DNA from: an archaeon
GTDB lineage: Archaea > Thermoproteota > Nitrososphaeria > Nitrososphaerales > Gagatemarchaeaceae
Length of the DNA: 64,000 nucleotides
Direction: 5' to 3'
NCBI GenBank assembly: GCA_021786575.1
Contig: JAJYMY010000001.1
Span: 124,001 to 188,000, forward strand
Positions within the stretch are counted from its first letter, which is position 1. Each line of letters starts with the position of its first letter. The translations under genes and the position numbers were made by a program. Of the stretch, positions 1 through 64,000 are shown piece by piece. The notes beneath the pieces were generated by a model, which was given only the letters and a program-made list of their open reading frames with translations, was not told where the DNA came from and did no database searches.

Positions 1-919
1 ATGCCCACTCCCTCTCCACTTGCGCCTTGAAAGCGAGCTCGTGGCGGGTCAGGACGAGCTTCTCCAGGTCCCTGTGGGCGTCTATGATGACCGACGCCGC
101 TGGGCATTCGTAGACTTCGCGCGACTTTATCCCCACCAATCTGTCTTCGATGTGGTCTATCCTCCCGACGCCGTGCGAGCCTGCGAGCTCATTCACGTAG
201 CTGACCAGCGCGAGGGGATCCATGGCCCTTCCGTCGACCCTCGTGGGGACCCCCTCCCTGAAGCCGAGCTCCAGGTACCCGGGCTCGTTCGGCGCTTCCT
301 CGGGGGAGGCGGTCCATTCGAAGGCGTCCTCTGGCGGCTCTGTCCCGGGATTCTCGAGGGGTCCGCTTTCCACAGACCTTCCCCATATGTTCTGGTCGAC
401 GCTGAATATCGACTTCGATGGTTTGACCGGGAGCCCGCGCTCCTGGGCGTAGGCGATCTCCTCGTCCCTGCTCATGTTCCACTCGCGGACGGGGGCTATG
501 ACCTGCAGGGACGGGTTCATCGCCCTCACCGTAACGTCGATCCTCACCTGGTCGTTCCCCTTCCCCGTGCAGCCGTGGGCAACCGCGTCGGCGCCTTCCT
601 TCTCGGCCACCTCGACGAGCTTCTTCGCGATGAGGGGCCGTCCCAGGGCGGTGCTGAGGGGGTACTTCCCTTCGTAGAGGGCGTTGGCCTTGATCGACGG
701 GAAGACGTAGTCCCTGATGAATTCATCCTTGGCGTCTATGGTGTAATGATTCCTGGCGCCGATCTCTCTAGAGCGCTTCGCGACATCTGCCATATCGTCC
801 CTCTGACCGAGATCGAGCGTGACAGTGACGACCTCGGCGTCGTACTTCTCCTGGAGCCACTTGACGGACACGGAGGTGTCAAGGCCTCCGGAGAACGCGA
901 GAGCAACGGTTCGGCGCAA
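1..919 (-). CDS. argG: Argininosuccinate synthase, 3' end cut by window edge
   Basis: Joins citrulline and aspartate with ATP to give argininosuccinate in cytosolic arginine synthesis. Reading the minus strand from a TTG at 919 gives an N-terminus with the PP-loop motif SGGLDTS, followed by family sequence such as HGCTGKGNDQVR and WNMSRDEEIAYA. About 306 residues are present of the usual 390-410, so the C-terminal part lies outside the window. I chose TTG919 because it lies just before the PP-loop and about 32 nt after a strong TATA box, which fits a leaderless or short-leader transcript. It is divergent from the ACT-domain gene, with an inverted-repeat cluster between them. Confidence 0.93.
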   Translation of the reverse strand, partial: MRRTVALAFSGGLDTSVSVKWLQEKYDAEVVTVTLDLGQRDDMADVAKRSREIGARNHYTIDAKDEFIRDYVFPSIKANALYEGKYPLSTALGRPLIAKKLVEVAEKEGADAVAHGCTGKGNDQVRIDVTVRAMNPSLQVIAPVREWNMSRDEEIAYAQERGLPVKPSKSIFSVDQNIWGRSVESGPLENPGTEPPEDAFEWTASPEEAPNEPGYLELGFREGVPTRVDGRAMDPLALVSYVNELAGSHGVGRIDHIEDRLVGIKSREVYECPAASVIIDAHRDLEKLVLTRHELAFKAQVEREWA

Positions 920-946
920 ACTTCGTGACGGACGGCCTGAACAACG

Positions 947-955
947 CTTTTATAG
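947..955 (-). promoter_or_regulatory. TATA box of argG
   Basis: On the minus strand this reads CTATAAAAG, a strong archaeal TATA box. It lies about 30 nt upstream of the chosen argG TTG start, the spacing expected for a near-leaderless archaeal transcript. Confidence 0.65.
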
Positions 956-978
956 ATTTTGGACAGGATAGCTTCGTT

Positions 979-1006
979 TTGGTCAAACATGACCAAAAAT
1001 TGGTCA
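979..1006. promoter_or_regulatory. Triple TTGGTCA/TGACCAA operator between argG and ACT-domain gene
   Basis: Three perfect 7-bp half-sites lie in a row: TTGGTCA at 979-985, its inverse TGACCAA at 990-996, and TTGGTCA again at 1000-1006. They form two overlapping inverted repeats with 4-nt and 3-nt spacers. The cluster sits just upstream of the argG TATA box and just before the ATG of the divergent ACT-domain gene, so a bound regulator could control both. The regulator is not identified. Confidence 0.6.
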
Positions 1007-1020
1007 AAACGGCCTCTGTC

Positions 1021-1686
1021 ATGAAAGCGGTCAGAGAAGAGGTGGACTCGGACCTCTCCGTCCAGGACGCCCTCGCGAGGGACTACGCGAACCTTAGCGC
1101 CCTCGCCAGGATGCTTGCCCCTAGGGTGGCGGCCAGGACCGGGAGGGGGGCGAAGGGGGTGAGCGAGGTGGGGGTCGCAACAGCCCTCAAGCGCCTCCGG
1201 GGTTCGTATTCGCCGGCCCCTCCGAAGGTGAGCAGGGTGCTCGCGGGGAGCGTAGTCAACGTAAGGACTCACGTCTCCAGGATATCCGTGGAGAAGACAA
1301 AGCGGACCCTTCAGGTCGTCGGCGTGCTGCTCTCAGGCAACCACGAGGATTTCATCCAGGTGTCGGAGTCGCTCTCGTCCATCACGCTAATCTTCGACCA
1401 GAGACTCCACCGGATGGTCAAGAAGGCGCTCGGGAACGCCGAGATACTTGACGAAGGGGAGGAGGGGGCGGCCATAACGGTCCACAGCCCCGAGGACATA
1501 GTCACCACGCCTGGGTGCGTCAGCGCGCTCTACAACCAGCTGTTCAGGAAGAAGGTGAACGTCGAGGATACGGTCAGTTGCTTCACCGACACCATCATGG
1601 TGGTAGGGATGAAAGACGCGAGTAGGGCCTTCGAGGCTATGACCGAGCTGGTGGGCGAAGAGCAGAGGAGGCTCGGCGAGGAGTGA
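1021..1686 (+). CDS. Conserved archaeal protein with C-terminal ACT-like domain
   Basis: 222 residues from ATG1021; the frame stays open upstream to 925, but that stretch holds the argG promoter and operator half-sites, so I prefer the ATG. The N-terminal ~70 residues are helical and basic. The C-terminal ~60 (from SPEDIVTTPGCVSALY to SRAFEAMTEL) have the shape of an ACT domain, a fold that often senses amino acids. Divergent from argG and overlapping the start of the nitrilase gene by 4 nt. A role as an arginine-linked regulator is my inference; it could equally be an enzyme accessory protein. Confidence 0.6.
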   Translation: MKAVREEVDSDLSVQDALARDYANLSALARMLAPRVAARTGRGAKGVSEVGVATALKRLRGSYSPAPPKVSRVLAGSVVNVRTHVSRISVEKTKRTLQVVGVLLSGNHEDFIQVSESLSSITLIFDQRLHRMVKKALGNAEILDEGEEGAAITVHSPEDIVTTPGCVSALYNQLFRKKVNVEDTVSCFTDTIMVVGMKDASRAFEAMTELVGEEQRRLGEE

Positions 1687-2495
1687 GGTTGAACACTGGA
1701 CCGCAGGGGAGGACGGGGGACCATGTCATTAAGGTCACGGTCTGCGAGATGCCCGACGAGAGGTCTGCGTTCGGGCTCTGGTGGGAGCGTCTCGGGGCGC
1801 ACGCAAAGCACGAGGGGAGCGACCTAGCGCTCCTCCCCGAGATGCCGTTTTCCGGGTGGTTGTTCGCCGACCCGAAGTTCGGCCGAGCTGCGTGGGACGA
1901 CTCAGTCGAAGCGCACAGGCGATGGATTGAGAGGATCCCCGAGCTCGGGGTGGCCATCGTCGCCGGGTCTAGGCCGGTTGAAGTCCGCGGGAGGAGGTTC
2001 AACGAAGGCTTCGTGCAGACCGCCGACGGGATGACAGGAGAGCACAGGAAGCGCAATCTCCCTGACCAGCCCGGCTTCTACGAAGCCTCATGGTACGTGC
2101 GTGGAGGTAAGAGGTTCTCCGTCTTTGAAGTACACGGCTGGAAGATCGGTTTCCTCATCTGTAGCGACCTCTGGTCGGTCTGGAACGCGAGAGCCTATGG
2201 GAAGCGTGGCGCTGATGCGATACTGGTCCCCAGGGCCACGGGGCTCGGCGTCGACAAGTGGCTCGCGGGCGGAAGGACAGCGGCGGTGGTGTCTGGCGCG
2301 TACTGCCTTTCATCGAACAGGTCGGGGGGAGTCGGCGACGCTAGGTTCGGGGGGATGGGGTGGGCCGTGGACCCTGATGGTGAGGTCCTCGGGATTACGA
2401 CCCCCGACGAGCCGTTCGCGACCGTGGAGTTGGACATGAGGAAGGCGCGGAAGGCGAAGAAGACGTACCCAAGGGACGCATTCGGAGAAGACTAG
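1683..2495 (+). CDS. Carbon-nitrogen hydrolase (nitrilase superfamily)
   Basis: Hydrolyses a C-N bond, probably an amide or N-carbamoyl group; the substrate cannot be told from sequence. The Glu-Lys-Cys triad is visible: Glu about 53 in LLPEMPF, Lys in EHRKRN, and Cys in FLICSDLW. Length (270 residues) is normal for the family. GTG1683 overlaps the upstream stop codon; a start slightly further in, near the VIKVTVCEM strand, is also possible because the first ~14 residues do not look conserved. Translationally coupled to the ACT-domain gene and convergent with ftsY (4-nt 3' overlap). Confidence 0.85.
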   Translation: MRLNTGPQGRTGDHVIKVTVCEMPDERSAFGLWWERLGAHAKHEGSDLALLPEMPFSGWLFADPKFGRAAWDDSVEAHRRWIERIPELGVAIVAGSRPVEVRGRRFNEGFVQTADGMTGEHRKRNLPDQPGFYEASWYVRGGKRFSVFEVHGWKIGFLICSDLWSVWNARAYGKRGADAILVPRATGLGVDKWLAGGRTAAVVSGAYCLSSNRSGGVGDARFGGMGWAVDPDGEVLGITTPDEPFATVELDMRKARKAKKTYPRDAFGED

Positions 2496-3400
2496 CGCCC
2501 CATCAGAGAGTTCAGGAAAGCTTTGGCGTCGAAGGGGGAGAGGTCGTCGTATCCTTGGCCCACGCCAAGGAAGAGGACGGGCTTGCCCGTCGTGTAGACT
2601 ATTGACAGGGCGGCCCCGCCCCTGACGTCTGCGTCAGCCTTTGTCAGGATCGCCCCGTCGAATCCGACGTGCCGGTTGAAGAGCGCGGCCTGGGAGACAG
2701 CGTCGTTCCCGGTCAGGGCGTCAGCCACGAAGATTCGGAAGTCAGGCTTGACCACCCTGGCTATCTTTGCCATCTCTTCCATCAGGTTCTGGTTCGTCTG
2801 CATCCTACCGGCCGTGTCTATCAGGAGGCAATCCACGTGGTGCGCTCTAGCGTAAAGGACGCCGTCGCGGCCTACCGCTGCCGGATCAGCTCCATAGCCC
2901 TGCGCGACGACCTTGAGTGAGAGCCTGTCTGCGTGCTCCGACAGCTGCTCGATGGCACCAGGCCGATGGGTGTCGCCGGCCGCGCAGACGACGGAAAGCC
3001 CGTTCTTCTTCAGGTAGTGGGCAAACTTGGCCACCGTCGTCGTCTTGCCGGTGCCGTTGATCCCCAGGAAGAGGATGACGTAGGGCTCGCCCGTCTTCGC
3101 CTTGTCTCTGACATTGGACACGATGTCGACGGTCCCTGCCCGTGCGAACGCTGACTCCAGGGAAGCGTTCAGCCGTTCCCCGACCACCTCCCCCGTGTCG
3201 ACTGAGCGGTCTACCTTCGTCCCCTCCAGGGTCTTCTGCACCTCTGCGGTGAGGGCTTCGGCGACAGTCTGCGCCACGTCGCTCTCGATCAGCGAAATCT
3301 GGAAGTCGAAGATCACGCTGTCGAAGTCGCGACCGCTGAGCTGCTTTTCCCTTACGGCGCTGGTTATCGAGGAGAATGCCTGCTTCAGCCTGTCGAACAA
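2492..3400 (-). CDS. ftsY: Signal recognition particle receptor FtsY
   Basis: GTPase that docks the SRP-ribosome complex at the membrane. 302 residues form the N domain (about 1-95) and the G domain, with P-loop GINGTGKTTT, the DTHRPGA segment, G3 DTAGR and G4 TKAD. The acidic A domain of bacterial FtsY is short or absent, as in many archaea. It is the last gene of the minus-strand run that starts with rps19e, 4 nt after prefoldin; this ribosomal-protein/prefoldin/FtsY order is common in archaea. Confidence 0.96.
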   Translation of the reverse strand: MFDRLKQAFSSITSAVREKQLSGRDFDSVIFDFQISLIESDVAQTVAEALTAEVQKTLEGTKVDRSVDTGEVVGERLNASLESAFARAGTVDIVSNVRDKAKTGEPYVILFLGINGTGKTTTVAKFAHYLKKNGLSVVCAAGDTHRPGAIEQLSEHADRLSLKVVAQGYGADPAAVGRDGVLYARAHHVDCLLIDTAGRMQTNQNLMEEMAKIARVVKPDFRIFVADALTGNDAVSQAALFNRHVGFDGAILTKADADVRGGAALSIVYTTGKPVLFLGVGQGYDDLSPFDAKAFLNSLMGR

Positions 3401-3404
3401 GGAG

Positions 3405-3836
3405 CTACCCCTGCTGGCTGCGGGTCACGAGGCTGTTCAGCAAGTCCCTGTCCGAGTTCAGCCTCTGAGCTATCTCGTTCCTCTGGTTGACTATCGATAC
3501 TAGCGTCTTCTCGATGTCTCTCCCCCTCTCCTCGAGAATCGCCACCGCCTCCTCCCTCGATTTCTCCACCACGACGTTGGCGCCTATGCTCACGAGTACC
3601 CGGTCAGTCTCAGGAGGGCTCGACCTGAGCATGATGCCTCCGCCTGCCTGGATGAGCACCTCGCCGGAGCTCTGGCCGGACAACCCCTTTATGGCGTCGA
3701 GGGCGGCCCGCCCTTCGAGCATCGCCCTCTCGAGCAGGTTCTGCCTCGCCGAGAGCTCGTTGTAGGTCCCCTCGAGGACCCTTATCTCGACGACCAGGGC
3801 GTTGACCGTGTCCTCGGCAGTGGAAAGCTCGCTCAT
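3405..3836 (-). CDS. pfdA: Prefoldin alpha subunit
   Basis: Hexameric chaperone subunit that holds unfolded proteins between two long coiled coils. 143 residues with an N-terminal coiled coil (about 5-50), a small beta hairpin region with GGGIML, and a C-terminal coiled coil (about 95-140), the expected prefoldin alpha pattern. Lies 4 nt before ftsY and 12 nt after eif6 in the same operon. Confidence 0.9.
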   Translation of the reverse strand: MSELSTAEDTVNALVVEIRVLEGTYNELSARQNLLERAMLEGRAALDAIKGLSGQSSGEVLIQAGGGIMLRSSPPETDRVLVSIGANVVVEKSREEAVAILEERGRDIEKTLVSIVNQRNEIAQRLNSDRDLLNSLVTRSQQG

Positions 3837-3848
3837 CCCGGTTACACT

Positions 3849-4514
3849 TCAAACGCTCAGAGCGCGCGTTATAAACACGAGCTCCGGTCCGGTCGTCTGG
3901 CTCCCAGCGACGGCGTTATGCGAGTTGGCCACCAGGCCGGAGGAGACGAAGGGGACTCCGCTGTTGACGGAAGTAGGATAAGCGTCCACCCCCAGCACGG
4001 AACCTATTCTGGAGACTTCGGCTTCGTCCAGGCCAGGATACACCGCGGCTCCGCGGTTGGTCGCCACAGCCAGGGAGCCAACCTGGTAGTACTCGCCTAT
4101 GGGGCCCTGGTGGACCTCTGTCCCAAGGACGTCCCTGACTTGGAGCAGAGCTCTTTGGTCCAGGACGGGGGAAGCCAAGGCTCTCTTGTCGTTGGCCACG
4201 ACGAGGTTCCCCACCGCCGTGAGCTTCGACTCAAGCCGAGAGACGTTGAGTCCCGTCGCGGCCCTGATCTCCCTGATCTCGGCGTCTTCTGCCAGCCTAG
4301 ACACAATGACCCCGTTCCCGTTCATGGTCGCGAGAGCCCCCAGCAGCCTGGACTCGCCGATCGACGTGGGGACGGCCGAGACATGGAGGCGTTCGCAGAG
4401 CTTGTCGGACTTCGTCTGCGCGAGTCCCTTGGGAACCAGCAGGAACCTATCGCTGGCCCGCATGAAGATCCCTATGTTGGGGCTCCGGTAGATGTCCATC
4501 AGGTAGAGACCCAT
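3849..4514 (-). CDS. eif6: Translation initiation factor 6 (aIF6)
   Basis: Binds the large ribosomal subunit and blocks premature joining with the small subunit. 221 residues with the fivefold pseudo-repeat of the family; recognisable stretches include SPNIGIFMRASD, VIVSRLAED and the repeated NRGAAVYPGL-type units. Start ATG4514 gives the family N-terminus a short distance upstream; ATG4499 (MDIYRSPNIG) is an alternative. Sits between L31e and prefoldin, all on the minus strand. Confidence 0.93.
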   Translation of the reverse strand: MGLYLMDIYRSPNIGIFMRASDRFLLVPKGLAQTKSDKLCERLHVSAVPTSIGESRLLGALATMNGNGVIVSRLAEDAEIREIRAATGLNVSRLESKLTAVGNLVVANDKRALASPVLDQRALLQVRDVLGTEVHQGPIGEYYQVGSLAVATNRGAAVYPGLDEAEVSRIGSVLGVDAYPTSVNSGVPFVSSGLVANSHNAVAGSQTTGPELVFITRALSV

Positions 4515-4518
4515 CGGG

Positions 4519-4800
4519 TCACACTTGTTCTGACTCTGGGAGGCTGACCGTGACGACGCCGTCCTCGTCTCTCTCCATCTCGAGGGTGATGCGCCGAGGC
4601 GGGTGCTTGATCCCCCTTGCCCAGAGGAGTTCGTTGACCTCGGTGCCTATGCTGACCTGGCGCGCCTTCATGTGACGCGTCGCAAAGTCCCGGATGACCG
4701 CCACGGCCTTCTTCGCCCTCCTGTACGGAGGCGCCTCATAGACCACGCCCAGCGGTACGACATAGGTGCGGGTCAGCTCGTCCATCCTCTCTTCAGACAT
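4519..4800 (-). CDS. rpl31e: Large-subunit ribosomal protein L31e
   Basis: 93 residues, the usual archaeal length. RTYVVPLG near the N-terminus and the RAKKAVAVIRDFATRHMK helix are typical of L31e, which sits near the peptide exit tunnel. Part of the L39e-L31e-eIF6 run, a long-standing archaeal gene order. Confidence 0.95.
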   Translation of the reverse strand: MSEERMDELTRTYVVPLGVVYEAPPYRRAKKAVAVIRDFATRHMKARQVSIGTEVNELLWARGIKHPPRRITLEMERDEDGVVTVSLPESEQV

Positions 4801-4806
4801 TCATGG

Positions 4807-4965
4807 TCACCTGAGCTTCAGCTTTCGCTGCCTCCAGTGTCTCCGCTTGGGGTTCGACCTTACTTTCCTGTTGGTCTTGACTATGACCCAGGTAGGCACA
4901 GACCGCGCCTGCCTCCCTGCTTTCATGATCCTGTTCTTCTTCGAGGTATCCTTTACCCTTGCCAA
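4807..4965 (-). CDS. rpl39e: Large-subunit ribosomal protein L39e (52 residues)
   Basis: Translating the minus strand from a TTG at 4965 gives a very basic 52-residue protein with the hallmark L39e segments [20 protein letters not shown] and [11 protein letters not shown]39e lines the peptide exit tunnel. It is shorter than common gene-calling cut-offs and uses TTG, so it is easily missed. It begins 1 nt after the PDCD5 stop and ends 6 nt before L31e. Confidence 0.95.
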
Positions 4966-4966
4966 C

Positions 4967-5239
4967 TCAGATCCTCCTTATCTTGATCTCCCGCTTCTTC
5001 TCTTGGAGGGCTCCGAGCATCTGCTTGACCTGCTCGTCGTCGACTGGTTTGCGGAGCTTTCCTGACGAAGCCAGCTGGATGACGTACTCTTCGACCGACC
5101 CTGCGAGGTCGGGCCTCACCATCTTCACGTTGGCCAGGCGCTGCCTAGCGTCGGACGTGAGGGCCATCCTCAGGGCCGCCTCCCTCATCATCTTCCGGTC
5201 CGCGGCTTCCTTGTCGGGCTGCTTCTGTTGCTCGGCCAT
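4967..5239 (-). CDS. PDCD5-like DNA-binding protein (TFAR19 family)
   Basis: 90 residues from ATG5239, the usual length of the archaeal family whose human relative is PDCD5. The three-helix core is seen as [40 protein letters not shown] and a basic C-terminal tail [10 protein letters not shown]. Family members bind DNA in archaea, but the cellular role is not settled. Flanked by S19e (2-nt gap) and L39e (1-nt gap) in the operon. An in-frame upstream extension exists but overlaps S19e. Confidence 0.9.
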
Positions 5240-5241
5240 GC

Positions 5242-5694
5242 CTAGGCGTACCTCTCGAGTCCCTTCTTCTCCTTGCTCAGCTCCAGTAACAGCCCGTTGC
5301 TGATCTTGTCTAGCGTAGCGCGTCCCTTGGAGGTGAGCACCCTCCCCTGGGGCGTCTTCGAGACCAGCTCCGCCTGTTCCAGCTGCTTCAGTATCAAGCG
5401 GATGGACGACCCGCCGGCGTCCCTGTGGTGCTTTGGGAAATAGTGCAGCGCTTTGCTCCCGCCGTAGGCGCGCTCCAGGTCGCTCAGCCCCACCGGGCCG
5501 TGGAGGTATACCTTGCGCAGCAAGGAGGCGGCCCTTGTGAACCACCAGTCGGGGCTGGCCGGGGGGCGCTCGGCGTGGGAGCCGGTCTTGACGAACCTCG
5601 CCCAGTCGGGCATCTGGACGGACGGGACCGACTTCATCTGCTCCGCTAGGGCGGAGATGAGCTTCCCTGACGGGACGTCGCGTGCGCTAACCAT
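5242..5694 (-). CDS. rps19e: Small-subunit ribosomal protein S19e
   Basis: 150 residues with family segments DWWFTRAASLLRKVYL, YGGSKALHYFPKHHRDAGGS and a winged-helix-like C-terminal half. Needed for late maturation of the small subunit. First gene of the minus-strand translation operon; a TATA-like box and a palindrome lie just upstream. Confidence 0.95.
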   Translation of the reverse strand: MVSARDVPSGKLISALAEQMKSVPSVQMPDWARFVKTGSHAERPPASPDWWFTRAASLLRKVYLHGPVGLSDLERAYGGSKALHYFPKHHRDAGGSSIRLILKQLEQAELVSKTPQGRVLTSKGRATLDKISNGLLLELSKEKKGLERYA

Positions 5695-5698
5695 AACG

Positions 5699-5743
5699 TT
5701 TCACGTGGTGAAATTTTGAGCCTCGGCCTACAGTATTTAAGTT
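5699..5743 (-). promoter_or_regulatory. Promoter of the S19e-FtsY operon with palindrome
   Basis: The minus strand reads AACTTAAATAC (about 5733-5743), a TATA-like box overlapping the 3' end of rnp4, followed by the perfect palindrome TTTCACGTGGTGAAA (5699-5713) ending 4 nt before the S19e ATG. The palindrome lies at or just after the expected transcription start, so it could be an operator. Functional use is inferred. Confidence 0.4.
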
Positions 5744-6045
5744 TCCTCGACCACTTTTCGGTTCAGGTGGCCGCAGTCGAGGCAGGTCACCCGGACCATG
5801 GTCGGCTTCCCATGGCCGAGGCGCACCCTGGCGTTGACCCCCGGGACGAGGAGGCCTTTGCACCCGCGGCAAGTGAAGGACCGGAGGTGCGGCTCCAGTC
5901 GGATGTTGAACTTGAGCTTCACCTTCCTGGCAAGGGCGGCTTGGGCCCGGGCCATGGCGGGGTCGGTGTGGGAGAGGTCGATGGCGGACTCGATGAGCAT
6001 GCTCACCACGGTGGCCGCCTCCTCCTTCGCGCTTCGCCGCTTCAC
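5737..6045 (-). CDS. rnp4: RNase P protein component 4 (Rpp21/Rpr2)
   Basis: Zinc-binding subunit of archaeal RNase P, which trims tRNA 5' leaders. 102 residues: N-terminal helices, then the four-cysteine zinc ribbon formed by CRGC and CLDC. The basic strand between them (VNARVRLGHGKPTMVRV) fits the family. Divergent from nep1, 43 nt before the S19e start. Confidence 0.9.
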   Translation of the reverse strand: MKRRSAKEEAATVVSMLIESAIDLSHTDPAMARAQAALARKVKLKFNIRLEPHLRSFTCRGCKGLLVPGVNARVRLGHGKPTMVRVTCLDCGHLNRKVVEET

Positions 6046-6095
6046 GCCCCCCAGGGAGAGCGGAAGGTCTTAACAGTACGCCCAAGAGCGCGGAT

Positions 6096-6770
6096 GTGTT
6101 GCTTAGTTTCGTCCTTGCGGAGGCGGCGCTGGAGCTCGTCCCCAGAGAAATCTGGAGGCACCCGGCCGTGGCGTCAGATGCGAAGCGCAGGGGGAAGGAG
6201 CCGGGGAGGGTGCTCCTAGACAGGAGCTTCCACCACTCTGCGATGGCAAGGCTGAGCGAGCCGGGGAAGAGAGGGAGACCTGACCTAGTGCACGAGGCGT
6301 TGCTGAGCGTGACGGGGACGCCGCTTTACCTGGAAGGTGGGGTGAAGGTCTGGGTGCACACCTGCGGAGGGATGGCGGTAGAGATAGCAGAAAAGACCAG
6401 GGTCCCGAAGAACTACATCAGGTTCAGGGGGCTGATAGAGGAGGCGCTCGCAGGCGAATCAGAGGGTAGGCTGGTGCGGGTCAGGGTCGCGGGGATCAAG
6501 GAGCTGATCAGAGGTTTGCGACCAGAGAAGGTCTTCGGGTTGTCTGTCCTCGGGAGGAAGGGGACAGTTGAGTGGCTTGCGGCCGAGGTGGCAGCGCTGA
6601 AGGCCCCCGCGGTCGTGGTTGGAGGGTTCCCCAGAGGCCACTTCTCTGAAGAGACAATGGCGACGATAGACGAGTTGGTGAGGATCGACCCCACACCCCT
6701 GGAGGCGCATGTGGTGGCGGCGAGGGTGGTATATGAAATCGAGAAAGCCGAGGGGAGGTTCAACGATTAA
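6096..6770 (+). CDS. nep1: rRNA small subunit pseudouridine methyltransferase Nep1
   Basis: SPOUT-class enzyme that N1-methylates a pseudouridine in 16S-type rRNA. 224 residues with the N-terminal FVLAEAALELVP, the DRSFHHSAM segment, the RPDLVH motif, and the knot region near VVVGGFPRGHFS. GTG6096 gives the expected N-terminus. Divergent from rnp4; its stop lies 28 nt before tRNA-Gly. Confidence 0.93.
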   Translation: MLLSFVLAEAALELVPREIWRHPAVASDAKRRGKEPGRVLLDRSFHHSAMARLSEPGKRGRPDLVHEALLSVTGTPLYLEGGVKVWVHTCGGMAVEIAEKTRVPKNYIRFRGLIEEALAGESEGRLVRVRVAGIKELIRGLRPEKVFGLSVLGRKGTVEWLAAEVAALKAPAVVVGGFPRGHFSEETMATIDELVRIDPTPLEAHVVAARVVYEIEKAEGRFND

Positions 6771-6798
6771 AAACTCATGGTGGCGCTCGCCGGCCTGT

Positions 6799-6912
6799 GC
6801 GGTCGTCGTCCAGAGCGGGTCTCGGGGTCTTCGCACCCTGGCGCGCGGAGAGTCTGGTCCAGGACATCAGCCCTCCAAGCTGGTAACCCGGGTTCAAATC
6901 CCGGCGACCGCA
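6799..6912 (+). tRNA. tRNA-Gly(TCC) with a D-loop intron, target of element 1
   Basis: Acceptor GCGGTCG (6799-6805) pairs perfectly with CGACCGC (6905-6911), discriminator A6912. D-stem GTCC/GGAC (6808-6811, 6862-6865), anticodon stem TCAGC/GCTGG with loop CCTCCAA (6872-6878), T-arm CCGGG-TTCAAAT-CCCGG. Anticodon TCC. At 114 nt it is about 40 nt too long; the excess lies in the 50-nt D-loop (6812-6861), so a non-canonical intron there is likely. Position 33 is C instead of the nearly universal U, which is odd. The 3' CCA is not encoded. Confidence 0.8.
6870..6912 (+). repeat. attL: 43-bp direct repeat inside tRNA-Gly
   Basis: Perfect 43-bp match to 14437-14479, covering the tRNA from the anticodon stem to the discriminator base. 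The left copy completes the tRNA, so it is the host-restoring attachment end. Confidence 0.9.
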
Positions 6913-7153
6913 CAGTCTTCATAGCAGGGGTAGCGTCCGAAAGCACGGGCTGCACTGTTAATATTTTGTTAACAACCCTGTCTGCGACTGAGTTGGCTAG
7001 CTCTTCGACGACCTGCTTGTTTGTAATCACGCCCTCTGCCAACCCTCCCACCAGCTCTCCGAGGGTAGCGTAACCAAGCTGTGCTAACTTCTGGTTGAGG
7101 ACTGCAAGCTGCTCTTCAGTCACCCGCACTCCTACGGTACGCCAGTTGGCCAC
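6870..7153 (-). CDS. Integrase N-terminal fragment (IntN), split by integration
   Basis: From ATG7153 the minus strand encodes about 95 residues: MANWRTVGVRVTEEQLAVLN, a helical stretch, then the att-encoded RSPGFEPGLPAWRA. Beyond 6870 the open frame only runs back through host tRNA sequence and is not integrase. The att repeat is read in the same frame at the other end of the element, where it continues into the catalytic part (13581-14479). In a circular form the two would join to 95 + 284 = 379 residues, a normal integrase length. This is the partitioned-integrase arrangement known from SSV-type archaeal elements. Confidence 0.85.
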
Positions 7154-7297
7154 TGACCACTACCACGGCGTTGCTCAGGATGCCACTTATAGCCCTGGGC
7201 ACCCTGCTTCGAATGTAGATGCCACGTCAATCCATTGCTAGCTGACCGGGAATGTGGGCGTTTACTTAAATAGAGTATTCTAGAGCAATCTATTGAC

Positions 7298-7693
7298 TTG
7301 CCTTTCTGCTCGAGCTGCGGCAGAAACTACGAAGGAAGTCCCGCCTTCTGCCCTAACTGCGGCAAGGCGCTGCCTGCTGTGGCCATATTGACGACTGCGC
7401 AGACCCCTGCGCCACCTCAACGACTCGCGCATACTTCGCACGCCGGCAGGAACGCCGGTATCCTGATAGTTTTGCTGCTCTTCTTCTTTGTAGTGCCGAT
7501 TTTCCCATACACCTTCGCCTCTGGCTCGCTCCTCGGCGTCAACGTACAGTCAACTGGCGATATTTCACTGTCCTACATGCTTTTCCATTGTGGGATGGTG
7601 GTCAACCTGCAAGCCAGTGGGTCGTTCCTAGGCTACAGCGTTGCCAACTACAATGAAGGAAGTCCCGGATTTGTGTGTAATGGAAGTGGCTGA
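7298..7693 (+). CDS. Zinc-ribbon membrane protein
   Basis: 131 residues from TTG7298. A zinc ribbon (CSSCGRNYE...CPNCGKAL) occupies residues 1-25, followed by a linker, one strong membrane segment (about 52-72, ILIVLLLFFFVVPIFP) and a Gly/Ser-rich outer domain with two cysteines. Start chosen because the ribbon begins at once and a TATA-like TTAAATA lies about 30 nt upstream. Function unknown; first cargo gene after IntN, same strand as the two membrane proteins that follow. Confidence 0.7.
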   Translation: MPFCSSCGRNYEGSPAFCPNCGKALPAVAILTTAQTPAPPQRLAHTSHAGRNAGILIVLLLFFFVVPIFPYTFASGSLLGVNVQSTGDISLSYMLFHCGMVVNLQASGSFLGYSVANYNEGSPGFVCNGSG

Positions 7694-7701
7694 ATGACCT
7701 C

Positions 7702-8886
7702 GTGTCGGTCTTTCAAACGGTGATGAAGTATGTTCGCATGACTCGCGCCTCATGTGTGAAGAAGAGGCACTCTAAGCAAGGAAAGGTGTTGCTCTCCATG
7801 GGTGCTATCGCAAGCCTACTACTGCTCCTTCCCATTACTACCATCACCGCGCAGAGCGCTAATTCCAATCTGATCATTCAAGGCGACGACCCACTGTTCA
7901 ACTACACGTTCGACTTCTGTCATTATATCGGGCTCGGCTCTTGCAATGTGGGTGTTAGCCTGGACGAAGCCTACACTGAGCAGGTGCAGCTGACTACCAC
8001 AGTAGACCATACTGTGCTAGAGCCCGGAACTACTGCGACCTTGACTGCTGATGCAAACCCGCAACAAGGCTCCGCGACCATCCGCTTTACCTTCACCCTG
8101 GGAAGCAAGTCTTATTCGGCGAGCACCTCGATTTCGACCCCCGGCGTAGGCGCGGCAACCCTCGGCAGCTTCTCGATACCCCTGAGCGTGATCCTTGCCC
8201 CTCTGGGCATATCCTCAATTCTACCTATCCCAGGCGACTTCGCCACCTCATTCGTTTACAATTCGATCCTCTACGACGCAGTCTCCTCCAATGACTTCAC
8301 CGGCGGAGGGCAGCTACAATGGGCAAGCGCCGGAAGCGTTGTCCAAAGCCTTTCTTTCGATGGTACTCACCCAACTTCCACACTAGGGTTGGGGTCAATG
8401 GCAGACAGTCAAGATTGGCAGTTGTCGTTTGATTTGACGAATCTGCCCCTTGTCAACCAGGTGCATCTGTATTCGCAGACCATCACCTCAGAACAATTCG
8501 GGTCGAATTCCCCGACGCCCGTCACTTTCTACCATGTTATAGTCGAACAACCTTCCGAGGGGAGCATTGCGACCACCTACGGTTCCGCGTGGTACATCTC
8601 CGGCTATCAATTGAGCCTGAGCGCCACACCAACCAACTCCTACACTTTCCAATCTTGGAGTGCTAACGGCCAGACCGTTTCGACTTCGCCCACCTACGCA
8701 TTTACTGTGGCAGGCCCAACTGACGTGACCGCTAATTTTGCCAAGTTGAGCGCTGTGGCTGGTGTCCAAGGCATAATTCAAAGCGCGACCGATTTCTTAG
8801 GTTCTGTGCAGGGCATTGTGTTCTTGTTGGTAGTGATTGCGATAATCGCAGGCGTAGCTGTGCGGCTCAGCAGGAAGTCACCGTAG
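7702..8886 (+). CDS. Large secreted/surface-anchored protein with an InlB-like repeat
   Basis: 394 residues. A basic N-terminus and hydrophobic segment (LLSMGAIASLLLLLPITTIT) act as signal or anchor; the body is Ser/Thr-rich beta sequence; about residues 290-350 (from VIVEQPSEGSIATTYGSAWY to FQSWSANG and DVTANFAKL) resemble the bacterial/InlB B-type repeat; the C-terminus has a membrane helix followed by RLSRKSP, typical of a surface protein anchored by its tail. GTG7702 lies 9 nt after the previous stop; ATG7723 is an alternative. Could be a surface or virion protein. Confidence 0.7.
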   Translation: MSVFQTVMKYVRMTRASCVKKRHSKQGKVLLSMGAIASLLLLLPITTITAQSANSNLIIQGDDPLFNYTFDFCHYIGLGSCNVGVSLDEAYTEQVQLTTTVDHTVLEPGTTATLTADANPQQGSATIRFTFTLGSKSYSASTSISTPGVGAATLGSFSIPLSVILAPLGISSILPIPGDFATSFVYNSILYDAVSSNDFTGGGQLQWASAGSVVQSLSFDGTHPTSTLGLGSMADSQDWQLSFDLTNLPLVNQVHLYSQTITSEQFGSNSPTPVTFYHVIVEQPSEGSIATTYGSAWYISGYQLSLSATPTNSYTFQSWSANGQTVSTSPTYAFTVAGPTDVTANFAKLSAVAGVQGIIQSATDFLGSVQGIVFLLVVIAIIAGVAVRLSRKSP

Positions 8887-8902
8887 ATCGGATTGGGCGA
8901 GC

Positions 8903-9100
8903 ATGATATTTGGCGCTAGGCGGGGGCAGTCGGGCGCAGCAGGAATCGCTGGAATCATCGTCCTGGTTATCGGAGCGTTCCTCTTTGTCGCTGGTATTAT
9001 CCCCGCACTCTCACCAGGTGGTGCGGCGAACATTCCGTTGGTAGCAGCAGGGGCGATTGTAATGCTGGTCGGCGGCGCTATACTGAAGTTTGCTGACTGA
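8903..9100 (+). CDS. Small two-helix membrane protein
   Basis: 65 residues, almost entirely two hydrophobic helices (IAGIIVLVIGAFLFVAGIIPAL and PLVAAGAIVMLVGGAILKF) joined by a short Gly/Pro loop. Begins 16 nt after the surface-protein gene, so probably cotranscribed. Size and shape recall small membrane or virion coat-type proteins of archaeal viruses, but nothing specific is seen. Confidence 0.6.
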   Translation: MIFGARRGQSGAAGIAGIIVLVIGAFLFVAGIIPALSPGGAANIPLVAAGAIVMLVGGAILKFAD

Positions 9101-9156
9101 AATGCAGGCTGCCGCTGCCGTATAACATATTATGCATCGCATACCACCTTCTTTGG

Positions 9157-9669
9157 GTGCAGCGCGTGACCAAAGACTTCACCTTCAGAGCGATGAATGA
9201 GGAATACAGGATGCTAGCAGCCATCCTTGGAGCTGGCTACGGTGGGACATGGAGAGCATCAAAGGCGATCAATAATGCCATTGATGCCACCCCAGAGAAG
9301 TGGCTGCAGCGAAAGCCAGTCTTGTTACACGTACAGCTTTCAGACAGCGCGGTGAGGAAGTTGAACAAGGTTGCTAAGAAGCACAAGCTCAGCGATGCTA
9401 CATTGATCGAGAGAGCCCTTGACTGGCAGTACCGCAAGACCGCACTGAAGCTTGTGAAGAATATTGCCGCCAAGGCCGATGCGGTCATAGACAAGAAAGG
9501 AACGCCCATCGCTGTAGAAATGGACCTGGATATGTTGCAGCTGCTGAACGCTTTGCTGCCCTTCGCCCCCTTTGATTTCAGCATCAACAGGGGAGAGAAG
9601 CCGTACATGGTGGTCAAAGAAGGCTGGAGAACTCCTTACGAGCCTGACGACGTAGCAGCAAAGCAGTAA
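9157..9669 (+). CDS. RHH-type DNA-binding protein candidate
   Basis: 170 residues from GTG9157. Residues about 57-92 (LLHVQLSDSAVRKLNKVAKK then SDATLIERAL) match the strand-helix-helix pattern of ribbon-helix-helix proteins. The rest, including MDLDMLQLLNALLPFAPF, is not recognised. A TATA-like TATAACATATTATG lies about 30 nt upstream. Likely a regulator of the element; function inferred from fold only. Confidence 0.55.
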   Translation: MQRVTKDFTFRAMNEEYRMLAAILGAGYGGTWRASKAINNAIDATPEKWLQRKPVLLHVQLSDSAVRKLNKVAKKHKLSDATLIERALDWQYRKTALKLVKNIAAKADAVIDKKGTPIAVEMDLDMLQLLNALLPFAPFDFSINRGEKPYMVVKEGWRTPYEPDDVAAKQ

Positions 9670-9762
9670 GCTGTCAGTGCCCACCGTATATGCTGCGGCA
9701 GGGTGGTGGGCGGTGGCTTCGGCTGCACACCCTATAGCACTATAGCAACGTTGCGCTAACGC

Positions 9763-9790
9763 AGCTCTGCCCACAAGCGTGTGCAGGGCT
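9763..9790. other. Imperfect 12-bp hairpin in element 1 intergenic region
   Basis: AGCTCTGCCCAC and GTGTGCAGGGCT pair around an AAGC loop with one mismatch and one G-T pair. It lies between the convergent genes ending at 9669 and 9867, so it may be a transcription-end hairpin; an origin is another possibility. Nearby 9731-9746 repeats CTATAGCA. Confidence 0.35.
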
Positions 9791-9866
9791 AGGTTGTACT
9801 GGCATCATGGGCAACTGGCTAAGTACCATCTTCGGCTATTGCTTGCCTGCACTCCGCGATGGTCTT

Positions 9867-10262
9867 CTACAGCAAGTCACGGTCAGTAACATACTCTTTG
9901 ACAGCTTCGAACAGTGTGATAACATCTCTTGCTTTGTCGACAATGTACCAGTACTCCCGTGTCCCGGTCCGCCTTGAGCATCTCTTGGTTGGGACAATTC
10001 TGCCCTTGATCTTGAGATAGCGGTTAATCGTGTCAAAGAAGGCTTGGGCATCAATGTTACTTGAACGTGTGCCGAACCAGCCCGGAAGCCCTTTCTTCTT
10101 TCCTACTCTGCCGCGGTCCACAAATCCTGCAACAAGCCGAATGAATTTCTCTTCGTCTATGACCTCCCTATTCTCTACGCTTTGCTTCAGTACATTGTGC
10201 AAGTCAATGTGACGTCCTTGTAGGGTAGGCACAACTTTCCTTCGTACTGTCGGTTTCCCCAT
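9867..10262 (-). CDS. Basic element protein of unknown function
   Basis: 131 residues, strongly basic (for example RGRVGKKKGLPGWFGTRSSN and KGRIVPTKRCSRRTGTREYW), with a helical C-terminus. The YLKIKGRIVPTKR...REYWYIV stretch could be a winged or small DNA-binding domain. No family recognised. Minus strand; ends at an intergenic hairpin region. Confidence 0.5.
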   Translation of the reverse strand: MGKPTVRRKVVPTLQGRHIDLHNVLKQSVENREVIDEEKFIRLVAGFVDRGRVGKKKGLPGWFGTRSSNIDAQAFFDTINRYLKIKGRIVPTKRCSRRTGTREYWYIVDKARDVITLFEAVKEYVTDRDLL

Positions 10263-10374
10263 GCGGACATCCTACAGCCTCTCGTATTTAGAAACGCGGC
10301 AGTGTTCTGCCTTACATCTCTCGCGATGTAAACATGGTTTGCTGCACAGGGCCCAAGTGCTGTCCTATCGTTTG

Positions 10375-10665
10375 CTAGCCCGCAGGGGCCACGCTCTCAA
10401 TTACCCACTGCCCCCTTCGCTTTCGTGCTAGGCATGGTCTAGCCTTGAAACAAGCTGCCCACTCCACCAACTGCTGCCTATCGCTCTCTGCAAAGTGCCC
10501 ACCCCGCTTGACCTGCACTGCCAGCACTGTTACCCCATCGCTAGCTAGCATGTCAATGGGCGTGCGCGATGCAGCGCTCAAAATCACCTTCGTGTAGCCC
10601 TTCGCCCGCAGCAGGCCCCGCACGTGCTTCTCAGCTGCAACGCCTCGCTCGTAGGGCGAATTCAG
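10375..10665 (-). CDS. Hjc-like PD-(D/E)XK nuclease with an unclear start
   Basis: The open frame reads NSPYERGVAAEKHVRGLLRA, then SRTPIDMLASDG and VLAVQVKRGGHF, the Glu...Asp...(Q)xK layout of archaeal Holliday junction resolvases of the Hjc type. Those enzymes cut four-way junctions. The first normal start, GTG10623, would remove the conserved ER-G segment; upstream only a CTG (10665) precedes the in-frame TAG at 10678-10680. An out-of-frame ATG at 10685 suggests a frameshift near the 5' end. Possibly damaged. Confidence 0.5.
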   Translation of the reverse strand: MNSPYERGVAAEKHVRGLLRAKGYTKVILSAASRTPIDMLASDGVTVLAVQVKRGGHFAESDRQQLVEWAACFKARPCLARKRRGQWVIESVAPAG

Positions 10666-10742
10666 CGCGCGTGCACCCTAAGCATAGTGGCGTGCGATGT
10701 ATAACTGGTTATACGGCTTGGTCTTGTTGTTCTTATCTTCCG

Positions 10743-11105
10743 TCAGCTAGTCATGAACTCGGCAATCCATCTTTCAACCATGCCTCGGAGAGGGTTCTCC
10801 CCACTTACGGTCCCTGCATCGTCAACAATAACACTTCGATTGTTCAAGATGAGGGTTCCGCTGATGGAGTCGAAGCTCTTGACACCTTTCTTCATCAACA
10901 GGTATTTCGAGAAACCATCTCTGCTGAATGCCTTCTTGACGGGTTCGAGTTGTGCCACCCCTTGGGTCGCAACAATCACAGTTGGGGCATTTCTCGGAAC
11001 CTTGATGTTGCTCCCACAGTACGTACACTTGACAAAATCAACCCAGGACAGCACTGCCCCTTTGTAGGGTGCCCCACAGTTAGGACATTTGATTGAATTT
11101 ATCAC
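10743..11105 (-). CDS. Zinc-ribbon protein of unknown function
   Basis: 120 residues from GTG11105, which follows a palindromic TATA box by about 41 nt. N-terminal zinc ribbon CPNC...CTYC (residues about 7-30), then a beta-rich domain with SFDSISGTLILNNRSVIVDD. A longer frame up to 11465 exists but its first 120 residues overlap the divergent PH-like gene and look unstructured, so I reject it. Function unknown. Confidence 0.6.
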   Translation of the reverse strand: MINSIKCPNCGAPYKGAVLSWVDFVKCTYCGSNIKVPRNAPTVIVATQGVAQLEPVKKAFSRDGFSKYLLMKKGVKSFDSISGTLILNNRSVIVDDAGTVSGENPLRGMVERWIAEFMTS

Positions 11106-11140
11106 GGGGCCAGCCGATTCTTTGAATGTTATTTTAGAAT

Positions 11141-11150
11141 TCTTATATAA
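11141..11150. promoter_or_regulatory. Palindromic TATA box shared by divergent genes
   Basis: TCTTATATAA, continuing into GC, is close to symmetric (CTTATATAAG) and lies 41 nt from both the minus-strand GTG11105 and the plus-strand ATG11187. It may serve both directions. Confidence 0.45.
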
Positions 11151-11186
11151 GCTGAAGCGGAAACGCCAGCGCGTAGTCCTGACTAA

Positions 11187-11615
11187 ATGAGTCTGGTTCT
11201 TGGTAAGGATGAAAAGATAGTTCGAGACGAATCTAGTGTTTGGTATCATAGTGGCAGCAGTCGATATGGGAGCCCGATGTGGGGAAGGCTTCTGTTGACT
11301 AACAAGAGATTCGCTTTCGTCGAGCAAGCGAATATCCAATCTGGACCTTTCTTCGCGAAGAAGGTTGAGCTTCAGACCAAGGGAATCAAAATCAATCTTC
11401 CAATTGAGAAAGTAGTGGGGTCGGCAATGGAGAACCGGACAAGGAAGAAGGGAACACTGAACCAACCGGCGGGAATGTTTGGAAAGGAGACGTATAACGT
11501 GTTGATTGTATCGCTAGACACCGAGAATGGCGTTGACAATCCTGTCTTCGAGGTCAGAGACCCGGCTGGTTGGTCGGCTGCCATTCAGCAAGCAACCGGC
11601 GGCCAGGCAGTCTAG
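11187..11615 (+). CDS. PH/GRAM-like domain protein
   Basis: 142 residues. The pattern LGKDEKIVRDESSVWYH, then WGRLLLTNKRFAFVEQ and KINLPIEKVVGSAMENR, is the strand order of bacterial PH-like/GRAM domains. Their ligands in prokaryotes are mostly unknown. Ends 12 nt before the next small gene, so cotranscribed. Confidence 0.65.
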   Translation: MSLVLGKDEKIVRDESSVWYHSGSSRYGSPMWGRLLLTNKRFAFVEQANIQSGPFFAKKVELQTKGIKINLPIEKVVGSAMENRTRKKGTLNQPAGMFGKETYNVLIVSLDTENGVDNPVFEVRDPAGWSAAIQQATGGQAV

Positions 11616-11627
11616 CGGGCCGTAGTC

Positions 11628-11873
11628 TTGGAACTGACGAGTGCCGAAGAAGCAGAAGAATTCGCGAAAGAGTGGCTCCAATCGAAGTACCGCAATAGGA
11701 TAGCGAAGCTAAGATTCAGTCAAGTCATGTTGGAGTCAGGAGTATGGACGATTAGAGCAGAGTTGGAATTGAAGCAGGGGGTGCTGTCCACCATCAGACA
11801 AGATTTTGTCCTGAAAATTGACGGAACGTCTGGAAAAGTTCTGGGATATCGAGAGGGCTCTGCCGGGATATAG
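11628..11873 (+). CDS. Small PepSY-like protein
   Basis: 81 residues from TTG11628. Helix AEEAEEFAKEWLQSKYRNR, a beta sheet, and a final DFVLKIDGTSGKVLGYREG that resembles the C-terminal strand pair of PepSY-type domains. No signal peptide. Coupled with the PH-like gene; function unknown. Confidence 0.5.
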   Translation: MELTSAEEAEEFAKEWLQSKYRNRIAKLRFSQVMLESGVWTIRAELELKQGVLSTIRQDFVLKIDGTSGKVLGYREGSAGI

Positions 11874-11881
11874 CACAGACC

Positions 11882-12337
11882 CTAGTGACCCTCTAATACT
11901 GCCACACGCCAGTCAAAGCCCGCCGCGTTAACTTGGATGTAGTAGTTGGCCCCGATAGTTAGCCCGTAGCAGTAGTCTGTGAAGCTGCCCTGATGCTGGC
12001 TCACGCCCCCATAGCACGTCTCGACAGACCCGCCCACCGGGTAGATTGCCCAGTACAGCAAAGTGTAGTTGGCCGGGGCGGTGGCGGTGACGTTGAGGCT
12101 GACTTACACGCTCGCCGTCGTTGCGGTGAAGGGCTGGCTGTTTGCCTTGCCCGTCCCGTTGTTCGCCACCAGGACCGCCCCCATGCTCAGCGTGGTGGCA
12201 GTCACGGTCTGCGTTGTGGTGGCAGTGGTTGTTTCTATCACTGTCCTACCGGCAGGGGCGTTCGACAGTCCGATGGCTACCTCTACGAAGAGAGCTATGA
12301 CAACGGCCACCGCCCACACGAAGCTGCGCAACCACAA
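11882..12337 (-). pseudogene. Secreted Thr-rich protein broken by an in-frame TAA
   Basis: From ATG12337 the frame starts with a signal-like helix (FVWAVAVVIALFVEVAIGL), a Thr-rich stalk, then VANNGTGKANSQPFTATTAS, and hits TAA at 12104-12106. Directly after the stop the same frame continues for 73 codons with ordered extracellular-type sequence (VSLNVTATAPANYTLLYWAI, later CYGGVSQ and DYCYGLTIGANYY) to a TAG at 11882. A single point change (for example CAA, GAA or AAA to TAA) would explain it. Likely a decayed surface protein of about 151 residues. Confidence 0.7.
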
Positions 12338-12452
12338 AGCAGGCTTCTCTTTTGTATTTAGCTCGTGGCATGTGTCCTTGACCCATACGTGACATGTGCT
12401 CGATTACGGAGATATGCGGCAGCTAAGCGTGCTCTACCTGTCAGCGGCTAGC

Positions 12453-12635
12453 ATGGTCAAGAGATACAGGAACGTGAGCATCCCAGAGGATTTGTACGTT
12501 AAGCTGGAGAAGCTGGTCGAGTCAGAGAAGGCGGGGTACGTCAGCGTGTAGGATGCAGTGAAGGATGCTACTAGGGAGCCGGTGAGGAAGCACAAACTGC
12601 TACCGTTATGCTTCGAAGTCTCGCATCATCGCTAA
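12453..12635 (+). pseudogene. Ribbon-helix-helix regulator with in-frame TAG
   Basis: MVKRYRNVSIPEDLYVKLEK begins a typical CopG/MetJ-like ribbon-helix-helix protein; after KAGYVSV comes TAG (12549-12551), and the same frame goes on DAVKDATREPVRKHKLLPL, the expected second helix and tail. The stop replaces a residue at the turn before the second helix. Too short for usual gene calling. Looks like a recently inactivated regulator of the element; the tail overlaps the next gene's 3' end. Confidence 0.65.
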
Positions 12636-13547
12636 AGGAACGGCATCCGTGAAGGCAGACTTGATTTCGTCAAACTTCGGAGAAAGCTCCTCCATTTGCT
12701 TAAGCTGCCCAATCATTCGTTTGAAAGACGTTAGCTCTGAATAGAACACCCTCGCCAATCCGCCGGCGATTGCGATGGCCAATCCATAGAACACGTTGAA
12801 AGCAGAGGCGATTGCGGCGACAGTAGCAAGCAAGAAGTTCGACATGCGGCGTGAGGACCGACTTGCGGTGTACTCTGTAAGCGCTTTCTGCGATTCATAG
12901 GCTACATCAATTCTACTCTTAAGATACTGAGCAAGTTCTTTGTTGCTTGCTCTTAACTTCACAAGCCCACCTTCGACGTACTCTTTTGCCGCCGTAACGG
13001 AATGGGTCCTCCACAGCTCCTTTTCTTCGTCGAGGAATTGGCTGACCACATGAACGCGTTCCGTCAACATGTTGTAGGCTGCAACAAAGCTCTCGTCTAG
13101 CTTCCTGAGCGCGATGCCAAGCTGTTTCTCAGCTGGATCAAGTGTGTCCTCGTACGTGTCAGCTTGCAGACGAGACAGGCATTGGTTGAAGAACCTCGCG
13201 TGTGCCTGCAGTACCCTCTCGTCAGTCCATCCTCTGATGACGTTGTGCTTAATCGGGGCTCTAAGATACGTGATGAACCAAACCCGATATGCCTGGACAG
13301 CGCTTTGGAACTTGGATTTGTCTCTGACAATGTCATAGTTCTTGTCTAGCAGCATGAAGCCGGTGTGTTTCGTGTTAGGAGGCGGTAGAAAGGTAGATGC
13401 ATAGACGGCCAGGTAGTAGTCCGAGTCTTGAATCTGGCACGGCCAAACCTTGAGCTTCTCGTCGGGCTCTTGGTGGATTTGAGCCATTGATCGCGCTAAC
13501 GGGGGAGCGTGGAAAGGCTTCCATTCGTAGTTAACAGCCCTGGCCAA
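12606..13547 (-). CDS. Membrane-associated helical protein of unknown function
   Basis: 313 residues. An N-terminal soluble domain with VWPCQIQDSDYYLAVYAST, a long charged helical middle (possible coiled coil, about 150-225), then two close membrane segments near residues 232-265 (FLLATVAAIASAFNVFYGLAIAI) and an amphipathic tail. No family recognised. It lies between the broken RHH gene and IntC. The layout (sensor-like N-part, helical linker, two C-terminal helices) could suit a membrane-acting defence or entry-exclusion protein, but that is speculation. Confidence 0.55.
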   Translation of the reverse strand: MARAVNYEWKPFHAPPLARSMAQIHQEPDEKLKVWPCQIQDSDYYLAVYASTFLPPPNTKHTGFMLLDKNYDIVRDKSKFQSAVQAYRVWFITYLRAPIKHNVIRGWTDERVLQAHARFFNQCLSRLQADTYEDTLDPAEKQLGIALRKLDESFVAAYNMLTERVHVVSQFLDEEKELWRTHSVTAAKEYVEGGLVKLRASNKELAQYLKSRIDVAYESQKALTEYTASRSSRRMSNFLLATVAAIASAFNVFYGLAIAIAGGLARVFYSELTSFKRMIGQLKQMEELSPKFDEIKSAFTDAVPLAMMRDFEA

Positions 13548-13580
13548 TCAGAGTATTCGAGGGCCAAGTTTGGTTTAAGT

Positions 13581-14489
13581 TTATGCCACCAGTTGACAAG
13601 TCTCTCGATTACCATCGCTGTCCAAGACTGGAAACATGCAGACTGTCCGCGAGTAGAACCTATCCGCCTGCTTCACCTTGGTCAGGTAGTGCATACCCCC
13701 CACAGACTTGCCCAATGAGCGACCCTGTACGAAGTCGCATACGCTTTCTGGCACGTTGTTCTCTATCAGAAAGTTGTACTGCCACTTGCGCAGGTACTTC
13801 GCGGGCAGCCCATGCCTGCTGAAGTAGACCTTGACGGTGTTGAGCTTGAGCGAGCACTGCCGCAGCTCCTCTACGAAGCCGGTGGGCAGGTAGCAGTACA
13901 GCACGCGCTTGGTACCCCTGTCCATGCTTAGAGGGTACTTGGCTACGCTACCCTCGACCATGAGCCTGCCCCTGTCGTAGATGCGAAGGAACTCCACCGC
14001 CTCTATGGGACGTATGCCTGAGTAGAGCATGACCTTGAAGCAGAGCTTGTACTCTGGATGGGAGAACCGCTTGTATGCTTCGACAACCTCTGACGTGACT
14101 GGCACGTAGTCGTCGGTCCCCGTCTTGGGCACTTTGACGACCTTGCGGTACCTGTGCAGGTCCTCTTCGCTGATGACGCTGAACTCTTCAATGTAGTTGA
14201 GGAGGTTGCGGATCGCAAGCGCTAGGCTGCGCTTGCCTGGCTTGGCGTTGTCCAGCAGCTCCTTGAGCTTGAACTGGTCTTCGATGAAAGGCGGGAAGTA
14301 GCGTTTGGCGTTGTACACCATCGCGTAGGCGTGCCGCTTGCCGTGCTTGTTCCACAGCCACGTGTGGAAGCGTTCTGCGTACTCGCCGTAGGGCAGTGGG
14401 GTGATACCGTTGCTTGGGATGTCAAACCTTCCATTCGCCCTCCAAGCTGGTAACCCGGGTTCAAATCCCGGCGACCGCATCCGTTTCAC
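13581..14489 (-). CDS. Integrase C-terminal catalytic part (IntC), split by integration
   Basis: Tyrosine recombinase catalytic domain. Visible are the first Arg in YSGIRPIEAVEF, a KxxR box in KYLRKW (instead of HxxR, as in SSV integrases) and the nucleophile Tyr in GGMHYLTK. The apparent start ATG14479 to 14489 lies in or at the att repeat, which encodes RSPGFEPGLPAWRA in the same frame as IntN at 6870-7153; residues after the repeat begin NGRFDIPSN. The separated halves imply the integrase works only from the circular form. Confidence 0.88.
   Translation of the reverse strand: MKRMRSPGFEPGLPAWRANGRFDIPSNGITPLPYGEYAERFHTWLWNKHGKRHAYAMVYNAKRYFPPFIEDQFKLKELLDNAKPGKRSLALAIRNLLNYIEEFSVISEEDLHRYRKVVKVPKTGTDDYVPVTSEVVEAYKRFSHPEYKLCFKVMLYSGIRPIEAVEFLRIYDRGRLMVEGSVAKYPLSMDRGTKRVLYCYLPTGFVEELRQCSLKLNTVKVYFSRHGLPAKYLRKWQYNFLIENNVPESVCDFVQGRSLGKSVGGMHYLTKVKQADRFYSRTVCMFPVLDSDGNRETCQLVA
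14437..14479 (+). repeat. attR: 43-bp direct repeat, partial tRNA-Gly
   Basis: Perfect copy of 6870-6912. It lacks the acceptor 5' strand and D-arm, so it is not a functional tRNA; it marks the right end of element 1, after which chromosomal sequence resumes before moaC. Confidence 0.9.
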
Positions 14490-14612
14490 CTCTCTCTTGT
14501 CCCGTCTTGCACGTGGACGTGCGTCGACCTGCGAAAGCGGAAGCGACCTCGCTCAGTCGAGAGGCAGACAGGCAGAGAGAAGCTATAACGGGCGGCCGCA
14601 GGATAGAGCGAC

Positions 14613-15056
14613 GTGCCGTTCCATCAGGTCGACATATCGCAGAAACCCGTGGTCTATCGTGAGGCTGTCGCCACGGGTCGGATCAAGCTCAAGCGGACCA
14701 CGATCGAGCTGATAAGGAAGAAGAAGCTGGAGAAAGGGGACGCAGTCTCCCTCGCCGAGGTTGCTGCCATCTCCGGGTCCAAGAAGACCCCCGATTTGCT
14801 GGCGCTCTGCCATCCGCTAAGGATAGAGGAGGTCCAGCCGAGCGTGAAGCTCGGGGACGTCTGGGTGGAAGTCACCGTGAAAGTGGCAACTCATGAGAAG
14901 ACCGGCGTTGAGATGGAGGCGTTGACCGCCGTCTCTGCAGCCCTGCTCAACATATGGGACGTGACAAAGGCCTATGAGAAGGACCCCGAGGGCCAGTACC
15001 CCGGGACTGCCATCGAGTCAATCAGGGTCGTGAGGAAGGTAAAGAGGGCCGCGTGA
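14613..15056 (+). CDS. moaC: Cyclic pyranopterin monophosphate synthase MoaC
   Basis: Second step of molybdopterin synthesis, converting the MoaA product to cPMP. 147 residues with the family core DLLALCHPLRIEEVQPSV, the GVEMEALTAVSAALLNIWDV stretch and catalytic Lys region near VTKAYEKD. GTG14613 lies 30 nt after a TATA-like CTATAACG. First gene of the molybdenum region, directly right of element 1. Confidence 0.95.
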   Translation: MPFHQVDISQKPVVYREAVATGRIKLKRTTIELIRKKKLEKGDAVSLAEVAAISGSKKTPDLLALCHPLRIEEVQPSVKLGDVWVEVTVKVATHEKTGVEMEALTAVSAALLNIWDVTKAYEKDPEGQYPGTAIESIRVVRKVKRAA

Positions 15057-15115
15057 AAGAAGACAGAGACCCTGACGAACGCATCTTCTTCAGGACGTTC
15101 TGGCGACCCAACTGG

Positions 15116-15718
15116 TCAGTGATGGAGCGAGGCGGTCCCGTCCCTCATGACGTATGTCCGGTCGGCAAGCCTCCCGTCTTCTTCGTCTTGGCTGGTGAAG
15201 ATTACGTCGATGCCCGAGTCTGATGCGAGCCCCCTGTAGGCGGAGACGAACCCTTCCTTATCGTGGAGGAGCGAGAACACCTCATCTACCAGGATGGCCT
15301 TGGGGGTCGAGAATAGCGCCGTCGCTAACGCCACCCTCCCCCTCATTCCGAGGCTGAGGCTCCTGACGGGCCCCCCGAAGTCTATGCCCAGCTCTGATTT
15401 CGCCTTCGTTATGGTATCTGGAGTTAGAGCTCTCCCTTTGAGCCTCGCGCCCCACCTGAGATGCTTTTCCACGTCAAGGTGAGGCAGGCATGAAGAAGGA
15501 GTCACCATGACTATGCCTCTGCGTTCTGTCGGGAGCCTGGTCACGTCCGCCCCGTCCACCCTGACGAAACCCTCGTACGGGAGGAATCCGGCCAAGGCCC
15601 TGAACAGAGAAGTCTTCCCCGACCCGTTCTTTCCAGCCACGCACGTGGTCCCGCTGCACTGGACGTCTGCTGACAGCCGGAAGGCGTCAAGATGCGCCTT
15701 CAGGTTCGCCTCTATCAA
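15116..15718 (-). CDS. Molybdate/tungstate ABC transporter ATP-binding protein
   Basis: ATPase of an oxyanion importer. 200 residues, short for the family because the C-terminal regulatory domain is missing. Walker A GKNGSGKTS, signature LSLGMRGRVALA, Walker B AILVDEVFS, and switch region FTSQDEEDGRLADR, where the usual His after the D-loop is not obvious. Overlaps the permease gene by 4 nt. Molybdate or tungstate as substrate is inferred from the adjacent binding protein, ModE and cofactor genes. Confidence 0.88.
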   Translation of the reverse strand: MIEANLKAHLDAFRLSADVQCSGTTCVAGKNGSGKTSLFRALAGFLPYEGFVRVDGADVTRLPTERRGIVMVTPSSCLPHLDVEKHLRWGARLKGRALTPDTITKAKSELGIDFGGPVRSLSLGMRGRVALATALFSTPKAILVDEVFSLLHDKEGFVSAYRGLASDSGIDVIFTSQDEEDGRLADRTYVMRDGTASLHH

Positions 15719-16497
15719 CGGCGGGCCCTCCTGCCGAAGAAGTGCCCTGCCACAGCGATTGGCAGGGATACCAGAATCATAACCGCTGATGCGGTCACCG
15801 CTGCCTCCAGGCCCCCTGGGATGGCCCCGTTGAAGAGTTGGAAGATAGTGACCGAGGCCGGGCTCACGCCGTTGAAGGGGTACTGAAGCACGTAGAAGGC
15901 GATTATGGAGATAGAGCCGAACTCCCCCAGCGCCCTGCTCATCGCGACCAGTGAAGCGCTCGTCACCCCCCCAGTCGAGTCCGGAAGGACGACAGAGACG
16001 AGCGTCCTCAGCCTCGATGCGCCCAACCCCATGGCGTACTCTTCCACTGAGACATCCTTGGACTCGAAGTAAGGCTGGATGGATTTCACATAGATGGGTG
16101 CCGACATTATGACTAGCGCTATCACGAGGCCTAGGAGCGAGTCGAAGAAGTTGACCCCCAGGCGCAGAAGGAACTGGCCTGTGGGGGTGAGCGGGCTATC
16201 CAAGATGAGAAGGGCAACCCCTATGATGGGATGGGGGACCCCGACCGGGATATCCACGAGGGCCTCCAGAAAGGTGTCGCCAGACCTCGCCAGGTAGTAG
16301 GCTAGAGGGGTGAAGAGCCCGAAATCGACCAGAGCAGCTACGGCAGATGAGGCAAGGGAGAGCTCTATCGAGCGGAAGATGAGCGGGGCGAAGCCCTCTG
16401 GTGAACGGAGCGGGCCCAGCCCGTAGTAAAGTAGGACTAGGATGGGTACCAAGAGGAGAAAGACGACGATGAGAGAGAAGGCCCTGAGCCAGTTCAT
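15715..16497 (-). CDS. Molybdate/tungstate ABC transporter permease
   Basis: 260 residues with about six membrane helices and the cytoplasmic loop AMGLGASRLRTLVSVVLPDS, the EAA-type loop that contacts the ATPase. HPIIGVALLIL and ALGEFGSISIIAFY are typical of ModB/TupB/WtpB permeases. Middle gene of the binding protein-permease-ATPase operon. Confidence 0.9.
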   Translation of the reverse strand: MNWLRAFSLIVVFLLLVPILVLLYYGLGPLRSPEGFAPLIFRSIELSLASSAVAALVDFGLFTPLAYYLARSGDTFLEALVDIPVGVPHPIIGVALLILDSPLTPTGQFLLRLGVNFFDSLLGLVIALVIMSAPIYVKSIQPYFESKDVSVEEYAMGLGASRLRTLVSVVLPDSTGGVTSASLVAMSRALGEFGSISIIAFYVLQYPFNGVSPASVTIFQLFNGAIPGGLEAAVTASAVMILVSLPIAVAGHFFGRRARR

Positions 16498-16510
16498 GCG
16501 GCCAGGATTC

Positions 16511-17548
16511 CTATGGGAGCGGACCAGCCTCGCTGAGGAGGCCTTGAGAGACCATTTGGGAGATGGCGCTCGGCGGTGCGACGTTGGTGTAGAGCTGGGC
16601 CGGGACGATGGGGAGGAGCCCGTAAGACGACAGTGTCTGAGCGTTCGCGACTACATACTGCACGAATCTGAGGGCAGACGCCTGATGCGCGCCGTTCAGA
16701 GGGACGGTGATGCTGAGCACGATAGCCGAGCCCGCCGTGGTGCCGGCGGAGTCCTGGTAAGAGAACTTCGAATAGAACGACCCCAGCGCGGGGTCGCCGA
16801 AGTTGACCTGAGGTTCCAGAGTGACGTACTGCAGGTGGTCTGTTATGGCCGCGGACTTGTAGATGAAGAGGAATTGGATCTGCCCTGATTGGAGAGGGGC
16901 GACGAGGGCGGCTGCGGAGGTCCCGGAGACGTTGCCTCCGTTCTTCGTCAACGGCGATGTGTACGCGCTTGTGTTCCCTCCCGAATAGAGGTAACCCGCA
17001 GCCTCCAGGGCGAGCCATCCTCTGAGGCCAGCGGGATCCGAGACCGGGTCGGAGATCCCGACCTTCACCCTCCCTGAAGCAAGTGCGCTGAAGAACGCGT
17101 TCCAATCGGAAGTGGCGTTCGTCTGTGCCGCTTTGTCCCCTTCTGAGACTATGGCTGGCGCGGTAGAGTTCGAGTATGCGAGGACCAGCTGGTCTGACGC
17201 GAACCCTACAGCCCAGCCTGGCGACTCGCTCTTGAGATACTCAGACCCTGTGGCGGAGAGCGCAACAGAGACGAAGATGTCGGCCGGGGCTCCCGCCGCT
17301 ATCTCGCTGGCGACTGAGAACGACCCACCTGACTTCACAGGGGCCACGGGGATGCCGGTACTCTGCGAGAACGAGCTCAAGAGTGCCGAGGTCTCAATGG
17401 AGTACGCGTCGGCCGAGTACGATATCAATGGAGTAACGCTCCTCGGGCTTAGGAATAAGGCGTACGCCAAGCCTCCTACGACGACTAAAACGATCACCAC
17501 CGACGCGACCACTATGATGGGACGGCGATTTGTCTCGACTTTGGACAA
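16511..17548 (-). CDS. Molybdate/tungstate-binding protein (ModA/WtpA type)
   Basis: Extracytoplasmic oxyanion-binding protein. From TTG17548 it has 345 residues: short basic N-terminus, membrane anchor (IIVVASVVIVLVVVGGLAYA), then the binding fold with SYSADAYSIETSALLSSFSQ and AAGAPADIFVSV, typical of the family. A longer frame up to 17599 exists, but the operator and TATA box lie within it, so TTG17548 (about 32 nt from the TATA box) is preferred. The chemistry (Mo or W) cannot be told apart here. Confidence 0.88.
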   Translation of the reverse strand: MSKVETNRRPIIVVASVVIVLVVVGGLAYALFLSPRSVTPLISYSADAYSIETSALLSSFSQSTGIPVAPVKSGGSFSVASEIAAGAPADIFVSVALSATGSEYLKSESPGWAVGFASDQLVLAYSNSTAPAIVSEGDKAAQTNATSDWNAFFSALASGRVKVGISDPVSDPAGLRGWLALEAAGYLYSGGNTSAYTSPLTKNGGNVSGTSAAALVAPLQSGQIQFLFIYKSAAITDHLQYVTLEPQVNFGDPALGSFYSKFSYQDSAGTTAGSAIVLSITVPLNGAHQASALRFVQYVVANAQTLSSYGLLPIVPAQLYTNVAPPSAISQMVSQGLLSEAGPLP

Positions 17549-17551
17549 GCT

Positions 17552-17584
17552 GTTATGCAATCCATTGCATAACGCGTTTAAAAG
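17552..17584 (-). promoter_or_regulatory. TATA box and probable ModE operator of the molybdate importer
   Basis: A perfect inverted repeat, GTTATGCAA (17552-17560), 4-nt spacer TCCA, TTGCATAAC (17565-17573), lies between a minus-strand TATA box TTTTAAA (about 17577-17584) and the start codon of the binding protein. A protein bound here would block initiation. The divergent neighbour is a ModE-like regulator, the obvious candidate. The site is inside, not at, the E. coli ModE consensus, so the match to ModE is by position. Confidence 0.7.
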
Positions 17585-17631
17585 CATTTCCAGGCCCAAG
17601 ATTTAAGACAAGTTGGGGTTCCTACCGCTCT

Positions 17632-18252
17632 GTGACTCGCGGCGCAGAAGTGGAGCCGGTCCCGCACCTCTCCCTCCAGAGCGAAGAGGAGACGGTCATG
17701 GACGAGATAGACGCCATGCTCCTTCAGGTCATCGCAGAGAAGAACTCCTTGACCGATGCGGCCCGCGAGGTAGAGGTCTCCTACAGGAACGCTTGGGACA
17801 GGATAAGACGGATTGAGACGAGGTCAGGGAAGAAGATACTCGAGTCGAGCACCGGCGGCCCGGAGGGAGGCAGTTCGAAGCTGACGAAGGACGGCGAGGC
17901 GCTGCTCAAGGAGTTCCTGAGGGTCAGGGACTACCTGTCGTACGCGTTGGATGAAAGAGAAGCGGCGGGGAACGTGCGCTACAAACTCAGCGCTAGGAAC
18001 GCCTTCGATGTGAAGATAACGAAGATTGAGACAGGAGAGATAACATGCCTCCTGAGGATGTCGTCAGTCTCGCCAGTCCGCCTGACGTCTATAATATCAA
18101 GGGACGCGGTCGAAGACCTCGGGCTCCGCGAGGGGGACATGGTCAAGGCGGTCGTAAAGGCGACCGAGGTGATGGTGGCCAAGGCAATCTCTCCACCCAA
18201 ATCAGGGGCCAGGGCGGTCAGGCCGGGAGAGAGGAAGAGGCGTTCTGAGTAG
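17632..18252 (+). CDS. modE: ModE-like regulator with molbindin (TOBE) domain
   Basis: Senses molybdate/tungstate and controls import genes. 206 residues from GTG17632 (about 28 nt after ATTTAAG, leaderless); ATG17698 is an alternative. N-terminal winged helix LLQVIAEKNSLTDAAREVEV then SYRNAWDRIRRIE is characteristic of ModE; about residues 120-185 (KLSARNAFDVKITKIETGEI then VEDLGLREGDMVKAVVKATEV) form one TOBE domain. Divergent from the binding-protein gene across the palindrome. Confidence 0.88.
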   Translation: MTRGAEVEPVPHLSLQSEEETVMDEIDAMLLQVIAEKNSLTDAAREVEVSYRNAWDRIRRIETRSGKKILESSTGGPEGGSSKLTKDGEALLKEFLRVRDYLSYALDEREAAGNVRYKLSARNAFDVKITKIETGEITCLLRMSSVSPVRLTSIISRDAVEDLGLREGDMVKAVVKATEVMVAKAISPPKSGARAVRPGERKRRSE

Positions 18253-18526
18253 CCTGCTCCCCTTTCCGTACGTTTAGGGAGGCTCTCCCTCCACTCGACA
18301 CCGCCTGAATTTGTCCTCGACGATGCCAGAGCGTCTGGTGGATGGGTGGGTCGAGAAGGTGAGGGATAAAGCGGTCCAAAGCCTGATTCTCCTGGCAGAG
18401 CGTGGCCAACTCATAGGGACGGGTAGCGGGAGATGACCTACGCGTGGCGGGCTGGCTTCTTCACTGCATCCAGCATCCCCCGCGACGGTTAAATAGGAGC
18501 GACTTCTTCCTGCAACCTAACAGGAA

Positions 18527-18856
18527 TTGATTGGGAGCATAACCGACTGGGGCATCCTGGCTGTCGTAGTCATCGTACTTTTCGGTGGCGCGAAGAAGAT
18601 CCCTGAGCTGGCCCGCTCCATGGGCAAAGCGATGGGTGAGTTCAAGAAGGGGCAAGCAGAAATAGAAAAGGAAGTCGCTGATTTGAGGGCTTCGATTGAC
18701 TCACCGACCCCTGCAAAGGGCATCACCCAGCAATCTGTGAAAGACGCCGTCCCTCAGGCGCACCAACCGGTGAACGAAGACAGGGAATACGCCCGGAGAC
18801 GAATCACACAGCTAGAGGAAGAGCTGAAAGAGCTCAAAGAGAAGACCGGAGCATAA
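18527..18856 (+). CDS. tatA: Sec-independent translocase protein TatA
   Basis: Pore-forming subunit for export of folded twin-arginine proteins. 109 residues from TTG18527: short N-terminus, one membrane helix (WGILAVVVIVLFGGAKKIPE), the FGxxKIPELARSMGKAMGEFK amphipathic helix and an acidic/coiled C-tail. A TATA-like GTTAAATAG lies about 36 nt upstream. Followed 59 nt later by tatC. Confidence 0.93.
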   Translation: MIGSITDWGILAVVVIVLFGGAKKIPELARSMGKAMGEFKKGQAEIEKEVADLRASIDSPTPAKGITQQSVKDAVPQAHQPVNEDREYARRRITQLEEELKELKEKTGA

Positions 18857-18915
18857 CTCCTTAGGCAGCCTTTAGAGAGCCGAATAAAGGGCCACTCCCG
18901 GTGTCCTCGTAGCGG

Positions 18916-19779
18916 ATGAGGTTGTCTATCGGGAATCCTGGGTCTGTCCAAAAAGAATTACCGTTCCTTGACCATATAGCGGAACTGGTTCGGAGGTTCC
19001 TCGTATCGCTGGCCGCCTTCTTCGTGCTCTTCATCCTCTTCTTCATCTTCAAGCCGGTCTGGGTAAAGGTGGGACCGATTGAGATTTTCTATCCATTTCC
19101 GGACCTGTTCCACAGCTTCACTACCGAGTTCTTCAACTTCGCGAAGGCGCAGCTCCTACCTTCCCATATGCTACTGATCAACCTGAACGCGTTCGACACG
19201 TTTGTCGCGATAATCTACACAGCCCTGGCGCTGGCCGCGATCTTTTCATCACCCATCTGGATCTATGAGACCGCGTCCTTCATCGGGCCGGCGCTCAAGC
19301 CCAGGGAGAAGAGGATCCTGAAGCTCATCCTTGTCCCTGCGACAGGCCTCTTCGCGGCCGGGGGGCTGTTTGCCTACAAGATCATCTTGCCTGTCATCTT
19401 CAAGTTCCTGTACTCCTTCACGCTGTCCACAGGGGTCGAACCCACGCTCGGCGTCGGGACATTCGTTTCCACCGTCATCGCGTACATTGTGGCGCTAGGC
19501 CTGTCCTTTGAAATCCCGATAATTATGGTTGCCATCAGCTATGTGGGGCTAGTCTCATACGAGACATGGCTGAAGAACTGGAGGTATGCGATCGTAGGCT
19601 CTTTCGTCCTGGCTTTGTTCATTTCCCCTGGGGCGACGGGAGGGATCATCGAGACCACCACCGCGCTGACGCTGTCAGCCCTCTACCTGGGTGGGGGGTT
19701 GGTATCCAGGACGCTGGCTCTGCGTAAGCGAGACCGCAGCGGCGAGGGGACTGGTCAAGCGGGTTCGCCTGCACCGTAG
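18916..19779 (+). CDS. tatC: Sec-independent translocase protein TatC
   Basis: Receptor for twin-arginine signal peptides. 287 residues, six membrane helices; the N-terminal LPFLDHIAELVRRFL and the SFEIPIIMVAISYVG stretch are family hallmarks (the Glu in FEIP corresponds to the conserved acidic residue). The likely client is the exported aldehyde oxidoreductase encoded at 30.8-31.5 kb. A downstream gene begins after a promoter at 19.9 kb. Confidence 0.95.
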   Translation: MRLSIGNPGSVQKELPFLDHIAELVRRFLVSLAAFFVLFILFFIFKPVWVKVGPIEIFYPFPDLFHSFTTEFFNFAKAQLLPSHMLLINLNAFDTFVAIIYTALALAAIFSSPIWIYETASFIGPALKPREKRILKLILVPATGLFAAGGLFAYKIILPVIFKFLYSFTLSTGVEPTLGVGTFVSTVIAYIVALGLSFEIPIIMVAISYVGLVSYETWLKNWRYAIVGSFVLALFISPGATGGIIETTTALTLSALYLGGGLVSRTLALRKRDRSGEGTGQAGSPAP

Positions 19780-19928
19780 TGGGCGGCCGCTCCGCCCTGG
19801 TGGACGCTCGAACCGCATGGAGCCTTTTCGTGTTGCGACTGGCGCCGTTCATAGCTCGGGGACGTGGGCCGCGACGCGGAGTGCTGCCCCGACGAGCTTA
19901 TACGGCTCCTTCCAAGTCATACGTCACT

Positions 19929-20615
19929 GTGACAGAGGAAGAAGACGTCGACGAGTCCAGGAGGAAGGTATTCGCGAAGTTCCTCCCTCACTTGGCTGTC
20001 ACCGCGGTCGGAATGGGCCTCTTCTCGTCACCCGTCCGCCTGCTTTCTTCGGCCATGGACAGGTACAACAAGGCGACCGAAGAGACGACCAAGAAGGTGA
20101 ACGACCTGATCCCCCTCCTACCCTGGCTGGAAAGGCTCCAGCTGAACGTTGAGGGACCGCGGACTATCTCGCTGGTGATGCGAAAAGAGGACATGGGCAG
20201 CGGCCTGGAGCAGTACCTGCTAGAGGCGTTCCGGGACGAGGGAGCAGCAGGGATGAAGCTCGTAGAGCCGCCTGGGAGTCGGGAGAAAAGTGAGTTCGAC
20301 TACGCGCTCCGTCTGCCGGCGAAGAACGTCTACGCGAAGATTGTAGGGACGCTGACACAGGACGACAGAGCGCGATACTTGGAGGCCGCAATGCGACTTA
20401 ACCCGTCAGAAGTATGGTTGCTGGTCGACGGTGGCGAGAGCGTAGACGAACTGATGGACCCGGTCTTTGTCAACGAGAACATGATACTCCGTGGGAGGCT
20501 CAAGTCAGTGACGACCACAGAGATGCTGTCAGGCTTCTTTGGGAAGGAGTTCGATGTAATGGTCGATCCTCAGGAAGACGGCTCGGACAAGGTCGTGCTC
20601 CATCTCAGGACCTGA
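19929..20615 (+). CDS. Unknown protein with a twin-arginine-like N-terminus
   Basis: 229 residues from GTG19929, about 30 nt after a TATA box CTTATACGG; the frame is open upstream to 19779 but that part overlaps the promoter. The N-terminus has SRRKVFAKFLPHLAVTAVGM, an RR pair followed by a hydrophobic helix, as in Tat signals or N-in anchors. Then a helical region (DRYNKATEETTKKVNDLIPL) and an alpha/beta domain. No family recognised. Position after tatA-tatC suggests, but does not prove, a link to export. Confidence 0.55.
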   Translation: MTEEEDVDESRRKVFAKFLPHLAVTAVGMGLFSSPVRLLSSAMDRYNKATEETTKKVNDLIPLLPWLERLQLNVEGPRTISLVMRKEDMGSGLEQYLLEAFRDEGAAGMKLVEPPGSREKSEFDYALRLPAKNVYAKIVGTLTQDDRARYLEAAMRLNPSEVWLLVDGGESVDELMDPVFVNENMILRGRLKSVTTTEMLSGFFGKEFDVMVDPQEDGSDKVVLHLRT

Positions 20616-20805
20616 CGCAGGCGCGCCTGGGCTCATTTCGGACGTATGTAAAATGCCTATGCCGCAGAAGCTAAACGCTGGCAAGCGCCCATCCGACGAC
20701 CGGCCTGCCCCCATCGGCCTCGTTGGTGTGGCAGCGCTCGGCTGCAAAGACCGAACGGCTCCATGAAAGTTAAAGACGAGCCAAAGAGCCGCAGATAGAG
20801 CGCAT

Positions 20806-22050
20806 ATGGTAGCCCCGATCTCTGAATATGTCCGCGTTGGACGCGCGCTCGACGACGTCCTCGCGCAGGTCGCCTGGAAGAGGCGCACGGAGACGGTCGA
20901 GGTAAGGGAGGCCTTCGGCAGGGTCTGTGCCGAGGACGTCAGGTCGCCGATCGACATGCCTCAATTCACAGTCTCGCGCATGGACGGATTCGCCGTCCGG
21001 AGCGCCGACACGACCCTAGCCACCGAAACGAACCAGATCAGACTGAAGGTCATCGCCAAGGTCGGGCTTGGAAAGAAGACAAAGGCGATTGTCGGACCCG
21101 GCGAAGCTGCCAGGGTGACCACCGGGTCCTTCGTGCCCGAAGGCACCGACGCCGTCGTTCCAGTTGAAGAAGCCTCGTCGCGTGGGACGAGCGTCGAGGT
21201 GCGGCGGGCCGCGACGAGTGGGGCCCACCACTTCCTGGCCGGCGCCGATGTAAAGAAGGGGAGCGTGGTGGTCAGGAGAGGGACTAGGATGAGGGCCCAA
21301 GATGTGGGCCTCGCCATCTCCCTAGGGATCAAGAGGGTCGAGGTCTACGGACGGCCCAGGGTGGCCATAATAGCCACCGGGAGCGAGCTCACCGACTCGG
21401 ACTCAGGGGGGAAGACGCGGAACAGTCATGGCCCTTTCTTCGCCCTCCTCGCCGGGGCCCTCGGCTGCGAGGCGGTCAACCTCGGCATTGCGCGCGACAG
21501 GGAAGAAGAAATCTTGAGGAAGCTTAGAAAGGGTATCGCAGCCGCAGACTTGGTGCTCACCACTGGGGGGACGTCCGTCGGTCCCTTCGACCTCGTGGGG
21601 GGCGCGGTGAAGAGCCTGGGGCCTAGCGCGCTTCATCACGGCATCAGGATGGACCGCGGGAGGGTCACAGGGGTCGCGGTCATAGGAGGGAGGCCCGTGG
21701 TGATGATGCCTGGCCCAATCCAGGGAGCGCTAAACGCCTTCGTCCTCTTCGCCCTCCCGATCATCCAAGGCATCTCGATGGCAGGGGACGAGACAACCAG
21801 GGTGAAAGCGAAGCTGACCGAGAGATGGGAGGCGAGGCGGAGGTTCCAGGACTTCACGAAGGTGGTGTACCTGAGACTGACCGACAGCGGCAAAGAGGTG
21901 CAAGCCGAACCCCTCTCGGCCGAGACTGAATCGATGTCTTTGCTTGTCAGATCCACGGCCGTGACCGTGGTTCCGGAGGAAGTGCGCTCGATGGAGGCGG
22001 GTCAGGAAGTGGAAGCGCTGCTTCTTCCTGGTTTTTCATCCTCCCTCTGA
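20806..22050 (+). CDS. moeA: Molybdopterin molybdenumtransferase MoeA
   Basis: Inserts molybdate into adenylylated molybdopterin. 414 residues with the usual four domains: SRMDGFAVRSADT, GSFVPEGTDAVVPVEE, the MoaB/Mog-like domain with LTTGGTSVGPFD, and a C-terminal beta domain. ATG20806 gives the family N-terminus. Converges with the MocA-like gene with a 15-nt 3' overlap. Confidence 0.95.
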   Translation: MVAPISEYVRVGRALDDVLAQVAWKRRTETVEVREAFGRVCAEDVRSPIDMPQFTVSRMDGFAVRSADTTLATETNQIRLKVIAKVGLGKKTKAIVGPGEAARVTTGSFVPEGTDAVVPVEEASSRGTSVEVRRAATSGAHHFLAGADVKKGSVVVRRGTRMRAQDVGLAISLGIKRVEVYGRPRVAIIATGSELTDSDSGGKTRNSHGPFFALLAGALGCEAVNLGIARDREEEILRKLRKGIAAADLVLTTGGTSVGPFDLVGGAVKSLGPSALHHGIRMDRGRVTGVAVIGGRPVVMMPGPIQGALNAFVLFALPIIQGISMAGDETTRVKAKLTERWEARRRFQDFTKVVYLRLTDSGKEVQAEPLSAETESMSLLVRSTAVTVVPEEVRSMEAGQEVEALLLPGFSSSL

Positions 22051-22632
22051 GTGGAGCCTCGCCAGGAGCGGGCGCATCCTCCTGACGTCAGCCTCTACGT
22101 TGACGTCGAGAAGGACTCCGGGGTCGTCGACTGCCAGCTCCCGGGCAGATGCGATGTTCTTTCGGACCAATTCTCTCGCCCCCTGGTCTCCCCTGAGCCT
22201 GAGCAGGCGGGGAAAGAGCGCCTTGTCGAAGAACACCGGGTTTCCCCTGACCCCGCGGAACGTGGGGACCACCACGTCAGCTTTGGACTCCCTGCGTGCC
22301 TGGATCAGCGCGTCGATGGTGGGGGTCAACAGCGCAGGTTTGTCCCCCAGCCCGACCAACACCCCCTCCGTCCTCTCGTCGAGGTTTCGCAGCCCGACCC
22401 TGAGCGACGAACTCATCCCAGCGGAGGGTCTAGGGTTCAACACCACCCTGGCCCCAGCCGGGCAGTGCCAGTCCGCGCCGGGCCTTAGGACCACCACAAC
22501 CTCCCCTACCTTGGAAGCTAGGAACGAGCCGACTGCGTAGTCCAGCATCGGCCTGCCCAGGAACAGGATTTCTTGTTTCGGCCGCCCCATCCTCCTAGAG
22601 AGTCCGGCGGCGAGTATCAGGCCGCTGATCAA
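22036..22632 (-). CDS. MobA/MocA-like nucleotidyltransferase
   Basis: 198 residues, GT-A fold: N-terminal LILAAGLSRRMGRPKQEILF is the NTP-binding motif, and GVLVGLGDKPALL holds the metal-binding Asp. Length and the P-F-RGVRGNPVFF segment fit MocA-type enzymes that make molybdopterin cytosine dinucleotide. That form of cofactor is used by PaoABC-type oxidoreductases, which fits this region. GMP transfer (MobA) is not excluded. Confidence 0.85.
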   Translation of the reverse strand: MISGLILAAGLSRRMGRPKQEILFLGRPMLDYAVGSFLASKVGEVVVVLRPGADWHCPAGARVVLNPRPSAGMSSSLRVGLRNLDERTEGVLVGLGDKPALLTPTIDALIQARRESKADVVVPTFRGVRGNPVFFDKALFPRLLRLRGDQGARELVRKNIASARELAVDDPGVLLDVNVEADVRRMRPLLARLHSEGG

Positions 22633-22761
22633 CGATGACCGAAGCTCCTCGTACTACTTCTGCGTTCCCCCGGCGGGGACTCGGGCCGTGATGGTATCCC
22701 TGGTGGGCGCCCGCTTTGCCAGCAAGAGACATATACGCCTGAGATTAAAAGACGTCCTGAG

Positions 22762-23127
22762 TTGAAGCAGTTCGAGTTCGCGCGTGTCGTGGCCGACCTG
22801 GTCGAGAAGGGGGAACCCTTTGCGGTCGCGACCGTAGTGAAGACCGTTGGATCGTCGCTAGGGAGGCCCGGGTTCAAGACGGTGATTTCGAAGAACGGCG
22901 ATGTCCTTTATGGGTCTCTGGGAGGCGTGTGCCCCGAGGCCGCCCTCGCGGCCACAGCCAAGCAGACTTTAGAGAGCGGCCAGCCGAAGACGGTCACCGT
23001 CTTCTTGGAGGACACGGAGAAGTCGGTGGAGAGCGCCTTCCGCGAGAAAAGGGATGATGAGATACACGTGGAGACTAACTGCGGAGGGGAAATGCAGGTC
23101 TACGTGGAGCCATACCTTCCAAAGTAG
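22762..23127 (+). CDS. Short XdhC/CoxI-family protein
   Basis: 121 residues from TTG22762. The stretch VVKTVGSSLGRPGFKTVISK, then GSLGGVCPEAAL and NCGGEMQVYVEP, match the conserved N-terminal domain of XdhC/CoxI, proteins that help sulfurate and insert the molybdenum cofactor into xanthine-oxidase-family enzymes. The NAD-binding C-terminal half is missing, as in stand-alone CoxI-type proteins. Divergent from the MocA-like gene. Confidence 0.82.
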   Translation: MKQFEFARVVADLVEKGEPFAVATVVKTVGSSLGRPGFKTVISKNGDVLYGSLGGVCPEAALAATAKQTLESGQPKTVTVFLEDTEKSVESAFREKRDDEIHVETNCGGEMQVYVEPYLPK

Positions 23128-23288
23128 AGGCTCATGCTGACAGGCCCGGGCGGCGGGGGAGTGTCGGCAACAGGTCCTACGCGTTCTGTCTTGGTCGAGC
23201 CCTCTTAAGGAAGGCGCTCAAAAAAACCTAGTCGGATCTGCCATTGTCTTAGCCGCATGGCAGCGCGGTGGAAGTGAGAGCGAACAGG

Positions 23289-23723
23289 TCATTTGCCTAT
23301 CGGGACCCCCTCGACCCAGCGGTTCTTCCCTTTGATCCGCTCCCTCTTCCATAATGGCAAGGTCATCTTGATCCTGTCTATGGCGTACCTGCATGCCTCG
23401 AACGCCTCAGCCCGATGCTCCGAGGACACCGCGACGACGACGCTCACCTCGCCGACCTTAAGGAAGCCCGCCCTGTGGACCATGCTCACCCGCTTTACCG
23501 GCCACTTCTTCCTCACCTCGGCCTCGATCCGCTCGAGCCCCTTTTCGGCCATCTTCGAGTAGGCCTCGTATTCCATGGCGTCCACCCTGCCCACTTCGCT
23601 CTTCCTACGGACCGTCCCTACGAAGACAACGGTCCCCCCGGCGTCAATGTCGGCGACTTCGCTCATAATTTTTGCGGGGTCGACCTCTCGCCTTGTGATT
23701 TCCCTCCTTGAAGAAGGAGCCAA
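23289..23723 (-). CDS. moaE: Molybdopterin synthase large subunit MoaE
   Basis: Transfers sulfur from MoaD thiocarboxylate to cPMP. About 144 residues from TTG23723, 1 nt after the moaD stop. Hallmarks are GGTVVFVGTVRRKS, EYEAYSKMAEKGLERIEAEV, HRAGFLKVGE and the final LPLWKRERIKGKNRWVEG with catalytic Lys. The frame remains open to 23768 but would overlap moaD; an inner ATG would delete the first strand, so TTG is preferred. Confidence 0.92.
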   Translation of the reverse strand: MAPSSRREITRREVDPAKIMSEVADIDAGGTVVFVGTVRRKSEVGRVDAMEYEAYSKMAEKGLERIEAEVRKKWPVKRVSMVHRAGFLKVGEVSVVVAVSSEHRAEAFEACRYAIDRIKMTLPLWKRERIKGKNRWVEGVPIGK

Positions 23724-23724
23724 T

Positions 23725-23973
23725 CTATCCACCCGCCACCGGCGGAAGTATCCCAATCTCGTCACCATCGGCCACGCGCGCGGTCGAGCTGACGACTTCC
23801 TGGTTTATGGAGAGCCTGATTGTAGCCTTCATCGGTCGCAGCTTCGGATAGTCCCTGAGCAGGCGGTCCAGGAGTTCCCCAGCCGAGGTTTCACCCTCGA
23901 GGTTCACCACCTCCCGTTTCTTGCCTACGGCGTCGCGCGCCCCGGCGAAGTAAAGAACGGTCACTCCTCCCAA
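23725..23973 (-). CDS. moaD: Molybdopterin synthase small subunit MoaD
   Basis: Beta-grasp sulfur carrier, 82 residues, ending in the required Gly-Gly (PPVAGG) that becomes a thiocarboxylate. Located between moaA (3-nt gap) and moaE (1-nt gap), so the three are clearly one operon. It is the only MoaD with a plain GG end seen here, in contrast to the ubiquitin-like protein of element 2. Confidence 0.93.
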   Translation of the reverse strand: MGGVTVLYFAGARDAVGKKREVVNLEGETSAGELLDRLLRDYPKLRPMKATIRLSINQEVVSSTARVADGDEIGILPPVAGG

Positions 23974-23976
23974 AGT

Positions 23977-24993
23977 CTATCCTCCTATGGCATTCATGTT
24001 CCTCGGCTTCTCCCACCCCTCCTTGATCCATGGCATGTGCCCCACCCCCTCGGGCTTCTTTCTCACGACATCTCTCACGAATTTGGCCAGGTCCGCGTCA
24101 GTCCCGCTTCCTCTCAGGATGGGCTTCAGGTCGTAGTATTGCGTGTCGAACAGGCACGAAAGCAGCTTCCCGTCCGAAGTCAACCTAATCCTGTCGCAGT
24201 CGTCGCAGAACGGTTCACTCATTGGGGTTATCAGGCCGAGCTGACCTCCGTCGCTGCCGAAAGACCAGAGCGAGGCTGTCTTCCCTTTCTCCCGGCCTAT
24301 GGGGGAGAGATCGAAGGAACCCTTCAGGACAGCGATTATGTCCTTCCCCGGCATTATCGCCTCAGGAGACCAGATCCCCAGCCCGTCCAGCGGCATGAAC
24401 TCGATGAACCTTATCGACAGGCCCCTGGAGTGGGCATAATCGACCAGGTCGACGATTTCGTCGTCGTTGTAGCCTTTGATGGCGACCGAGTTGACCTTGA
24501 CGGGGTCGAGCCCGACCCGGACCGCCTCATCGATGCCTTCCAGGACACGAGGGAGGGCGTCAATGCCAGAGATCTTACTGAACCTGTCTCTCTTCAGGCT
24601 ATGGAGGCTCACGGTCACCCCGCGCAGCCCGGATTCTTTGAGCAGCCTTGCCTTCTGTTTAAGGAACCACCCGTTGGTCGTCATGTCGAGCGTCTCGATC
24701 GAGTCGAGCCTCGAGAGCTTCGCGACGAGGGTCTCCAGGTTCCTCCTAAGGAGCGGCTCCCCCCCTGTTATCCTGATTCCGTCTATCCCCAGCGACGAGA
24801 GGACACGCGCAGACCGCTCGAATTCGTCGAACGTCAGTTGGTCGGGCCCCGGCAACCACTTCACTTTGCCCTTGTCAGGCATACAGAAGAGGCAGGCGAA
24901 GTTGCACCTGTCAGTCACGGAAATCCTGAGCTTCTTCGCGATCCGGCCCTTGCCGTCGACCAGGCGGTCGGCCTCAGACGTCAGGAGTGTCAA
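23977..24993 (-). CDS. moaA: GTP 3',8-cyclase MoaA
   Basis: Radical SAM enzyme for the first step of molybdopterin synthesis. 338 residues with the SAM [4Fe-4S] motif at Cys30, Cys34 and Cys37 (CNFACLFC), the ITGGEPLL motif, and a second cluster with CDDC and a following Cys in GKLLSCLF. It heads the moaA-moaD-moaE operon. The usual C-terminal GG of bacterial MoaA is replaced by an end MNAIGG, which still finishes in GG. Confidence 0.95.
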   Translation of the reverse strand: MTLLTSEADRLVDGKGRIAKKLRISVTDRCNFACLFCMPDKGKVKWLPGPDQLTFDEFERSARVLSSLGIDGIRITGGEPLLRRNLETLVAKLSRLDSIETLDMTTNGWFLKQKARLLKESGLRGVTVSLHSLKRDRFSKISGIDALPRVLEGIDEAVRVGLDPVKVNSVAIKGYNDDEIVDLVDYAHSRGLSIRFIEFMPLDGLGIWSPEAIMPGKDIIAVLKGSFDLSPIGREKGKTASLWSFGSDGGQLGLITPMSEPFCDDCDRIRLTSDGKLLSCLFDTQYYDLKPILRGSGTDADLAKFVRDVVRKKPEGVGHMPWIKEGWEKPRNMNAIGG

Positions 24994-25152
24994 TCATGGG
25001 AAACGTCCAGGCGGTGCACAAAAACCTTGCTCAGCGTCGCCAAGCCATACTGGCGCGTTGTCCCGCCCTTTGGTGTGACGTCTGCGAGGAGAATGCTGCG
25101 GCAGAGGTGCCCTCACGTCAATACAGACCGTTCAGCTGCAGCCCCTTCTGCC

Positions 25153-25923
25153 CTATCTTATGCTGTAGTCTGGCCTGATTCTAAGGTAGACCATCCCATA
25201 GAACAGGGCAATCAGTACAGCCGCAGTCGGGCCGTGGAAGCTCCTAACGAAGGCCTCGAACCCGTAGGAGTTGAGCCCTATGAGCCCGAAGGGACCGATG
25301 GGCGAAATCGACCCGAGGAGGAAGAGCCCTAGAATCCCCTGGAATATGACGATTACGGCCAGCACCCAGTAGAGCACTTTCGCCTCCAAGAATCTGGCGC
25401 TGAACAGCCAATCCTTCACTGTCAGCCTCTTTGTGGCGATCCTTGCGACCTCGAGGACGACGATTGCTATCCCGGTCGCTATTAGGAGCGTAGCGAACGT
25501 GGAGTGCAGGTTGAGGGCGAACGGGAGCGTCCCGCCTGTTATGAACTTCAAGGGGGTGAATATCTCTGGCGAAGCAATCATAGTACCAGTGAGGTAAGAC
25601 CCGCCTACTTCCAGCAGGAAGGCGATCTTCAACGCCATTTCAAGCCCTATCGTCTTGGTCACCGGAACCGGCTCGGCTGAAATCTTTCTTGGGACGAAGA
25701 ACCTGACCACGTAGTGTATAGCCATGAGTATGACTGCGATCAGATAGATGTCGGCTTCAAAAGAAAACGGATACCTGTAGACCGCGGTCTCGAAGGACGT
25801 CGCAGGGAGAACTACTCCTTCATAGAACACTCCCAGTGCTAGGATGAAAAGTCCCGAGATTGTCAGCCTTGTTTTTACCCAGCGCATCTGAACCGCAGTT
25901 TGAACTGCACTAGAAGAGTTCAT
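25153..25923 (-). CDS. Cytochrome-b-like integral membrane protein
   Basis: 256 residues, about six membrane helices, with His in helices at IHYVVRFF, ALNLHSTFATLLIATG and SFHGPTAAVLI, spaced as possible heme b ligands. No clear family name. Set between the cofactor genes and the oxidoreductase operon on the same strand, it could pass electrons from the exported molybdoenzyme into the membrane, but that is inferred. Confidence 0.55.
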   Translation of the reverse strand: MNSSSAVQTAVQMRWVKTRLTISGLFILALGVFYEGVVLPATSFETAVYRYPFSFEADIYLIAVILMAIHYVVRFFVPRKISAEPVPVTKTIGLEMALKIAFLLEVGGSYLTGTMIASPEIFTPLKFITGGTLPFALNLHSTFATLLIATGIAIVVLEVARIATKRLTVKDWLFSARFLEAKVLYWVLAVIVIFQGILGLFLLGSISPIGPFGLIGLNSYGFEAFVRSFHGPTAAVLIALFYGMVYLRIRPDYSIR

Positions 25924-26152
25924 TCCGACCTAACACGTTAGGTAAGACGGCTATTAAATCATTTTGAGTACCAGAATCTTGTCGCTGCAGCTCTGACGCT
26001 TCGTCGAATTCCACTTGTTTTGATTCGGTCGCAGTCAGACCGCCTTTGGCTCGTATTGGTGCATGCAAAGGCGTTGTGAGTCGCCCGAGAGTTCGGTAGT
26101 GTTGGTAGGAATACACTGATGATACCCCTTCCTTATGATGGCGATGCAAGGT

Positions 26153-26584
26153 CTAAGAGATGGAGAGCGATTTCGCTTTCCCGTCGTAGGTGACTTTGAA
26201 TTTGTCAAGGAACGACCTCCCTAGAACAATGTCATACGGCAACATAAGGGACGGCACCATCTCCAGGCAAACTGTGGTTACATCCTCAACCACAAGGGGC
26301 CCGATCGAAACTCGGGCCAACCTGATCAGGATTCCTCGCTCTATGCCTCTGAAGGATAACAGGTAGGGTGTCTTTTGTGGAAAGATTTCTCTCCATTCTC
26401 TGGCTCTGTTGGCGACATCAGAATATCCCAGATAGATAGCATCGTGGGCGAACATAAAGGAATGGGTAGAGTTGAAGTCAATCAACGCAGTCAACTCCCT
26501 AGCACGTTTACCCACCCCTTCAATTCGACATTTCACCAGCATGGGATCCTTCAGCGGGAACGTCAGTTTCTTGCTGCCAAACAT
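26153..26584 (-). CDS. Retropepsin-like fold protein, catalytic motif altered
   Basis: 143 residues. TALIDFNSTHSFM is where an aspartyl protease of the retropepsin type would have DTG/DSG, and the end has DIVLGRSFLDKFKVTYDG, the usual second part of the fold. Here the tripeptide is DFN, so activity is doubtful. It directly follows a similar gene (1 bp boundary), suggesting a tandem pair that may pair as a heterodimer. Confidence 0.6.
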   Translation of the reverse strand: MFGSKKLTFPLKDPMLVKCRIEGVGKRARELTALIDFNSTHSFMFAHDAIYLGYSDVANRAREWREIFPQKTPYLLSFRGIERGILIRLARVSIGPLVVEDVTTVCLEMVPSLMLPYDIVLGRSFLDKFKVTYDGKAKSLSIS

Positions 26585-26995
26585 TTAGCTCGCCATTGAA
26601 ATCCTGAGCAATTTGTGCGCCCAATCAAGTGTAACTGAAGTGTGCTTCAAAAGGCTCTGACCGATTACCGCCTCGAAGCCTACTTGCTGAGGAAGGTCTA
26701 CCGCGGCGAACTCCACTCGCTCGAAGGAGAGCCCACCTACTTCCACACTTCCGACTTCGAAAACTACAGTTCTATTGAAGCCACTCCCTGTAATCAGAGT
26801 CCGAGCGTTGGGTGGACCTACGGTCAAGTGCTGGAACGCCACCTCTGAGTGACCGAAGATGTATGCGTCTCCTTTTGGTATCACGCAGTATTCGTATACG
26901 GGGTTTACCAGGGCTCTATATTCTCGGACCTTAGAGTTAGTTCCCTTCACCCTGACAAAGACAGAAGGGAACCGTCCAAGTTCAACTTCTGTCAA
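26585..26995 (-). CDS. Retropepsin-like fold protein lacking the catalytic Asp
   Basis: 136 residues, similar in plan to the next gene: RALVNPVYEYCVIP aligns with the active-site loop but has Asn for Asp, and EAVIGQSLLKHTSVTLDW is the matching C-terminal part. Starts with TTG overlapping the stop of the small upstream gene (TTGA). Likely a binding or structural relative, not a protease. Confidence 0.6.
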   Translation of the reverse strand: MTEVELGRFPSVFVRVKGTNSKVREYRALVNPVYEYCVIPKGDAYIFGHSEVAFQHLTVGPPNARTLITGSGFNRTVVFEVGSVEVGGLSFERVEFAAVDLPQQVGFEAVIGQSLLKHTSVTLDWAHKLLRISMAS

Positions 26996-27237
26996 AGTAG
27001 CAGCGGATAAGGCGTCTCACCTGTGTAGAATATGCAGACTTCTTCGTACTTGACCAGACCAGACCTTAATCGATATCTGTCTACGTCTTGAGCGACTATT
27101 TTCCCCTTCGTTGGTTGGGAATTACTGTCCCGGGCAGTTACCACAATTGCGACCCACCGATCCTTGTACTTCGCGGAAATCTCAGGGATCGTAAGCTCTT
27201 CTTGCTCGTTCCCACCCTGAAGATGCCCTACGCTCAA
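26992..27237 (-). CDS. Small DUF5678-like protein
   Basis: 81 residues. ISAKYKDRWVAIVVTARDSN, then GKIVAQDVDRYRLR, resembles the short DUF5678 type often found beside retropepsin-like genes in archaea. First of the three coupled genes. Function unknown; the set may be unrelated to the molybdenum genes around it. Confidence 0.5.
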   Translation of the reverse strand: MSVGHLQGGNEQEELTIPEISAKYKDRWVAIVVTARDSNSQPTKGKIVAQDVDRYRLRSGLVKYEEVCIFYTGETPYPLLL

Positions 27238-27363
27238 ATCCCTCCACTCCAGATATGCAAAAATCGGTTCTTCATGGCACTCGAACCCTACAGTTTCGAG
27301 CCGTTACCGACCCTCACTAAGAGAACCTGGCCCGGCCTCGGTCACCAATGAGACAGCGCGCAC

Positions 27364-28377
27364 CTAGCTGAGCAGGGTCAGGGCCTTGCTCACGGCTCCC
27401 TGCGCCAGGAACACCCTGAACGAGTTCCCTGTGCCTGTCGTGAGTGGAGTGGCCCCCTCCACTGCCTTCGCCGCTGCCTCTTGAATCGTGCTGGTGGTGA
27501 GGCTCTGCCCGACGAGGTAGGACTCCGCAGCCGCTGCCCTGTGCGGTGAGACATCGACACCTCCTAACACCACGCTTGCCTTGGAGATAGTGCTGCCATC
27601 GTAGGTCAACACTACCGCCGCGCTCGCGAGCGCGAAGTCGAACGACTGCCTGGCGCGGACCTTGTACCATGCGCTCTGCGTGTTGGCGGGAGGTGCTGGG
27701 ACATGGATTTCTGTAATCATCTCGTTGTGCTGGAGGGAGTTCTCCTTCACCTTTCCTTCCACGATGGCTACTCCTGGCAGGAGCTGGCTGATGGGCATGT
27801 TAGTCGTGCCGTTCGGACCCTGAACGGTCACGTCTGCGTTGAGGGCAAAGTAAGCGACCGGAGTGTCGCCAGGGTTGACCGCGAAGGTGAGCCTGCCTCC
27901 GAAAATCGATTGGTAGTATCTGTTGTCGCCGAGGACACCGAAGCAGACGTTACCCCCGTTCTGCCAGCATGGGTAGTTGTTCCTTAGATACCAGCACCAG
28001 GTATCCTGAATCACGTCACCGGCTGCAGTCCCCTGGTTGCGGATTTGGGGCGCGGCCACAGTGTTTGCTGCCTGGCTAAGGACTGCGTAGTATTGGGCGA
28101 CATTTGAGTCAGACCCGATGTCGGCGATAGGAGTCGTAGCTCCTATCCTCAACCCGTCTGAGGCGCTGTAGTTGATATAATTCAGTGGTAGACTGGATAT
28201 GTCCACTACATATTGGGGCGTCTTGTACTTCACCCCGTTTTTCATCGTATAGAGGAGGTCCGTACCTCCTGCCATTATCCTCGCCTGGTCGCCGTATTGC
28301 GACAGCAGAGAGACCGCTTCCTCAGGCGTACTTGCCGTGAGGAGGCCGTATTTTGGTACTTCGTTGTTGCTACTCAA
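27364..28377 (-). CDS. paoB: Aldehyde oxidoreductase FAD-binding subunit (PaoB-like)
   Basis: Medium subunit of a xanthine-oxidase-family enzyme that moves electrons from the Mo/FeS subunits. 337 residues; FAD-binding motifs MAGGTDLLY and IRNQGTAAGDV; after them an insert with Cys128, Cys137 and Cys145, like the [4Fe-4S] insert of PaoB and HcrB, although I see only three cysteines where four are expected. No signal peptide, so it would ride out with the Tat-tagged small subunit. Last gene of the operon. Confidence 0.88.
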   Translation of the reverse strand: MSSNNEVPKYGLLTASTPEEAVSLLSQYGDQARIMAGGTDLLYTMKNGVKYKTPQYVVDISSLPLNYINYSASDGLRIGATTPIADIGSDSNVAQYYAVLSQAANTVAAPQIRNQGTAAGDVIQDTWCWYLRNNYPCWQNGGNVCFGVLGDNRYYQSIFGGRLTFAVNPGDTPVAYFALNADVTVQGPNGTTNMPISQLLPGVAIVEGKVKENSLQHNEMITEIHVPAPPANTQSAWYKVRARQSFDFALASAAVVLTYDGSTISKASVVLGGVDVSPHRAAAAESYLVGQSLTTSTIQEAAAKAVEGATPLTTGTGNSFRVFLAQGAVSKALTLLS

Positions 28378-28388
28378 TTTCCCACACC

Positions 28389-30821
28389 CTATGATGTCGT
28401 ACTCGCCGTAGTGCTAGACCCCCCGCTCGTGTTCGAGTTCATCCACTGGATTGCCGCCACTACATCCTCGATACGGACGGGAGTCTTGTGGAATCTGTAT
28501 CCGCCAAGAGCGTTGCTCAGGGCATTTATGTATGAGACATCTGCCGCGATTATAGTATTCTCTCCAATGCCGGTGGCACCATAGGGGCCGGTAGGGTCGA
28601 TATTTTCGATAGGAATCACATTAGGCGTGTCTGGATTTTCCATTATGGTAGGAATTTGGTAGTCGTGATAGTTGGGGTTGAGCCAACTTCCAGATGTAGG
28701 ATAGCCGGGCTTTACGGTGACGTTTTCGCTAGGGTCGACCAGCAGTTCTTCGAAGAACGCCGAACCAACCCCCATGACTGAGCCGCCCATCATCTGGTGG
28801 ATGGCACCCTTGTAGAAGATGGTCCTCCCGAGTCCAAGAGCGAAGGCGTAGCTTAGTACATGTACTACCCCCGTTTCGACGTCCACTTCCACCTGCGCCA
28901 TCCTTGCGCCGGTCGACCTGATTGCTACGTTGAACGGTATGTTCCACACTCCGAAGCCCTTTATCGAACTGGTGAGTAGCGCTGCTGCGTTGTTGAACGA
29001 AATGCTGTTCGAAGGGTTTGTAGTGTCATAGATTGTGTTGTTTCCAAATGCAAGGTTGTCTGGATTCGCTCCAAGTTGCTTCGCTACAATCGGGAACCAT
29101 TGGTTCTTCAAGTCCTCGACAGCATACAGGAGCGAGTGGGAGTTGTGAGTTGTTTGACTTCCCGCTGTGACACTTGAGTTCGTGGTGTAGTTTGTGTCGG
29201 ACTGTATTATTTTGACGTTAGCCAGCGAGGTAAGGCCGAGCGCCTCCGAGGCTAGGATTGGAAGAGTAGTGTTCCCCCCGGCTCCGTGGTCGGTCAGGCC
29301 CGAGAAGACAGTGACGGTCCCGTCAGGATCTACCTGAACCTGGGACGTGGATGGTGGGAAAGGAGCACCCTTCGCCGCGTTCTGGATACATACCCCCACG
29401 CCGACCCTCTTGGTCCCGTTGACGGAACTAGGGACGCCCCATCCTTTCCATAGGTTGTTCCAACCGAACGCCTGCATTACTGTTTGGAGTGCTTGTGGCT
29501 GCGCGATAGTTGAGTATGGTAACTTCGAGAAGGGGTCGGCCGCATTCGGGCCCTGTCTCATGTTTTTGAGTCTGAATTGAACCGGATCCATGTTCAGCCT
29601 GTGCGCCAACTCATCCATGGCTGATTCGAGAAGGAAGTGTCCCTGCTCCTCGCCTACACTTCTCATGGCTGAACCGTTCGAGTATGCATCCGTACTTACC
29701 GGGATGCTGTAGAAGCGCATGTTAGGACAGACGTAAGTGTTGTAGAAGTCCCCCACGGCGTCTGAACCCTGAGCACCACCTCGTCCCCCGACATTCGCTG
29801 TGCACACTGCGTCAATTGCAACGAGGGTGCCGTCGCTCATAGCACCGAGCCTGAAGCTCGCTGTGTATGGCCATCTGTTTGTTGTAGTACGTGCTTGCGT
29901 AAGTCTCGTATGGACGAACTTCACAGGTGCGCCCACCTTCTTTGCAAGGACTGCTGCAAGTATGTATTCTTCCCCGCTAACCTTGTTTCCCAGACCGTTT
30001 CCGAGGGCCCCTCCATCTTCGTAGCCACCCAGCGAGGTGCTGACCTCTACATCAGTAAGGGGAATCCCGAAGTAGCTCGCCAGCGAAGTCTGGACGAGCC
30101 ACGCCCATTGCGTGGAAGCTCGAACAGTGAGCGTTCCTCCTGACCAATATGCAACAGCCCCTCTCGGCAGAATCTCATAGTGTTGCTGTACCGATGTAGT
30201 GTATGTGTCTTCGTACACGACATCTGCGCTTGCCAGCGCCGAGTCAACATCGCCTAGGTTTAGGCTTAGTGTTCCAGACGTAACAGCGCCGTTCTCACCT
30301 ATTCCGCCGCCAGGCACATTGCCTCCTGGCCACAGTTGGGGTGCGTTCGCCTGAAGGGCATCTTGGGCGTGGAAGACATATGGGAGCTGTTCGTACTCTA
30401 CTTGGATAAGGTTCAGAGCGTCGACCACCTCGTTGGCAGTAGGTGCAGCGACCGCTGCCACTGGCTGACCTGGATAAAGTACTTCGCTGCTGACAAGTGG
30501 TGGATAGGCCCTGTCGCCAGAACCAAACATGGCACCAACTGGAAGATCAGACTCGACCAGTGTGACATAACCAGCGGCTTGAGCCGCACTGACGTCTATG
30601 CTCTTCACGATAGCGTGGGGGTGGGGTGCAACTAAGAACCCGGCATACCACATGCTACTCTGCCCAATGTCACTTGGGCGTATGTCAGAGGTGTATTTCC
30701 TCTGACCAGTAATCTTCGCATACAAGTCGCGTCTGACTACGGACGGATTACCCACCAAATTGAATTTGGCATTGGGATTCAGGTTGTTCAGACCACTGCT
30801 CTGAGGTTGAGTACTGCTCAT
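28389..30821 (-). CDS. paoC: Aldehyde oxidoreductase molybdopterin subunit (PaoC-like)
   Basis: Catalytic large subunit, 810 residues. Recognisable are the N-terminal aldehyde-oxidase domain (QPVAAVAAPTANEV), molybdopterin-binding stretches such as GLTDHGAGGNTTLPIL and the catalytic Glu754 in TGIGENTI. Ser/Thr-rich C-terminal tail of about 15 residues is odd. Substrate cannot be fixed: an aldehyde, aromatic aldehyde or purine-like compound is possible. Overlaps paoA by one base and precedes paoB by 11 nt. Confidence 0.9.
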   Translation of the reverse strand: MSSTQPQSSGLNNLNPNAKFNLVGNPSVVRRDLYAKITGQRKYTSDIRPSDIGQSSMWYAGFLVAPHPHAIVKSIDVSAAQAAGYVTLVESDLPVGAMFGSGDRAYPPLVSSEVLYPGQPVAAVAAPTANEVVDALNLIQVEYEQLPYVFHAQDALQANAPQLWPGGNVPGGGIGENGAVTSGTLSLNLGDVDSALASADVVYEDTYTTSVQQHYEILPRGAVAYWSGGTLTVRASTQWAWLVQTSLASYFGIPLTDVEVSTSLGGYEDGGALGNGLGNKVSGEEYILAAVLAKKVGAPVKFVHTRLTQARTTTNRWPYTASFRLGAMSDGTLVAIDAVCTANVGGRGGAQGSDAVGDFYNTYVCPNMRFYSIPVSTDAYSNGSAMRSVGEEQGHFLLESAMDELAHRLNMDPVQFRLKNMRQGPNAADPFSKLPYSTIAQPQALQTVMQAFGWNNLWKGWGVPSSVNGTKRVGVGVCIQNAAKGAPFPPSTSQVQVDPDGTVTVFSGLTDHGAGGNTTLPILASEALGLTSLANVKIIQSDTNYTTNSSVTAGSQTTHNSHSLLYAVEDLKNQWFPIVAKQLGANPDNLAFGNNTIYDTTNPSNSISFNNAAALLTSSIKGFGVWNIPFNVAIRSTGARMAQVEVDVETGVVHVLSYAFALGLGRTIFYKGAIHQMMGGSVMGVGSAFFEELLVDPSENVTVKPGYPTSGSWLNPNYHDYQIPTIMENPDTPNVIPIENIDPTGPYGATGIGENTIIAADVSYINALSNALGGYRFHKTPVRIEDVVAAIQWMNSNTSGGSSTTASTTS

Positions 30822-31531
30822 TACGCACTACCTCCCTGAAGATTCTGGGCTGCCGTTTGTATGCTTGCGATGATGCCAGCGTAGTTCCCACATCTGCAGA
30901 TATTCCCGCTCATGGCTGTCTTGATTTCATCCACGGTGGGGTTAGGATTGTTGAGGAGGAGGGCGGTCGCAGACATAATCTGTCCGGGCTGACAACCGCT
31001 GCATTGCCCGCCGTCTTCCTGTACCCAAGCTAGCTGCAGCGCGTTGAGGACCTTGCTCTCGTTGCTATTGGGGATGTTGTAACCCTCGACGGTGATTATA
31101 GAGTGGCCCACTGCACGGAAAGCCGGGTAAGTGCATGACATGTGGGGTACGTCGTCAATCAGGACTGTACACCCTCCGCACTCGCCTCTGTTGCAAGGCC
31201 TCTTAGTACCTATCAGACCAAGATAGTCGCGAAGCACATTGTTCAGCATGTCTCTAGGCTCAACACCAACTTGGTAGTTGGTCCCGTTTATGTTCAGCGT
31301 CACAGTCTGGGAAGCAAATGGGTCCGAATTCGACGTCGCAGGGACGCTCGCAGTCGGAGTCTCAAGCACAGTGGTGGTGTTTCCAGCGCTTAGGGCGATC
31401 CCACCCAAACCAACGACGCCAGCGGAAATCGCGCTCGTCTTCAGGAACGTTCTCCTATTCATCTTCGAGTCCAATGGCGTAGACTCATTTTCTTCAGCAC
31501 GGGATACCTCATTAGAACCCTCTTCTCCCAT
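30821..31531 (-). CDS. paoA: Aldehyde oxidoreductase 2Fe-2S subunit with Tat signal (PaoA-like)
   Basis: 236 residues. Twin-arginine motif NRRTFLK at about 25-31, followed by a hydrophobic stretch AGVVGLGGIALSAG, is the export tag. Two [2Fe-2S] clusters: CNRGECGGC... and CSGCQ...CRCG. The usual order A-C-B differs from A-B-C in E. coli. Export by TatA/TatC and the later subunits carried as a complex is the known PaoABC behaviour; extracellular orientation here is inferred. Confidence 0.92.
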   Translation of the reverse strand: MGEEGSNEVSRAEENESTPLDSKMNRRTFLKTSAISAGVVGLGGIALSAGNTTTVLETPTASVPATSNSDPFASQTVTLNINGTNYQVGVEPRDMLNNVLRDYLGLIGTKRPCNRGECGGCTVLIDDVPHMSCTYPAFRAVGHSIITVEGYNIPNSNESKVLNALQLAWVQEDGGQCSGCQPGQIMSATALLLNNPNPTVDEIKTAMSGNICRCGNYAGIIASIQTAAQNLQGGSA

Positions 31532-31552
31532 GCCTAACCCGTAAGGGTGGAC

Positions 31553-31560
31553 GGGTATAA
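31553..31560 (-). promoter_or_regulatory. TATA box of the pao operon
   Basis: The minus strand reads CTTTATAC about 26 nt upstream of the paoA ATG, giving a nearly leaderless transcript. Confidence 0.6.
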
Positions 31561-31567
31561 AGGGTTT

Positions 31568-32032
31568 GTTTGGATTGATGTCCCCCAGAACATACGAGGG
31601 GCCGGAGCCCCAGCGCGAAGGACTGGTTGAGGTTTCCTTGGTCGCCCCGGCAATTTCTCCACGTCATCGTTCGTTTGTCCTTCAAGCCGGGCATCGCCGA
31701 AACTTCTGTTGGCCCTTATGCGGAGTTACGCTGGTGCTCACAGAGGTTCGGTGCAACTATGGCACCAACCGTGGCGACGACCCCACGCATGGTAGCCAGA
31801 TCTTCCTTCGATGCCCCTTCGAGGGGATTGAATTCTTCAGTCCAAGGGTCAGCAGGCGCCTACGACGCGCTCTGCTACGAGCATCCCTAGGTTGCCTACT
31901 ACCCCATGCTCAACGGCGTCGAAGGATAGAAGAAAGCGGTGATAGCAGCCAAAGTCTTCCGCCTAAACTGTGGGTTCCCTCCACCCGGGCAGGGGGCAGA
32001 TTGAATAATGCTCTTTCCGAGTGCGGCGACAG
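31568..32032. other. Intergenic region with no recognised gene
   Basis: About 465 nt between divergent paoA and the SemiSWEET gene. Short open frames occur on both strands, but none has a convincing protein sequence. No tRNA or clear hairpin was seen apart from GC-rich inverted segments near 31590-31620. Confidence 0.4.
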
Positions 32033-32320
32033 ATGGTGGGGTACGCAGAGGCATTGGGCCTCGCGGCGGGCTTCCTAGTTGCATTGGGAATTGTTCCCCA
32101 GGTGGTCAAGGTATGGAGGTTGAAGGATGCGCATGAAATAAGCCTGACTTTCAATCTCCTTGTATTAGGAGGGACGGCGCTCTGGCTTGCCTACGGAATA
32201 TCACTCGGTCTGATCTCCGTAATCGCCTGGAACGGCGCCAATCTAGTTCTGTATCTGCTCTTGCTCACGGTAAAGCTTCGGTATGGGATGGGCGAGAAGG
32301 AGCAGCACATCCATTCCTGA
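32033..32320 (+). CDS. SemiSWEET (PQ-loop) sugar transporter
   Basis: 95 residues from ATG32033, three membrane helices with the PQ motif GIVPQVVKVWRLKDAHEIS. SemiSWEETs form dimers that pass sugars. Starts upstream of this at 32021 would only add four residues. Convergent with hflX. Confidence 0.9.
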   Translation: MVGYAEALGLAAGFLVALGIVPQVVKVWRLKDAHEISLTFNLLVLGGTALWLAYGISLGLISVIAWNGANLVLYLLLLTVKLRYGMGEKEQHIHS

Positions 32321-32350
32321 AGACCATGCACCAAAGTGTGGCGAAAGGGT

Positions 32351-33466
32351 TCATCGTGGAGTTCGGACAGGCGGCTCTTTGACGGGTTTCCTTGGGGCAG
32401 TCCTCTCGATGATCCTAGTCCTCAGCTGGTGCATCCCGTCCCCCCGCACCGCCGAGACCTTGACGGTGCTGTACTCCTTGAAGAGAGAATCTAGCTCCAC
32501 CTTGGCCCTTGCCTTGGCATCCAAGAGGTCGACCTTGTTAAGGACGACAAGTATCTTCGACGGGTCCACTTCGAGTTCGTCCAATGTCTCCCTGCAACTT
32601 CTCAATTTGATCCCAATACTCTCGGTCGACTCGCTGGCGTCGATCATCAGGAGGACGAGGTCGGCGTAGCGGAGTTCGTCCAGCGTAGACCTGAATGACT
32701 CCACCAAGTATGTGGGGAGTCTAGAGATGAAACCGACGGTGTCCGACAGGAGGAGCCTCCTCTTCGACTTCGCGAAGTTGACCATGCGGGTGGTCGTGGA
32801 AAGTGTGGTGAACAGGTGAGGCGACATCTCCTTCGACTCTGAGGTGAACCTGTTGAAGAGAGTAGTCTTACCGCTGCTGGTGTAACCAGCCAGGGAGACA
32901 AAGGGGACACCGAGCTTCTTCCTCTCCGCTGTGTGGAGGTTCCTCACAGTCCTAGTCTTTTCGAGCTTCTCCTTGATGAAACCCATCTGCCGCTTCAGGG
33001 TCCTGAACTTCACGTCGACCTCGTATTCCCCCATCCCCATGAACCCGGCCTGCTCTCCCTTCTTCGAGTGTCGGACCTCGTCCCTGGCCCTTGGAATCTC
33101 GTATCGGAGCTCCGCCAACTGGACCTGAAGCTTAGCTTCGGTCGTTGTTGCCCTCTTGGCGAAGATGTTGAGTATGAGCCTCTCTCTATCGACCACGCGT
33201 GCGTGCGTCATGCGAGAAAGGTTGTTCGCCTGGGCAGACGTCACGCTTTCATCGATGATAATCGTGTCTGATTTCGTATCTGCAACAATCACTTCAAGTT
33301 CCTGCGCTTTCCCAGAGCCGACGCCGTATTCGGACCTGATTATGTCCCTCTGGGTGACCACCTTGCCGACTTGATACCCTCCGGCCTTCGCAAGCTCCAT
33401 TATCTCGCGTTGTGCGAACTCGTCCTGGTAAGTGACCACCACGGCCCTGGTGCCAAAGTCGCTCAA
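32351..33466 (-). CDS. hflX: GTPase HflX
   Basis: 371 residues. N-terminal domain with GSGKAQELEVIV, coiled linker, then G domain: P-loop GYTSSGKTTLFN, G3 DTVGF and G4 NKVD. HflX rescues stalled ribosomes and binds the large subunit in bacteria; archaeal members are alike in fold. Confidence 0.95.
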   Translation of the reverse strand: MSDFGTRAVVVTYQDEFAQREIMELAKAGGYQVGKVVTQRDIIRSEYGVGSGKAQELEVIVADTKSDTIIIDESVTSAQANNLSRMTHARVVDRERLILNIFAKRATTTEAKLQVQLAELRYEIPRARDEVRHSKKGEQAGFMGMGEYEVDVKFRTLKRQMGFIKEKLEKTRTVRNLHTAERKKLGVPFVSLAGYTSSGKTTLFNRFTSESKEMSPHLFTTLSTTTRMVNFAKSKRRLLLSDTVGFISRLPTYLVESFRSTLDELRYADLVLLMIDASESTESIGIKLRSCRETLDELEVDPSKILVVLNKVDLLDAKARAKVELDSLFKEYSTVKVSAVRGDGMHQLRTRIIERTAPRKPVKEPPVRTPR

Positions 33467-33535
33467 CTAGTGATCGGACGCACCGGAGCCGCCCCGTAAA
33501 ACAGTTGCTCAGAGAGGTGGCGAGCCAACGTTGCC

Positions 33536-34084
33536 CTAGGCGCGGACCACAGCCGTCCCCATGCCATGGTCGCTATACTTTTGTTGGTATCCGCGGGAGA
33601 TGCCCAGACCCACAATCACATCCAAGAGCAGGAGCAGCCAGTAGATCTTGCTCAGGTTCCTGACGAACGCCTCGGCAAAGGTCGGGTTCGAGCTGCGCCT
33701 GGAGACCACCTTCAGCCTGAAGAGCTTCTTCCCGATGCTCGCCCCGGACGACGCCTCCATCAGGGCATTGTAGACGACGAACACGACCCCCCAGAGGACT
33801 GCCACGCCCCCGAACACGACCCCGAAAAACGCGGCACCTCCCGTGAACATGGCTGGGATAGCGATGACCGCCGTGATTATGCCTAGGACTGCGTAGACGA
33901 TGACATAATCGACTATCAAGGCTATCAAACGTTCGACCCAGTATTCCTGCGCCCTATGGTCCTTGGCGAGGGCGTCGATGCCGCTCATGGAGGAACCAGC
34001 TCCCTCGGCCCGGACGGCCGCCCCGCAGCTTGGGCAAAAAGTGGCTCCTTCAGGGAGCTCCTTCCCGCACTTGGCGCAATACAA
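33536..34084 (-). CDS. RDD family membrane protein with N-terminal zinc ribbon
   Basis: 182 residues: a zinc ribbon MYCAKCGKELPEGATFCPSC in the first 22 residues, then an RDD domain with AQEYWVERLIALIVDYVIVY and three or four membrane helices. Role unknown. Lies on the same strand after hflX. Confidence 0.85.
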   Translation of the reverse strand: MYCAKCGKELPEGATFCPSCGAAVRAEGAGSSMSGIDALAKDHRAQEYWVERLIALIVDYVIVYAVLGIITAVIAIPAMFTGGAAFFGVVFGGVAVLWGVVFVVYNALMEASSGASIGKKLFRLKVVSRRSSNPTFAEAFVRNLSKIYWLLLLLDVIVGLGISRGYQQKYSDHGMGTAVVRA

Positions 34085-34147
34085 GGGACCTTATGCACCG
34101 CCGCTTGTACCTGCTACATCCCATTTATGGGTTGACCCCCTAACCAA

Positions 34148-35080
34148 CTAGAGGGCGAGGGTAAGGAGGAAAGAGGCAGCCACCGCGACCACCGGCGCGA
34201 CCACCCAGAGCGAGACGGTCTCAGTAACGAGCCTCTTGTTGACTATTGCCACGTTTCTGCTGAGGGCGGCGCCCAGCATGCCTCCAATGAGGCACTGGGT
34301 TATGGAGACAGGGAGCGCCAGCTGAGTCCCGACCCAGACCAAGAGGGAGCTCGAGATAAAGGCTGAGAAGACTCCCTGAGGGCTGAGGGTGAGCATTCTG
34401 TCGCCCACCACCCCGCCCAAGGAGTTCTGCCCCAAGACCGCGACGCCCACTATGGCCGCGGCCGCGAGCAGGACGAAGACCTCAGTCTGCACCTCCAGGT
34501 CAGCGCTCGCGCCCAAGCTGCCGTAGAACATCCCGATGTTGTTTGCACCCAGGGTGTATGAAGCAGCGAAGGCGCTGACGAAAGACCCAGCCTTGTTGAG
34601 GACATCCACGCCCAGGATTCCCAAACCCGAAGTCAGCTTTCGCGCCAAGCTGTAAATCGCGTAAGTGAGTACGCCTGTCCCAAGCGGGGCGGCGAACCAG
34701 AAAACGACGACCTCCGAGGTCCTGTAACCGTTCAGGGCCAGCGTCGAGGCCAGGGTGGCCCCGATGAAGGCGCCCACCATCACCATGCTGAAGGATACGG
34801 GAAGGTCAAGAAGGGTCATGGTCACTGTGAGAATCAGCGAGACCACTATGGTCGCGGCTAATGCGGCAAATGGAGCGGACGGAGCCAGACCGACCAGGCT
34901 CCCGACCATCTTCGGCCCCTCCAGAACAGAACCCAGGAACAGTCCAACGACAGCCAGCGCGACTATAGTCCCACGGGAGAGTGTCCCCGACCCCCTCACA
35001 TTCCCTATCAGCAAAGAACTGTTGTTCCAGCCGAAAACGAAGCTCAGAGCCGCGGCCAGCCCGACCAGTAGACTATCCAT
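34148..35080 (-). CDS. Inorganic phosphate transporter, PiT family
   Basis: 310 residues from ATG35080, about ten membrane helices. N-terminal FGWNNSSLLIGNVRGSGTLS and the internal repeat YTLGANNIGMFYGSLG are the paired PiT signatures, here NN instead of the usual ND. The start overlaps the stop of the PhoU-like gene by 8 nt, which rules out the longer frame and means coupled translation. Confidence 0.9.
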   Translation of the reverse strand: MDSLLVGLAAALSFVFGWNNSSLLIGNVRGSGTLSRGTIVALAVVGLFLGSVLEGPKMVGSLVGLAPSAPFAALAATIVVSLILTVTMTLLDLPVSFSMVMVGAFIGATLASTLALNGYRTSEVVVFWFAAPLGTGVLTYAIYSLARKLTSGLGILGVDVLNKAGSFVSAFAASYTLGANNIGMFYGSLGASADLEVQTEVFVLLAAAAIVGVAVLGQNSLGGVVGDRMLTLSPQGVFSAFISSSLLVWVGTQLALPVSITQCLIGGMLGAALSRNVAIVNKRLVTETVSLWVVAPVVAVAASFLLTLAL

Positions 35081-35798
35081 ACCCCTTGGCCAGCAGGACG
35101 AGGATGACGTCCCCCGCGTCTTCTGCGTTGTCCGCGATGTCGTCAGCCACGAAAGTAAAATCACGTAGCTGGATGACAGTAAGGGGGTTCAATGATCCGG
35201 CCCTGCTGAACAGGTCTTTCAGGAAGGCGTCCTTGTGCGTGTCCGCATCTTCCTCGAAGTCCTCGACCTTCTGGATTACGCTCAGTGCATCCTTCCTCCC
35301 CACCTTGAGCGCCCTGACCAAGTCCCTGAGCGCGCTTACCGCAGACTTCAGGTCTGACAGGAAAAGGCGCATGCTCTCTGAGGCAAGGACTTCCCTAGCC
35401 TCACCTCCCAGCCTGGAATCCTGGGTGAGGAACCGGGCCGCGTCCTTCGCGCTGTCAGCGATGTCGTCTATCCTCTCCATAAGATTTAGGATGTCTTCCC
35501 TCACACCGCCGAAAAAGGCTCCCTCGGCCACGATCAGGCTCATCTCTCTGTGGGCTGCGTCTGCCTTCGTCTCTGCATCGAAGACCTTCCTCAAGTTTTC
35601 CTGGCCTGCTGCGATGTCTCCCCTGGAGAACGCGGTCACGCTCGATTGAAAGGACTCGACGCACCCCGTGACGACGTCGAGCAGTCCGAGCATCCCGTCG
35701 AAGATTTTCTGTTCTTTCTTCCCGGGAGAAAGGAAGCCAAGGTCCAAGGCCGCCCGGGGGCCAGAGAGTCGACGCTTTAACCTCCACCCCAGTGGCAC
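35073..35798 (-). CDS. PhoU-like DUF47 protein, PiT partner
   Basis: 241 residues, all helical, with the E...D pattern ADAAHREMSLIVAEGAFF, LNLMERIDDIADSAKDAARF and FVADDIADNAEDAGD, as in DUF47 proteins that accompany PiT permeases and probably regulate them. Start ATG35798 is supported by length. Confidence 0.9.
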   Translation of the reverse strand: MPLGWRLKRRLSGPRAALDLGFLSPGKKEQKIFDGMLGLLDVVTGCVESFQSSVTAFSRGDIAAGQENLRKVFDAETKADAAHREMSLIVAEGAFFGGVREDILNLMERIDDIADSAKDAARFLTQDSRLGGEAREVLASESMRLFLSDLKSAVSALRDLVRALKVGRKDALSVIQKVEDFEEDADTHKDAFLKDLFSRAGSLNPLTVIQLRDFTFVADDIADNAEDAGDVILVLLAKGYG

Positions 35799-36160
35799 GC
35801 TCCGTCACAATCAGTACTGCCGACTCTCGGATCGCGTGGCGGCGTTCTATCGCGCGCCCCCCTTGACACGAGAAAGACAGTCCTTCTGATGTCAAGAGGC
35901 TCTTCGAACTTACGTCCTCTTCGGCCAACAATCCCAAGGACGACCTATCGCGGCTCCTCGTAATCTCAAGGGAAAGTGAGCGTCGGACGACAACGGTCTG
36001 ATCCGAAAGCCGAACCGGACACGTTCGTCCCCGGTGATTTTGGCAGACAAAGTTGCGAATCAGTTAAGATACAATACGACTCCGTATGACTCGGTCCGAG
36101 TAAGATGCCATGAGGATAGCGCAAAGTATTAAGTCACTCCACCGGCGGCACTTGTGTTGT
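35799..36160. other. Intergenic region before tRNA-Phe
   Basis: About 360 nt with no recognised gene. AAAGTATTAA near 36123-36132 is a plausible TATA box for the tRNA. Confidence 0.4.
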
Positions 36161-36268
36161 GCCGCGGTAGCTCAGCCTGATTCCCGTTCGAAGGCCAGGG
36201 AGACCTCACAGCTCATCAGCATCCGGCTGAAGACCGGAGTGTCGTCGGCTCAAATCCGACCCGCGGCA
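36161..36268 (+). tRNA. tRNA-Phe(GAA) with D-loop intron, target of element 2
   Basis: Acceptor GCCGCGG (36161-36167) pairs with CCGCGGC (36261-36267), discriminator A36268. Anticodon stem TCCGG/CCGGA with loop CTGAAGA (36227-36233), anticodon GAA. T-arm GTCGG-CTCAAAT-CCGAC, with C at the usual T54 position. D-stem GCT/AGC with a long 45-nt loop (36173-36217), so an intron of about 35 nt lies in the D-loop, like in tRNA-Gly at 6799. CCA is not encoded. Confidence 0.85.
36253..36268 (+). repeat. attL of element 2: 16-bp tRNA-Phe 3' end
   Basis: AATCCGACCCGCGGCA at the tRNA 3' end, repeated exactly at 48582-48597. Confidence 0.85.
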
Positions 36269-36321
36269 TCTTACCTCCAGATTATATGCCTCTAGCTGTT
36301 TGAACTCAATCCGGCGTTGGA

Positions 36322-37479
36322 ATGATGCAAGAAGCGAACCAGACGTACCAGGAAAGGAATCAACAGCTGGTCGGCGAGTTCCTGAGCTCCCTTCCTTCCT
36401 TGTCCAAGCGTAGAGTTGACAAGTACAAGTACCGAATGGGCAAGATTTCCAGGAACCTCGGTAAGTCGTTCGACAGCGTGACGAGGGAGGAGCTTCGAAG
36501 GTATGTCGAAGAGATCAATAGATCCCCCGACTTCAAGGACTGGACGAAACAGGATTATCGGATATTCCTGAAGAAGTTCTTCAGATGGCTCCACGATAGC
36601 GAGTTTGTAGCCTGGATTAGGATCGGGAGGGTGAAGGTAAGCGTCAGTGTGGAGGACATACTTTCAGGCGCTGAGCTGGAGATGATCAGGCGGGCCTGCA
36701 ACAACTTGAGAGACAAGGCCCTTATTGAAACGGCCTACGAGGGAGCGTTCAGGCCTCATGAATTGCTTGGACTAAAGAGGAGTAGTGTCGCGTTTGACGA
36801 TTATGGGGCTAAGGTCTCGATCGAGAAAGGAAAGACCGGTCCCCGCAGCATCAGGGTGGTAAATGCCGCGTCATTGCTCGCTGAATGGATTGAACATCAC
36901 CCACTGAAAGCGAAAGATGCGCCGCTGTGGGTAGACATGAGCAAAGACACCACATACCAGCCTCTCAAGTGGCTTGGGGTCAGTAAACTCGTGGGAAGGC
37001 TGGCCAGGAAGGCAGGAGTGGAGAAGCGCGTGAAGCCTTACCTCTTCCGGCATACCCGCCTGACCGAACTGAGCAATACCCTCACCGAGGCTCAGCTGTG
37101 CATGTTTGCCGGCTGGGAACAAGGTAGCGACATGCCGCGCAATTACGTTCATCTGTCTGGGAGGGACGTCGACGATGCCCTGCTCAGATTCTACGGACTG
37201 GTCAAGCCAAAGGTGAAGAGGGAGTTGAAGACGCCAAGGAAGTGTGTGAGGTGCGGGACTCTTTGTGGGTCTGACGCGGAGAGTTGCCACAAATGCGGGA
37301 TGGCGCTGACGCTCCAAGCGGCGCTAAAGAAAGACGAAGAACTTGCGGAGATAAAACAGAAGCAGGACCGAATCCTGGAGCTTCTATTGAAAGGCGCCAG
37401 GGTGGACCCAGCATTGCTCGACGTACATAGTGAGGACCTCGTTCGACCAAGGCCCGCAATTAATGAGACGCCTGGCTGA
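36322..37479 (+). CDS. Tyrosine integrase with C-terminal zinc ribbon, intact
   Basis: 385 residues. N-terminal core-binding domain (about 20-105), catalytic domain with Arg in AFRPHELLGL, HxxR in FRHTRLTEL and Tyr in RNYVHLSG, then a zinc ribbon (CVRCGTLCGSDAESCHKC, about 310-328) and a helical tail. It lies 54 nt after the tRNA-Phe end and reads away from it, so integration does not split it. This puts the element in the group with whole integrases, unlike element 1. Confidence 0.92.
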   Translation: MMQEANQTYQERNQQLVGEFLSSLPSLSKRRVDKYKYRMGKISRNLGKSFDSVTREELRRYVEEINRSPDFKDWTKQDYRIFLKKFFRWLHDSEFVAWIRIGRVKVSVSVEDILSGAELEMIRRACNNLRDKALIETAYEGAFRPHELLGLKRSSVAFDDYGAKVSIEKGKTGPRSIRVVNAASLLAEWIEHHPLKAKDAPLWVDMSKDTTYQPLKWLGVSKLVGRLARKAGVEKRVKPYLFRHTRLTELSNTLTEAQLCMFAGWEQGSDMPRNYVHLSGRDVDDALLRFYGLVKPKVKRELKTPRKCVRCGTLCGSDAESCHKCGMALTLQAALKKDEELAEIKQKQDRILELLLKGARVDPALLDVHSEDLVRPRPAINETPG

Positions 37480-37649
37480 AATAACTTCGGCCAGCCAATT
37501 CACTCCTTTTCGGAAATGTATCCTGTTGTGGGTACGAATCCCCAGGAGAGGATTACGGCCTATGAGTTAAATCCCAACGACGGTCAATCCGAGGAGTTTC
37601 GTATGTATTGTATTGTATGTACGTATTAGGAAAGTAAGAGGTAAGAGAG

Positions 37650-38006
37650 GTGTCAGAGGGCAGGCCAAAAGAATACAAGAGCCGCACCATCTTCACGGTT
37701 TCTGCGGAAGCGCAGGTTCTCATGGCCTTCAAAGAGATTGCGAAGAAGGAAGGTAAGCCATACGGAAGAATCCTTCAGGAACTGATGGTGGAATATGTCA
37801 AGAAGCATTTCAATGGGAACCCGGCCTTTGCGCTGGATCAATGGGTCAAAGCGCCTGACTTCATGTCTTTCCCCACCCTGGGAGAGAACCCTGACATGAA
37901 GTACCTGAGAGAGATTGACGACAAGAGTCTCCGAGTCGTCAGGGGCCAGGCAGAGGCTTGGGCTAGGAAAGCGAAGGAGGAAGAGAGGAGACGAGATCGT
38001 TTGTAG
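37650..38006 (+). CDS. Small RHH-like DNA-binding protein
   Basis: 118 residues from GTG37650. RTIFTVSAEAQVLMAFKEIA, then KPYGRILQELMVEYVKKHF, is a strand-helix-helix layout, and the tail ARKAKEEERRRDRL is very basic. A TATG-TATTG-rich region precedes it (37600-37630). Likely an element regulator. Confidence 0.6.
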   Translation: MSEGRPKEYKSRTIFTVSAEAQVLMAFKEIAKKEGKPYGRILQELMVEYVKKHFNGNPAFALDQWVKAPDFMSFPTLGENPDMKYLREIDDKSLRVVRGQAEAWARKAKEEERRRDRL

Positions 38007-38244
38007 CCTTAGGTTTATCCAGAAAGACGACGAGTGCTGATTCGGCTGCTGCAGTTTTGTCCGCCAAAGATACCCTTAAAGAATCGATTCCCACCCGATA
38101 CGTTAGGCTGGAAACGTTTTCCCGCGTGACCAGCAATGAGGCGGGTGGGACTACGACTCCGCATGCTGTGTCAGAGGCCACAGCAAGTTTGTCGCTGGTA
38201 TAAGCAGAATCAACGTTGCAGGACTTGTCCCAGGGCGACGGAAC

Positions 38245-39783
38245 TTAGTTTGTTCTCCATATCTGGTTATAACGATTGAACATGATCTGTTCTCCGCACA
38301 AACAGGAACAGCGAGGATCCTTCTGTCTGAACATTAGCTGACCCGCTAGAGGCGAGAAGAGGCTCATCGTAAAGTAGTTTGAAAGGCGATAGTCTTTCAG
38401 CTCTCTTACACGGTCTTTGATCAACTCACCTGCAAGGAGTATTCCGGGCATTGCCGAGACAAAAGAGACAGTTGCAGCAGCTGACGCGGTACCAATTTGA
38501 ATTCTGAGCATTCCACAAATTTCCTTGGCATAGACCTCTTTGAATGGTAGACCCACAAAGCTTGACAGCCTCTTTGCATCGCCTCCTCTCTCCCTTGCGA
38601 TTGTCTGTGCATGCCCCTCCGTGAATGTCCCATTAGTCGAAAGCACTCGATCTACCTCTTCTATAGGAATCCCCGTTTCCTCAGATACCTGTTCTCCGTA
38701 GCCAAGCTCTTGTTTGAAGAATAAGCATCCCAAGCAGGCACCGTTGACGAAGTCGTGCTTCGAAACAACAAACATCTGCTCGTGGGTAGCGCCGTGCAAA
38801 ACTAAGCGAGGAAGATCGGATTGAATCTGTTCCCTAGCGTGATTATTATCAACGGTCGAGACAACCAAGTCAAACTTCGAAGAATTCGTTGTTTTCTTGT
38901 AGTCTTCGTATCTCGCAGAAATTGGACGAGTTAGAATCTTAGAAATTAAGAAATCCGAAGCGACGTCAACTTTCTGCTTTCCGATATCAGCATGACAAGC
39001 GATTAGGTACCTGTTTAGGTTTGATTCGTCAATTCTGTCATAATCGATGACAGTCAAATCGCCTTGCATTTCTTTTATGTATCCGAGTGTGAATATGAAA
39101 CTACAGCCTACGGCCCCTGCTCCCACCAGAAGAGCATCCCCCATCTCGATTGTACTAGGCAATTCTGGATTGACAGGATTTCTGGAATTGACCGAGTAGT
39201 CCAAAGCAGAGAACAAGACGTGTTGTGTTCTCGTTCCGACAGTTCTATTGGTACTCCCTGATTTTCTAAGGATTTGTTTGAAGACCTCAGCACTGGCCAA
39301 GGCCGATGCAGCAAATGCACCAATCGGGTTACTGTCTTCAGTTATGTAATCCAAGACAGGCTCCTGGGTTAATTCAGCCAGCCATCCTTTGGAATTTATT
39401 GTAACTCCAAAGTCGGAGCTCAACTGCGAAGAACCTATGGCAACTAAGGCATCCAAGTTGTCGGATCCAAGAACCCTAGGAGACACTATCAAGGCAGGGT
39501 CTATGCTCTTAGCAAATTCTAGAAGGCTTGTTGCGAAGTCGTTTGACGCAGAATGAGGGACATCTATTCTCCTCGTGACTGGGACGACGTCAAGGAATAT
39601 GCGACGTGCATACCGCGACACGTTATTCAGAACTGCCAGTCCCATCAACTGACCATTGCGGGAATTGGCTAACTTTTTGTCAAGAGAGATGGCGACGCCG
39701 AAGTCATCAAACTTGAAGATGCCCTTTGATCCCTCGGGCAAGAAGGTGCGCATGAAACGTTGAGTTCTATCGCTGATGCTCAT
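38245..39783 (-). CDS. E1-like ubiquitin-activating enzyme (ThiF family, two-part)
   Basis: Would adenylate the C-terminus of the ubiquitin-like protein. 512 residues. The active ThiF-type half starts near residue 215: GAGAVGCSFI (nucleotide loop, 221-230), VIDYD (Asp247), SNLNR (Arg258), GKQK (Lys269/271) and Asp312 in STVDNN. Zn-type cysteines are C350-C353 and the C492/C494/C496 cluster. The catalytic Cys is not certain; C423 is a candidate. Residues 150-172 (PIGAFAASALASAEVFKQIL) resemble the final helix of a ThiF domain, so the first ~200 residues may be a degenerate second half, like the inactive half of eukaryotic E1s. Overlaps the JAB gene by 17 nt. Confidence 0.82.
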   Translation of the reverse strand: MSISDRTQRFMRTFLPEGSKGIFKFDDFGVAISLDKKLANSRNGQLMGLAVLNNVSRYARRIFLDVVPVTRRIDVPHSASNDFATSLLEFAKSIDPALIVSPRVLGSDNLDALVAIGSSQLSSDFGVTINSKGWLAELTQEPVLDYITEDSNPIGAFAASALASAEVFKQILRKSGSTNRTVGTRTQHVLFSALDYSVNSRNPVNPELPSTIEMGDALLVGAGAVGCSFIFTLGYIKEMQGDLTVIDYDRIDESNLNRYLIACHADIGKQKVDVASDFLISKILTRPISARYEDYKKTTNSSKFDLVVSTVDNNHAREQIQSDLPRLVLHGATHEQMFVVSKHDFVNGACLGCLFFKQELGYGEQVSEETGIPIEEVDRVLSTNGTFTEGHAQTIARERGGDAKRLSSFVGLPFKEVYAKEICGMLRIQIGTASAAATVSFVSAMPGILLAGELIKDRVRELKDYRLSNYFTMSLFSPLAGQLMFRQKDPRCSCLCGEQIMFNRYNQIWRTN

Positions 39784-40309
39784 CTTTAGCAGCTCCGACC
39801 ACTCTGAAGCGTTGTCTTAACTCAAATGGGTCAAGCTCGCGCCAGCGACCGCCTCCTAGAGACTCATTGACACTGCAGTCAGTCAAAGTCGTATCGTCAT
39901 AGAATTTGCTCTTCGCAAAATAGGGGATTACAATTGATATGAATCCTGACTTGTGACTAATTGGATAGGTGTCGTCGACGCTTGAATGGAACGCTTCGAA
40001 TCCATGCGTGTGCAATTGCGCGAACAGGAACTCTCCTCGTGAGTAGACCTCGTTGCCTATCTCATACACGACTCTCAGATCAAGACCAGCATGCACACTG
40101 CGAAAACCAGACCTCTTGTAGGCCTTCGGGAAGATACAACTCCTGATTAGTGCATCTTTTCCCTTGACTACGACCCCTCCCCAGCACATGTATCCTTCAT
40201 AGCGTTTCTTTCCATATCGTTTCAAGTATGTGAAACTCTCGTCCAGGACCCTCATCGAAATGAAGTATGTGCGTATTCGGTCCGGCCGGAGTGAGTTCTG
40301 TTTGCTCAA
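39767..40309 (-). CDS. JAMM/JAB metalloprotease (deconjugase)
   Basis: Zinc isopeptidase of the Rpn11/BilC type. 180 residues with an intact JAMM motif: Glu38 in RYEGY, then His100-Thr-His102, seven residues, Ser110 and Asp113 (HTH-x7-SxxD). It could trim the short tail of the ubiquitin-like protein or remove it from targets. Sits between E1 (17-nt overlap) and E2 (6-nt gap). Confidence 0.85.
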   Translation of the reverse strand: MSKQNSLRPDRIRTYFISMRVLDESFTYLKRYGKKRYEGYMCWGGVVVKGKDALIRSCIFPKAYKRSGFRSVHAGLDLRVVYEIGNEVYSRGEFLFAQLHTHGFEAFHSSVDDTYPISHKSGFISIVIPYFAKSKFYDDTTLTDCSVNESLGGGRWRELDPFELRQRFRVVGAAKDEHQR

Positions 40310-40315
40310 GCTGAA

Positions 40316-40735
40316 TCACTTGTTCATCATAGTGACGAGCTCGGTCACAATCTTAGACAAGCTCACGTCACGAGTGGTGAATGGCGTCCCCTGGTGGTGT
40401 GAGTGGTATTCTCTAATGCCAGGAACGCAAATGAACGGAGGATTCTGAGACCGCTTAAAAGCCCGTTCACCATCGTTGGGCCAAAACTCGTTTCCCTCCG
40501 CAGAATGATTTGCTGGATTCACGAACACCACGCTAGGTGGGTTCAACGGATAACCACCGTCGCAGCGAAGGCGAATTGTGTATTTCTTCTCGTCCTTCTT
40601 GCTAGTTAAGGTCACAAAGACGTCCCAACCGTCTACACGCAGATCTTCTATCAGTAGGAATCCAGTGCATTGTTGTAGCAACTCAACTTGCGCTTGGAGA
40701 AAGGTCCTTGAAGCAACCTCATCCATCCATATCAC
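40316..40735 (-). CDS. E2-like ubiquitin-conjugating enzyme
   Basis: 139 residues. UBC-fold signs: CDGGYPLNPPSVVFV (residues 58-72, the YPxxPP strand turn) and Cys103 in FICVPGIREYHSH, followed by His111 and His113, the arrangement of prokaryotic E2 proteins in Bil-type operons. No eukaryotic HPN motif, as expected for the group. The short N-terminal helix and final helix (LSKIVTELVTMM) frame the fold. Confidence 0.82.
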   Translation of the reverse strand: MIWMDEVASRTFLQAQVELLQQCTGFLLIEDLRVDGWDVFVTLTSKKDEKKYTIRLRCDGGYPLNPPSVVFVNPANHSAEGNEFWPNDGERAFKRSQNPPFICVPGIREYHSHHQGTPFTTRDVSLSKIVTELVTMMNK

Positions 40736-40783
40736 CTAGGAACCATCGAGTCACAAACAATTCCCGGTTAGCCGAGTGGAGTC

Positions 40784-41557
40784 CTATCGGCTCTCTCCCT
40801 TCAGTTCCTTCCTCTGTACCCAATGTAAGCCCTCGTTCGGTCTGATCACGCAAATGTCAATTGGTCCACCAGTACCAGGGACGTCTCCAGGCGATAGCAC
40901 TATTCCATCTGAAAACCGTTGCATATCGATTGTTGTTCGTATCAGAAATATTGCGAAATCTACGGCGTCCTGAAGTGTCAAGACATTGAATCTGACGACA
41001 GAATTCAATAGGTCAAGCTCCTTCACAAATTCAGGCTTGAACCAAGAAAGGGTTCCTATGCGAGGGTCGAATCCTTTGATGAGACGCGTAACAACATCAG
41101 TCTGGCCTTTCCAAGTTGCACCGAAATCATCTGGAGAACCGATTTCCACAACTGATGGGCCAGGTACCGCGCATTCGAACACACCCCGCGTTCCCTCCGT
41201 GTCGTAACCAGCTACTATGAAACCAACATTATCAGGTTTCTCCTCGGGATTAGATTTCGCCTGTTCCTGCCATTTTTCATCAACAGATTTGCCCAGTCCC
41301 TGCGCGATGTCCTTCACTGACACGCCTTCAAGACTCCCAATTGTCGCCTTGTATTGCTCAACTAGACTTAGGATGCTTCTGCCTGATAGTGCCGCCTGAC
41401 CGTACGTTACTCCTCCTACTTTGGGGGAGAGATCAAAGACCTTCTGGGCGTTGTCGGTGGCCACTCTGAAGTTGCCCCTTTCGTTCGGATAGACCTGTCT
41501 GCTTTCTGATGCAAGCACAACCCCTTCTGGTACCCGAATGCAAGCAGCGATGGTCAC
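40784..41557 (-). CDS. Proteasome-like Ntn hydrolase
   Basis: Threonine peptidase candidate. From GTG41557 the protein begins M-T-I-A-A-C; the Thr lies exactly where proteasome beta has Thr1, with a Glu (SER motif, ASESRQ) at the Asp17 place and Lys at NAQKVFDL in the Lys33 place. The beta-sandwich pattern GVVLASESRQ, GGVTYGQAALSGRSILSLVE follows. An ATG at 41578 adds 7 residues and overlaps the Ubl gene by 19 nt; with GTG, the Thr would be exposed by methionine removal, as in HslV. About 258 residues. No AAA unfoldase gene is nearby. Confidence 0.82.
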   Translation of the reverse strand: MTIAACIRVPEGVVLASESRQVYPNERGNFRVATDNAQKVFDLSPKVGGVTYGQAALSGRSILSLVEQYKATIGSLEGVSVKDIAQGLGKSVDEKWQEQAKSNPEEKPDNVGFIVAGYDTEGTRGVFECAVPGPSVVEIGSPDDFGATWKGQTDVVTRLIKGFDPRIGTLSWFKPEFVKELDLLNSVVRFNVLTLQDAVDFAIFLIRTTIDMQRFSDGIVLSPGDVPGTGGPIDICVIRPNEGLHWVQRKELKGESR

Positions 41558-41559
41558 CG

Positions 41560-41844
41560 CTACTCGACCAATGCCCATCCAACCTGGGCTTCGGTCCCCA
41601 GGAGGAGTGTGGAACCGTCTTTGACTCCTTCTTGTTCCAGGGTCTTGTTGTCGTCGAGTACACGACCTTCGTACAACAAATGGTAGGTGACGCCGGGGGC
41701 GGGCTGTATTCCGAAGTGCGCTAGCGCTCTTTGTACGACGCTTTTTACAGTCTCGTGAGTGTTGAATTTGTCAGTCCACGTTTCTCCCTCGACTGTCCGT
41801 ATCGTTAGTGTAATCAATGGACCTGCTTCTGCGGGCTGGGACAT
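41560..41844 (-). CDS. Ubiquitin-like protein with a short C-terminal tail
   Basis: 94 residues, beta-grasp. Residues 59-89 align without gaps with ubiquitin residues 46-76: EGRVLDDNKTLEQEGVKDG then STLLLGTEAQVG against AGKQLEDGRTL... ending RLRGG. Gly89 falls on Gly76 with Val at 75, and WALVE follows, so a five-residue tail would need removing, probably by the JAB protein. No Gly-Gly. Two nucleotides (41558-41559) separate it from the preferred Ntn start, and it starts 1 nt after the wHTH gene. Confidence 0.85.
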   Translation of the reverse strand: MSQPAEAGPLITLTIRTVEGETWTDKFNTHETVKSVVQRALAHFGIQPAPGVTYHLLYEGRVLDDNKTLEQEGVKDGSTLLLGTEAQVGWALVE

Positions 41845-41845
41845 G

Positions 41846-42091
41846 TCAGTCCTCCGTCCTCTCTAGTATCTGCTTGTATGCAGAATTGAGTTCGCACACC
41901 TGGTAGGTCCTGCCTGATACCTCAATCTTCGTGCAAGATACAATCCCCAGGTCCGTGGCGACGTTCAAGATCTTCTCGACAGTCCGCCTGTCCGATCCTA
42001 TCTCTTCTGCGATTTTTGAGGGTGATGCTTTGGATTCCTTCCTCAGGAGTTCAACGACCTTGGGCAGCTTCTCAACCGACACGATTTCCAC
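41846..42091 (-). CDS. Winged-helix regulator of the ubiquitin-like operon
   Basis: 81 residues: helices at VVELLRKESKASPSKIAEEI and RRTVEKILNVATDLGIVS, then a wing (KIEVSGRTYQVCEL). First gene of the operon; the palindrome just before its start suggests self-repression. Confidence 0.75.
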   Translation of the reverse strand: MEIVSVEKLPKVVELLRKESKASPSKIAEEIGSDRRTVEKILNVATDLGIVSCTKIEVSGRTYQVCELNSAYKQILERTED

Positions 42092-42096
42092 CTATC

Positions 42097-42130
42097 ATGT
42101 GTCGTTTCGACACATATTGCGTATAAAAAC
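42097..42130 (-). promoter_or_regulatory. Operator and TATA box of the ubiquitin-like operon
   Basis: Perfect inverted repeat ATGTGTCG-TTT-CGACACAT at 42097-42115, starting 6 nt before the wHTH start and directly after the minus-strand TATA box GTTTTTATAC (42121-42130). A protein bound here would stop transcription. A related palindrome lies before the membrane protein. Confidence 0.65.
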
Positions 42131-42173
42131 CTTCTCATTTCGCTTCAAAGCTCAGATTTCTCTGTCCCTCCCA

Positions 42174-43562
42174 CTAGAGTCTTCTTAGATCTCCAAGATT
42201 CACGGTTGCTTCCTCCAACCGCGAATAGGGGCCGTAAGATAGCCATACCATCGCTGCGATAATGACGATTGCTAAAGCGTCACCTAGGAGACCGATACTA
42301 ATGGCGATACCTGTTGATGGGGCTGAGATGTGAAGGACCTCGAAAGTGATGCCTATTGCAGTAACTACTGCGCCAATCACGGTAGCTGCCAGTGTCGCGT
42401 TCTCTGACCACCGTTTAGCCGCAATCACCCGAAATTCATTCGGCCATTGTGTCACTGATAGAAATCCACGAATCCTGCTCGTTAGACGACTTAGGTTCCG
42501 TACAGATTCTAGAGGTAAGCCAAGGTTTGCGAACTCCGCGGCGATTCCTGTGAGCCTATCATAGGGAACAGGGGTTCCGAACGAACCGATGAATGATAAT
42601 GCTGCATCCAATTCATCGAGGCCGTCGAGTTGGACTCGGCGCACGGAAAGTGTCTCAGCTAGTATGTGAACAGCGGATTGAAGGTAGTTCTTTCCCCTCA
42701 ATTCGGCCCTCATGAAGGATGATCTCGCTACGTCGGCCATAGCTGCAACTCCCACTATGCTTGTCCCTGCTATCTTGCCAGGGAATGGGGTGAATCGACC
42801 ATAGCCTTGCCCCATGAGCCTGCAAATTGAGTTGCGAACGACCAGCGAAAAGAAGTAGAGAAATGACAAGAGAGCAGCCAGCTGTAACGGGTCCCCGTAC
42901 GAGGCGGGTTGGTGGAAGTAAGCGATTGAGGCGAATATGATGGTAAAGAGAATCTCTATCGACTCGAACAAAACCAAATAGTAGAAAGTCATATTGATTC
43001 CTAGCCAAACCTTGTGCCTGTTTCGGTTTAGCCTGAATGAAGCGAACCGAACGTCCGGTTGTGCTGGCCAAATCGCGTCAGCGAACAGAAAGAAGAATGC
43101 CCCTAATTCGGCCATGGATAGTACCGAGGAAACCGAAGAGGAGTTGTTTGAGACAACCGCATAGGCAAGCGCGCCGTAGATCACTGGCGGAGCAAACAGC
43201 GAAGTCGCCAGGACGACGAATGCGCCGACCCTCGCTGATCTTGGGGTATGCTGAGAAACGTAACCGGTTGCCTTTTCTAGGGGACGTGGAGGAGGTAGTC
43301 CCTGAATTTCTCTTAGTCTGCGCCATAACCGCGCCACGAGAACTAGCTCGACAAATACGAGAATTATCACAAGGAGAAGGAGACCCAGGATTCCATTGAA
43401 TGTGAAATCCGAGATTCCATGGCCTAAGAATCTGTTTCCGTTGATATCCGTGAATTGAACAGGGAATGAAGAAGACGCTAGCCCGAAGATGGTTATCACC
43501 AGGAAGAAGAGAACAACTGCATTTACGACCGCGATAACCGCTGCGAATCGAGTTGGTCTCAA
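42174..43562 (-). CDS. Eight-helix membrane protein upstream of the ubiquitin-like operon
   Basis: 462 residues from TTG43562. Membrane helices at about 8-30, 55-80, 112-135, 146-165, 185-215, 228-250, then a soluble domain of about 130 residues and two more helices near 395-415 and 425-445. No family recognised. It shares strand and a similar palindrome with the operon, so it may be its membrane effector, target or sensor. No enzyme motif seen. Confidence 0.65.
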   Translation of the reverse strand: MRPTRFAAVIAVVNAVVLFFLVITIFGLASSSFPVQFTDINGNRFLGHGISDFTFNGILGLLLLVIILVFVELVLVARLWRRLREIQGLPPPRPLEKATGYVSQHTPRSARVGAFVVLATSLFAPPVIYGALAYAVVSNNSSSVSSVLSMAELGAFFFLFADAIWPAQPDVRFASFRLNRNRHKVWLGINMTFYYLVLFESIEILFTIIFASIAYFHQPASYGDPLQLAALLSFLYFFSLVVRNSICRLMGQGYGRFTPFPGKIAGTSIVGVAAMADVARSSFMRAELRGKNYLQSAVHILAETLSVRRVQLDGLDELDAALSFIGSFGTPVPYDRLTGIAAEFANLGLPLESVRNLSRLTSRIRGFLSVTQWPNEFRVIAAKRWSENATLAATVIGAVVTAIGITFEVLHISAPSTGIAISIGLLGDALAIVIIAAMVWLSYGPYSRLEEATVNLGDLRRL

Positions 43563-43592
43563 ACCCCGTTTCTCAGAGCGGGACGTGTTAAG

Positions 43593-43636
43593 AATTTATT
43601 CGGCTCATTTCATCATTTAGTGTCTTCGAAGACACT
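43593..43636 (-). promoter_or_regulatory. Promoter and GTGTC palindrome of the membrane-protein gene
   Basis: A TATA-like AATAAATT (43593-43600 on the minus strand) lies about 35 nt from the TTG start, and the perfect 18-bp palindrome AGTGTCTTCGAAGACACT (43619-43636) lies just upstream. It shares the GTGTC/GACAC arms with the operon site at 42097-42115, so one regulator may act on both. Confidence 0.6.
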
Positions 43637-43940
43637 TTCACGTCTCTCGACCCTTGTCCCGCTATCCCCCCGACTTGTAGTCTTGGAACCCGCCGCCCCT
43701 CTTGGTTCGCCTCGAAGAAATTTGAGAAGTGCCCCTTTTCAAATTCTGACCGTGGGGAGGAACAAGCCCGGAGGTCCTAGTATTCCATGATGGATTACGT
43801 GGAGGCGGAGGGGGTGTATGGTTGTTTGTTTGGTTGTTTGTTCCCTGCAAGACCCGGCCGTGGATTAGGTCCCGGAGGGAACGATTGTTGATTCTCTGTG
43901 GGAGGCTGGGCCGTTAAGTAGTTCCGTAGTATGTAAGAGA
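43637..43940. other. Intergenic region with a GGTTGTTTGTT repeat
   Basis: About 300 nt between divergent genes. GGTTGTTTGTT occurs twice in a row, at 43820-43830 and 43832-43842. A TATA-like GTTAAGTA (near 43911) serves the small gene that follows. No coding sequence recognised before it. Confidence 0.4.
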
Positions 43941-44120
43941 GTGTTCCTCCCGCAAAGACTACCTCAGATTCGCCTAGAAGGCAAGCTGTATTTCTTCGAC
44001 GCTAACTTACATCAGCTGCGGAACACTGCAAATCCTCATGATTTCATCGATTTGTCCGTGGAGGAAGCCGGTGTAATTCAATTCATGGTTCATGCACGTC
44101 AGAATGTATGCGAGTTTTGA
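43941..44120 (+). CDS. 59-residue protein of unknown function
   Basis: From GTG43941, about 28 nt after a TATA-like GTTAAGTA. It reads ...IRLEGKLYFFDANLHQLRNT then NPHDFIDLSVEEA, resembling small archaeal proteins with a beta hairpin and an NPHDFID motif. It is too short for usual gene calls, and its 3' end overlaps the DUF2075 gene tail by 38 nt. Function unknown. Confidence 0.55.
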   Translation: MFLPQRLPQIRLEGKLYFFDANLHQLRNTANPHDFIDLSVEEAGVIQFMVHARQNVCEF

Positions 44121-45975
44121 CGATGGATCGGAAGTAACTCTCAGTTTCTTTGTTGATGAAATAGATGTAGCATCCTATCATGCCTCTGGTCATGAGAACC
44201 CTGTAGGCGTTCTTCACATACCTGACGAAGTTCTCCTTATCTCTCTTCACAGCTGCGTCGGCAGAGTTGTCCGGCATCCCTATCCATGTCTTCTTGGTTG
44301 GATCCCATGCCAAGTCATCTCCGAATATGACTCCAACGTAGTCGAACTCGAAGCCCTGAATGGTGTAGATGCTCCCCATCTGGCTTACACCGTTCGGATC
44401 GTAGGCCCACAGTGCAGCCCGGGGGATGCCGTGTGCCACCTTCGCCGCCTCGTTCTTCGCCTCCCATGTCATCTTGAAATCGCCGATCACGACGTCCTCT
44501 TTCAGGGTCCCGTCGGGGTTCGGATCGCTCCACGGCCAACAGAATCCAGCAACCATTCTTGCTGAGTTCTGCCTATGGGCATTTTTCGCCTTGATAGCGT
44601 CGTAGAGAGCCTGGGGACTATCGAATATCCTGAAGTCCATCTTCTCATTCTCCGTCAACATGAGATTGGCGGTCTCTCTGATTCCAAGTGCGTTGTCGAG
44701 CCAGTTGAGATATCCGTCAGAGCCGCTACATCTGAACTGGGTCTTTAGCTCGAATTCGAAGATCTCCGCCCCGAATCTGACCGCCGCCTTTCTGATGAGG
44801 TCTGAACTACCCTGTTCGTAGGGTCTTACCACCTGATAGTCATCGATGAAGAATACTGAAACTTTGGCTGCCTTGATCAGCTCGTCGACCTGAGGCTGGT
44901 TCGTCCTCTGAGCTTTAGGTGTGTACCTGCTCACGCTAGTCGCTCGGATTCTGTGTGCCTCGTCGCAAACAAGAACATCTAACGCGTTCTGCTCTGCTGT
45001 CGTGAAGCTATTGAAATATTTGAACATCGCAGCGGCCCTGGTCCCGACTATTTTACGCAGCGTGCTTGTGAACGCGGCCGAGCCTGTAGCGTGGAAGACA
45101 GTCTGCCCCCTCGAGAGTAACTCTGCGATTACATTGAGCGCGATGACAGACTTACCCGTGCCGGGGCCTCCTCTGACTAATATGACGGATTTTGACTTGG
45201 ATTTCGAGGTCTTCTTTGCGCGGTCGAGTATGGCGTAGTAGGCGGCCAGCTGATCCTCCAGCAGATTGAAGACCTTCTGTCCCTTGATCATTGAAGAGGT
45301 GTGTTCCAATAGTTTCTTGGTTGGGCCAACCGGGGATGCGGAGAACCTGTTGAAGACCTCTAGCCCCCTTCCCGCAGACAACCTTGCTTTGAGGTAGGCG
45401 GCAAGTTGCGGTACGTCCTCTTTGGCAAACAGAGGGAAGTCCTTCATTACCGATTGGAACCTCGACCCGAAAAGGACGTCGGCGGTCCGGGAGTAGTTAT
45501 GGCAGTAGCTTACTGCTGAGAGATTGACGGTGTTGTTTCCGAAGATCTCGACAAAGTCCTTCAGGTATGAATAGTAACCCTGAGCTTGATATGAGGGGTG
45601 AGCTTCGAACCTGTTCGCACCCCCAGTGAATGTCAGGACCTCGTTCTCGACGTCGCAGTCCTCGACCTTGGACCACTGCTTCAGTTCCATAATTACGGCG
45701 TTGGGACGCTCATCTGGCCCTTTGCCGAACAACAGGCAGTCAATTCGCTTGTTTGAGTAAGGTAGCTCATATTCCACAACGACCATGTTGTCCCTGAGCG
45801 ACGCATATTCGATTATGTTCTTGACGAATTGAAGAGAATTGGTCCATGAAACGACTTCTTGCTGGCCTGCTAAGCGGTAGTAGTAAGTTTCGTAGGCATC
45901 CCTGAGCTTGTCCGCGAGCCTGTTTTCTAGAATGTCTTGAATAAACTCCTCAGAGGAGCCTGTATAGAGCTTCAA
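44083..45975 (-). CDS. DUF2075 helicase with N-terminal PD-(D/E)XK nuclease
   Basis: 630 residues. N-terminal restriction-like fold with KRIDCLLF then NAVIMELKQW (D...ExK pattern), then an SF1/DUF2075 ATPase with Walker A RGGPGTGKSV, the CDEAHR box, and the final RVLMTRGMIGCYIY motif. Such proteins are in defence islands and on elements; with the overlapping MazG-like gene (4 nt) they form a pair. Likely a defence protein against foreign DNA or RNA. Confidence 0.85.
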   Translation of the reverse strand: MKLYTGSSEEFIQDILENRLADKLRDAYETYYYRLAGQQEVVSWTNSLQFVKNIIEYASLRDNMVVVEYELPYSNKRIDCLLFGKGPDERPNAVIMELKQWSKVEDCDVENEVLTFTGGANRFEAHPSYQAQGYYSYLKDFVEIFGNNTVNLSAVSYCHNYSRTADVLFGSRFQSVMKDFPLFAKEDVPQLAAYLKARLSAGRGLEVFNRFSASPVGPTKKLLEHTSSMIKGQKVFNLLEDQLAAYYAILDRAKKTSKSKSKSVILVRGGPGTGKSVIALNVIAELLSRGQTVFHATGSAAFTSTLRKIVGTRAAAMFKYFNSFTTAEQNALDVLVCDEAHRIRATSVSRYTPKAQRTNQPQVDELIKAAKVSVFFIDDYQVVRPYEQGSSDLIRKAAVRFGAEIFEFELKTQFRCSGSDGYLNWLDNALGIRETANLMLTENEKMDFRIFDSPQALYDAIKAKNAHRQNSARMVAGFCWPWSDPNPDGTLKEDVVIGDFKMTWEAKNEAAKVAHGIPRAALWAYDPNGVSQMGSIYTIQGFEFDYVGVIFGDDLAWDPTKKTWIGMPDNSADAAVKRDKENFVRYVKNAYRVLMTRGMIGCYIYFINKETESYFRSIVKTRIHSDVHEP

Positions 45976-46352
45976 GGCGCGAACTCTGTATACTTCTTGT
46001 TGGAGCCCTTCGCTTTCTCTATCGGATACTTTCGCGCACTTTCTCTGATCTTCTCTTCTAGTGATGACGAAATGTCAATGTCGTAGCGCTGTGCAAGCCT
46101 AACCGTGAAGTAAACGATATCTGCTAACTCATCCCGGATGCTCTTTGATTGCAAATTATCCTTGAACATACGGTCTACTTCTCCGTCCGATTTGAAACGG
46201 AACATCTCGAGGAGTTCAGATGCCTCGGTCACTATGCCAATGGCCAAGTCCTTGGCATTGTGAAACTGATCCCAGTCTCGTTCCACGCTAAACTGTCGCG
46301 CCATCTCTTTCAGTTCGGCTATTCGAGTTTGGGTGTCGTCCAGGTGCCTCAT
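45972..46352 (-). CDS. MazG-like nucleotide pyrophosphohydrolase
   Basis: 126 residues. Metal-binding EASELLE (ExxE) and DELADIVYF (ExxD-like) motifs in a four-helix fold, as in MazG/dCTPase proteins that split NTPs. Overlaps the DUF2075 gene start by 4 nt, so the two are coupled, a pairing seen in some defence gene clusters. Substrate unknown. Confidence 0.8.
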   Translation of the reverse strand: MRHLDDTQTRIAELKEMARQFSVERDWDQFHNAKDLAIGIVTEASELLEMFRFKSDGEVDRMFKDNLQSKSIRDELADIVYFTVRLAQRYDIDISSSLEEKIRESARKYPIEKAKGSNKKYTEFAP

Positions 46353-46391
46353 CTCCTTGATGACCTGATTCTTTCAACAGGAATCTTTTCA

Positions 46392-47093
46392 TCACTCAAT
46401 GCGATCACTCTTCTCGAGATTGTGCCTTAGACAAAGCAGCTGGATATTGCTTGCATCGTACGAAGTCCCTCCTTTGGAATAAGGAATTATGTGATCAAAG
46501 TGAAGATTGTCTTTGGCGCCACATTTGGCACACTTTCCCCCATCTCTCTTCCAAACCTCTAGCTTTACTCCGGATGGAATGATCCTAGTCTGATCCAAAT
46601 CCCTAGGATAGGCCGATAGTGCAGTTTGATCTTCCACTAACTTCAGTTTGAATTTGAAGACCTTCCTGCCGTTTGATTCCTCTAACCAGGCATCTAGGAG
46701 AGAGAACCGACCGTTATACACCCAAATGCTTGGCTTGATTTTCTCATAGACCTTAACAACCTCTGCCTCACGCATTCCATTCTTGTAGTCCACTGCAGCA
46801 TTGAGGAACATCCCGTTCTGGGTAAGCCTCCCATCTGGATTCCTATCCACCTGGTCGACACCCCTGCGATCCTCTCCCCCGGGCGGTCTTGGGACATCGT
46901 GCCCCTCATAAATCAAAACCCTGCCCTCGTCTTCGACTTTGTCAACGTATGGAGCGTCCTTCCTACGGCTCATCAATATGACAGTGGACTTCTTCCTCAA
47001 TCGATAATTCATTCCTCGCCTGAGACTTGTAGATTCCTGAGCACACATGTCGAAGTAAGAAATGATATCTCCAGCTCTGGGTGCTTGCGCCAC
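46392..47093 (-). CDS. SRA/YDG-HNH endonuclease, likely specific for modified DNA
   Basis: 233 residues. The N-terminal ~150 residues have the YDG/SRA pattern, with SVWVYNG-type segment IKPSIWVYNGRFSLLDAW, a fold that flips and reads methylated cytosine. The C-terminus is an HNH nuclease with CAKCGAKDNLHFDHIIPYSK, then NIQLLCLRHN. This pairing is typical of type IV-like restriction enzymes that cut modified DNA. Confidence 0.85.
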   Translation of the reverse strand: MAQAPRAGDIISYFDMCAQESTSLRRGMNYRLRKKSTVILMSRRKDAPYVDKVEDEGRVLIYEGHDVPRPPGGEDRRGVDQVDRNPDGRLTQNGMFLNAAVDYKNGMREAEVVKVYEKIKPSIWVYNGRFSLLDAWLEESNGRKVFKFKLKLVEDQTALSAYPRDLDQTRIIPSGVKLEVWKRDGGKCAKCGAKDNLHFDHIIPYSKGGTSYDASNIQLLCLRHNLEKSDRIE

Positions 47094-47195
47094 GCCAGCC
47101 TGCCGACCCTTTCTTCCTATGAGTGTTATGTTTTAGGTCTTAACGTTCTTGACTTGGGGGAGACAAGGTTGTTTCGGGATTGTCCTCTTATGAAG

Positions 47196-47684
47196 TCATC
47201 CCAGGCCTCTGGCGATCTGTTTCAGTTCCGTAACCTCAAGTTCAGTGGCAATTTCGCTCACTTTGTCCCATTTGATGTACTTGCCGCGGTTCGCCATTAG
47301 TTGTCGCAAGTCTGCCACGTCCTGCGATCTGCCAGCTCTGTGTTTCGCTAGGACTAGGCCTTCAAGAGACATTACGCGTATCTCCTTCCTACCTATTTTG
47401 ACAGGGACAGAGGTCCTCACAATCCAATCGACGGGTATCCTTCCAACATCTTTCGTATAGAAATCAGCTTGGATACCGCGAGGCGTGTACCAAGAGCTGC
47501 GTGATTCTCCCCGCTTTCTGTAACCCAGTTCCTTTAACCGTTCTTCATCTAACTGACCGGCAACAACGATATCGATGTCCCTAGTTCCTCGGAACTTCGT
47601 ATAATGGTTTACCGCAAGTGCCCCAATGAAGACCGCGTTTCCTAGCTCTTCAGTAATGTTAACTGCTTCCTGCTCAAGGTTCAT
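47196..47684 (-). CDS. AbiEii-like nucleotidyltransferase toxin
   Basis: 162 residues. FIGALAVNHYTKFRGTRDID holds the family GxxA...TxDID core. Partner of the AbiEi-like gene, which it overlaps by 11 nt. AbiE pairs are a toxin-antitoxin system with a nucleotidyltransferase toxin. Assigned from the gene pair and fold. Confidence 0.75.
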   Translation of the reverse strand: MNLEQEAVNITEELGNAVFIGALAVNHYTKFRGTRDIDIVVAGQLDEERLKELGYRKRGESRSSWYTPRGIQADFYTKDVGRIPVDWIVRTSVPVKIGRKEIRVMSLEGLVLAKHRAGRSQDVADLRQLMANRGKYIKWDKVSEIATELEVTELKQIARGLG

Positions 47685-48321
47685 TGGAGGCTAGCTCTTC
47701 TTTCACCTTCAACACATCTTCTGATTTGAAGACTCCCTTGACTCTTGGATCCAGATGCTCACCGTGAAGCATCTCGATTGCGATAGCATCTAATGTGCTC
47801 CTTCCTCCATATGCGAGGCAATCCAAATACACGCGTTGGATCTCATTCTGAGGCGAGCCAACCTGTGGCAAAAGGACTACTCGCCCTCGTGTTCCTTCCC
47901 AGAATCCATGCTCTCGTAGTATCTCTGCCGCTGAGTCCAAGTTGTTTACGTAAACGAAAAGTGAATGTGGTTCTTGCAGTCTGGTCAGATCATACGCTCG
48001 GTAATCCAAAGTTACAATTCCGTGAAGTATTTCAGATGCTTTTTTGACATCGTTCTCGTTATATGAACGGCCAAAATATCGCGCGTGTTTTAGTGCGTTC
48101 AATGATGGGACCAAATGTTGCCAGATGTTGAAGGGCTGGAAGAGACTTGATCTTATCGTGAAATACCCTTCTTTTGCTGGTTCGGCGAATCCGATCTGGC
48201 GCAGCTCTGCCAGGGTTCTGTATGCAGTAGCACGAGATCCGGTAACTTGCAGTAATTCCTCTAGGCGATATATTGGCTTTTCTCCTATTGCTTGTATTAC
48301 TGCGAGTTCCGCTTTTATCAT
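47674..48321 (-). CDS. AbiEi-like winged-helix antitoxin
   Basis: 215 residues. N-terminal winged helix (LEELLQVTGSRATAYRTLAE, then LRQIGFAE), then a longer C-terminal domain as in AbiEi. It binds inverted repeats and represses its own operon in the known system; such a repeat is present upstream. Confidence 0.75.
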   Translation of the reverse strand: MIKAELAVIQAIGEKPIYRLEELLQVTGSRATAYRTLAELRQIGFAEPAKEGYFTIRSSLFQPFNIWQHLVPSLNALKHARYFGRSYNENDVKKASEILHGIVTLDYRAYDLTRLQEPHSLFVYVNNLDSAAEILREHGFWEGTRGRVVLLPQVGSPQNEIQRVYLDCLAYGGRSTLDAIAIEMLHGEHLDPRVKGVFKSEDVLKVKEELASNEP

Positions 48322-48344
48322 TGCGTTCTATTGCTGTATTTGGA

Positions 48345-48374
48345 AGTATATATGTTTGTCTCATTGTTGAGACA
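48345..48374 (-). promoter_or_regulatory. Promoter and operator of the AbiE-like pair
   Basis: TATA-like TATATA (48346-48354, minus strand) lies about 27 nt from the AbiEi ATG, and the perfect inverted repeat TGTCTCA-TTGT-TGAGACA (48357-48374) sits just upstream. Confidence 0.6.
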
Positions 48375-48581
48375 TAGATATATAATAAACAACAATCAAG
48401 CAATCAACCAGATCTCAACCAGATCGATAACATTGGTAGGACTCTTAGCAGGCCATGATTCATCTCGGACTCTTCGAGGATCCCGTCCAGTGCCCTATGA
48501 CCGGAAAGTTCAAATGGAATCTTCCCATATCTTATGTTAAACCTGTACTGGATGACATACGGAATTTTACGCGCAGGTGTT

Positions 48582-48597
48582 AATCCGACCCGCGGCA
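48582..48597 (+). repeat. attR of element 2: 16-bp tRNA-Phe 3' end
   Basis: AATCCGACCCGCGGCA, the exact copy of 36253-36268. The rest of the tRNA is missing here, so it is the right end of the element. Confidence 0.8.
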
Positions 48598-48641
48598 CAC
48601 CAGAGGGTGGCCTTCGTGTCCATCCACTCGAAGGGTCTGAG

Positions 48642-49631
48642 CTAGGGCGTAGGAGCGTCTTCTTTGACCAGGCCAGCAGCCTTGAGCTCGTCCCAGAGTC
48701 CTCTGGGGATTTCCTTTGCCAATGCTGAGCTGTCTTCTTCTACTTCTTGGGGAGACCTACATCCTATGATGATTGATGTTATTCCCGTGTTTGCCAGCAC
48801 GAACTGGAGAGCTGCGGCCCGCAGGTCGACCCCGAACCGGTCGCAGACCGCCTTGATCTTTCTAGCCTTTCCAAAGACCGCGGGCGGGGCTCGGGCGTAG
48901 TCGTATTTGGAGCCCTGAGACGGCCCAGAAGCTAGTATCCCACTGTTGAACACTCCTCCAGCTATCACCCCGATTCTGTTGTCCCTGCAGAAAGGAATGA
49001 AGTCTTCCTGCGCTCCTTGCTCCAGGAGGGTATACCTACCGGCAATTAGGAAGCAATCGAACTCCTCCCTCTTCGCAAGCTTTAGCGCTGTCTCATAGCT
49101 GTTCAGCCCCGCCCCGATTGCGCTGACTTCTCCTCTCTCCCTCATCTCGTTCAGAACGGGATAGGAGTGCTTCAGGGCCTCGTCTTCCCTGCCGTCGCAG
49201 TCATGGATGAAGAGAATGTCGAACCTGTCGACGCCCAGGCGCGCTCTGCTCCCCTTGAGGGACTTTCTTACCCCAGCCTCGCTGAAATCGAAGACCGCTG
49301 TCGTATCTGATGCTTCCGCCCAGTAGTGAACCGCCTTCTCCTTTCCATTTGTCGGCGTCAGCACCCTCCCTACTTTGGTCGACAGAGTATACTCGTCCCT
49401 TCTCCGTCCTCTGAGGGCAATCCCTATCCTCTCCTCGCTACTCCCGAACCCGTAAAACGGCGCCGTGTCTATGTGCCTCAGCCCGAGCTGTAACGCCCGC
49501 CCGACGGTGGCCAGGGCCTGCTCCTCGGAGACGGCGGTGTACAAGCCCCCAAGAGGGGCGCCCCCGAGCCCCACCCTGCTGATGTAAAGTCTGGTCTCGC
49601 CGACCCTCACCTTCTCCTGGAGCCTTTCCAT
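48642..49631 (-). CDS. Aldo-keto reductase, L-fucose/D-threo-aldose dehydrogenase-like
   Basis: 329 residues. HIDTAPFYGFGSSE holds catalytic Asp and Tyr, STKVGR the Lys and LFIHDCDG the His of the AKR tetrad. The N-terminus and overall pattern resemble D-threo-aldose 1-dehydrogenases, which oxidise L-fucose, D-arabinose and related sugars. First of the sugar genes right of element 2. Confidence 0.88.
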   Translation of the reverse strand: MERLQEKVRVGETRLYISRVGLGGAPLGGLYTAVSEEQALATVGRALQLGLRHIDTAPFYGFGSSEERIGIALRGRRRDEYTLSTKVGRVLTPTNGKEKAVHYWAEASDTTAVFDFSEAGVRKSLKGSRARLGVDRFDILFIHDCDGREDEALKHSYPVLNEMRERGEVSAIGAGLNSYETALKLAKREEFDCFLIAGRYTLLEQGAQEDFIPFCRDNRIGVIAGGVFNSGILASGPSQGSKYDYARAPPAVFGKARKIKAVCDRFGVDLRAAALQFVLANTGITSIIIGCRSPQEVEEDSSALAKEIPRGLWDELKAAGLVKEDAPTP

Positions 49632-49702
49632 AGGCGCGTCTCACACCCGGGTGCATATGTTCTTTCAGAACACTTTTACGTAGTCAGACGGCAATCGAGT
49701 CC

Positions 49703-50722
49703 ATGCCGGGAGTCGAGGCTGCATTCGGGGCTGCGCTCCCCACTTACGCTGGAGACGCCACTGGAACCCCCGGGGCCGAGGAGTACTGGGGGCTGTATGA
49801 CCTGACCTTGAACGACGACGTCACGTGGGAGAGGGTGGTTGGCTTCGCGAAGGATGCTGAATCACTTGGTTACGAGTCGCTCTGGTCACCGGACCACTTC
49901 ATGCTAGGCAAAAATGGGATGACTTTCGAAGTGTGGACCACTCTGAGCGCCTTGTCACAGTTGACGTCGAAAGTGAAGCTTGGGACTTGGGTGGCGTGCA
50001 ACAACTACAGGAACCCGACCCTGGTGGCCAAGATGGCGTCTTCCCTAGCGCTCATGTCAGGCAACAGGTTCATTCTCGGGTATGGCGCAGGCTGGTACCA
50101 GCTCGAATACGAAGCTCTAGGATTCGAATTCCCCCCTGCAGGCAAAAGAGTGGATATGCTGCAGGAAGGGATTGAAGTTATCCTAGGCCTGATGAACCGG
50201 GAAAAGTTCAGCTACAAAGGAGAGCATTACTCCGTGAATAACATGGTCAACAACCCCAAGCCTTCGAAAAAGGTGCCGCTGCTTATCGGCGGGTGGGGGA
50301 GGAGGGTGATAGCGCTCGCTGCGAAGTATGCCGACGAATGGGACATCGGGGCCGAACCATCCTACGGCCAGTATACGGAGAAGGTAAGGCTGCTGAAGGA
50401 AGGGCTCAAGAAGAACGGGAGAAAAGAAGACGAGGTCAAGCGAAGTATCCATGCCCATGTCCTTATCGCAGAGAACGAAGACAAGCTGAGAGAAAAGAAA
50501 CGGCGGGTAATGAATGTCGTCGACGCTCTCGGTTCCAGCGTGGTTCAGCTCCCTTCGGCCGACTACAGGTTCAACATGGAGAAGACCATAATCGGGACGC
50601 CTTCCCAGGTGAGGGAGAGACTGAAGGGGTACGTGGAATTGGGGTGCCAGCGATTCGAACTGATGTTCATGGATTACCCGAAGTACCCGTCCCTCGAGCT
50701 GTTCGCCTCGACGGTCTTCTAG
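49703..50722 (+). CDS. Luciferase-like (LLM) F420-dependent oxidoreductase
   Basis: 339 residues, TIM barrel of the bacterial-luciferase type. SLWSPDHFMLGKNGMTFEVW, LGTWVACNNYRNPTLVAKM and GSRFILGYGAGWYQLEYEAL-like stretch mark the LLM family, many of which use F420 in archaea. Substrate unknown. Divergent from the AKR gene. Confidence 0.85.
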   Translation: MPGVEAAFGAALPTYAGDATGTPGAEEYWGLYDLTLNDDVTWERVVGFAKDAESLGYESLWSPDHFMLGKNGMTFEVWTTLSALSQLTSKVKLGTWVACNNYRNPTLVAKMASSLALMSGNRFILGYGAGWYQLEYEALGFEFPPAGKRVDMLQEGIEVILGLMNREKFSYKGEHYSVNNMVNNPKPSKKVPLLIGGWGRRVIALAAKYADEWDIGAEPSYGQYTEKVRLLKEGLKKNGRKEDEVKRSIHAHVLIAENEDKLREKKRRVMNVVDALGSSVVQLPSADYRFNMEKTIIGTPSQVRERLKGYVELGCQRFELMFMDYPKYPSLELFASTVF

Positions 50723-50735
50723 CCGCTGCGCTGCG

Positions 50736-51860
50736 TTACTTGACCCTGTACTTCTCGATGATTCTATCGTCGGGACTGATTCCAAGACCCGGCTTCTTTG
50801 GAGGGAGAAACTCGCCCTTCTCGTGTCTTATCGCCTCGCCAGCGAGACCGTCCCTGAACGGGTTCGGCCTGAGATGGTACTCTATCATCGGGGAGTTCAT
50901 GGCCAGGGCGGCGTGGAGGCTTGCCACGAAACCTATCCCACCAGCTGAGTAGTGAGGAATGACGGGGAGCCCGTGGGCCCGCGCAAGCACGCCAATCCTG
51001 AGCATCTCCGTTATCCCTCCGTTCCAAGCGGCGTCGTTCTGCACGATATCCACCGCGTGTTTCTCGATGAAGTCTCTGTACTCGTACAGAGTATAGGCAG
51101 TCTCATACCCTGCCACGGGCACGTCTAGGGACCTAGCCAACTCGGCGCTAAGCTCAGGGTGGTCCGTTGGGATTGGCTCTTCGAAGAATTCGACGCCGAG
51201 CTTCTCCAGCTCTCTCCCCATCCTCAGCGCAGAATTGAAGTTGAACGTGTTGTTCGCGTCGACTGCGACGTGGATTTTGTCACCGAAGGCGTCCTTCACG
51301 CTCTTGATCCTCTTGACGTCCTGCGCGATTGGAAGGGCGCCGATCTTCATCTTCACGGTGTCGAAGCCTGCCCTGAGGTAGCTTCTCTCTTCCTCGACGA
51401 GTTTGGCGAGATCCTTGTCGCTCCTGTAGTAACCTCCTGTGACGTAGCCCTTCACCCTTCTGTCGGCCCCCCCAATCAGCTTGTAGACTGGGGCACCCAA
51501 CTCCTTTCCTAAAAGATCCCAGAGAGCTATGTCAACCCCACTCATGGCGGATATCATCACCCCCCTCCTGCCAAGACGGAAGGTGGCCATGTACATCTTG
51601 TCCCAGAGATGTGTGATTGTGGACGACTCTTCCCCCTTGATCAGCGGGCCGAGCACCTTCTCCACCGAGACTGCTACGGGCTCGAGGCCTCCGTAGGACA
51701 CGCATTCGCCGTACCCGACCTCCCCCTTGCTCGTCTCTACCTTGACAATTGCGATGTCCATCGGGTGCTCCGCTCCCCCCACTACAGCGAGGGCATCCCG
51801 CTCGTAGAATTCGGTGGTGGGCTGCCCGATCCTGATTGTTTCTACCTTGGATATATTCAT
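50736..51860 (-). CDS. Enolase-superfamily sugar acid dehydratase
   Basis: 374 residues from ATG51860 (a frame to 51878 adds six). Mandelate-racemase-type: KxK motif in DTVKMKIG, metal Asp in AVDANNTF, Glu in FEEPIP, Glu in AGYETAY and His in IPHYSAGG. Such enzymes dehydrate sugar acids to 2-keto-3-deoxy acids. Sugar unknown: arabinonate, fuconate or galactonate are candidates by context. Confidence 0.88.
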   Translation of the reverse strand: MNISKVETIRIGQPTTEFYERDALAVVGGAEHPMDIAIVKVETSKGEVGYGECVSYGGLEPVAVSVEKVLGPLIKGEESSTITHLWDKMYMATFRLGRRGVMISAMSGVDIALWDLLGKELGAPVYKLIGGADRRVKGYVTGGYYRSDKDLAKLVEEERSYLRAGFDTVKMKIGALPIAQDVKRIKSVKDAFGDKIHVAVDANNTFNFNSALRMGRELEKLGVEFFEEPIPTDHPELSAELARSLDVPVAGYETAYTLYEYRDFIEKHAVDIVQNDAAWNGGITEMLRIGVLARAHGLPVIPHYSAGGIGFVASLHAALAMNSPMIEYHLRPNPFRDGLAGEAIRHEKGEFLPPKKPGLGISPDDRIIEKYRVK

Positions 51861-51920
51861 CCGTGCCACGACTTCCAAATCTGGTTTATAGCATTTCGTA
51901 GGCGTTCCAGGGGCGCGCGT

Positions 51921-52775
51921 TTATTCGGCCTTGACTGGATTCGTCAGGGTCCCAATCCTGTCGATGGACGTCTCCACGATGTCTCCGTCCTTCAGATATG
52001 GTGCGCCGGTAAAGGCTGCTACTCCCGCTGGGGTCCCGGTTGATATTATGTCCCCTGGCAACAAGGTAAGGCCTGATGACAGATATTCTATCAACTCTGC
52101 CACGGAGAATATCATGTCTTCTGTGCTCGCGCTCTGCCTTTCTGCGCCGTTGACGCGCAGGGAAAGCCGTAGGCCTTGGGGGTCGGGGATTTCATCTGTG
52201 GTAACCAACCAGGGTCCGAGCGGGAAGGCAGCGTCGAGGGCCTTGCCCTTCACCCAGTTTTGCCCGAGCGTGTTCGTCTTCTCGGGCCACCCCTGCGGGA
52301 ACTGTAGGTCTCGAAAACTCACGTCGTTGGCCACTGTGAACCCCGCGACGTACGAAAGCGAGTCGGCCTTCGAGGCGTACCTGCACTTTCTCCCCATAAC
52401 AACGGCCAGCTCAGCCTCCCAATCCACCTCCTTCGAAACTCTGGGAACCAAGATAGGATCCCCCTGGCCGATTATGCAGCTGCTAAATTTGGTAAAGAAG
52501 TACGGCTCTGCGGGGCGCGTAGCGTTTTGTTCAGCGCCATGGGACTTGTAGTTGACGGCTGCGAGGAGAATCTTATCTGGCCTAAGTATCGGAGGCCTGA
52601 CTCTCACCTCATTCATTTCCTCTGGATGACTCGCTGTGGAAATCCTTGCGAGTTCCCGAGGGCCTCGCTGAATCAGTTCCTCGACGTTAGCCGAATGAGC
52701 TATCCTGAAAATCTGCCCATCCACGAGCACCCCTACGCGCATGGCGCCACCGACCTCGTAGTTCAGAATTTTCAC
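51921..52775 (-). CDS. FAH-family hydrolase/dehydratase
   Basis: 284 residues. Fumarylacetoacetase-like fold with LLAAVNYKSHGAEQ, DWEAELAVVMGRK (metal Glu) and VANDVSFRDLQ. In Sulfolobus the family gives a 2-keto-3-deoxyarabinonate dehydratase, and bacteria use it on ketodeoxy-fuconate-type acids, so it could act after the upstream enolase-superfamily enzyme. A second FAH gene begins at 63.6 kb. Confidence 0.88.
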   Translation of the reverse strand: MKILNYEVGGAMRVGVLVDGQIFRIAHSANVEELIQRGPRELARISTASHPEEMNEVRVRPPILRPDKILLAAVNYKSHGAEQNATRPAEPYFFTKFSSCIIGQGDPILVPRVSKEVDWEAELAVVMGRKCRYASKADSLSYVAGFTVANDVSFRDLQFPQGWPEKTNTLGQNWVKGKALDAAFPLGPWLVTTDEIPDPQGLRLSLRVNGAERQSASTEDMIFSVAELIEYLSSGLTLLPGDIISTGTPAGVAAFTGAPYLKDGDIVETSIDRIGTLTNPVKAE

Positions 52776-52869
52776 TTGACTCTAAGCGGGGGAGAGATTG
52801 GTGGCGGGATTAACTTTTCGCGAACCTCAAGATAGGTTCAAGCCGACTGCGGCGGTCTGTCGACGGGGC

Positions 52870-53784
52870 CTATTGCAGTTCTCTGAATGACTTCCTGAAT
52901 CGCTTGCGAAGCCTGAGAAGGTCGTCCATCTGGCTGTTCATGCTACGACGGTGCCACATAAGGGCCTCGCTCAGGATCCAGGAGTCTTCGTCGTCGGCGG
53001 GTAGTGAGCTCATCGCATGGTCGAACCTCCCCATGTTCTCCTTTAGTGAAGCTATGCACTTTGCGAGCGTCCTCTCTATCATGTGCGCCCTGACTTCGGT
53101 CCTTTCGTATGCCGATAGCCCACGGCGCCACGCCCCCGGACCATAATCATTATCTTCCACAGTTAGCTTCCTGACTAGTCTTCTTACCTCGCTCCTCTTG
53201 CTCAACCCAGCCCTTGCGATCAATTCGACTAGCTCCTCTCTCTGCCCGTTGTCGAGTGGGATGAGCTCCTGAGCCACCCCCACCTTTGCGCCGCGCAAAA
53301 GTAGCCCGTCCCGCACCTCCTTAGGGAGGTCTAACAATGCGATTCTCCGGCTGATGTATGAAGGACTCTTGTCAATCCTCCTGGCAAGCTCCGAGGCGCT
53401 GCCATAACCAAACCTTTCAACGTACTTCCTGAACGCCAGCCCCTCTTCTACAGGGTTGAGCGTCTTCCTGTGGATGTTCTCTGTCAGTGATACTTCGTAT
53501 GACTCCCTGTCATCCAAGTCGACGACGTGGCAGAGTATTCGGGAAATCTTCAGGGAACGGCACGCTTCAAGCCTTCGGTTCCCCGCAACGACCTCGAACA
53601 CGTCTCCAGAGGGTCTAACCACAATCGGCTCGAGCAATCCCTTCTCCATAATGGATGCGGTAAGTTCCATCATGGAACCATTGTCTAACCTCAGCGGAGA
53701 TTTTGACTGGCGGATTCTTTTGGTCTCGATATCTTCCAAGTACCCCGAAAGAAAGGCAGAGCCTAGCGACTGATGGTTACCCAT
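52870..53784 (-). CDS. ParB/Spo0J-like protein
   Basis: 304 residues from ATG53784, about 38 nt after a TATA-like box (53818-53825); longer starts to 53847 overlap it. ParB/Srx nuclease-like domain with VVRPSGDVFEVVAGNRRLEA, helix-turn-helix with SASELARRIDKSPSYISRRI, and a C-terminal helical region. Role in chromosome partition or regulation is not shown; no ParA is nearby. Confidence 0.85.
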   Translation of the reverse strand: MGNHQSLGSAFLSGYLEDIETKRIRQSKSPLRLDNGSMMELTASIMEKGLLEPIVVRPSGDVFEVVAGNRRLEACRSLKISRILCHVVDLDDRESYEVSLTENIHRKTLNPVEEGLAFRKYVERFGYGSASELARRIDKSPSYISRRIALLDLPKEVRDGLLLRGAKVGVAQELIPLDNGQREELVELIARAGLSKRSEVRRLVRKLTVEDNDYGPGAWRRGLSAYERTEVRAHMIERTLAKCIASLKENMGRFDHAMSSLPADDEDSWILSEALMWHRRSMNSQMDDLLRLRKRFRKSFRELQ

Positions 53785-53929
53785 CGTTCGCGCACCAGCT
53801 GTGGACATCTTACAACCATATTTAGACATTGCTTGAAATCGTGTCACGATTCGGTCGAATCACTTTACGGCCTGGAAGACGACTTCGGAAACATATATCC
53901 GCGCCCACGGTCTAGGTAGCTAAGAAGAG

Positions 53930-54445
53930 TTGCCGAAGGTATCGACACACTCCAGCCATGAAAGAGCCCCGATGAAGAGACGAAATCGTGGGCTAGACCC
54001 CAAAGACAGACTCCTTTTGGGGGTCCTCCAGAACGACGGGGAGCAGTCTCTGTCTACAATCGGGAAACAGTTGGGGCTCTCGAAGATGGCTGTCTCCTAT
54101 AGAATAAGACGCCTCAAGGGCGAGGGGATTCTGGATGGATCGCACTATAGGATAAATCCCAAAGGCGTAGGGCAAGACTATCTGGTCGTGAGCCAAGCGA
54201 GGTGCGAAGGATCTGGTCCGGAGCAGAAGAAGATTGCCGCCCAAATCGCTGGCATCCCGGGAGTCCAGAGCGTTTACCTTACGTTCGGGCCGTATGACAT
54301 ACTCTTCATTGCTAGGAGAAGCGATATGGAGTCTGCGAGGGACCTGCTATACGAAGTTACGCGGATTGAGGGGGTCGTGAATACGCAGACTATAATCCCC
54401 CACACGGTGATAAAGGAGACTTTGGACGTCTGCCTGGAGGCATGA
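53930..54445 (+). CDS. Lrp/AsnC-family transcription regulator
   Basis: 171 residues from TTG53930, about 37 nt after the TATA-like CATATATCC. N-terminal HTH (LLLGVLQNDGEQSLSTIGKQ, then LSKMAVSYRIRRLKGEG), then a RAM/effector domain (IPGVQSVYLTFGPYDILFIA). Divergent from parB. Effector unknown, though sugar or amino acid are usual. Confidence 0.9.
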   Translation: MPKVSTHSSHERAPMKRRNRGLDPKDRLLLGVLQNDGEQSLSTIGKQLGLSKMAVSYRIRRLKGEGILDGSHYRINPKGVGQDYLVVSQARCEGSGPEQKKIAAQIAGIPGVQSVYLTFGPYDILFIARRSDMESARDLLYEVTRIEGVVNTQTIIPHTVIKETLDVCLEA

Positions 54446-54467
54446 CAGTACCGGACGTCTCCTGCGC

Positions 54468-55262
54468 TCACAGACTTACAGTTATTGGAATGTTGTGGGG
54501 ATTCAGTACCACGTAGAGACTCGCGTTCGCGTCTTGGAGGACCGCGTAAGAAGACAGGGTGTATGCCCCAGGCGGAGCCATATAGCTGCTGGCGTTGGTG
54601 GGCACTATCAAGCCATCCCACTCCAGGTTCGTCGACCAGACTTCGCCAGGTTGGAGCTGCACTGTATACTGGCTCGCATTTCGAGTGAACGTTATTGGCG
54701 CTCTAAACGCGACAACCTGTTTCCCTGTCGAATTATAGAAGACCATGCTGAACTGCCCTCCGAAGAGATAGTACGGTGTGGAAAGGGTGTAGGAGTTGTC
54801 GGTCAATGCGTAGTGGATGGTGAGATTCGTCCCCTGTGTTACCACCGTTGAGTTGTATGACACTATCAGGGTGAATCCCTGGGCGCTGTCCTGAACGGAG
54901 TAGACCCACTTCGACGGAGCTATGGAGAATGAAACCGCAGAGAAAGACGAGGCAAGGAGTGTGCCCAACAGAAACACCGCGATAGCCCCCGGAGTTGAGA
55001 CGATGCCCCGCCCTTTTCTCCCCCATACCGCCAAGAGGGTCGAGATACCCAGCACAAACACCGAGACGTAGCCTAACGAGTATGAGCCTACACCTATCCC
55101 ATATGGAGAAGGCTTCAGAGACTCCACCAGGGAAATGGAGTCAGGGACCACCGCGAAGCGGATCAGTATTGCAAAGAGGAAAAGCGCGAGGGCATACGCC
55201 CCCAGAATGACAGCGGCAAAGTTGATTGGCGTCCTGTTCGTCCCCCGGGAGCGGAGTTTCAT
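54468..55262 (-). CDS. Membrane protein with an extracellular beta domain
   Basis: 264 residues: about three N-terminal membrane helices (16-38, 62-82, 92-112), then an outer beta-rich domain of about 150 residues with many N-x-S/T sites (YNST, NLTI, NASQ). No family name. Sits next to the ABC sugar transporter, divergent from it. Confidence 0.5.
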   Translation of the reverse strand: MKLRSRGTNRTPINFAAVILGAYALALFLFAILIRFAVVPDSISLVESLKPSPYGIGVGSYSLGYVSVFVLGISTLLAVWGRKGRGIVSTPGAIAVFLLGTLLASSFSAVSFSIAPSKWVYSVQDSAQGFTLIVSYNSTVVTQGTNLTIHYALTDNSYTLSTPYYLFGGQFSMVFYNSTGKQVVAFRAPITFTRNASQYTVQLQPGEVWSTNLEWDGLIVPTNASSYMAPPGAYTLSSYAVLQDANASLYVVLNPHNIPITVSL

Positions 55263-55378
55263 CTTTCTGGCCGTTTCTCCTCGATGCTGAGATAAATGCT
55301 ATCCCCTGCTTGCTGGGGATGAAGATTATAGTGTCGCAATCCTTTAAATATTCTCGAGTGGTGTTATGCTGGTGAAAA

Positions 55379-56866
55379 TTGGATAGCCGTAGAGCTATCG
55401 GTAAAACAGTCACAGTCGGAATCCTTGTCATAATCATCATTGTTGCAGCGTCGGGTGTTTACCTGTACGCCACCTCCAGTTCCGCGAAGACAACTGCGAC
55501 GACGACAACGACGACAAGTTCGTCCACGGCAACCCAGACCTCCACTAGCTTCACCGGGACCTACCCTTCGGTGGCAAATGTTCCTGAAGCGATGATACAA
55601 GCGTTTTACCCATCCACCCCAATCACAATAAATGAATATGCGTGGAGTGGGTACCCGTTACCCCAAGCAGTCCAGGACTTCGAGGCAGCCTTCCCCAACA
55701 TCCACGTGGCGCAGTCTCCGAACCAAGATGTCTCGGGGCTTCTGAGCGCCCTCGAGACACATCAGTATGTCTATGACGCATTCAGGATACAGTACTTCCA
55801 GCTTCCTCAGGAAGTGGCCACGGGCGAGGTGATGAATATCGCACCTTGGTTCAACGAGTACTTATCCAGCCTCAACTCTGAGATTTCTCCGTCCGCGCTG
55901 AACCTCGTCTCGGCAGGGCAGAAGAACGCAGTCTACTGTGTCCCTGAGGACTTCGGTCCAGTTGCTTTCGCCTACAGGGAAGACATCTTCACCAAATATG
56001 GCCTGACAGTGCCCAGCACGTGGGCACAGTTCCAAGCTGACGCGGTGAAGCTTCACTCGGAGAACAGTTCGATAACGATGACCGTGTTCCCCCCCAACGA
56101 GCCATCAGCAGACCTGATGGGCCTCTTCTGGGCAGCAGGTGGCAACATGATCACCCCTGTGAACAGCACGGCCTACAACGTTGTCATCAACAGCACCACC
56201 AACCTCAATGTGATTAACTACTGGGGGAACATGATCAAAGCTGGAGAAGTCCAGGCCATCAACATGTACACGCCACAGTTCAATCAAGAACTAGCTGGTT
56301 CTGAGATAGCCTCGTTCGTCACCGCGGCGGCGTGGTATCCGCGTTATGTCATCCAGGCAACCGCCCCCAACGAGGCTGGTCTCTGGCGTATCTCGAATAT
56401 GCCTCAGAACTCGACGTCGAGTTTCACGACCGGCGTGGTAGGCGGGAGCTGTCTTGGGGTGGCAGCGAATGCCAAATACCCAGGTCCAGCGTTCATGTTC
56501 GACTACTTCACGACCCAGACTCCTCAGGTCCTACCGTACATGTGGACCCAGGGAGGCCAATGGACTTCCAACACCCACTACCTGCAGTCTCTCAATTACC
56601 CCAACGGCACATCTGTCTTCCTAGGGAACAATTCGTACTTTGGCGGCGAGAACATCGGTCTTGTCTACCTGAAAGCACAAGAGAGCGCAGGAACCCAGTG
56701 GACCTGGAGCCCGTATCAAATCACCCTCCAAGAAATCCTGCAGGAGCAACTGACGGAGGCCGCAGCCGGACAGATCACCTTCGCACAGGCTCTACAGAAC
56801 ACAGAGACAATCATGATCTCCTACGTACAGTCCAACGGTGGCATAGTGGTCGGAGTCGGCCACTAA
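55379..56866 (+). CDS. ABC sugar transporter extracellular binding protein
   Basis: 495 residues from TTG55379, about 30 nt after a TATA box TTTAAATATTC. Membrane anchor (VGILVIIIIVAASGVYLYA), Thr/Ser-rich linker, then a type-1 solute-binding fold (AVQDFEAAFPNIHVAQSPNQ, YAWSGYP). First gene of the importer; membrane anchoring by an N-terminal helix is typical in archaea. Sugar unknown. Confidence 0.88.
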   Translation: MDSRRAIGKTVTVGILVIIIIVAASGVYLYATSSSAKTTATTTTTTSSSTATQTSTSFTGTYPSVANVPEAMIQAFYPSTPITINEYAWSGYPLPQAVQDFEAAFPNIHVAQSPNQDVSGLLSALETHQYVYDAFRIQYFQLPQEVATGEVMNIAPWFNEYLSSLNSEISPSALNLVSAGQKNAVYCVPEDFGPVAFAYREDIFTKYGLTVPSTWAQFQADAVKLHSENSSITMTVFPPNEPSADLMGLFWAAGGNMITPVNSTAYNVVINSTTNLNVINYWGNMIKAGEVQAINMYTPQFNQELAGSEIASFVTAAAWYPRYVIQATAPNEAGLWRISNMPQNSTSSFTTGVVGGSCLGVAANAKYPGPAFMFDYFTTQTPQVLPYMWTQGGQWTSNTHYLQSLNYPNGTSVFLGNNSYFGGENIGLVYLKAQESAGTQWTWSPYQITLQEILQEQLTEAAAGQITFAQALQNTETIMISYVQSNGGIVVGVGH

Positions 56867-56921
56867 GCCGGACACCACAACCAACACCACGTCTGACTGT
56901 AGAGGCAGAGAGTGAGAGGGC

Positions 56922-57779
56922 TTGGCGAAGCTCGCTCACCTCCTACTCTTTCTTCTCCCGTTCTTCTCTCTGTTTCTGATTTTCCTCATCGTCCCAGTGC
57001 TATACACCCTGGGGCTGTCGTTCTTCAATGCCCCCCCGGCTGCCAAGAGCCTGTTTACGAACTATGTGGGCGCGGCGCAGTACAGCAGAGCAATTACTGA
57101 CGGCACTTTCTGGCAGGGGTACGAAAGCATGCTGTACCTCACCCTACTCTGGGTCCCGATAATGCTCGTTGGGGCGTTCCTGATAGCCCTCTTCTTGGAT
57201 TCCAGGAGGGGGAAGCTCGGTGCCCTTGGGAAGGTGATTGTCTTCCTGCCCTACGGTGTCCCTACGGTCATAGGAACACTGATGTGGGGGTACATGTACA
57301 CCGCCGGAGGACCCATCTACAGCTTCCTGTCGCTTCTCGGCCTGAGTCCGAACCTACTTGCCCCGAACGACATAATCTATGCGATGCTGAACATAATAGT
57401 GTGGGAGTGGCTGGGATACAACGTTGTAATCCTTCTCGCAGGTCTCAACTCGATCCCGAACACACTCTACGACGCGGCGAGGCTGGACGGCGCTTCAGGC
57501 TGGCAGATTACCCGGCGCGTCAAGATTCCAATGTTGAAGAAGTACTTCGCCTTCATCATAATGCTAACCATCATAGGAGACCAACTTCTCTTCAACGAGC
57601 CGTTCACTCTCTCTAACCTCAGTAGCGTACCGTTCGGATTCACCCCTAACTTGTACATATACCACGTGACCTACTTCCTTGAAGAGTTCAACTACGCAGG
57701 CGCGATTGCGTTTATCCTTATCGCCATCTCCTTAGTCGTCGCGGTGGTTGGCGTCCGCTACTTCTGGTCGGAGAATTGA
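56922..57779 (+). CDS. ABC sugar transporter permease 1 (CUT1 type)
   Basis: 285 residues from TTG56922, six membrane helices, EAA loop AARLDGASGWQITRRVKIPM. MalF-like partner of the following permease. Confidence 0.9.
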   Translation: MAKLAHLLLFLLPFFSLFLIFLIVPVLYTLGLSFFNAPPAAKSLFTNYVGAAQYSRAITDGTFWQGYESMLYLTLLWVPIMLVGAFLIALFLDSRRGKLGALGKVIVFLPYGVPTVIGTLMWGYMYTAGGPIYSFLSLLGLSPNLLAPNDIIYAMLNIIVWEWLGYNVVILLAGLNSIPNTLYDAARLDGASGWQITRRVKIPMLKKYFAFIIMLTIIGDQLLFNEPFTLSNLSSVPFGFTPNLYIYHVTYFLEEFNYAGAIAFILIAISLVVAVVGVRYFWSEN

Positions 57780-57780
57780 A

Positions 57781-58614
57781 TTGAGGAAATCAATCTCCAA
57801 CACCTTCACCATCGTAATCGTTGCCGCACTGGCGGTCTACTTCCTCCTCCCTGTCTGGTGGGCGGTAGTGGCGAGCACCAAACTCTATAGCGTCGCCTTC
57901 TCTGGAAGCCCAATCTGGTTCAACAATCCCACCCTCTTCAACTTCATTTACGCGTTCACGAAATCGAGTCTCCTGCTCTGGCTCGGCAACAGCCTAATTG
58001 AAGCCGGGTCTGCGGGTGTGATTGGGGCGCTGGTCGCGGCCATGGCGGGGTTCGCCCTCGGCAAGTACACGTTTAGAGGGAAGAGGTTCCTTACTCTCGC
58101 CGTAGCCATAGGTTTGATGATTCCCAGCACCGCCATCGCATTTCCCACGTTCGTGCTGGAGCAGCAGATTGGACTAGTCAACACCTACGAGGGAGTGATC
58201 TTTCCTACCGCAGTTAGTGCCTTTGGGACGTACTTCATGACGATTTATGCTCAAGAGACCATTCCAAAGGACGTGCTGGATGCGGCTAGAATCGACGGCG
58301 CATCAGAGTGGAAGGTCTTCACTTCGATAGCCCTCCGCTATTTCAGGCCAGCATTGGTAACTATTTTCATCATCATCTTCGCAGGGACTTGGAACAACTA
58401 TCTCCTCCCTCTGTTCGTCCTCAGAGATGCCACGCTCTACATGCTCCCGCAAGGCCTCGCAAGTGTCCTAATCAACGGGAGCACCTTCCCGAACCTGCAA
58501 TACGCAATCCAGCTCTCAGGGACGGTTGTAACCATCATGCTGATGATAGGCCTGTTCGTCGGCCTAGAGAAGTACATTGAGGCGGGTCTCGGACTGGGCG
58601 CCGTCAGGGGCTGA
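57781..58614 (+). CDS. ABC sugar transporter permease 2 (CUT1 type)
   Basis: 277 residues from TTG57781, 1 nt after the stop of permease 1. Six helices and EAA loop DAARIDGASEWKVFTSIALR. MalG-like. A longer frame to 57748 overlaps permease 1 and is not needed. Confidence 0.9.
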   Translation: MRKSISNTFTIVIVAALAVYFLLPVWWAVVASTKLYSVAFSGSPIWFNNPTLFNFIYAFTKSSLLLWLGNSLIEAGSAGVIGALVAAMAGFALGKYTFRGKRFLTLAVAIGLMIPSTAIAFPTFVLEQQIGLVNTYEGVIFPTAVSAFGTYFMTIYAQETIPKDVLDAARIDGASEWKVFTSIALRYFRPALVTIFIIIFAGTWNNYLLPLFVLRDATLYMLPQGLASVLINGSTFPNLQYAIQLSGTVVTIMLMIGLFVGLEKYIEAGLGLGAVRG

Positions 58615-58620
58615 ACGGGC

Positions 58621-59709
58621 TCAGCCGATTCTCCGCCCAGACTCCACGTCAAACATGTGCAACTTCCCTTCGGCGATGGATATCCCTCCCTTTGCCCCGA
58701 TTACGGACTTGAATCCCGCGGGCATCACGACCTTCACAAAGTCTTCACCCACCTTCAGAGTGATAAGAACATGCGTACCGGACGGCTCTTCGACATAGAC
58801 TTCGGCCTGGATGCCCTGTGAAGCGCCGACAGAGAAAGTTGCGTCCTCGGGCCGAAAGCCTATCCTCACGCTGTCCCCTTCGAATGAAGCAGTTGCCCTC
58901 CTGGCCTCCTCTCTCTCAAGCACCACCACACCTCCCTTTCCATCATTCAATTCCACCCTGTCGGGCCTAGACAGGCGGGCGTCAAGCACGTTCATCGGCG
59001 GCGAGCCCATGAACTGGGCGACAGTCACGTTCACCGGAACTTCGTAGATCTGATTAGGGTTCCCCACTTGCAGGAGATCACCCTTGCTCATCACAGCAAT
59101 CCGGTCTGACAATGCCATCGCCTCAGCCTGGTCGTGGGTGACGAAAATCGTGGTTATCCCGAGCTCCCTCTGCAGCCTCTTGACCTCAGATCGCGTCTGC
59201 ACTCTCAGCGTGGCGTCGAGGTTTGAGAATGGCTCGTCCATCAGAAAGAGCTTCGGGTCCCGGATCAACGCTCTTCCTATGGCGACCCGCTGTTGCTCCC
59301 CGCCGCTCAGCTGCTTCGGTTTCCTCGACAGCAGCCCTGAAATGTGGAGTAAATCAGCTACCTCGTTCAACTTCCGCTCTACCTTGTCCTTTGGAACTTT
59401 GTGTAGTCTAAGAGGGAACGTGATGTTGTCCCTCACGCTCATAAAAGGGTAAAGGGCATAGTTTTGAAAGACCATGGCGATGTCCCGCTCTTGGGGGGGG
59501 ACGTCGTTCATTACGCGCCCTTCGATGATTATCTTCCCGCTATCTACACTTTCTAGGCCCGCGATGCACCTGAGAGTGGTCGTCTTCCCGCACCCTGAAG
59601 GTCCTAGTAGCGTCAGAAACTCTCTTTCCCCGACTTCAAGGTTCAGATTGTTGATTATTTTGACGGGTCCGTACGACTTCTCGACGTTCTCGAGGACGAC
59701 CCTGACCAA
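58621..59709 (-). CDS. ABC sugar transporter ATPase (UgpC/MsmK type)
   Basis: 362 residues: Walker A GPSGCGKTTT, signature LSGGEQQRVAIG, Walker B LFLMDEPFSN, switch His THDQAEAM, and a C-terminal regulatory (MOBE/TOBE) domain. Opposite in strand to the permeases, which it converges with, so it may be expressed apart and shared with other importers. Confidence 0.93.
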   Translation of the reverse strand: MVRVVLENVEKSYGPVKIINNLNLEVGEREFLTLLGPSGCGKTTTLRCIAGLESVDSGKIIIEGRVMNDVPPQERDIAMVFQNYALYPFMSVRDNITFPLRLHKVPKDKVERKLNEVADLLHISGLLSRKPKQLSGGEQQRVAIGRALIRDPKLFLMDEPFSNLDATLRVQTRSEVKRLQRELGITTIFVTHDQAEAMALSDRIAVMSKGDLLQVGNPNQIYEVPVNVTVAQFMGSPPMNVLDARLSRPDRVELNDGKGGVVVLEREEARRATASFEGDSVRIGFRPEDATFSVGASQGIQAEVYVEEPSGTHVLITLKVGEDFVKVVMPAGFKSVIGAKGGISIAEGKLHMFDVESGRRIG

Positions 59710-59838
59710 GAATTTTTTGTGCCGTTCTGAACATTATAAGGGTTAAGAGAGGACTCGTCAGGCTCGCTTAAATCTCTGAGGCCTAAGGACTAGCGCACGA
59801 GAGCCAGGCGGTTCGGTAAAGACGACCAGATTGGGGCA

Positions 59839-60672
59839 ATGAACCTGCAGACCTCGAAGAGTGTTGTCACGGCCCTGAGGCTCGCCAGAAGCGGGCGTAT
59901 CTTCAGCCTCAGTCACGTCCTTGAGGAAGGGATGCCTGTCAACTGGTTCCATCAGGACTTCATCTACTCGACCTATCGCAGCGCCCCCGAAATGCTTGAA
60001 TACTTCTCACGCTCCTTCCCGAACACCAACAGGATAGCATTCACTAACCTGCGCATGGAGATGTCCGACCACACAGGGACGCATATTGACGGGCTCAATC
60101 ATGCAGCGATAGGGAACAGATTCTACAATGGAGTAGATACGAGGAGAGTCACTACAACGCGTGGGACGAAGAAACTCGGCATGGAGACCATGCCCCCCCT
60201 CATATCTCGAGGGGTGCTGATAGACATGACATTGAACCACGAGTACAATGAAAGGGAGGTTATAACATTGGATGACTGCCGCAGCGTGCTAGCTCAGGAG
60301 GGACTCTCAGTGAAGTCAGGGGACACCGTACTAATCTACACTGGATGGGAGCGGTTCTGGAAGGCTGACAACCAGAAGTATCTATCTACGATGCCCGGAA
60401 TCGGGGCCGAAGCTGCGAGGTGGTTGGCAAGAGCGAGGGTTGTGGCAGTAGGGAGCGACACCCAGAGTGTCGAAGTCGAGCCCAATGAAGATCCTTCCGA
60501 GGACGGGGTGGTGCACCAGATATTGATAACAGAAAATGGTGTGCACCTGTTGGAGAATCTGAAGCTGAGCACTCTCGCCAAGGCTAAGGCGTATGAGTTC
60601 TTGTTCGTCTGCCTGCCCCTGAAGATCAGGGGCGGGACGGGTTCTCCGATTCATCCGGTCGCGGTCATCTAG
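59839..60672 (+). CDS. Cyclase-family metal hydrolase (kynurenine formamidase-like)
   Basis: 277 residues. HTGTHIDGLNH is the metal motif of the cyclase family (HxGTHxD). Other stretches, such as ISRGVLIDMTL and DTVLIYTGWERFW, fit it. These hydrolyse formamide or lactone-type bonds. As a neighbour of the sugar genes it could act on a sugar lactone; the assignment is a family one only. Confidence 0.85.
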   Translation: MNLQTSKSVVTALRLARSGRIFSLSHVLEEGMPVNWFHQDFIYSTYRSAPEMLEYFSRSFPNTNRIAFTNLRMEMSDHTGTHIDGLNHAAIGNRFYNGVDTRRVTTTRGTKKLGMETMPPLISRGVLIDMTLNHEYNEREVITLDDCRSVLAQEGLSVKSGDTVLIYTGWERFWKADNQKYLSTMPGIGAEAARWLARARVVAVGSDTQSVEVEPNEDPSEDGVVHQILITENGVHLLENLKLSTLAKAKAYEFLFVCLPLKIRGGTGSPIHPVAVI

Positions 60673-61126
60673 AAGGTGAACAAGGCGAGGGACTTCGGGT
60701 TGTACACAGAGTGAAAAGAGCCCAGGCGCATCAGGCCGGGGGCGACATCTATGGACTCCGCATCTACGATTGAGGCGCGAGGGGCGGCTCAGCCTGGCTT
60801 GGGCATAAGTGGAACCGGTTTAGAGAAACGAAACGTAAGTCAAGACTTCATGTGTCCCCACAGCAGCTGCAAGAGCATTCTGCTCCGCGTTTGATGAGGG
60901 GAAGACATCGCGGGCAGCTCTGGACGTCCCAGATGCCGGACCAGCCAGGCAAGAGTGAGTTCAGGCTCGCCTGACAGATGTAATCCTGAAGCTGCACGTC
61001 GGAAACGTAAGTCTTGGAACACGGATGGCCATGACGGAGTTCGCTGTATGGGAGGACTCGGGAATCGAGGTGAGATGCGAAGTCTAACATGGCGGACCGC
61101 AGAGTCCTGTCTGGAAACGTCCGGTG
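60673..61126. other. Intergenic region, no gene recognised
   Basis: About 450 nt. The 11-bp AAACGTAAGTC occurs twice, near 60831 and 61004. Short open frames look random. Confidence 0.4.
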
Positions 61127-62113
61127 CTAGGCTCCAGGCGCCATCCCTGCTTTCTCTCTCTCGAACCTTACCATGTCTTCTAGTGCTGACTTGAGCTTAA
61201 ACCTCGGCCTGAATCCTAGTCGGTCGTACAACCTTGTGCAGTCAACGTCCAGTCCATTTGGCCCCGCGACAGCAGCCGACACCGACGTGGGTGAGCCCAG
61301 CTCCTTCACCTGGAAGCTCCGGCCTGGAAGGATGTCGGAGAGCGACTCAATCACGTCCCTGTGGTTGAACGGGAAGTCGATGCCCAAGTTATACAGATAG
61401 TCTTTACTACGAGGGAGCGCCGATACGAAAGAGAAACAGTAGCCGACGTCCTTCACGTACATCCACCTTAGCTTCCCCTCCCTGTATGAAAAGTCCGCAG
61501 GGAACGGTGCGTCTTGTCCTAGAGCAGCCCTTCTGATGAAGTCATTGAACTGCCCAGTGTACCCCCAGTACCTTCCTGGTCCCCAGGCAGCTGTTATACG
61601 CATGCAGGTGACGTCCATCCCATAAGATTCACGGTAGTACCTCCCCATCAGCTCGTCTGTGATCTTAGAAGTGGAATAAGGATCGGGGGGAGGGTTAGGG
61701 ATGTCATCCTCGTCGACGATGCCGATGCGCTTCGAGCTGACGGAGCCGTACACGGACACAGAGCTAGCGAACACCACCTTCTTGATGTCTAGAAGCCTCG
61801 CCGCTTCCAACACGTTGTTAGTCCCTATGATATTGACATGATAGGCCCTCGCCGGATGCTTCATGGAGTCGAGAAGTACTAGTGCCGCGAGGTGAATGAT
61901 GTGGTCCACCGAATTCTCTTTTATCGCGTGCATCAGATAGTTGAAGTCGGTCACGTCTGCTGCCTCTACGGTCAGACGACCGGCCAGCTTCCCGACGTTG
62001 TCCATGTTGGGTTTGAAGTCGTAGCAGACCACCTTGTGACCGGCGTTCATCAGTTCCTCACAGAGAAATGCCCCAATCTGTCCTGTACCGCCCGTCACAA
62101 GAAAGCTGCCCAT
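61127..62113 (-). CDS. NAD-dependent epimerase/dehydratase
   Basis: 328 residues. Extended SDR: TGGTGQIGAFL for NAD, and the YxxxK pair in YSTSKITDEL with Ser in ASSVSVYG. Acts on a sugar or sugar nucleotide; the exact one is not clear. Divergent from the aldehyde dehydrogenase gene. Confidence 0.88.
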   Translation of the reverse strand: MGSFLVTGGTGQIGAFLCEELMNAGHKVVCYDFKPNMDNVGKLAGRLTVEAADVTDFNYLMHAIKENSVDHIIHLAALVLLDSMKHPARAYHVNIIGTNNVLEAARLLDIKKVVFASSVSVYGSVSSKRIGIVDEDDIPNPPPDPYSTSKITDELMGRYYRESYGMDVTCMRITAAWGPGRYWGYTGQFNDFIRRAALGQDAPFPADFSYREGKLRWMYVKDVGYCFSFVSALPRSKDYLYNLGIDFPFNHRDVIESLSDILPGRSFQVKELGSPTSVSAAVAGPNGLDVDCTRLYDRLGFRPRFKLKSALEDMVRFEREKAGMAPGA

Positions 62114-62205
62114 CGTCTGACTGCTGTTGCGGGAGCTTAATACGCTCTTGTATGTTCCATAGTGGTCAAGGAATACAGAAATACGCTGTGTAGGAGAAAC
62201 CTAAC

Positions 62206-63642
62206 ATGACAGATTACCAGGAACTAGCCAACAAATATATCACCGGGAGCGCTGAACAGATTGAAGATGCAGACCCTGCCGATGCCTCGCACATATTAGC
62301 GAAGATCAGGCTCTTCTCAAAGACGGACGCGGAAGCAGCGGTCGAGAGCGCCCGTTCCAAGGTCGAACATTGGTCGTCTACCCCGGGGCCGAAGCGGGGC
62401 GCAATCCTGCTGAAAGCGGGGGAAGTCATGGAGTCGCTAGTCGAGGAGTTGTCCGAGTTGATGACGCTGGAGGAGGGCAAGACACTGGCAGACAGCATGG
62501 CCGAGGTCTCGAGGAGCTGCGCTCTCTTCAAGTTCTACGGGGCCATGGCCTATAAGCACGGTGGGATCACGCTACCTTCGGCCGAACCGAGGACGAGGAT
62601 AATGACATTTAGGGAGCCGGTCGGCGTCGTGGCTGTGATAACCCCATGGAACTTCCCCTCGTCGATTCCCGCGTGGAAGATCGCGCCAGCGCTCGCGGCA
62701 GGGGACTCACTTGTGTTCAAGCCTGCCACGAAGACCCCCCTGATGGCAGCCAAGATCGCTGAAGTGCTCGATGCAGTAGGCCTCCCGAAGGGTGTACTGA
62801 ACCTGGTGGTCGGTCGAGGTGGAGAAGTCGGGGATGTCATCGTGGCTCACGAGGACGTCGCCGCGGTATCACTGACGGGCTCGACGGGAGTAGGGACGCG
62901 GGTGGGACAGCGATTGGCCTCGAAGAGGACGATGACAAGGGTACAACTTGAACTTGGAGGGAAAAACGCTCTCTACGTGGACTCTGAAGCAGACCTTGCG
63001 CTTGGGGCCGACCTGGCCGTTCGGGGCGCGTTCGGGCTCACCGGCCAATCTTGCACCGCAACGAGCAGGCTGATAGTCCACGCGAGCGTTGAAGACGGGT
63101 TCAAGGCCCGTTTGCTGGAGAGACTGAAGACATGGAAGGTCGGGCCGGGGACCCAGCCCGGCGTGAACATGGGCCCGGTGGTTGACCAGGACCAGTATCG
63201 AAAGGACGTGGACTACATCCGCGCGGGAGAGGATGAAGGTGGGAAGCTATTACATGGTGGAGCTGGAAAGTCTCAAGGCCTCTTCCTTGAGCCCACGGTG
63301 TTCGACGACGTCACACCAGGGATGAAGATTTTCGATGAGGAGATATTCGGCCCGATCCTTTCGTTGACCTCTGCCGACACGATCGAAGGCGCGATCGACC
63401 TCGTCAACTCGGTCGAGTACGGCCACACGGCGGGGATCGTCTCAAAGGACTTCAACCACATCAACTCCTTCATCGACGGTGTCCAGACGGGTGTGATCAA
63501 AGTCAACAAGCCGACGGTGGGGCTCGAGCTCCAGGCTCCTTTCGGCGGCTTCAAGAAATCAGGGGCTGGGACCTGGAAGGAGTTGGGAGAGGAGGGGCTC
63601 GAATTCTACAGTCGGGAGAAGACAGTCTATCTTGGCTATTGA
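62206..63642 (+). CDS. Aldehyde dehydrogenase (semialdehyde type)
   Basis: 478 residues with PWNFPSSIPAWKIAPALAAG, catalytic Glu in ELGGKN and Cys in GQSCTAT. Resembles 2,5-dioxopentanoate/succinate semialdehyde dehydrogenases that end the oxidative pentose route. Together with the FAH and enolase-superfamily enzymes it makes that route likely here. Converges with the last gene, overlapping by 7 nt. Confidence 0.9.
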   Translation: MTDYQELANKYITGSAEQIEDADPADASHILAKIRLFSKTDAEAAVESARSKVEHWSSTPGPKRGAILLKAGEVMESLVEELSELMTLEEGKTLADSMAEVSRSCALFKFYGAMAYKHGGITLPSAEPRTRIMTFREPVGVVAVITPWNFPSSIPAWKIAPALAAGDSLVFKPATKTPLMAAKIAEVLDAVGLPKGVLNLVVGRGGEVGDVIVAHEDVAAVSLTGSTGVGTRVGQRLASKRTMTRVQLELGGKNALYVDSEADLALGADLAVRGAFGLTGQSCTATSRLIVHASVEDGFKARLLERLKTWKVGPGTQPGVNMGPVVDQDQYRKDVDYIRAGEDEGGKLLHGGAGKSQGLFLEPTVFDDVTPGMKIFDEEIFGPILSLTSADTIEGAIDLVNSVEYGHTAGIVSKDFNHINSFIDGVQTGVIKVNKPTVGLELQAPFGGFKKSGAGTWKELGEEGLEFYSREKTVYLGY

Positions 63643-64000
63643 AGAAGCTGCTTCACAGGGTTCCGGAGCGTTCCGATCTTCTCGATTTCTATCTCTACTA
63701 TGTCCCCATCATGAAGGGTAAAGGAATCTGGGGGGACGATGGAGGTCCCGGTCATGAGGACCGTGAGGGTTCCGATGAGGTTGTCCTTCCTGAGATATCT
63801 CACGAGCTCGGCGACCTTTCGTTTCATCTGAGATGTATTCACTTCGCCTCTAAAGATCTCCCTCCCCTTGCGTTCGATGCCCATGGTTATTCTGAGCGAG
63901 TGAGGGTCGGGAATCTCCTCAGTGGTGGCGATAACTGGGCCGATGGACGCCGATCCTTTGTAGACCTTGGCCTGAGGAAGGTAGAGGGGGTTCTCGCCTT
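63636..64000 (-). CDS. FAH-family protein, 5' end beyond the window
   Basis: 121 residues of the C-terminal part. IPDPHSLRITMGIERKGREI and HDGDIVEIEIEKIGTLRNPV match the FAH fold, as in the gene at 51.9 kb. The N-terminus is cut by the window edge, since the frame is open to 64000. Confidence 0.82.
   Translation of the reverse strand, partial: GENPLYLPQAKVYKGSASIGPVIATTEEIPDPHSLRITMGIERKGREIFRGEVNTSQMKRKVAELVRYLRKDNLIGTLTVLMTGTSIVPPDSFTLHDGDIVEIEIEKIGTLRNPVKQLLQ

Follow-up and report, generated by a model that had tools for sequence, protein, structure and literature searches.

The reading that we prefer, at little better than an even chance, is that an operon of the BilABCD type, carried on an integrative defence element of an uncultured Nitrososphaeria-type archaeon, has gained a dedicated proteasome-family Ntn hydrolase, which probably cuts the ubiquitin-like conjugates that the other enzymes make and trim. 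The four Bil parts, the family and main active-site residues of the hydrolase, the order of the operon and the ends of the element can all be read from the DNA itself. Six intact ORFs run along the minus strand of the window (the whole stretch of 64,000 nucleotides that was analysed) from 42091 to 38245, and encode in order a winged-helix (wHTH) regulator, a ubiquitin-like protein (Ubl), the Ntn hydrolase, an E2, a JAMM isopeptidase and an E1 (Table 1). This order, in which no gap exceeds 48 nt, agrees with the preliminary description, as does the placing by sequence and gene order of a Ubl conjugation/deconjugation set and a proteasome-family hydrolase in one transcription unit. The wHTH–Ubl junction is 1 nt, the Ntn and E2 genes are separated by 48 nt and the E2 and JAMM genes by 6 nt, and the JAMM and E1 genes overlap by 17 nt. 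Because the Ubl and Ntn genes share a strand and either overlap by 19 nt (ATG at 41578) or lie 2 nt apart (GTG at 41557), they would be co-transcribed. The perfect palindrome ahead of the wHTH gene, for which 0.02 occurrences are expected by chance in the window, is likely to be an operator.

Table 1. Features of the integrative element and its insertion site (positions in the window).
Feature	Position	Strand	Basis
Intron-containing tRNA-Phe(GAA) gene, integration site	36160..36268	+	ARAGORN calls tRNA-Phe (gaa) after intron excision
Left attachment repeat AATCCGACCCGCGGCA, tRNA-Phe 3' end	36253..36268	.	Perfect 16-bp repeat
Tyrosine integrase, C-terminal zinc ribbon	36322..37479	+	Pfam Phage_integrase 4.3e-15
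118-aa small protein	37650..38006	+	ORF without family match
E1, BilD type, 512 aa	38245..39783	-	ThiF 9.6e-18; PADLOC BilD 1.4e-25
JAMM isopeptidase, BilC type	39767..40309	-	PADLOC BilC 3.7e-9
E2, BilB type	40316..40735	-	Pfam Metal_CEHH 4.2e-7 (over cut-off); PDB 8tyz BilB 1.4e-7
Proteasome-family Ntn hydrolase, 264 aa	40784..41578	-	Pfam Proteasome 1.1e-5; hhalign 92%
Ubl, BilA type	41560..41844	-	Pfam ubiquitin 6.4e-9; DUF2604 2.5e-6 (both over cut-off)
Winged-helix regulator (wHTH)	41846..42091	-	HTH_24 0.002; Csa3 wHTH 2.6e-4
Perfect palindrome ATGTGTCG-AAA-CGACACAT	42097..42115	.	Between TATA-like box (TTTTTATAC) and wHTH start
462-aa membrane-type protein, upstream of operon	42174..43562	-	ORF without family match
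Schlafen group 3 helicase, defence type	44083..45975	-	Pfam SLFN-g3_helicase 1.8e-92; PADLOC Nhi/AbiO-like
MazG-like protein	45972..46352	-	Pfam 5.3e-16
SRA-HNH protein, modification-dependent nuclease type	46392..47093	-	HNH 4.3e-9; SAD_SRA 2.6e-6
Nucleotidyltransferase (47196-47684) and wHTH-like partner (47674-48321)	47196..48321	-	AbiE-like arrangement
Right attachment repeat AATCCGACCCGCGGCA	48582..48597	.	Perfect 16-bp repeat

The Ubl, E2, JAMM and E1 can be assigned securely, from sequence, to the BilABCD set (parts summarised in PMC11354881), and would form the conjugation core. The E1 matches solved BilD (PDB 8tyz; 3.8e-56, profile positions 30–512) and carries GAGAVG (221–226), R258 and D312, all three as had been claimed, together with a CxxC pair (350/353); C423 is likely to be its catalytic cysteine and would carry the thioester. 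The JAMM protein, queried with its family alignment, matches BilC (PDB 8tyx; 3.1e-25) and keeps the active-site residues E38, H100, H102, S109 and D112; the register conserved across the family is HTH-x6-SxxD, which corrects the HTH-x7-SxxD reported earlier. The predicted YPxxPP strand and Cys103 of the E2 were found as YPLNPP and C103, the latter lying within a CEHH motif with E109, H111 and another histidine and being the presumed thioester cysteine. The Ubl consists of one beta-grasp domain, not two, and its C-terminus reads GTEAQVG followed by a five-residue tail, WALVE, whereas the Ubl of the nearest relative terminates at GTEQQVG without a tail. Identity to the closest relative (L041) is 45% for the Ubl, 39% for the JAMM, 36% for the E2 and 35% for the E1, with all catalytic positions kept.

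Gene order (A-B-C-D) and catalytic residues are thus those of BilABCD, the bacterial ISG15-like system, and the E1 and JAMM are homologous to the solved Bil parts (8tyx–8tz0) over their full length; the locus differs by the additional Ntn gene between A (Ubl) and B (E2), by the wHTH gene in front, by its archaeal host and by its location on an integrative element. Novelty is therefore lacking in the conjugation set, which by its sequence is a BilABCD system, but the proposed novelty of the linked hydrolase was upheld in the survey, where none of the 20 archaeal and bacterial Bil-type operons that were retrieved has one. Type II CBASS Cap2/Cap3 and other E1-E2 fusion systems likewise use E1, E2 and JAB parts for defence, but type II CBASS has an E1-E2 fusion and a nucleotide cyclase, unlike this operon. 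A CBASS or E1-E2 fusion identity was rejected, as the PADLOC E1-E2 models hit the E1 core alone, weakly and far below BilD.

The product of 40784–41557 had been described as an Ntn hydrolase, and this identification held: the Pfam Proteasome score was 25.5 bits against a cut-off of 22.4, and hhalign against archaeal beta subunits gave a probability of 92% and a score of 49.8, compared with a maximum of 21.6 in 200 shuffles and 16 for the neighbouring proteins. On these profile comparisons it is a divergent relative of the proteasome beta subunit (identity about 19–31%) and the match is not due to chance. In alignment with archaeal beta subunits the predicted Thr1, Glu17 and Lys33 are kept, as is Gly47; the usual Ser129 position is not conserved, and approximately 27 additional residues lie between H3 and H4. 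The alternative GTG start at 41557 sets a methionine immediately ahead of Thr1, and its removal is predicted to expose Thr1. A model built from the single sequence, with no relatives in the input, was of poor quality (mean pLDDT 32). A decayed gene was rejected in view of the intact frame and retained active site. A canonical 20S core beta subunit was also rejected, given that the protein scores 22.8 bits versus 118–188 for other proteasome genes in 46 genomes of the same taxonomic family and that no alpha gene adjoins it. Its catalytic domain is homologous to those of 20S proteasome beta, HslV, BPH, Anbu and connectase, from which it differs by its insertions and by the lack of adjoining alpha subunit, HslU or PAN genes.

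Also comparable are the proteasome-like homologues WPH, PHI, PMI and others described by Fuchs et al. (2021; PMC8665760), which share with it membership of the proteasome family, the Thr1/Glu or Asp17/Lys33/Gly47 set and the absence of a long propeptide; PMI-2 to PMI-6 also have an H3/H4 insertion, a likeness in where the extra residues lie. Those homologues reportedly have neither a telling genomic context nor an AAA+ partner (PMC8665760), whereas the hydrolase described here sits in a Ubl conjugation operon. By the reasoning applied to them, its H3/H4 insertion may prevent assembly of a proteasome-like double ring (PMC8665760).

That same argument against a double-ring barrel bears on an explanation to which we give about one chance in five, namely that the Ntn protein works in the pathway as a specific endopeptidase or ligase (compare monomeric connectase), not degrading proteins but processing the tailed Ubl to its mature form, or attaching or transferring Ubl on targets. 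Its gene lies directly behind that of a Ubl extending five residues past the last glycine of its nearest relative, connectase demonstrates that ligation is within the capacity of the proteasome family, and no unfoldase gene was found beside the Ntn gene, as had been stated for ATPase unfoldases. Against this, Bil JAMMs reportedly trim tailed Ubls, and the Ubls of relatives L005, L006, L020 and L045 have tails although none of these operons includes an Ntn enzyme. A search of the 49%-complete host genome gave no CDC48 match over the cut-off; canonical proteasome subunits are present in the host.

Homologues of the hydrolase were sought widely. None was found in plasmids, phages or viral contigs, in 84,980 genomes scanned with exact eight-residue patterns, or, apart from canonical proteasome subunits, in about 600 related archaeal genomes; matches in 398 genomes of the phylum were almost solely canonical beta subunits with weak E-values. 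Single-sequence search gave no match among solved structures, a viral scan detected no beta subunits, and the one weak match in 400 genomes of the class was a patatin-like protein matched by chance. The open-access papers searched gave no account of a proteasome-like gene in any Bil operon, and no named system with the same gene set emerged there or among the 20 operons. The nearest relatives (L041, L042, L005, L006 and others), which are Bil-type operons from Nitrososphaeria and haloarchaea, all lack the Ntn gene, and since this is true of all 20 related operons, Bil-type conjugation does not need it. An alignment scan with the E1 over all genomes returned seven loci, so that survey was shallow, and as the E1 tree groups the operon with L041 only weakly, gain of the Ntn gene is argued from its absence in the other operons.

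Such a distribution would also be expected if the Ntn gene were separate cargo in the Ubl–E2 junction, sharing a transcript but not a pathway with its neighbours and having its own defence, toxin-like or counter-defence function. The gene occurs once, no homologue elsewhere ties it to Ubls and the element collects unrelated defence genes; but it fits the operon exactly, on the same strand, with coupled translation and no promoter of its own seen, and it would be improbable for chance to bring together two families as functionally matched as proteasome and ubiquitin-like proteins. We regard separate cargo as unlikely, at roughly the level of the non-degrading enzyme.

The operon is cargo of an element that, judged by its ends, is 12.3 kb long and has inserted into a tRNA-Phe gene with an intron. 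With the intron in place this tRNA gene is not called by ARAGORN and gives an Rfam tRNA score of 24.6 bits at 36210–36260, under the cut-off of 29; its 3' half includes 51 nt identical in same-genus genomes. The bounding repeats bear out the earlier proposal of a mobile operon, and when the 13.7 kb downstream were shuffled 200 times, no 16-mer of the tRNA turned up. Synteny breaks at the element and homology to a same-genus genome (G586) picks up again at 48638. The element is considered mobile because of its att repeats, the tRNA-Phe site, the synteny break and low GC. An assembly chimera was rejected because the contig is 299 kb long, GC stays even through the element and the att repeats are exact. 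The remaining cargo is likely to be rich in virus-defence-type genes, including the nucleotidyltransferase/wHTH-like pair, which matches DUF6036 (1.4e-6), AbiEii (0.0083) and HVO_A0261_N (0.0078); a short pAgo system is located some 2 kb away from the related Bil operon L042.

This setting, and the sporadic occurrence of Bil-type E1 (11 of 400 class genomes, the source genome included, and no other genome of the genus), speak against a non-defence role in which the operon would act together with the proteasome or Cdc48 of the host in protein quality control or regulation. Ubls do serve quality-control and regulatory roles in other archaea, and the canonical proteasome subunits of the host fit that role, to which we nevertheless allow very little probability. 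The operon is probably antiviral, on the evidence of its gene content and neighbours. Bil is an antiphage system according to published work, and is thought to act through attachment of a tag that spoils virions.

In the preferred reading of a Bil operon that has gained a hydrolase, the wHTH protein would repress the operon through the palindrome until infection. The JAMM would then remove the WALVE tail, leaving a Ubl ending at QVG, which the E1 would adenylate and take up as a thioester, likely on C423, and which the E2 (C103, CEHH) would transfer to lysine residues of its targets, which by analogy with bacterial Bil are probably structural proteins of the virus. Stray conjugates would also be removed by the JAMM. 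The Ntn hydrolase, with Thr1 free, would then cut conjugates or Ubl-bound proteins, alone or with a host unfoldase; this is the least certain part, as we infer the role from one locus.

A stronger form, a self-contained prokaryotic tag-and-destroy immunity in which the Bil cascade marks virus proteins and the operon-encoded peptidase destroys them, is put forward tentatively, at about one chance in four. The Pup-proteasome of Actinobacteria and the ubiquitin system of Caldiarchaeum resemble it in the concept of tagging for a proteasome-type enzyme; the Pup pathway uses PafA without E1 or E2, and the Caldiarchaeum operon has E1, E2 and RING without a dedicated hydrolase. To our knowledge Bil has no degrading partner, and none was found in the open-access literature. 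With this operon Bil is seen as cargo of an archaeal integrative element, and a kind of proteasome-like protein that previously lacked a genomic context acquires one. If true, the tag-and-destroy reading would link E1-E2-Ubl tagging with proteasome-type proteolysis on one mobile element. The presence of the Ntn gene in a Bil operon suggests that some prokaryotes may couple ubiquitin-like tagging to cutting, and makes it directly testable whether such tagging was linked to proteolysis of the proteasome type in systems other than the eukaryotic and Pup ones.

The Ntn hydrolase encoded between Ubl and E2 (264 amino acids) is, judged by its sequence profile, a divergent proteasome-family protein. 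It is scored above the curated cut-off by Pfam Proteasome (1.1e-5) and aligns over residues 12–247 with nine archaeal beta subunits (hhalign, 92%, E 6e-7), with a score of 49.8 against a maximum of 21.6 for shuffled sequences (n = 200) and 16 for the other five operon proteins in the same control. Thr1, Glu17, Lys33 and Gly47 all align with the beta subunits; Glu17 is also found in many archaeal beta subunits. Compared with canonical beta, and within the proteasome-like fold that its sequence profiles suggest, Ntn carries extra residues at three places: behind H2, between H3 and H4 (about 27) and ahead of the last strands (about 13). An H3/H4 insertion marks groups PMI-2 to PMI-6, and may hinder two-ring stacking (PMC8665760).

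All six ORFs were found intact and in the minus-strand order proposed in the preliminary description, with a widest gap of 48 nt (Ntn to E2) and a 17 nt overlap of the JAMM and E1 genes. Ntn either overlaps Ubl by 19 nt (ATG at 41578) or follows it after 2 nt (GTG at 41557); the GTG start gives a Met-Thr N-terminus, so that Met removal would expose Thr1 without a propeptide. Propeptides are reported to be absent from proteasome-like families except beta and HslV (PMC8665760).

By sequence comparison, the conjugation set of the operon is BilABCD, the bacterial ISG15-like system. PADLOC detected BilD (1.4e-25) and BilC (3.7e-9), with BilB and BilA weak. When PDB was searched with profiles built from each window protein and its two nearest relatives, E1 matched solved BilD over its whole length (8tyz, 3.8e-56), JAMM matched BilC (8tyx, 3.1e-25) and E2 matched BilB (8tyz_C, 1.4e-7); BilA was matched by the Ubl profile, which itself included a rhizobial BilA. 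Catalytic positions are retained across E1 (G221, G223, G226, D247, R258, K271, C350, C353 and C423, the last, in an ICG motif, being the likely thioester cysteine), E2 (C103, with a CEHH motif, Pfam Metal_CEHH) and JAMM (E38, H100, H102, S109 and D112). Ubl is a single beta-grasp domain. It ends in GTEQQVG in L041, the nearest related operon locus, and continues beyond GTEAQVG with WALVE in the window and therefore needs trimming, as do several other Bil Ubls. Trimming, activation, conjugation and deconjugation of Ubl would proceed as in Bil, by homology.

The claim that known Bil systems lack a proteasome-like peptidase was borne out among 20 Bil-type operons (Nitrososphaeria, haloarchaeal plasmids, rhizobia, Deinococcus, Chloroflexi, Novosphingobium, Ramlibacter and one viral contig), none of which has a proteasome-family ORF; in the closest two, E2 directly follows Ubl at about 90 and 6 nt. 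The remaining proteasome-family genes in 46 genomes of the taxonomic family are all canonical (118–188 bits versus 22.8). No Ntn relatives beyond canonical proteasome subunits were detected in plasmids, phages, viral contigs, genomes or PDB, a rarity that holds within the limits of all-genome scans using short exact peptide patterns, which distant relatives would escape. The Ubl–E2 interval of L041 (5711–5803) contains an inverted repeat and, after it, nine T; this resembles a terminator, one that would yield more Ubl than enzymes.

The wHTH start and a TATA-like box flank a perfect 8-bp palindrome, ATGTGTCG-AAA-CGACACAT, of a kind expected 0.02 times in the window; it is probably the site that wHTH binds to repress the operon.

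GC drops from about 0.59 to 0.44–0.55 across 36.3–48.5 kb, and the last 16 bases of tRNA-Phe, AATCCGACCCGCGGCA, are repeated exactly at 48582–48597; none of 200 shuffled versions of this stretch contained a 16-mer of the tRNA. G586, a same-genus genome, carries both flanks on a single contig: homology runs to 36274 and resumes at 48638, and the flanks are separated there by 2.7 kb of other genes. The stretch 36253–48597 is a complete 12.3-kb integrative defence element, bounded by exact 16-bp att repeats and carrying its integrase at one end.

Features of the integrative element and a second integrase in the window
Feature	Position	Remark
tRNA-Phe(GAA), intron-containing	36160–36268	directly ahead of integrase gene
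Schlafen group 3 helicase		element cargo
MazG-like protein		element cargo
SRA domain fused to HNH nuclease	46392–47093	element cargo; modification-dependent restriction type
DUF6036/AbiEii-like nucleotidyltransferase and overlapping wHTH-like partner	47196–48321	element cargo; AbiE-type toxin-antitoxin arrangement
Membrane-type protein		element cargo
Second integrase, archaeal Phage_integr_3 type (8e-42)	13581–14489	about 7 kb from tRNA-Gly (6841–6913)

The tRNA-Phe intron is non-canonical, lies in the D region and varies in length among same-genus genomes (locus L082 versus the window); the gene as it stands is not called by ARAGORN. The second integrase is possibly a sign of another integrated element.

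The window's genome (755 kb, two contigs) is 49% complete, and those of L041 and L042, a further Bil-type locus, belong to the same order. In L042 a short pAgo (PADLOC pAgo_I, 1e-144) and its SLFN_AlbA_2-domain partner (12084–15058) lie about 2 kb from the operon; this neighbourhood and the defence cargo of the element support, by association, a defence role for the operon.

The tight translational coupling of Ntn to Ubl, and the functional match between proteasome and ubiquitin-like families, argue for a role in the pathway, against which stands that the linkage is known from one case. We give about even chances that Ntn cuts conjugates; that it instead matures or transfers Ubl is rather unlikely, and that it is a passenger is comparably improbable, the remaining weight falling to other roles. 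A tag-and-destroy immune system is a less likely reading, but would be exciting, if true.
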